A stretch of DNA of 16,059 nucleotides from Deltaproteobacteria bacterium (GTDB lineage Bacteria > Desulfobacterota > Desulfarculia > Adiutricales > JAGVGV01): the NCBI GenBank assembly GCA_015233515.1, contig JADFXS010000040.1, positions 1-16,059 on the forward strand. Reading direction: 5' to 3'. A program made the translations under genes and the position numbers. Each line of letters opens with the position of its first letter. Positions within the stretch are counted from its first letter, which is position 1. Positions 1 through 16,059 of the stretch are shown one piece after another. A model generated the notes under the pieces. That model did no database searches and was not told the origin of the DNA. It worked only from the letters and a program-made list of their open reading frames with translations.

Positions 1-1
1 T

Positions 2-649
2 ATCTCCATTCCCACCGGAGTGGACTTGGATATTTTTAATCCGGAAATATCCACTGAGGATGTTCGGGCCGAATTTGGCTTGGTGCCCGGGCAGCGGGTC
101 ATAACCATGGTGGCGGTCCTGAGGAGTTGGAAAAGACATGAGGTCTTCCTGGAGGCCGCGGCCTATCTAACCGCCACCCGTCCGGATATCAGGTTTTTTA
201 TCGTGGGCGAAGGACCGCGCCGCCCGGATATTGAAGCCGCCATTGCGGCCTTAAACCTGAATTCCAGAGTGATTATGACCGGGCATCGCTCGGATGTCGC
301 CAAAATATTGGCCGTTTCGGACGTATGTGTGCTGACCTCCGAATCATCGGAAGGAGTGCCTCAAGCCGTGCTCCAATACCAAGCCATGGCGCGCCCGGTA
401 GTCGCGACGAACGTCGGTGGAGTCCCGGAAGTGATCGAACATGAGCGGACCGGATTAATATGTCCCATCAACGATCATTTGGCCGTGGCGGAAGCTGTCG
501 CTCGAATCCTGGACGATCCCGGTTTGGCTGAACGTCTTGGTCGGGAGGCTCGCCGCTACGTTGAGGAAAAGCATAGTCTCCAAGCCATGGCCGGAACGAC
601 CTTGGAACTGTATGAACGGATTTATCGAGGTAAATTGAAAAGACCATAG
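2..649 (+). CDS. Glycosyltransferase family 4, C-terminal part (5' end outside window)
   Basis: About 215 residues are visible. The reading frame is open to the left edge, so the GTG at 20 is not the start: it is the Val of the IPTGVD segment, a typical interdomain motif of GT4 (GT-B fold) retaining glycosyltransferases. What remains is the nucleotide-sugar-binding C-terminal domain. It shows FIVGEGP, TGHRSDV, the SSEGVPQAVLQ loop that corresponds to the EX7E region (second acidic position is Gln, as in a common GT4 subgroup), and PVVATNVGGVPEVI. It probably transfers a sugar onto a lipid-linked glycan at the cytoplasmic face of the inner membrane. It is the first visible member of the LPS/polysaccharide operon, and the Trm112-like gene follows after 21 bp. 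The donor and acceptor sugars cannot be read from the sequence. Confidence 0.9.
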   Translation: MSIPTGVDLDIFNPEISTEDVRAEFGLVPGQRVITMVAVLRSWKRHEVFLEAAAYLTATRPDIRFFIVGEGPRRPDIEAAIAALNLNSRVIMTGHRSDVAKILAVSDVCVLTSESSEGVPQAVLQYQAMARPVVATNVGGVPEVIEHERTGLICPINDHLAVAEAVARILDDPGLAERLGREARRYVEEKHSLQAMAGTTLELYERIYRGKLKRP

Positions 650-670
650 ACGCGAACATCGGAGTATTAT

Positions 671-859
671 ATGCCCATCAGTCAGGAATTATTTAAAATA
701 CTGGTTTGCCCTCAATGTCGGGGAGCGTTGAATTTGGAGTTGGAGCATAGTCGCCTGACCTGCCTGGCTTGTAAGCTGGCTTACGAAATACATGATGACA
801 TCCCCAACATGATCATCGATGAGGCTAAACCTTTAGATCAAACCGTGAAGGAAAATTAA
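671..859 (+). CDS. Trm112-like small zinc-ribbon protein
   Basis: A 62-aa protein of the Trm112/YcaR family. The start is ATG 671, with a GGAG ribosome site six bases upstream. The motifs LVCPQC (Cys13, Cys16) and CLACKLAY (Cys31, Cys34) form a four-cysteine zinc ribbon, followed by DDIPNMI, the usual family ending. In eukaryotes and archaea Trm112 is the activating partner of several SAM methyltransferases. Bacterial members are often encoded near LPS genes and their role is poorly defined. Here the next gene is a class I methyltransferase, so a partner role is a reasonable inference. There is no catalytic motif of its own. The family call is secure; the function is inferred from context. 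Confidence 0.88.
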   Translation: MPISQELFKILVCPQCRGALNLELEHSRLTCLACKLAYEIHDDIPNMIIDEAKPLDQTVKEN

Positions 860-881
860 TATCAATCGGTAGCTGAAACAG

Positions 882-1493
882 ATGGACTGGAGCATTATTC
901 AACAATCCCGCGATTTGGCTAAGGGGCGATTTCCGCGAGCCTTGAAATTGCCCATTGTGCCGGACCAGTTCACGCTGATTTTAAAGTCTTTGAAGGCGGA
1001 TACTAAAGTTTTGGATATTGGAGCCAACGACCGGCGCCTGGAAAAGGTGATTTGGGAAAATTTCGGGGCCATCCATTATAAGAGCCTCGATGCCGACCGT
1101 CGACTGCCCCACGATTATTACGATTTCGAGGAGATAACCGAGAAATTCAACCTTATTGCCTGTCTGGACGTAGTGGAACATCTGGAGCCGGATGTGGTCT
1201 TTCAATTGCTGGCCAAGGCTTTTCATCGATTAGACGACCCCGGAACCATGTTTGTGTCCACCCCCAATGTGTTTCACCCGACGTGGCTGCGACGGGATTG
1301 CACCCATCGGACTTATTTTCATTACGATGAACTGGCCGGGATGCTTCTATCCGTCGGATTCAAGCAGATACAAGTTTTTCGCATCGGAAGACTGGACTGG
1401 AAAGGACGCCTCGCTTACCCTTTTTATAAACCTTTGTTGAAGATGCTGGATTTGGATTATGCCACCAGCATTATGATCAGGGCTGAAAAGTAA
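882..1493 (+). CDS. Class I SAM-dependent methyltransferase
   Basis: A 203-aa protein. Motif I is VLDIGAND (residues 43-50), an acidic residue follows in SLDADRR (about 68-74), and LDVVEHL (95-101) is the Methyltransf_11/23-type motif after strand 4. FVSTPNVFHP (124-133) resembles methyltransferases acting on polysaccharide or lipid-linked substrates. The family is Rossmann-fold O- or C-methyltransferase; the acceptor is unknown. It lies 22 bp after the Trm112-like gene and 6 bp before a GT2 gene, so it probably methylates a sugar or terminal group of the glycan built by this operon. The ribosome site before ATG 882 is weak (GAAACAG), suggesting coupling to the upstream gene. There is no transmembrane segment. 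Confidence 0.87.
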   Translation: MDWSIIQQSRDLAKGRFPRALKLPIVPDQFTLILKSLKADTKVLDIGANDRRLEKVIWENFGAIHYKSLDADRRLPHDYYDFEEITEKFNLIACLDVVEHLEPDVVFQLLAKAFHRLDDPGTMFVSTPNVFHPTWLRRDCTHRTYFHYDELAGMLLSVGFKQIQVFRIGRLDWKGRLAYPFYKPLLKMLDLDYATSIMIRAEK

Positions 1494-1499
1494 ACCGCC

Positions 1500-2261
1500 A
1501 TGGCCACTCTATCGGCAGTCATAATTACCTACAACGAAGAAACCAATATCGCTGCCTGCCTCACAAGCGTGGCCTGGGCGGATGAACTGATCGTGATGGA
1601 TTCCGGGAGCACCGACCGGACTCTGGATATATGCCGGGAATTCGGAGCCAAAGTTTTCCATCAACCCTGGCTCGGATATGCGGCGCAGAAGAATGCGGCC
1701 ATAGCTCTGGCCTCGCAAGATTGGATATTGAGTCTGGACGCCGACGAACGAGTCACCCCGGAACTGGCGGCCGCCATTCGCGCCGTGCTGTCGGGGCCGG
1801 AACCGGCTGTACTGGGTTACCAGGTCCGACGTCGAGTTTTTTTCCGGAATAAGTGGCTGCGCCATGGCGGGTTTTATCCGGAAAGACTCGTGCGCTTGAT
1901 CAAGCGCGGTTATGGGCGCTTTGGCGATCGAGCCGTTCATGAAGCTCTGGAGCTAAATGGCCGGACCGGGCGCCTGGAGTACGACCTGGAGCATTACACC
2001 TATCGGAGCGTGACCGATTATGTGGATCGAATGCAGCGCTACTCAACTCTGGCGGCTCAGGAATACCATAAATCCGGCCGGAAAACCGGTCCCTGCCGTA
2101 TGGCCGGCCGCTCGATTTTTACTTTTTTTCAAATGTATGTCCTGCGATTAGGCTTTCTGGACGGGTACGAAGGCTTTTTAATGGCCGGTCTTTATGCGAT
2201 CTACACCTTTGTCAAATACGCCAAACTCCGGGAAATCGATCTGGAGGACCGGGGTGATTGA
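1500..2261 (+). CDS. Glycosyltransferase family 2, WaaE/KdtX-like (LPS core)
   Basis: A 253-aa GT-A fold glycosyltransferase. The N-terminus has SAVIITYNEE, then VMDSGSTDRT (33-42), AQKN at about 62-65 and the metal/nucleotide-binding LSLDADERV (DxD Asp80/Asp82). The segments RLIKRGYGRFGDRAVHE and YRSVTDYVDRMQRYS in the second half match the WaaE/KdtX subgroup, whose characterised members add glucose to heptose I of the LPS inner core. Hydrophobic stretches near the C-terminus (about 205-240) suggest membrane association. The start ATG 1500 lies 6 bp after the methyltransferase stop. The TGA stop overlaps the start of the next gene by 8 bp, which implies translational coupling. Subgroup assignment is good; sugar specificity is inferred. 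Confidence 0.88.
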   Translation: MATLSAVIITYNEETNIAACLTSVAWADELIVMDSGSTDRTLDICREFGAKVFHQPWLGYAAQKNAAIALASQDWILSLDADERVTPELAAAIRAVLSGPEPAVLGYQVRRRVFFRNKWLRHGGFYPERLVRLIKRGYGRFGDRAVHEALELNGRTGRLEYDLEHYTYRSVTDYVDRMQRYSTLAAQEYHKSGRKTGPCRMAGRSIFTFFQMYVLRLGFLDGYEGFLMAGLYAIYTFVKYAKLREIDLEDRGD

Positions 2262-3300
2262 TTCTTTTGAAAATGTTTTAATTATCAAACTGAAACATCT
2301 AGGCGACGTTCTGACGACCACGCCCTTGATTTTTTCCATAAAACAAGCCTGGCCCGCGGCCAAGGTGAGTTATCTGATCAATCCGGGGGGGGAAGACCTG
2401 GTCAGATACCATCCGGACGTCTCCGAAGTCTTTGCCTGGCCCCGACATGAAGGATGGATCTCGCAGACCGAATTGATTTTTCGGATGCGCCGTCGCCGTT
2501 TTGATCTGGTTTTGGAACTCTCCGGGGGCGACCGAGGCGCGTTTTTGGCCTGGACTACCGGCGCTCGAGTGCGAGTGGGTTATGCACCCAGGACCAGGAG
2601 CAAAATAGATCGTCGCCGTCTTTTTACTCATCTGGTGACCACGGTGCCGGAAACCAAACATACGGTCGAATATCATCTGGATACCTTACGAGTTTTAGGG
2701 AAAGATCCCGGGATGCCCCTCATGAGTCTTTTTTGGCCGACCGAAGCCGAAGTTCGCGTCAATCAGCTTCTGAGCGCTTCGGGAGTGGACTCCGGCGCCG
2801 GGTACGTCGTTGTTCACCCGACCTCCCGTTGGATGTTCAAAGCTTGGCGGCCGGAAGCCAACGCCGCGGTTATTGATTATTTAGTCAAGGAATTAGGTTG
2901 GACGGTGGTCATCACCTCAGCTCCGGACCCTCAAGAACTAGAGTTTGTCGATCAGGTGATGGCCAGGACTATGGCTAAGCCCGTCAATCTGGCCGGCCGG
3001 CTTTCCCTGACGGAATTAGCCGCCTTGATTTCCGGCGCTAAATTGTTTTTCGGTGTGGACAGCCTCCCCATGCATATGGCGGCCGCGGTTCAGACAAAGG
3101 CTATAGCTCTATTCGGTCCTTCAGGCAACCACATGTGGGGGCCGTGGGGACCTCAACACAGAGTGATCGCCAAGGATTGGCCCTGTCGTCCCTGCGGTCA
3201 AGACGGCTGTAATCGGACCAAAGTCAGCAGGTGTCTTGTGGAAATCGAACCCGAAGAGGTATTCCCGGCGCTGGCCGAGGCTTTGGCGCTTGATTCCTAA
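2254..3300 (+). CDS. waaQ: Glycosyltransferase family 9, heptosyltransferase III-like
   Basis: I chose GTG 2254 because a GGAGG site ends seven bases upstream and MIDSFENVLIIKLKHLGDV is the conserved GT9 N-terminus. An ATG 60 bases further upstream would only add a non-conserved extension inside the preceding gene. The product has 348 residues. Motifs are KLKHLGDVLTTTP (12-24), HPTSRWMFKAW (188-198), GVDSLPMHMAAA (267-278), LFGPSGNHMWGPWG, and a C-terminal cysteine cluster CRPCGQDGC (311-319) plus Cys327. The HPTSRWMFK and CxPCGxDGC patterns are typical of the WaaQ type (heptosyltransferase III) rather than WaaC or WaaF. The role is transfer of an ADP-heptose-derived sugar to the inner core, in the cytoplasm. 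The gene overlaps its upstream neighbour by 8 bp. Confidence 0.88.
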   Translation: MIDSFENVLIIKLKHLGDVLTTTPLIFSIKQAWPAAKVSYLINPGGEDLVRYHPDVSEVFAWPRHEGWISQTELIFRMRRRRFDLVLELSGGDRGAFLAWTTGARVRVGYAPRTRSKIDRRRLFTHLVTTVPETKHTVEYHLDTLRVLGKDPGMPLMSLFWPTEAEVRVNQLLSASGVDSGAGYVVVHPTSRWMFKAWRPEANAAVIDYLVKELGWTVVITSAPDPQELEFVDQVMARTMAKPVNLAGRLSLTELAALISGAKLFFGVDSLPMHMAAAVQTKAIALFGPSGNHMWGPWGPQHRVIAKDWPCRPCGQDGCNRTKVSRCLVEIEPEEVFPALAEALALDS

Positions 3301-3310
3301 GGTGACCCCG

Positions 3311-4432
3311 ATGAAAATTGCTTTGATCCGGCAGAAATATACACAGTTCGGCGGGGCGGAACGATACGTCAATGAACTGGCCGGACGGCTGACAGTTTTG
3401 GGTCATCAGGTTCACGTCCTGGCCCGCGAGTGGGAAAGCCATGATCAAATCGACGTGGTTTTTCATCGTATTCACTGCGGCGGCCCGACCTTTATCCGCC
3501 TACCGGCTTTTGCCCGCGGGGTGGCGGAAATAGTCGCCAAGGAAAAGTTCGACTTGGTTCATAGTTTTGACCGGACTTATTCTCAGGATATTTTTCGAGC
3601 CGGAGACGGTTGCCATGTGGAGTATTTATCCCGGCGAGCACGAGTCGAGGGAAGGTGGCGTGGCTGGCTGGACCGAATCAACCCTCGTCATCGCGCGTTT
3701 TTGAGGCTTGAAGCCCGCCTCTTTGCCGACCCGAGGTTGAAGCTGGTTCTAGTCAACTCCAGGCAGGGCGCCGAGGAGATCATCAGGCATTATGGCTGGT
3801 CGCCGGACAAGATCAGCGTCCTTTACAACGGCCTGGATAAAGAGCGATTTCATCCCGGATTGCGTTCTCAATATAGAGATGAAATCCGACGGGAATTATC
3901 TCTGAATGAGGATGCACCCGTGGCATTGTTTGTCGGTTCCGGTTATGCCCGCAAAGGCCTTCGGGAACTGATCCGCTCCTTGTCTCACCTCCAGCTGACT
4001 CTTCTGGTCGCCGGTCGGGATAGACCGCAACCATATGCGAAACTGGCCTCGGACTTGAAGCTGACCGACCGAGTGCGATTCCTCGGTCCCCGCTCCGATA
4101 CGCCTAGGCTGTATGCCGCCGCCGACGTTTTTGTTTTGCCTAGTTGGTACGAGCCCTTTTCCAACGCCTGCCTGGAAGCCATGGCCAGTGGTCTACCGGT
4201 CGTAACCACTAAGGAAACCGGCGCCGCCGAAGTGATCGGGGAAGGAATCAACGGCTTTCTGGTGGATTTTCCGGTCGACTCCTATCAATTGGCGGAAATG
4301 GTCGAAAAGGCCTTGATTTTGGACCGTCAGCGTTTGTTGACGTTCAATAAAAATATCCTGGCGCCGTTTGATTGGGAATTGAACTTAGCTCAGACCATGG
4401 ACGCTTACAAGCATATCTTGGAGCGGGCATGA
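3311..4432 (+). CDS. Glycosyltransferase family 4, WaaG-like (LPS core)
   Basis: The start is ATG 3311, with AAGGTG just upstream that overlaps the previous stop. The in-frame ATG at 3236 lies inside the GT9 gene and precedes the conserved N-terminus, so I rejected it. The product has 373 residues. MKIALIRQKYTQFGGAERYV is the WaaG-like opening. LYNGLD (171-176) is the interdomain hinge, LFVGSGYARKGLREL (206-220) is the characteristic WaaG segment, and EPFSNACLE (Glu281, Glu289) is the EX7E motif of retaining GT4 enzymes. WaaG adds the first outer-core glucose to heptose II in enterobacteria; here the exact sugar is unknown. The TGA stop overlaps the next ATG (ATGA at 4429-4432). Confidence 0.88.
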   Translation: MKIALIRQKYTQFGGAERYVNELAGRLTVLGHQVHVLAREWESHDQIDVVFHRIHCGGPTFIRLPAFARGVAEIVAKEKFDLVHSFDRTYSQDIFRAGDGCHVEYLSRRARVEGRWRGWLDRINPRHRAFLRLEARLFADPRLKLVLVNSRQGAEEIIRHYGWSPDKISVLYNGLDKERFHPGLRSQYRDEIRRELSLNEDAPVALFVGSGYARKGLRELIRSLSHLQLTLLVAGRDRPQPYAKLASDLKLTDRVRFLGPRSDTPRLYAAADVFVLPSWYEPFSNACLEAMASGLPVVTTKETGAAEVIGEGINGFLVDFPVDSYQLAEMVEKALILDRQRLLTFNKNILAPFDWELNLAQTMDAYKHILERA

Positions 4433-5394
4433 TCACGGTGGTCATTCCAAACTATAACGGCGCAGAGGTGCTGACCGACTGCTTGGCCTCTTTGACCGGA
4501 CAAACTTTGCCGGTGCATGAAGTCATTCTGGTGGATAACGGATCAAGTGACGGCTCGGTAGCCATGGCCGAAGAAGTCTGGCCTGGTATCAGAATCATCC
4601 AGAACGGCCATAATCTCGGCTTTGCCTCGGCGGTCAATGCCGGTATCAAAGCCGCCGCCGGCCAATATGTGGCCTTGTTGAACAATGATGTCACCGTGGA
4701 ACGGGATTGGCTGGCGGAGATGAAGCTAGTTTTAGAGGCCGATCCTTTAACTTTTGCCGTGGGGCCTAAATTACTGTTAGACCCGGACCGGGAACGGATC
4801 AACGTCATTGGCATCAAACTTAAAAAGTCGCTGGAATCAGCCAGTATCGGCGCCGGACAGCTGGACCGGGGACAGTATGACCTGCCCGGTCAGGTCTTCG
4901 GGGTTTCCGCCGGCGCGGCTCTGTATCGACGGGAAATTTTTGATGAAGTCGGTTTTTTTGATGACGATTATTTTGCCTATCTGGAAGATGTGGACTTGAG
5001 CTTCCGGGCCAGACTAATGGGCTATCGTTTTCGCTACACGCCACGGTCACGAGCCTTTCACCGCCAAGGCTGGACTACCCGCAAGCGCATGCCCAGTTCC
5101 TTTGAAATCAGCCGAAATTCCCGGAATATCCTATACTGTCAGGTCACGAATGTCCCAGGGCGGGTTTGGCGGCGGCACAGGTTCAATATTCTGGGTCGCC
5201 ACTTGGAGCTTTTTTGGCGTTACACCATCCAGTATGTCTTGCGCGGCACATCCATACCTTATTTGAGGGGAAAAATGGATTTTATCCGGAATCTGAATCG
5301 GGTGTTGGCGAAACGCCGAATGGTCCAGGACGCCAAGCGCGTCCCGGACGAAGAGATACTTTTTTGGGTCGGTAGGGAAGTCGTCGTAGAGTAG
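4429..5394 (+). CDS. Glycosyltransferase family 2, rhamnosyltransferase-like
   Basis: The start is ATG 4429, in an ATGA overlap with the preceding stop. The conserved MITVVIPNYNG begins exactly there, whereas the longer frame from 4372 would add 19 non-conserved residues. The product has 321 residues. GT-A motifs are VDNGSSDGS (35-43), NLGFASAVNAGI (62-73), LLNNDV (83-88; NND is the DxD equivalent), FGVSAGAALYRR (157-168) and LEDVDLSFRARLMGYR (185-200). This set matches the RfbN/WcaA-type group often named rhamnosyltransferases. The C-terminal third is basic (many Arg/Lys) with amphipathic segments, consistent with peripheral attachment to the inner membrane. It is the last gene of the plus-strand operon. 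The donor sugar is not determinable. Confidence 0.88.
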   Translation: MITVVIPNYNGAEVLTDCLASLTGQTLPVHEVILVDNGSSDGSVAMAEEVWPGIRIIQNGHNLGFASAVNAGIKAAAGQYVALLNNDVTVERDWLAEMKLVLEADPLTFAVGPKLLLDPDRERINVIGIKLKKSLESASIGAGQLDRGQYDLPGQVFGVSAGAALYRREIFDEVGFFDDDYFAYLEDVDLSFRARLMGYRFRYTPRSRAFHRQGWTTRKRMPSSFEISRNSRNILYCQVTNVPGRVWRRHRFNILGRHLELFWRYTIQYVLRGTSIPYLRGKMDFIRNLNRVLAKRRMVQDAKRVPDEEILFWVGREVVVE

Positions 5395-5417
5395 GCGAAT
5401 TAAACCCGGATTTGGCG

Positions 5418-5472
5418 GTTGCCTTACGCGGGGGCGCCGAACTGCCGGAGGCAACACTCGTTTTCTGTTTTT
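5418..5472 (+). terminator. Putative intrinsic terminator of the glycosyltransferase operon
   Basis: GTTGCCT (5418-5424) and AGGCAAC (5449-5455) form a perfect 7-bp stem around a GC-rich 24-nt loop that can pair further. The T-rich TTTTCTGTTTTT follows at 5461-5472 after a 5-nt spacer. It lies 24 bp after the last plus-strand stop, in the convergent gap (5395-5509) before the chemoreceptor gene end. The spacer between stem and T tract makes it less than canonical. Confidence 0.45.
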
Positions 5473-5509
5473 CGGCCCCTCACCACGGAATCCGATTGCC
5501 CAACCCGGG

Positions 5510-6913
5510 CTAAAACCGGCCGAATTCTTTGTCATCCAGAGAGATAATCTCCTCCGGTCGGGCGATTTTATTTCCTTTGCGTAATTCCGGGAGCTTGGTC
5601 GGCCTGACATCTGCTTCTGAAATAACGTGAGTCTCGGCGGTAAGCTGTTTATATGATATTTGAGACTCCGGGTCTTGAAAATCGTGGCGCTCCGGAGAGC
5701 TTTGTTTTTTTAGCTTAAATTGCGCCACTATTTCCCGTAGATGCATGGATTGTCCGGACAGTTCCTCGGCGGCGGCCGCTGTCTGTTCCGCGTTGGCGGT
5801 ATTTTGGTTGGTGACTTGCTCAATCTGAGTAAGGCCTTGATTAATCTGGTATATTCCTTCAGCTTGTTCGTTGGAGGCCGCGTTGATCTCTCCAACCAAA
5901 TCCGCAACCTTGGTAATGCGGTCGACGATTTCTAGCAATGATTTCGATGTTTTGTCTACAATGTTCGCTCCGTTGACCGCTTTTTTCCCTGAATTTTCGA
6001 TCAAGATGACGGTATCTTCCGCGGCCTTGGCGCTGCGGCTGGCCAGATTTCGCACTTCCTGAGCGACCACGGCAAAACCTTTTCCGTGCTTGCCGGCTCT
6101 GGCCGCTTCAACCGCCGCATTCAAGGCCAACAAGTTGGTTTGAAAGGCGATATCGTTGATGGCTTTAATGATTTTCGAGATTTCCTTGCTGGAGTCATTG
6201 ATGTCTTTCATGGCTGAAGTCATTTCCGACATTTGTCCATTGCCAGCTTCCGCGGCCTGTTTAGCCGACAAAGCCAGTTGATTGGCTTGAGAAGCATTTT
6301 CCGCGTTGGACTTGGTTTGGGAAGCGATTTGGGTCATGGAGCTACTGATTTGGACAAGGGCCGCGGCTTGCTGGGAGGCGCCTTGGGACAGAGCTTGAGA
6401 AGCGTCGGACATCTGAGCCGCCCCTGAAACTGCCTGATCAACCGCTTCGTTTACTTGGCTCAACGCGTCATTAAGGCTAACGATCATCTTTTGTAACGCA
6501 TGACCAAGAACATCTTTTTCCGAAGCTAATACTACTTCCTGGTTCAAATCACCGTCGGCAATAGCCGTGGCCAATTTGGCCTTGACGTCCAGGGTATCGG
6601 CCATATCATCCATGGCATGGGCCAGAGCCCCAATTTCGTCGCCCATGGCCATTCTGAGCCGTTGGGAAAGGTCTCCGGCCTGAATGGCCGAAGCGAGTCT
6701 TACCCCGTCATTAATCGGCTTGGTGATGGATCTGGTGACGATTATCGCCGCGCCCAAGCCCATGACAACTCCGATTACCAAAGCAACAATGATGATTCCC
6801 TTGGACGTGTTTACAATATCAGAGACTTCCTGGCCGCTCCGGTCGGCTTTCTGCGCGGCGTTATTTTCCGCCTCTTGGGCCCGGGCAAGGTCGGTTTCGC
6901 CTAACTGCGACAT
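5510..6913 (-). CDS. Methyl-accepting chemotaxis protein, signalling half (separated from its sensor half by an in-frame TGA)
   Basis: 467 residues counted from ATG 6913. Residues 1-38 continue the periplasmic sensor domain and 39-60 are a transmembrane helix. A HAMP domain follows ([20 protein letters not shown]; about 61-113), then a second HAMP-like segment (about 110-160, [11 protein letters not shown]). The MCP signalling coiled coil has the conserved hairpin tip at about 250-290 ([20 protein letters not shown], then [15 protein letters not shown]). The tail ends in DDKEFGRF, a short acidic/aromatic ending like the tethers that recruit CheR or CheB. Family role: the signalling domain controls CheA through CheW. 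The same frame continues upstream through two codons (Pro, Gln) to a TGA at 6922-6920, so this is the distal half of one gene. Independent translation from ATG 6913 has only a poor ribosome site (GGAA about 14 bases upstream). Confidence 0.85.
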
Positions 6914-6919
6914 TTGCGG

Positions 6920-6922
6920 TCA
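6920..6922 (-). other. In-frame TGA interrupting the chemoreceptor
   Basis: The frame reads LPAEM, TGA, Pro, Gln, MSQLGETD without any frame change, so one codon separates the two receptor halves. The domain arrangement runs straight across it. TGA acts as an ordinary stop in several neighbours (for example the overlapping ends at 2261 and 4432), so code reassignment is unlikely. A nonsense mutation, a sequencing error, or genuine restart at ATG 6913 remain open. Confidence 0.9.
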
Positions 6923-8074
6923 CATTTCCGCGGGGAGTTTTTTGTCGTTCGCCACCCACAGCTTGGCGGCGGTCAAATATTCAACCGTGGCGCTGAGGCC
7001 TTTACTGATCATCTGGCGATCTTCACTGGCGTAGGCCAATTTCCTCAGGTCATCATAGAGCTTGAGAAGCTTTTGGAAATGGGTGTTGAGAGCAGTCCAA
7101 TAACTCTCATCTTTGTAGATGATATAAGCCTTTTCATTGAGTCTGGTGGAAAGAACCTCTTGAACGATTCCGGAGACGATGAATGCGGCTTCAAAGGCTT
7201 TATTTACTCTGGTTTCCTTGGCGGTCAGATATTCCTGGATGGTCTTACAGATGGTTTCACCCGTTTTTTCCATGGTTTCGACCAGAGCGGGCAATTTCTC
7301 CGAGCCGCCATCTTTTTTCTGCTCTTCAATCCAGGCTTTGGCGGCGGCGGCGTATTCCTGGGCGGCGGTGCGCGCTTCCGTGATTTGGTCGATTTCCAAT
7401 TGAGTCGGGCGCATTTTTTCCAGCTGATCGTAGCCCTCTAAAAGTTGATTCAGATTTTTCTCGATGGCTTCCCGATCTTTTTCCTGCTGGCTGACTATAT
7501 AAGCCTTGGTATATAACCTGAGTTCAAGCGCTTTGGCATTCAGGTTGTTAATAAGAGCCAAGGCGTTTTTACTTTCCAAATAATCCGCTTTTCTGGCCGT
7601 CAGCAGGGTATTGGCTTCGTTTTCCAGAAGAATGCTTTTGTCATCCATGCGTTTTTCGGCTTGCGTATTGCTCTTTGTCGTCGTTACGCCTTGGCGGGAC
7701 AGTTCACTATATTGGGCGGCGATACCTTTAACTTCTTTGGTTTTAGCAACTAATTGCGCATCGTTGTCGGCGGCGGCCTTTTTTTCCACTTTATCCAGTT
7801 TGGAAATCAGCTCGGCCAGTTTCTCCTGGGCCCTTTTGCTGATTTCTTCCTTGGAGGAAAGAAGATAATTTCTGTCCTCCAAGATGGTTTCGAAAGCCGA
7901 TCGTTCCACTCCGGTGGTATATTGAAGCGTCGGTAAAATATGCTGGCCCAGTAAGTCGACATTGGCGTTGACTTTTCCAAACATGATATATCCCGTGGCG
8001 CCCAGGGCCGCTAATACAGTAATGACCACGGAAAACCCAATGGTCAGCTTAAGAGACAGCTTCAAACGCTTCAT
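6920..8074 (-). CDS. Methyl-accepting chemotaxis protein, sensor half (HBM-like periplasmic domain, ends at premature TGA)
   Basis: I chose ATG 8074 because an AAGGAGGT site lies six bases upstream and MKRLKLSLKL opens a typical signal anchor. The ATG-like codon at 8113 would add 13 unlikely residues. 384 residues precede the TGA. Residues 1-9 are basic, about 10-32 are transmembrane helix 1, and the rest is an all-helical periplasmic domain resembling the helical bimodular (HBM) sensors of McpS-type receptors. LPTLQYTTGVERSAFETILE followed by DRNYLL is a typical opening. Three related modules can be seen, centred on DRNYLL (Tyr70), KAYIV (Tyr192) and KAYII (Tyr317). Alone, the product would be a membrane-anchored periplasmic domain with no signalling part. 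With the signalling half (5510-6913) it gives a normal receptor of about 854 codons. Known HBM ligands are small organic acids; the ligand here is unknown. Confidence 0.82.
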   Translation of the reverse strand: MKRLKLSLKLTIGFSVVITVLAALGATGYIMFGKVNANVDLLGQHILPTLQYTTGVERSAFETILEDRNYLLSSKEEISKRAQEKLAELISKLDKVEKKAAADNDAQLVAKTKEVKGIAAQYSELSRQGVTTTKSNTQAEKRMDDKSILLENEANTLLTARKADYLESKNALALINNLNAKALELRLYTKAYIVSQQEKDREAIEKNLNQLLEGYDQLEKMRPTQLEIDQITEARTAAQEYAAAAKAWIEEQKKDGGSEKLPALVETMEKTGETICKTIQEYLTAKETRVNKAFEAAFIVSGIVQEVLSTRLNEKAYIIYKDESYWTALNTHFQKLLKLYDDLRKLAYASEDRQMISKGLSATVEYLTAAKLWVANDKKLPAEM

Positions 8075-8228
8075 GAAGGGACCTCCTTGATGCGCGAACC
8101 ACATTAGGTGCAAAACAAGTTATTATGGTTTCCCCTTCAATTATACTTCCTCTGCCCAAACTCGCAAGGGCCGCTTCCGATGCCGACGTCGCATCATGGA
8201 GGGAGAATAGGGGACTAAGCCATCCCAA
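8075..8228. other. Gap between MttB-like gene and chemoreceptor
   Basis: The gap of about 150 bp holds the chemoreceptor ribosome site (AAGGAGGT) and a near-palindrome at 8179-8195 (GATG, one extra C, CGACGTCG, CATC). There is no clear T-tract terminator and no clear promoter. The minus-strand frame stays open for about 60 codons after the MttB-like stop but shows no family resemblance. Confidence 0.4.
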
Positions 8229-9488
8229 TCAGTCTTGGAAAGTATGTCCTAAATTTTTGAGCGTATGATCCAAGTTACGGAAATCGCTCCTCGTAACTCC
8301 TTCCGTGATGGCCTCCAAGCCTTCCTCGTCATAGACGGCCGGCGGTAGATCTTCAAAATCTTGATGCTCGTCACGGACTTGACGATACAATAAAATTTCT
8401 TCTTCCAGAGCCTCGAGAGAAAAATCATTCAGTTGAGCGGCAAATCCGAATAGATGCCGGACTTGATGGAAAGCGTATTTTTTTGCCAGGCGATAGGTAT
8501 TCATGGATTCTTGTCGAGCTTGATCGTCCAAGGTGGCCCGGCTGTGGCCGCAGGCGCTTTGACAGGTCGGCAGGCCTAGGTAAGTGTTCAATTCAGCAAG
8601 TAAAATATTGACCAGCGTATTTGATCGACTGCCGAATCTCAACGGCATGTCGCGTTGGCCGACGTCGGCGATAGTCGGCATGGCTCCGTTGATAATCTTT
8701 ATGCCGGGTTTTATCAGCTGAGCCAGAGTCAAGGCGAACAAAGCTTCGGCCTGGGCATAAGTGGCCAGAGAGGTCAAAGTGTAAGGCCCGGTGAGACCGG
8801 CGATGGGCATCGCGTTCATAAGGTGAGGCAAGCCGGATTGAACCACCCAGATAAAGGGATCGACCATTTCATCACTGATGGTCAAAAAGGTCGAAATAAG
8901 AGACAAGGCCGCCGCAACTTTATGTCCTTTATGATAATATTCCGCCAGATGAGTGATCGCTTCCTTGGTTCTGAGAGTAGGATTCACGAATTTATCATCC
9001 AGGGTTTTAACCATGATGTCGATAATTCCGCATTCGGTTTCAATGATCCGCGCCGTATCGCTTCGCCGGATACGGCTGCAAGGATTGACCGAGGAATAAA
9101 TAGCGGTCAGTTCATCATTTTTTTTGACCAACTCGGCCAACCGGCGGATATCATCCAGAGTCGCGGTGCGAGGTTGACCGCCTTCCACCAAATAAGCGGC
9201 CATGCCACCTGTTCCGCAACCCTTGGGCCAATAGTCATAACCGGCTTGAATCTGCTCGATGGCCATCCGCACGGTGTCGCGACTGACATAAAACCGGCCG
9301 GCATCCTTGAAATAGAGCAAAGCCGAGGCGCGGTCGGGATCGAGAGCCGCGATTATTTTTGCAGCTGTTTTTTCCGAGGCTTTCACTCCCAATGATTCAA
9401 TGATCATCAAGGCGTCTTCATGGATTTGTTCATATAAATCCTTGGATCCTAGACGGGCCTTTTTCGGTGAAGTATTGGGGAATGACAT
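8229..9488 (-). CDS. MttB-superfamily (trimethylamine methyltransferase-like) protein without pyrrolysine
   Basis: 419 residues. The start is ATG 9488, preceded by AAGGAG six bases upstream. Family features are IHEDALMIIESLGV (22-35), the central NAMPIAGLTGPYTLTS (225-240) with AQAEALFALTLAQLIKPG, INGAMPTIADV (266-276), and GLPTCQSACGHSRATLDDQA (305-324). That last stretch corresponds to the region where true trimethylamine methyltransferases carry pyrrolysine. No amber codon interrupts it, so this belongs to the non-Pyl branch. Characterised members of that branch demethylate quaternary amines such as glycine betaine, proline betaine or carnitine onto a corrinoid protein. The C-terminus stops soon after DHTLKNLGHTFQD, shorter than the 460-500 residues usual in the family. 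No corrinoid partner gene is in the window. It lies 230 bp after ATPase A of the importer, which suggests it processes the imported compound. Confidence 0.82.
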   Translation of the reverse strand: MSFPNTSPKKARLGSKDLYEQIHEDALMIIESLGVKASEKTAAKIIAALDPDRASALLYFKDAGRFYVSRDTVRMAIEQIQAGYDYWPKGCGTGGMAAYLVEGGQPRTATLDDIRRLAELVKKNDELTAIYSSVNPCSRIRRSDTARIIETECGIIDIMVKTLDDKFVNPTLRTKEAITHLAEYYHKGHKVAAALSLISTFLTISDEMVDPFIWVVQSGLPHLMNAMPIAGLTGPYTLTSLATYAQAEALFALTLAQLIKPGIKIINGAMPTIADVGQRDMPLRFGSRSNTLVNILLAELNTYLGLPTCQSACGHSRATLDDQARQESMNTYRLAKKYAFHQVRHLFGFAAQLNDFSLEALEEEILLYRQVRDEHQDFEDLPPAVYDEEGLEAITEGVTRSDFRNLDHTLKNLGHTFQD

Positions 9489-9718
9489 AGGTCGCTCCTT
9501 AGATAAGTGATTATCAAGAATAAAATAGAATAAAAGCTGTTATCGACTTTGATCAATAGCAACGCGGCAAAAGAGGTTATTTCGGCGGGCCTGAAGTGAT
9601 AGGGTTCGCCGCGTTGTTTAGATTATGCTCACGGGTGGCGGTAGCTCCTACCTGGCCGCTTAAAAATTCTCATCACAGACAAGGACTAGCGGAAAAACGT
9701 TAGAGTCAGCCCGTCGAA
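9489..9718. promoter_or_regulatory. Structured gap upstream of the MttB-like gene
   Basis: CAACGCGGC (9560-9568) and GCCGCGTTG (9608-9616) form a perfect 9-bp stem, with a possible inner stem (TTCGGC with GCCTGAA). GATAA/TTATC at 9502-9515 is a small inverted repeat just before the ribosome site. On the minus strand TTGATC (9556-9551), an 18-nt spacer and TATTCT (9532-9527) form a weak sigma70-like match. This could be an attenuator or partial terminator after ATPase A followed by a separate promoter for the MttB-like gene. No T tract follows the stem directly, so the role is uncertain. Confidence 0.4.
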
Positions 9719-10495
9719 TTACAAAACCAGCACGGCGGACTCGGTAATTCTCTGCCGTAATTCCAAAAATCCCAAGTCAATATAATCTCTAGGGCGAGGC
9801 AGGTTGACTTCATAGGTCTTGCCCATCTGGCCCGGTAATTTACCTTCCAGGGTAACAATGCGGTCGGCCAGAAAAACAGCTTCATCGATATTGTTGGTCA
9901 CAAAAATCACGGTCCGCCGCTCACACTCCCAGATACGAATTATCTCTTGTTCCATGTAGATGCGGGTTTGGGCATCGAGTTGGCCGAAGGGCTCATCCAA
10001 AAGCATAACTTCCGGGTTGGTGGCATACGCCCTGGCTATTCCGACTCGTTGTTTCATGCCGCCGCTGAGCTGATGAGGATAACTATTTTCGAACCCTTGC
10101 AGCCCCACCAGGTTGATATATTTAGTCGCAATCTCCTGAGCCTCGGTCTTGGATTTTCCCTGGAGACGCGGTCCCATGGCGACATTGCCCATGACCGTCC
10201 GCCAAGGCAGAAGCATATAACTTTGAAAAACCAGCCCGCGGTCCGGACCAGGGCGCTCCACAAGTTTTCCATCCAGGTAAACTTCGCCCGTGGTTGGTGT
10301 TTCCAATCCGGCGATGATCCGCAACAAGGTGGTTTTACCGGATTGGCCGGGCCCGAGAATAACCAGGAATTCGTTTTTTCGGACATTGACGCTGATATGA
10401 TCAAGAACGTGAACTCGTTGATTCCCCTTTTGGATGAATTCCTTGCTCACATCCTTCCAAATTATCTTGTTTCCATTTTTTTCCGCTGTCGTCAT
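9719..10495 (-). CDS. ABC importer ATPase A (NitT/TauT/SsuB type), switch His replaced by Asn
   Basis: 258 residues from ATG 10495. Walker A is GPGQSGKTT (48-56), the Q-loop is Gln91 in FQSYMLLPW, the signature is LSGGMKQR (143-150), and Walker B is VMLLDEPF (163-170) with catalytic Glu168. The D-loop is GQLDAQ. The H-loop reads VTNNIDEA: position 201 is Asn where the family normally has His (VTHD). The family (SsuB/TauB/NrtD) energises uptake of sulfonates, taurine, nitrate or other small anions through the inner membrane. The gene starts 33 bp after permease A. Together with ATPase B it supplies two different nucleotide-binding subunits, matching two different permeases. The substrate cannot be read from this subunit. 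Confidence 0.92.
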   Translation of the reverse strand: MTTAEKNGNKIIWKDVSKEFIQKGNQRVHVLDHISVNVRKNEFLVILGPGQSGKTTLLRIIAGLETPTTGEVYLDGKLVERPGPDRGLVFQSYMLLPWRTVMGNVAMGPRLQGKSKTEAQEIATKYINLVGLQGFENSYPHQLSGGMKQRVGIARAYATNPEVMLLDEPFGQLDAQTRIYMEQEIIRIWECERRTVIFVTNNIDEAVFLADRIVTLEGKLPGQMGKTYEVNLPRPRDYIDLGFLELRQRITESAVLVL

Positions 10496-10528
10496 GATAA
10501 ACCTGCCTTGATTATATTAATCAGGATG

Positions 10529-11377
10529 TTAGAACCCGGCGATATCCCTCTTCCAGGGACACAGCTTCTTTTCGAGATACGACATGCCTAGGGAAGTCAG
10601 ATAGGCGATTACGGCGATCATGACCATGCCGCTCAATATCAAGGCCGGTTTGCTGATATTCATGCCAGTGATGATAAGGAATCCCAACCCTGATCTGGAA
10701 CTTACCAACTCAGCGGCCAGGACGCACATCCAAGCCATACTCAGGGATATTTGCAAGCCGGCGAAAATCGCCGGTAACGATCCCGGAAAACTGATAAGAA
10801 AAATTTCATCCCGTCGTCTGCCGCCCAGGACTCGAATAACGTCATAAAGTTCGGGGTCGACTAAACGGAGTCCGTTGTAAGCATTGAGAAGACAGGGAAC
10901 GAACGTCCCGATCATAATAATGAAGACCTTGGAAGTCTCGCCGATGCCCAGCCAAAGGATGGATATGGAAATCCAGGCGATAGGCGGCATGGGTTTTAGC
11001 AGGTCAAAAACCGGTTTGATGATCGCTCGAACGTAATCGTTCAGTGCCAGAAATACTCCCAAGGGAATGGCCACCAGGGAAGCGATGGACCAACCGATCA
11101 GCACCCGCTGGGTACTGGCCCACATATGTCCCCAAAGAGTGAGTCCGGCCAGTCGATTGTTAAACATATAGATAATCTGCTCGACGACTTCATGGGGACG
11201 AGCCAAGCTGTTTCCCAGCGTTTTATGGGCGGCCAAATAATCCCAGATCAGGAAAAATCCGACCACGGATACACAATTAAGGAATCTTTGATTTTCCAGT
11301 AAACCTTTCCAGGAACGAGCCGGAGCATCCTTGCGAACCCGGACAATAACTTCGTTGGCAATTTCCATAGTACTCAT
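10529..11377 (-). CDS. ABC importer permease A (SsuC/TauC type)
   Basis: 282 residues from ATG 11377. Its AGAAGG ribosome site overlaps the stop of permease B (4-bp gap). About six hydrophobic helices are visible after a hydrophilic N-terminus of about 30 residues, and LLKPMPPIAWISISILWLGIG is split by the usual proline-rich family segment. The EAA-loop that docks the ATPase is LYDVIRVLGGRRRDEIF followed by FPGSLPAIFAGLQ. It is the membrane half-channel of a NitT/TauT importer. It differs clearly from permease B, so the channel is probably a heterodimer. Permeases of this family more often form homodimers. Confidence 0.92.
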   Translation of the reverse strand: MSTMEIANEVIVRVRKDAPARSWKGLLENQRFLNCVSVVGFFLIWDYLAAHKTLGNSLARPHEVVEQIIYMFNNRLAGLTLWGHMWASTQRVLIGWSIASLVAIPLGVFLALNDYVRAIIKPVFDLLKPMPPIAWISISILWLGIGETSKVFIIMIGTFVPCLLNAYNGLRLVDPELYDVIRVLGGRRRDEIFLISFPGSLPAIFAGLQISLSMAWMCVLAAELVSSRSGLGFLIITGMNISKPALILSGMVMIAVIAYLTSLGMSYLEKKLCPWKRDIAGF

Positions 11378-11381
11378 ATTT

Positions 11382-12176
11382 TTACCTTCTGATACCTGCC
11401 AGGAGGCGTTTTTCCACTTGATCGATGATCACTCCAATAACCGCGCCGGTCAACCCAACCGAAACCATACCCAAAACCACCAGACCGGGCAGAGTGAGCT
11501 TGCGGCCCATGGTGATCAGGAAACCCAAACCGGCATTGGCGGCGATAAGTTCCGCGGCCACCAGAGTCGTCCAACAGGTTGCCAAGGCGATTTGGAGCGC
11601 TCCAAAGACCATCGGCAAGGCGGAAGGAATGCATATCTTCTTAAAAATGGTCCAGTCCGAGGCGCCGTATGTTCTGGCCATTTGAATCAAGACCGGTCGA
11701 GTCATCTTCACGCCGTAATAGGAATTGATGACACACGGAATGAAACCGGCCATGGTAATTATGAAAACTTTAGAGGAGAGTCCGATGCCAAACCAGTAGA
11801 TAGTCAATGATATCCAAGCGATGGATGGTATAGGCCGCAGCATTTCAAAGATAGGACTGGCCAGTCCTTCCACAGTTCTGAACCACCCCATGAACAAACC
11901 CAGAGGGATACCAATCAGAAGAGAAAGTAGATATCCGGTGAAAGCCTCTTGAATGCTAGTCCAGGCGTGAACGGTCCAAGTGAAACCATCAGGATTGGTT
12001 TCCGTTAATTTTACGAAAAACAGTTTGACCACGGCGGTCGGGGACTCGAGCATCGATCGGGGAACTATCCCGGACACGATTATCATTTCCCAAGCCAAAA
12101 AGAAAGCGGTTACACTGACGACCGGTAGAAACTTCATTAAGAAAGGGGTTTTTACTTTTATTTGTTCATAAGCCAT
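11382..12176 (-). CDS. ABC importer permease B (SsuC/TauC type)
   Basis: 264 residues from ATG 12176. A GAGGTG site lies about eight bases upstream, whereas the in-frame GTG at 12185 overlaps that site and is less likely. Five to six hydrophobic helices are visible, with MLRPIPSIAWISLTIYWFG marking the family and the EAA loop RTYGASDWTIFKKI followed by IPSALPMVFGALQ. The last residues overlap the ribosome site of permease A, so the two permeases are probably made in equal amounts. It pairs with permease A; which ATPase each contacts cannot be told from sequence alone. Confidence 0.92.
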   Translation of the reverse strand: MAYEQIKVKTPFLMKFLPVVSVTAFFLAWEMIIVSGIVPRSMLESPTAVVKLFFVKLTETNPDGFTWTVHAWTSIQEAFTGYLLSLLIGIPLGLFMGWFRTVEGLASPIFEMLRPIPSIAWISLTIYWFGIGLSSKVFIITMAGFIPCVINSYYGVKMTRPVLIQMARTYGASDWTIFKKICIPSALPMVFGALQIALATCWTTLVAAELIAANAGLGFLITMGRKLTLPGLVVLGMVSVGLTGAVIGVIIDQVEKRLLAGIRR

Positions 12177-12199
12177 GGGCGTCACACCTCGGAAGTTTT

Positions 12200-12227
12200 G
12201 CCCGACCCCTCCAAAGAGGAGCCGGGC
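12200..12227 (-). promoter_or_regulatory. Intercistronic hairpin between binding protein and permease B
   Basis: GCCCG (12200-12204) pairs with CGGGC (12223-12227). An inner CCTC/GAGG stem encloses a CAAA tetraloop, with two mismatches between the stems. No T tract follows on either strand, so it is not a classical terminator. It more likely protects the 3' end of the binding-protein message or lowers downstream expression, a known arrangement in binding-protein-dependent transporters. Confidence 0.45.
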
Positions 12228-12233
12228 CTTGGA

Positions 12234-13316
12234 TCATTCAGGAATAGGAAGCTTAACCATCTTCAAATATTTGTCGGTAACATAAGGAGTTTTTAAAACC
12301 TTTTCCTTGTCGGCCGGAGTGAATTTGCCCACTTGCGCGAAGAAAGTGGCCAGGTCGGCTTGCCATTTGTCAGCCTGGCTGTTGAAGGGAGATCCCTTCA
12401 TAGCATCCAACTGTTCCTGGTAGGTGTACTGCGGGCGCAAGGCCAGTTCTTTCTTGGCGAATTCATCAGACAAATCGTAACCAGCCCATTCCTTGTAAAA
12501 AGCCTGAAGATCGGGCACTAGTTTGTCACCCTGTTTGCGCATGAAGTGCTGGACCCGTATGTATACGCGCAAGAACTTCGCCACGATGTCCGGGTGTTCT
12601 TCACAGAAACTCTTCACCCCGATCAGGGTGGTCAGCAAAGGCCCACCGCAGGTCGACAAATCGCCGGCGATCTTCCAGCCTTTTTGCATGCCGATGTACT
12701 GCAAGGGAGCCCACAGGGCAACCATTTCGCCTTCACCGGATTCAAAAGCCGCCAGAGCCTGCGGATTGTCCATGTTTTTAACCACGACGTCTTTTTCCGT
12801 TAACCCGAACACGGCCAGATACTTGACCATGGTGTAATGAGAGGAGCTGACCAAGGTGGCTAAAAAGGTTTTACCTTTTACGGTTTCCGGACTGCCGTAA
12901 ACTTCGGGATACTTGGGGTTAAAGCCTTTGACCTTCATAATCGGGCTGTCGGGACGAACCAGGATGGCTTCGGTTCGGCTATCCTCGTACCCGATACCGA
13001 TCAAAGGCGTTTCATACCGTAAAGCGCCGATGATCTGACCCACACCGCCGGTCGAGCCCAAGACCCACGCTTTGGCCGGAATGGCTTCCATCTGCGCCGC
13101 GCCGGAATCAAAGAAGTTCATTTTAATATCCAAGCCTTCTTCTTTGTCCCAGCCCTTTTTCTTGGCATACCAAGGAATAAAAGCTTCAGTGGACGGCATC
13201 CAACAGGTTTCCAAAGGAAAGGGCTTGTCAGCCGCCAAAGCTCCAGAGGAAATCATCAAGAAAGACAGAACACCGACCATCACCATGAAAACTAATTTGG
13301 CACTTAAACGATTCAC
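12234..13316 (-). CDS. Periplasmic solute-binding protein (NMT1/TauA/SsuA type)
   Basis: 360 residues from GTG 13316, preceded by a strong AGGAGG seven bases upstream. The signal peptide is basic at residues 1-7 and hydrophobic at 8-22, with a cleavage motif GALA just before ADKPF (about residue 28). There is no lipobox Cys, so the mature protein should be soluble in the periplasm. The fold is that of aliphatic sulfonate, nitrate or taurine binding proteins: PWYAKKKGWDKEEGLDIKM near the N-terminus is typical, as are the central TVKGKTF (about residue 140) and EEHPDIVAKFLRVYI segments. Several Trp and Tyr residues in the first 60 positions could line the ligand site, but the ligand is not predictable. 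It delivers substrate to permeases A and B and is the only binding protein in the cassette. Confidence 0.92.
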   Translation of the reverse strand: MNRLSAKLVFMVMVGVLSFLMISSGALAADKPFPLETCWMPSTEAFIPWYAKKKGWDKEEGLDIKMNFFDSGAAQMEAIPAKAWVLGSTGGVGQIIGALRYETPLIGIGYEDSRTEAILVRPDSPIMKVKGFNPKYPEVYGSPETVKGKTFLATLVSSSHYTMVKYLAVFGLTEKDVVVKNMDNPQALAAFESGEGEMVALWAPLQYIGMQKGWKIAGDLSTCGGPLLTTLIGVKSFCEEHPDIVAKFLRVYIRVQHFMRKQGDKLVPDLQAFYKEWAGYDLSDEFAKKELALRPQYTYQEQLDAMKGSPFNSQADKWQADLATFFAQVGKFTPADKEKVLKTPYVTDKYLKMVKLPIPE

Positions 13317-13338
13317 TATACTACCTCCTGGGGTTTTT

Positions 13339-13355
13339 GATGACCAATGGTCATC
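13339..13355. promoter_or_regulatory. 17-bp palindrome, candidate operator before the binding-protein gene
   Basis: GATGACCA and TGGTCATC are perfect 8-bp arms around a single central A. The element ends 22 bp before the GTG start of the binding-protein gene. The size and symmetry fit a dimeric repressor or activator site; no regulator gene is in the window. Confidence 0.4.
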
Positions 13356-13372
13356 TAATACTTAACGCGCTT

Positions 13373-13408
13373 CAGGCCGTGAGAAAAAATTTCCCCGGCC
13401 TGTTTTTT
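13373..13408 (+). promoter_or_regulatory. Hairpin between ATPase B and binding-protein genes
   Basis: CAGGCCG (13373-13379) pairs with CGGCCTG (13396-13402), and TTTTTT follows at 13403-13408 on the plus strand. As drawn on the plus strand it looks like an intrinsic terminator, but no plus-strand gene feeds it. In the minus-strand message it would be a hairpin just after the ATPase B stop, which could mark a processing boundary. Confidence 0.4.
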
Positions 13409-13410
13409 CA

Positions 13411-14199
13411 TTACCACCACCGGATGAGCCCGGTCACATGCTTCCGGATTTCAACGAATTTCGGGTCGAGCGGATTTCGAGGGCGAGGCAGATCCACTAA
13501 AACTTCGGATTTGATGTGAGTCGGTTTGTTGCTAAGGACCAGAATTCGACTGCCAAGGTAAACCGCTTCTTCGATATTATGCGTTATAAAAAGAACGGTG
13601 CTTTTAAGAGTATCCCAGAGGTGAACCAACTCATCTTCCAAGTAATATCGAAGTTTGACGTCTAATTGCCCATACGGCTCATCCATCATCAATAAATCCG
13701 GTTCCACCGCGAAAGCTCGCGCCACGGCAATACGCTGCTCCATACTGGCGGAGACCTGATTGGGATAAAGAGTCCCACAACTGGACAATCCCACCAAGCC
13801 CATAATGTAATCCAATCGTTTTTCAATCCGGTCCGGCTCAAAAGCCTTGACTTCCATTCCGAAAGCGACATTATCCCGGACCGTTCGCCAGGGCAGGCAG
13901 GTCGGTTCTTGAAAAACGAAGGAAATGTTGTGTTTTTTGGGGTTGGCTTCCTCGCCGTCGATGAGGATATCACCGTAGGTTGCCGGGATCAATTTGGACA
14001 AGGTGTTGAGAAAAGTGGTTTTTCCGCATCCGGTTGGCCCGACGATGCAGAGGAACTCACCTTCATAAACATCGAACGACATATCATCTAAAACCAGCAA
14101 GTCGTCGAAGCTTTTGGTGAGATTTTTTACCGAAATCTTGACCCGTTTTTTTTGGGTTTCTTTTTCTTGAGGATCCACGGATTGAGTGTTATTTTTCAT
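13411..14199 (-). CDS. ABC importer ATPase B (NitT/TauT type), degenerate signature motif
   Basis: I chose ATG 14199 (AAAGGGA five to eight bases upstream); an in-frame GTG sits directly before it at 14202. Residue numbers below count from that GTG. Residues 1-20 are a charged, non-conserved leader. Walker A is GPTGCGKTT (55-63), the Q-loop is Gln98 in FQEPTCLPW, and Walker B is LLMMDEPY (170-177). The D-loop is GQLD and the switch His is present in ITHNIEEA (His208). The signature, normally LSGGMxQR, reads VSASMEQR (150-157), losing both glycines. It would supply the intact catalytic side for ATPase A's canonical signature while offering a poor signature in return. It lies 61 bp after the thioredoxin reductase stop and 94 bp before the binding-protein gene. 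Confidence 0.92.
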   Translation of the reverse strand: MKNNTQSVDPQEKETQKKRVKISVKNLTKSFDDLLVLDDMSFDVYEGEFLCIVGPTGCGKTTFLNTLSKLIPATYGDILIDGEEANPKKHNISFVFQEPTCLPWRTVRDNVAFGMEVKAFEPDRIEKRLDYIMGLVGLSSCGTLYPNQVSASMEQRIAVARAFAVEPDLLMMDEPYGQLDVKLRYYLEDELVHLWDTLKSTVLFITHNIEEAVYLGSRILVLSNKPTHIKSEVLVDLPRPRNPLDPKFVEIRKHVTGLIRWW

Positions 14200-14242
14200 C
14201 ACATCCCTTTGTTGCCGTTGACTCTGGCCAAAGACAGTCCGA

Positions 14243-14256
14243 AATCACGGGTGATT
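14243..14256. promoter_or_regulatory. 14-bp palindrome upstream of the transporter cassette
   Basis: AATCAC and GTGATT are perfect 6-bp arms around GG. The element lies in the 61-bp gap between the thioredoxin reductase stop and ATPase B. It could be an operator for the transporter genes. The arms are short, so chance is possible. Confidence 0.3.
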
Positions 14257-14260
14257 AAGT

Positions 14261-15178
14261 TCAGCACTTCAGTTTTCTCAGATACTCGGCCGCCATCAAC
14301 GCCGCGATAGTCCCATCGTTCATGGCGGTGGTAATTTGCCGGTATTTTTTACGAATCACATCGCCGGCCGCGAAAACCCCCGGCAGGTTGGTTTCCATGT
14401 TTTCACTGGCCTGGATGTAACCCGTTTCATCGAGATTAATGATCCCCTGAAATATTTCCGTCTGAGGCTCTTGTCCCATGTAGACAAAAACACCATCGAC
14501 TTCTTTTTCGCATTCTTCGTTTTTTTCTGAATTATAGAGGATGGCGGCTTTGAGCTTGTTGTCGAGCTTGAGTTCCCGAACGCCGGTGGAAGTCAGAATT
14601 TCCACTTCGGGCAGGCATGAGAGTTGTTGCACCGCTTTTGCCGAGGCAAGCAGGCGGTCCAATTGTTCAACAAGAATGATGCGGTTGACTCCTAATGATT
14701 TCAGGTAGATCGATTCTTCAACTCCACTGTTGCCGCCACCCACGACCAGGACATTTTTCCCTTTGTACGCCGAGCCATCGCATATGGCGCAGTAATGGAT
14801 TTGATCGCAATCGATATCCAGCGGCAATTTTTTGGGTTTACGTCCAGTGGATAGAATAACGGCCGGTGCGGTGAAACGACCTTCATCCGTTTCAATCACC
14901 TTGGCGGCGGAATCCAGGGTCACTTCCAAAATTTCGACTACTTCCCTTATTTCAACTCCCAGGTTTTCGACTTGGTTTTTAACCTTTTCCATCAATTCCT
15001 GGCCGCTGATTTCACGATAGGAAGGGAAATTTTCCACATGATAAGTGGAATTAACCAAACCACCACAAACACTTTTTTCCAAGACCAGAGTCTTTAGGTT
15101 GGCCTTGGCGGCGTATATGGCCGCCGTCATCCCCGCCGGGCCGCCGCCAAGGATCATCAGGTCGTAAGCCAAATTCAT
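14261..15178 (-). CDS. trxB: Thioredoxin reductase-like flavoprotein with NADH-type cofactor loop
   Basis: 305 residues, the usual length, from ATG 15178. The FAD-binding motif is GGGPAG (11-16), the redox-active pair is CAICD (Cys130, Cys133), the second dinucleotide motif is GGGNSG (147-152), and the FAD-contacting segment is GVFAAGD (267-273). In NADPH-dependent TrxB the second fold is followed by HRRxxxR, which binds the 2'-phosphate. Here that region is ILVEQLDRLLAS, with Glu171 at the end of the strand and no Arg pair. This resembles NADH-using AhpF, so NADH or another donor is likely. Family role: it reduces the thioredoxin-like protein encoded 8 bp upstream. The gene precedes the importer cassette. 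Confidence 0.9.
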   Translation of the reverse strand: MNLAYDLMILGGGPAGMTAAIYAAKANLKTLVLEKSVCGGLVNSTYHVENFPSYREISGQELMEKVKNQVENLGVEIREVVEILEVTLDSAAKVIETDEGRFTAPAVILSTGRKPKKLPLDIDCDQIHYCAICDGSAYKGKNVLVVGGGNSGVEESIYLKSLGVNRIILVEQLDRLLASAKAVQQLSCLPEVEILTSTGVRELKLDNKLKAAILYNSEKNEECEKEVDGVFVYMGQEPQTEIFQGIINLDETGYIQASENMETNLPGVFAAGDVIRKKYRQITTAMNDGTIAALMAAEYLRKLKC

Positions 15179-15186
15179 TCGGACAC

Positions 15187-15504
15187 CTAACCTTCAGTAA
15201 TCATTCTTTCCAGATCGCGGTAAGTAATATCGCCGCTTTTTTGCGACAACTTTACGCCGTCCTTGAAAGTGATTACCGTGGGAACCCTTTCCACACCCAT
15301 GGCCTGGGTCGATTGCGGATGGGTTTCCCGATTTATTTGAAAATATTCGATCTCCTTGGTTGAAGCCGCCGACATAGCGGAAAACTTGGCAATAATCTTT
15401 TTCATGGCCTGGCAGAAGGGGCATTGATCTTTATAAAACAGCACTAAACTCAGGCCGGAAGCGATACTTTGTTCGAAGTTTTCGTCCGATATTTCAGTGA
15501 GCAT
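15187..15504 (-). CDS. Thioredoxin-like protein with CPFC active site
   Basis: 105 residues from ATG 15504, with GAGGAAG six bases upstream. The active site is CPFC (Cys28-Cys31) in FYKDQCPFCQAM, and the cis-proline loop is RVPTVITF (Pro75). Canonical thioredoxin has WCGPC; this has no Trp before the motif and a glutaredoxin-like dipeptide, so its redox potential probably differs. There is no signal peptide, so it is cytoplasmic. The next gene is its likely reductase. It may keep a thiol or metal/corrinoid enzyme reduced; the target is not evident. Confidence 0.88.
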   Translation of the reverse strand: MLTEISDENFEQSIASGLSLVLFYKDQCPFCQAMKKIIAKFSAMSAASTKEIEYFQINRETHPQSTQAMGVERVPTVITFKDGVKLSQKSGDITYRDLERMITEG

Positions 15505-15684
15505 TTAGCACTTCCTCGGGTAGATACCCTAGCAGGCCAGGTCGACCGGACGGCCTGGAGGTTATGGCGGAAGCGGATGACACCTCCGCCTGAACATGCA
15601 AGCGAGCACATCCCCCGTAGCTTGCCGCGGGGAGCTTCAATATTATTTACAGTTAAGTAGAAACAGGATCATGCCAAAGCACGA
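15505..15684. other. Inverted-repeat-rich gap between sulfatase-like and thioredoxin-like genes
   Basis: Several stems lie close together: CAGGCC/GGCCTG (15533-15538 with 15552-15557, enclosing the palindrome GGTCGACC), GGAGGT/ACCTCC (15557-15562 with 15582-15587), GGCGGA/TCCGCC (15566-15571 with 15585-15590), GCAAGC/GCTTGC (15598-15603 with 15620-15625) and CCCCG/CGGGG (15613-15617 with 15628-15632). Several of these exclude one another. The density suggests a dispersed intergenic repeat or a structured RNA leader. No T tract marks a simple terminator. Confidence 0.45.
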
Positions 15685-16059
15685 TCAAATGTTATATATG
15701 GACTCCGCTTTGAGTTCCGTCATGAATTCACGGAGTTTATCGAACAGTTCCCGAGCCTGAACCGGATGTTTGTCGATCAGGTTGACAAGTTGGAAGGGAT
15801 CGTCATGACGGTTGTATAATCCGTCCATGGCCGGGACATCGGACAAGGCCCCCGGAACACAAGTCCACTGATTTTCCTGATGGGCCTTGAGACGATCATA
15901 AAAGGTTTTAGAATCTTGAATTCCTTCAGAAACTTCTCCTTCCTTGATGTCGAAGACTTCCAGCATGGCTTTTCCCCCCGCCTCGCTGTTTTCCAAGGCT
16001 TCGGGGTTGATCCAGTGAACGAAAGACCAATTTTCAGTATGAATGGACCAGGCCTGCTT
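15685..16059 (-). CDS. Sulfatase-family protein, C-terminal part (5' end outside window)
   Basis: The frame is open to the right edge, giving 124 residues; an internal TTG at 15996 is not the start. Visible features are HTENWSFVHW near the edge, like the TERWKYI segment of arylsulfatases, and DGLYNRHDDPFQLVNLIDKH (family ELYDLxxDPxExxNL pattern). An amphipathic helix ends the protein. The catalytic part, with the formylglycine-generating CxPxR motif, would lie outside the window, so activity and substrate cannot be judged. The stop is TGA at 15687-15685. It points the same way as the thioredoxin and transporter genes, but the 180-bp structured gap makes co-transcription uncertain. Confidence 0.75.
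   Translation of the reverse strand, partial: KQAWSIHTENWSFVHWINPEALENSEAGGKAMLEVFDIKEGEVSEGIQDSKTFYDRLKAHQENQWTCVPGALSDVPAMDGLYNRHDDPFQLVNLIDKHPVQARELFDKLREFMTELKAESIYNI

Follow-up and report, generated by a model that had tools for sequence, protein, structure and literature searches.

Complementary motif substitutions in the two ATPases of a NitT/TauT-type importer suggest an obligate heterodimer with one canonical and one specialised ATP site

What does it mean when one importer cassette encodes two ATPases, each departing from the canonical sequence at a different motif? We asked this of a gene cassette in a 16,059-nucleotide stretch of DNA from a Deltaproteobacteria bacterium (hereafter the window, meaning the whole stretch analysed), combining translation, homologue surveys, tree tests and comparison with known transporters.

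An importer cassette with two divergent ATPases

The cassette lies on the reverse strand. ATPase B (13411..14202, 263 amino acids; PF00005, E 3.7e-27) and ATPase A (9719..10495, 258 amino acids; PF00005, E 9.1e-29) enclose an NMT1/SsuA-like substrate-binding protein (12234..13316) and two permeases of the BPD_transp_1 type, P1 (11382..12185; PF00528, E 1.1e-19) and P2 (10529..11377; PF00528, E 6.9e-21). The first-pass annotation had let the span end at 14199; the first start codon available to ATPase B is reached three bases further on, and we place the gene at 13411-14202. The binding protein scores 31.2 bits against PF09084 (E 2.7e-7; cut-off 20.5), the NMT1/SsuA-like match expected of a NitT/TauT importer; it also matches TIGR01728 below cut-off (E 4.9e-21), and its best match among solved structures is the taurine-binding protein 6ssy (E 2e-11). 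The permeases score best with the NCBIfam models TauC and SaoP, none of them reaching its equivalog cut-off, and the NBDs fall nearest the ntrCD/TauB/SaoA models (TIGR01184 with 227 bits for A, NF040729 with 207 bits for B). Membership of SaoA (NF040729) failed, at 227 and 207 bits against a curated cut-off of 360, and because the NBD scores lie below curated cut-offs we assign no named subfamily. Judged by these matches, the cassette is a NitT/TauT-type binding-protein-dependent importer.

Two neighbouring features were considered separately. An MttB-superfamily methyltransferase gene (8229..9488, reverse strand; PF06253, E 3.8e-19), 230 bases past ATPase A, is without a homologue at E 1e-3 in 265 fetched loci, many of them short; it is possibly a pathway neighbour that stands outside the conserved cassette. 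A partial open reading frame at 15685-16059, entertained as the end of a sulfatase, was dropped, having no Pfam match at E 0.1.

Translation bears out the motif reading from which this work started. ATPase A has Walker A GPGQSGKT, Walker B LLDEP and the signature LSGGMKQR, and its H-loop, VTNNIDEA, carries Asn201 in place of the switch His. ATPase B, with Walker A GPTGCGKT and Walker B MMDEP, retains the switch His (ITHNIEEA, His208), and its signature reads VSASMEQR (S151-A152-S153). An S-x-S signature is carried by 119 of the 120 database proteins listed as best for B, a set that contains the window's own (118 read by script and P0043 by eye). The exception, P0002, is a chimera of A and B with LSVS in its B half. 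LSGGMKQR and the H-loop Asn are each found in 119/119 listed A proteins (P0121-P0239), a count that takes in the window's own and leaves out the chimera, which was listed here as well. None of 72 distinct A-type NBDs has His at the H-loop (71 have Asn and one Ser), and His is kept in 79/80 other distinct NBDs from the fetched loci, the lone exception being an A-type copy with a frameshift that lies at the edge of its contig (L021). This conservation rules out an isolated mutation or a sequencing error as the source of the pattern.

Co-occurrence of the substitutions in two clades

After near-identical NBD copies had been merged at >= 99.5% identity, an A-type mate was found on the same strand within 7 kb for 69 of the 74 distinct B-type NBDs, the remaining five lying at contig ends. 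Conversely, 71/72 distinct A-type NBDs have a B mate, and the mateless one (G071) sits at a contig end in a genome whose B is on another contig. Mechanical pairing gave 77 NBD pairs, of which 73 are complementary, one of them with the frameshifted A, and the other four are neighbours from unrelated transporters. B served as bait for most loci, which leaves whether an A is there, and of what type, as the unbiased half of these counts. The reverse direction covers a sample of one phylum, together with the few loci of a second clade (clade II, below) that were reached through its A-type ATPase. In one set of 297 genomes the B query matched 12 genomes and the A query 11, with 10 common to both. 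Copies of B and A number three and three in one genome (G002) and two and two in another (G028). The match in the single A-only genome (G045) is a canonical His NBD; of the B-only genomes, one (G040) belongs to clade II and the other (G108) has its B on a 4.4-kb contig. Carriers include members of Desulfobacterota, Clostridia and Spirochaetota and a Planctomycetota MAG. The co-variation among homologues that the first-pass annotation had proposed as a check therefore held, both substitutions occurring together in every cassette uncut by a contig end. Inside the window's own clade (clade I) nothing varies by which co-variation could be judged, and the contrast available is only that with canonical NBDs and with clade II.

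Clade II, a related second clade, shows the same arrangement, pairing an ATPase A' that has the H-loop Asn with an ATPase B' that has an S-A-G signature in 5/5 cassettes; the Asn is also present in 119/119 listed relatives of one A'. With one signature glycine changed, B' deviates more mildly than the B proteins of clade I, nearly all of which have both glycines replaced, and five of the 74 distinct B-type NBDs are S-A-G. Two permease genes are present in clade I cassettes, and one was detected in those of clade II. As the ATPases of clade II are asymmetric all the same, the asymmetry is independent of two permeases, which we reject as its cause or requirement; the earlier argument from two different permeases to an obligate complex is not needed.

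For the ATPase tree, rows were dereplicated by identity and then reduced by hand from 33 to 20 for A and from 29 to 18 for B, and nine other rows were dropped (eight canonical and one unrelated S-A-G), this trimming being mostly for long branches. A single Asn clade uniting A and A' is rejected (AU p 9.6e-5), in a test whose group was named after a quick tree had been inspected and which carries over any long-branch pull of the model. With A and A' separate on the tree, two changes of H-loop state are required; either Asn was gained twice, or it was gained once and His was regained in B, and at an equal cost of two changes each these histories cannot be told apart. A' itself is monophyletic in just 12% of bootstrap trees.

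Predicted ATP sites of the A-B pair

From the motif pattern and its distribution we infer, with a probability of roughly 0.7, that A and B form an obligate heterodimer with one canonical hydrolytic site and one specialised site. In a head-to-tail dimer, the core of B (Walker A, Walker B, Q-loop and His) would meet the LSGG of A to make the hydrolytic site, and the core of A, with its H-loop Asn, would meet the S-x-S signature of B to make the specialised one. The specialised site would most likely bind ATP, hold the dimer and hydrolyse slowly or not at all, so that the cycle would be powered mainly by one site. Two marks of asymmetric transporters are present, namely a signature that departs from LSGG in one NBD (S-x-S in clade I, S-A-G in clade II) and a second deviation in the partner core that falls in the same composite site (the Asn of A, once Ser). 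The complementary substitutions, obligate pair and canonical plus non-canonical site of the first-pass annotation thus gain support from co-occurrence and from the same polarity in two clades, with the physical pairing and the kinetics still predictions.

The same annotation had called the second site doubly impaired, and of this the two deviations in one site stand. The impairment does not follow, as the other catalytic residues are conserved: an alignment of 27 A and 21 B sequences shows no variation at Walker A Lys, Walker B Asp-Glu, Q-loop Gln or signature Ser, and Walker B reads DEP in every sequence tabulated (66 of A, 66 of B), none of which has the Glu replacement that is frequent, though not universal, in degenerate sites. 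In MRP1, moreover, transport stayed wild-type-like when Asn replaced the H-loop His of NBS2, and Gln at this position likewise keeps transport, as a passage of PMC7756269 reports. For Pdr5 the same source reports that activity was lost once the four motifs of its degenerate site had all been restored. With a catalytic Glu in both sites and Asn tolerated in MRP1, both sites of an A-B heterodimer might still hydrolyse, the Asn and S-x-S being tolerated tuning that orients or regulates the dimer. We regard this as unlikely, given that nearly all clade I B proteins have lost both glycines, that His is missing throughout the A-type NBDs and that in each of two clades both changes meet in one composite site. 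The two permease genes of clade I would suit two separate homodimeric transporters in one operon, A2 with one permease and B2 with the other. This is very improbable: A without B, or B without A, is seen only at contig ends, the presence of two ATPases in clade II, where a single permease gene was detected, argues against one ATPase per permease, and B2 would be without a normal signature and A2 without the H-loop His. Least probable is decay of a site freed from selection, to which the Ser of one A copy (L130) and an LSGS signature in one B protein would point, since Asn is conserved without further exception in proteins as distant as 51% identity from the A of the window, and the remaining catalytic residues of its core do not vary in the 27 A sequences aligned.

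Relation to known transporters and significance

Parallels to an A-B heterodimer with one specialised site are known among exporters. TM287/288 and BmrCD likewise have deviations of both NBDs in one composite site. According to PMC7756269, in a part dealing with human proteins, the deviations across both NBDs of TAP, MRP and CFTR also converge on one composite site, with the deviating signature belonging to the partner NBD. All these transporters differ from the cassette in their exporter fold and in that their Walker B Glu is often replaced, whereas the window's ATPases keep this Glu and have Asn as the H-loop residue of A. The first-pass annotation had described the complementary pattern as established for exporters; degenerate sites also occur outside them, as a passage of PMC11466899 reports the fused-NBD importers RbsA and NupO to have one degenerate ATP site. 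RbsA and NupO resemble the cassette in being importers with one site degenerate by sequence, but they are single fused polypeptides that have lost the second Walker A Lys (and, in NupO, Walker B residues too) and belong to a different family; that source lists them as type II importers.

The solved chains nearest ATPase A by sequence are those of the cyanobacterial nitrate and bicarbonate importers NrtBCD and CmpBCD (8wm7, 9u9z), which are likewise NitT/TauT with two different NBD genes. In displayed alignments CmpC, CmpD and NrtD, unlike A and B, keep canonical residues in the signature (LSGG or ISGG) as well as in the H-loop (THD). The C subunits of both importers have an extra domain, with chain lengths of 665-690. 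DppBCDF, a heterodimeric type I peptide importer, also combines two different NBDs with two different permeases; a passage of PMC12136057 treats the Glu of DppD and of DppF as catalytic and proposes hydrolysis of two ATP. The literature searched yielded no degenerate-site importer in the NitT/TauT family.

A wider reading, which we offer tentatively and hold somewhat less probable than its negation, is that this is an importer lineage with one firing and one holding site, in which a single B lineage saw asymmetry emerge two or more times: the glycines of B and B' would have been lost stepwise (SGG to SAG to SxS), and A and A', which are not sisters, would each have given up the H-loop His, clade I having two permease genes and clade II one. 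If true, an import cycle would use about one ATP, and the asymmetric ATPases of clade II would power an otherwise symmetric membrane part. The matched NCBIfam models do not tell A from B, and the motif rule described here is offered for annotating the two as an obligate pair. Work on why many ABC transporters retain a degenerate ATP site has dealt mostly with exporters, and the question is still open. The A-B importers provide a natural, conserved set with unfused ATPases, in which each site can be mutated through its own gene, and clade II adds a related set in which the signature is changed less and a single permease gene was detected.

ATPases A and B in the window and among database proteins

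The importer cassette of the window (contig JADFXS010000040.1) lies on the minus strand and encodes, in order, ATPase B (translation of 14202-13411), a substrate-binding protein (SBP; 13316-12234), permeases P1 (12185-11382) and P2 (11377-10529), and ATPase A (10495-9719). ATPase A carries the motifs GPGQSGKT, LSGGMKQR, LLDEP and VTNNIDEA, and ATPase B carries GPTGCGKT, VSASMEQR, MMDEP and ITHNIEEA. By sequence comparison, both fall near NitT/TauT ATPase models at scores below the curated cut-offs (A, 227 bits against NCBIfam ntrCD, cut-off 291.8; B, 207 bits against NCBIfam SaoA, cut-off 360). The solved nucleotide-binding domain proteins (NBDs) closest to A are CmpC/CmpD and NrtC/NrtD and, unlike A and B, CmpC, CmpD and NrtD carry a canonical signature and a canonical H-loop in the alignments displayed.

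We tallied these motifs in lists of the 120 top-ranked among some 8000 scored proteins, which carry no genome context. An S-x-S signature is present in 119 of the 120 proteins listed for B, with the window's B counted among them (118 by script and P0043 read by eye, the script having failed on its D-loop); in one of these 119 the signature is LSGS, where only one glycine differs, and the remaining entry, P0002, is an A/B chimera. LSGGMKQR and the H-loop Asn each occur in 119/119 proteins listed for A (P0121-P0239). The Walker A Lys, Asp-Glu, Q-loop Gln and signature Ser are invariant across an alignment of 27 A and 21 B proteins. P0002 and P0031 are in-frame A/B chimeras with joints in conserved stretches, for which natural fusion, deletion or misassembly are all possible, and one B of the window's type (L123/L099, genome G136) reads DEPYGQLT, with the D-loop Asp changed to Thr.

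Elsewhere in the window, a chemoreceptor (5510-8113, minus strand) consists of a sensor half (6920-8113) and a HAMP+MCP half (5510-6913) in the same frame, with one in-frame TGA between them at 6920-6922, and may be a pseudogene, a sequencing error or a case of recoding. Positions 20-5394 (plus strand) hold a cluster of glycosyltransferase-like and related genes, judged from translations alone.

Pairing, distribution and neighborhood of A/B cassettes

Scanning genome contigs with an alignment of B yielded 80 loci, of which 26 hold B relatives at 55 to 79% identity and the other 54 hold general NitT/TauT ATPases at 33 to 41%; further loci were added from more genomes. In the combined set of the window and 265 loci, counted after merging copies at least 99.5% identical, the H-loop Asn and S-x-S signature go together, answering the check proposed in the first-pass annotation: 69 of 74 distinct B-type NBDs (5 of the 74 being S-A-G) have an A-type mate within 7 kb on the same strand, and a B mate accompanies 71 of the 72 distinct A-type NBDs. 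The exceptions lie at contig ends; contigs of the five unmated B-type NBDs (L004, L119, L131, L183 and L184) end before A's place, and the mateless A-type (L244/L260) comes from genome G071, whose B (L119) is on a different contig. Counted among the 69 is L021, whose A mate carries a frameshift at the edge of its contig. The A-type H-loop residue is Asn in 71 of 72 and Ser in one (VTSN; L130, 10661-11446, plus strand), which nonetheless has a B mate, with the signature ISSS. The 80 other NBDs in these loci comprise 76 with SGG and His, three with other signatures and His, and the L021 fragment. Of 77 mechanically formed NBD pairs, 73 are complementary and the remaining four join NBDs from unrelated transporters.

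B served as bait for most loci, so that A is the unbiased half of the co-occurrence. In the reverse test, an A query run on the same 297 genomes as one B survey matched 11, of which 10 also hold B, with equal A and B copy numbers in G002 (3 and 3) and G028 (2 and 2); the NBD of the eleventh, G045, is canonical, with His. B-only genomes of the 297 are G040, whose match belongs to a related group of cassettes termed clade II, and G108, with B on a 4.4-kb contig. Distances among A and among B proteins correlate (r = 0.89, 66 pairs), as expected of jointly inherited genes and by itself no proof of contact.

The distribution of the cassette is sparse but broad. B matches were obtained in 12/297, 5/299 and 10/120 genomes in three surveys, where the seed genome is part of every count and the first and last counts also contain one clade II genome each. 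The loci with names belong to Clostridia, Desulfobacteria, Desulfovibrionia, Spirochaetia and one Planctomycetota MAG, and two further loci titled 'Deltaproteobacteria bacterium' are assigned, doubtfully, to Myxococcota. Querying 199 genomes from that MAG's phylum with A gave matches in 5, with Asn in the seed alone and the other four canonical. The gene set is constant despite varying order: among 69 cassettes in stretches of at least 5 kb, 33 read SBP-P1-P2-A-B, 10 B-SBP-P1-P2-A and 10 B-P1-P2-A-SBP, and the remainder are variants or cut. Genome G003 (L003, L183, L184, L113) holds three B genes of the window's type (clade I) and one clade II cassette.

A scan of 50 hand-picked clade I flanking proteins placed sulfatases beside the cassette, or at most two genes away, in eight loci (L008, L015, L017, L019, L025, L179, L181, L221). 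An aldehyde dehydrogenase or class III aminotransferase occurs in seven (L001, L002, L004, L005, L006, L116, L228), while L126 has a thiamine-diphosphate enzyme and L011 half of a transketolase; these flanks fit organosulfur substrates for part of clade I. Other clade I flanks are mixed, including regulators, histidine kinases, EutA, CoA-transferase and lactate-racemase-like proteins. In the window, an MttB-superfamily methyltransferase gene (9488-8229, minus strand) begins 230 bases beyond A, which hints at a methylated compound as substrate; a homologue (E 1e-3) adjoins no other cassette in the 265 fetched loci, many of which are short. Directly upstream of B on the same strand (14261-15504, minus) are thioredoxin reductase-like and thioredoxin (CPFC) genes, and L121, L122, L230, L232 and L233 also have weak thioredoxin reductase-like matches (46-53 bits) close to the cassette.

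Clade II and the history of the motifs

Clade II comprises five cassettes (L112, L113, L177, L239, L240) in which A' and B' are adjacent. In all five, A' combines ISGG or LSGG with an H-loop Asn and B' combines LSAG or ISAG with His; Asn is present in 119/119 listed relatives of one A' (P0240-P0358). The order in L112, L113 and L240 is binding protein, one permease, A' and B'; in L177 one permease is followed by A', B' and a binding protein, and the start of L239 is truncated. When every ORF of these loci was queried with four permease sequences, a single permease came up per cassette, and eight Pfam-scanned neighbor proteins (L239, L240, L112, L177) are not permeases. A distant second permease may lie elsewhere in the same genome. 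With two ATPases adjoining one permease gene, it is unlikely that each ATPase serves a permease of its own. In L239 and L240 the importer genes adjoin URO-D-type and corrinoid-binding genes, comparable to the MttB-superfamily gene beside the window's cassette.

We constructed a 66-row tree with the signature and H-loop columns omitted. Support is 100/99 for the A clade, 100/97 for the B clade and 100/98 for B with B', and A', B' and B share one side of a 100/99 branch, apart from A and canonical NBDs; the split of all four types from canonical NBDs (93/92) is below the starred support level. A single A + A' group, defined after a quick tree had been seen, was rejected (lnL 70.6 lower, p-AU 9.6e-5). 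The H-loop state requires two changes: either A and A' acquired Asn independently, or Asn arose once and B reverted to His. The position of B' beside B fits a stepwise loss of the signature from SGG through SAG to SxS.

Predicted ATP-site asymmetry in an importer

An ABC dimer site, as described in a review (PMC7756269), combines the Walker A, Walker B, Q- and H-loops of one NBD with the signature of its partner. An A-B pair would therefore have one all-canonical site, formed by the B core and A signature, and a second site formed by the A core with Asn and the B signature with S-x-S. In any homodimer both sites would be without the H-loop His or both without a normal signature. The invariant Walker A Lys, Asp-Glu, Q-loop Gln and signature Ser suggest that ATP binding at the second site is kept, rather than that the site is decaying. 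We infer that the second site would hold ATP and hydrolyze it slowly while the B-core site fires. Both sites might still hydrolyze ATP: MRP1 keeps wild-type-like transport with Asn or Gln replacing the NBS2 H-loop His (PMC7756269), and A and B retain the Glu that many degenerate exporter sites have lost (PMC7756269).

On degenerate sites, that review covers exporters (PMC7756269). Among importers, B. subtilis RbsA and NupO, both with fused NBDs, are reported to have one degenerate site each (PMC11466899), and the authors of a DppBCDF study treat both ATPases as used (PMC12136057). We found no degenerate-site NitT/TauT case among the listed results of searches of open-licence literature. The first-pass annotation had proposed that the defects of A and B are complementary, giving a heterodimer with one canonical and one doubly impaired ATP site; it was correct on the residues, and the case is now stronger, the asymmetry of these importers, judged from sequence, being conserved, complementary and present in two clades. 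The A/B cassette presents a known principle in a new form, with a predicted biochemical consequence.
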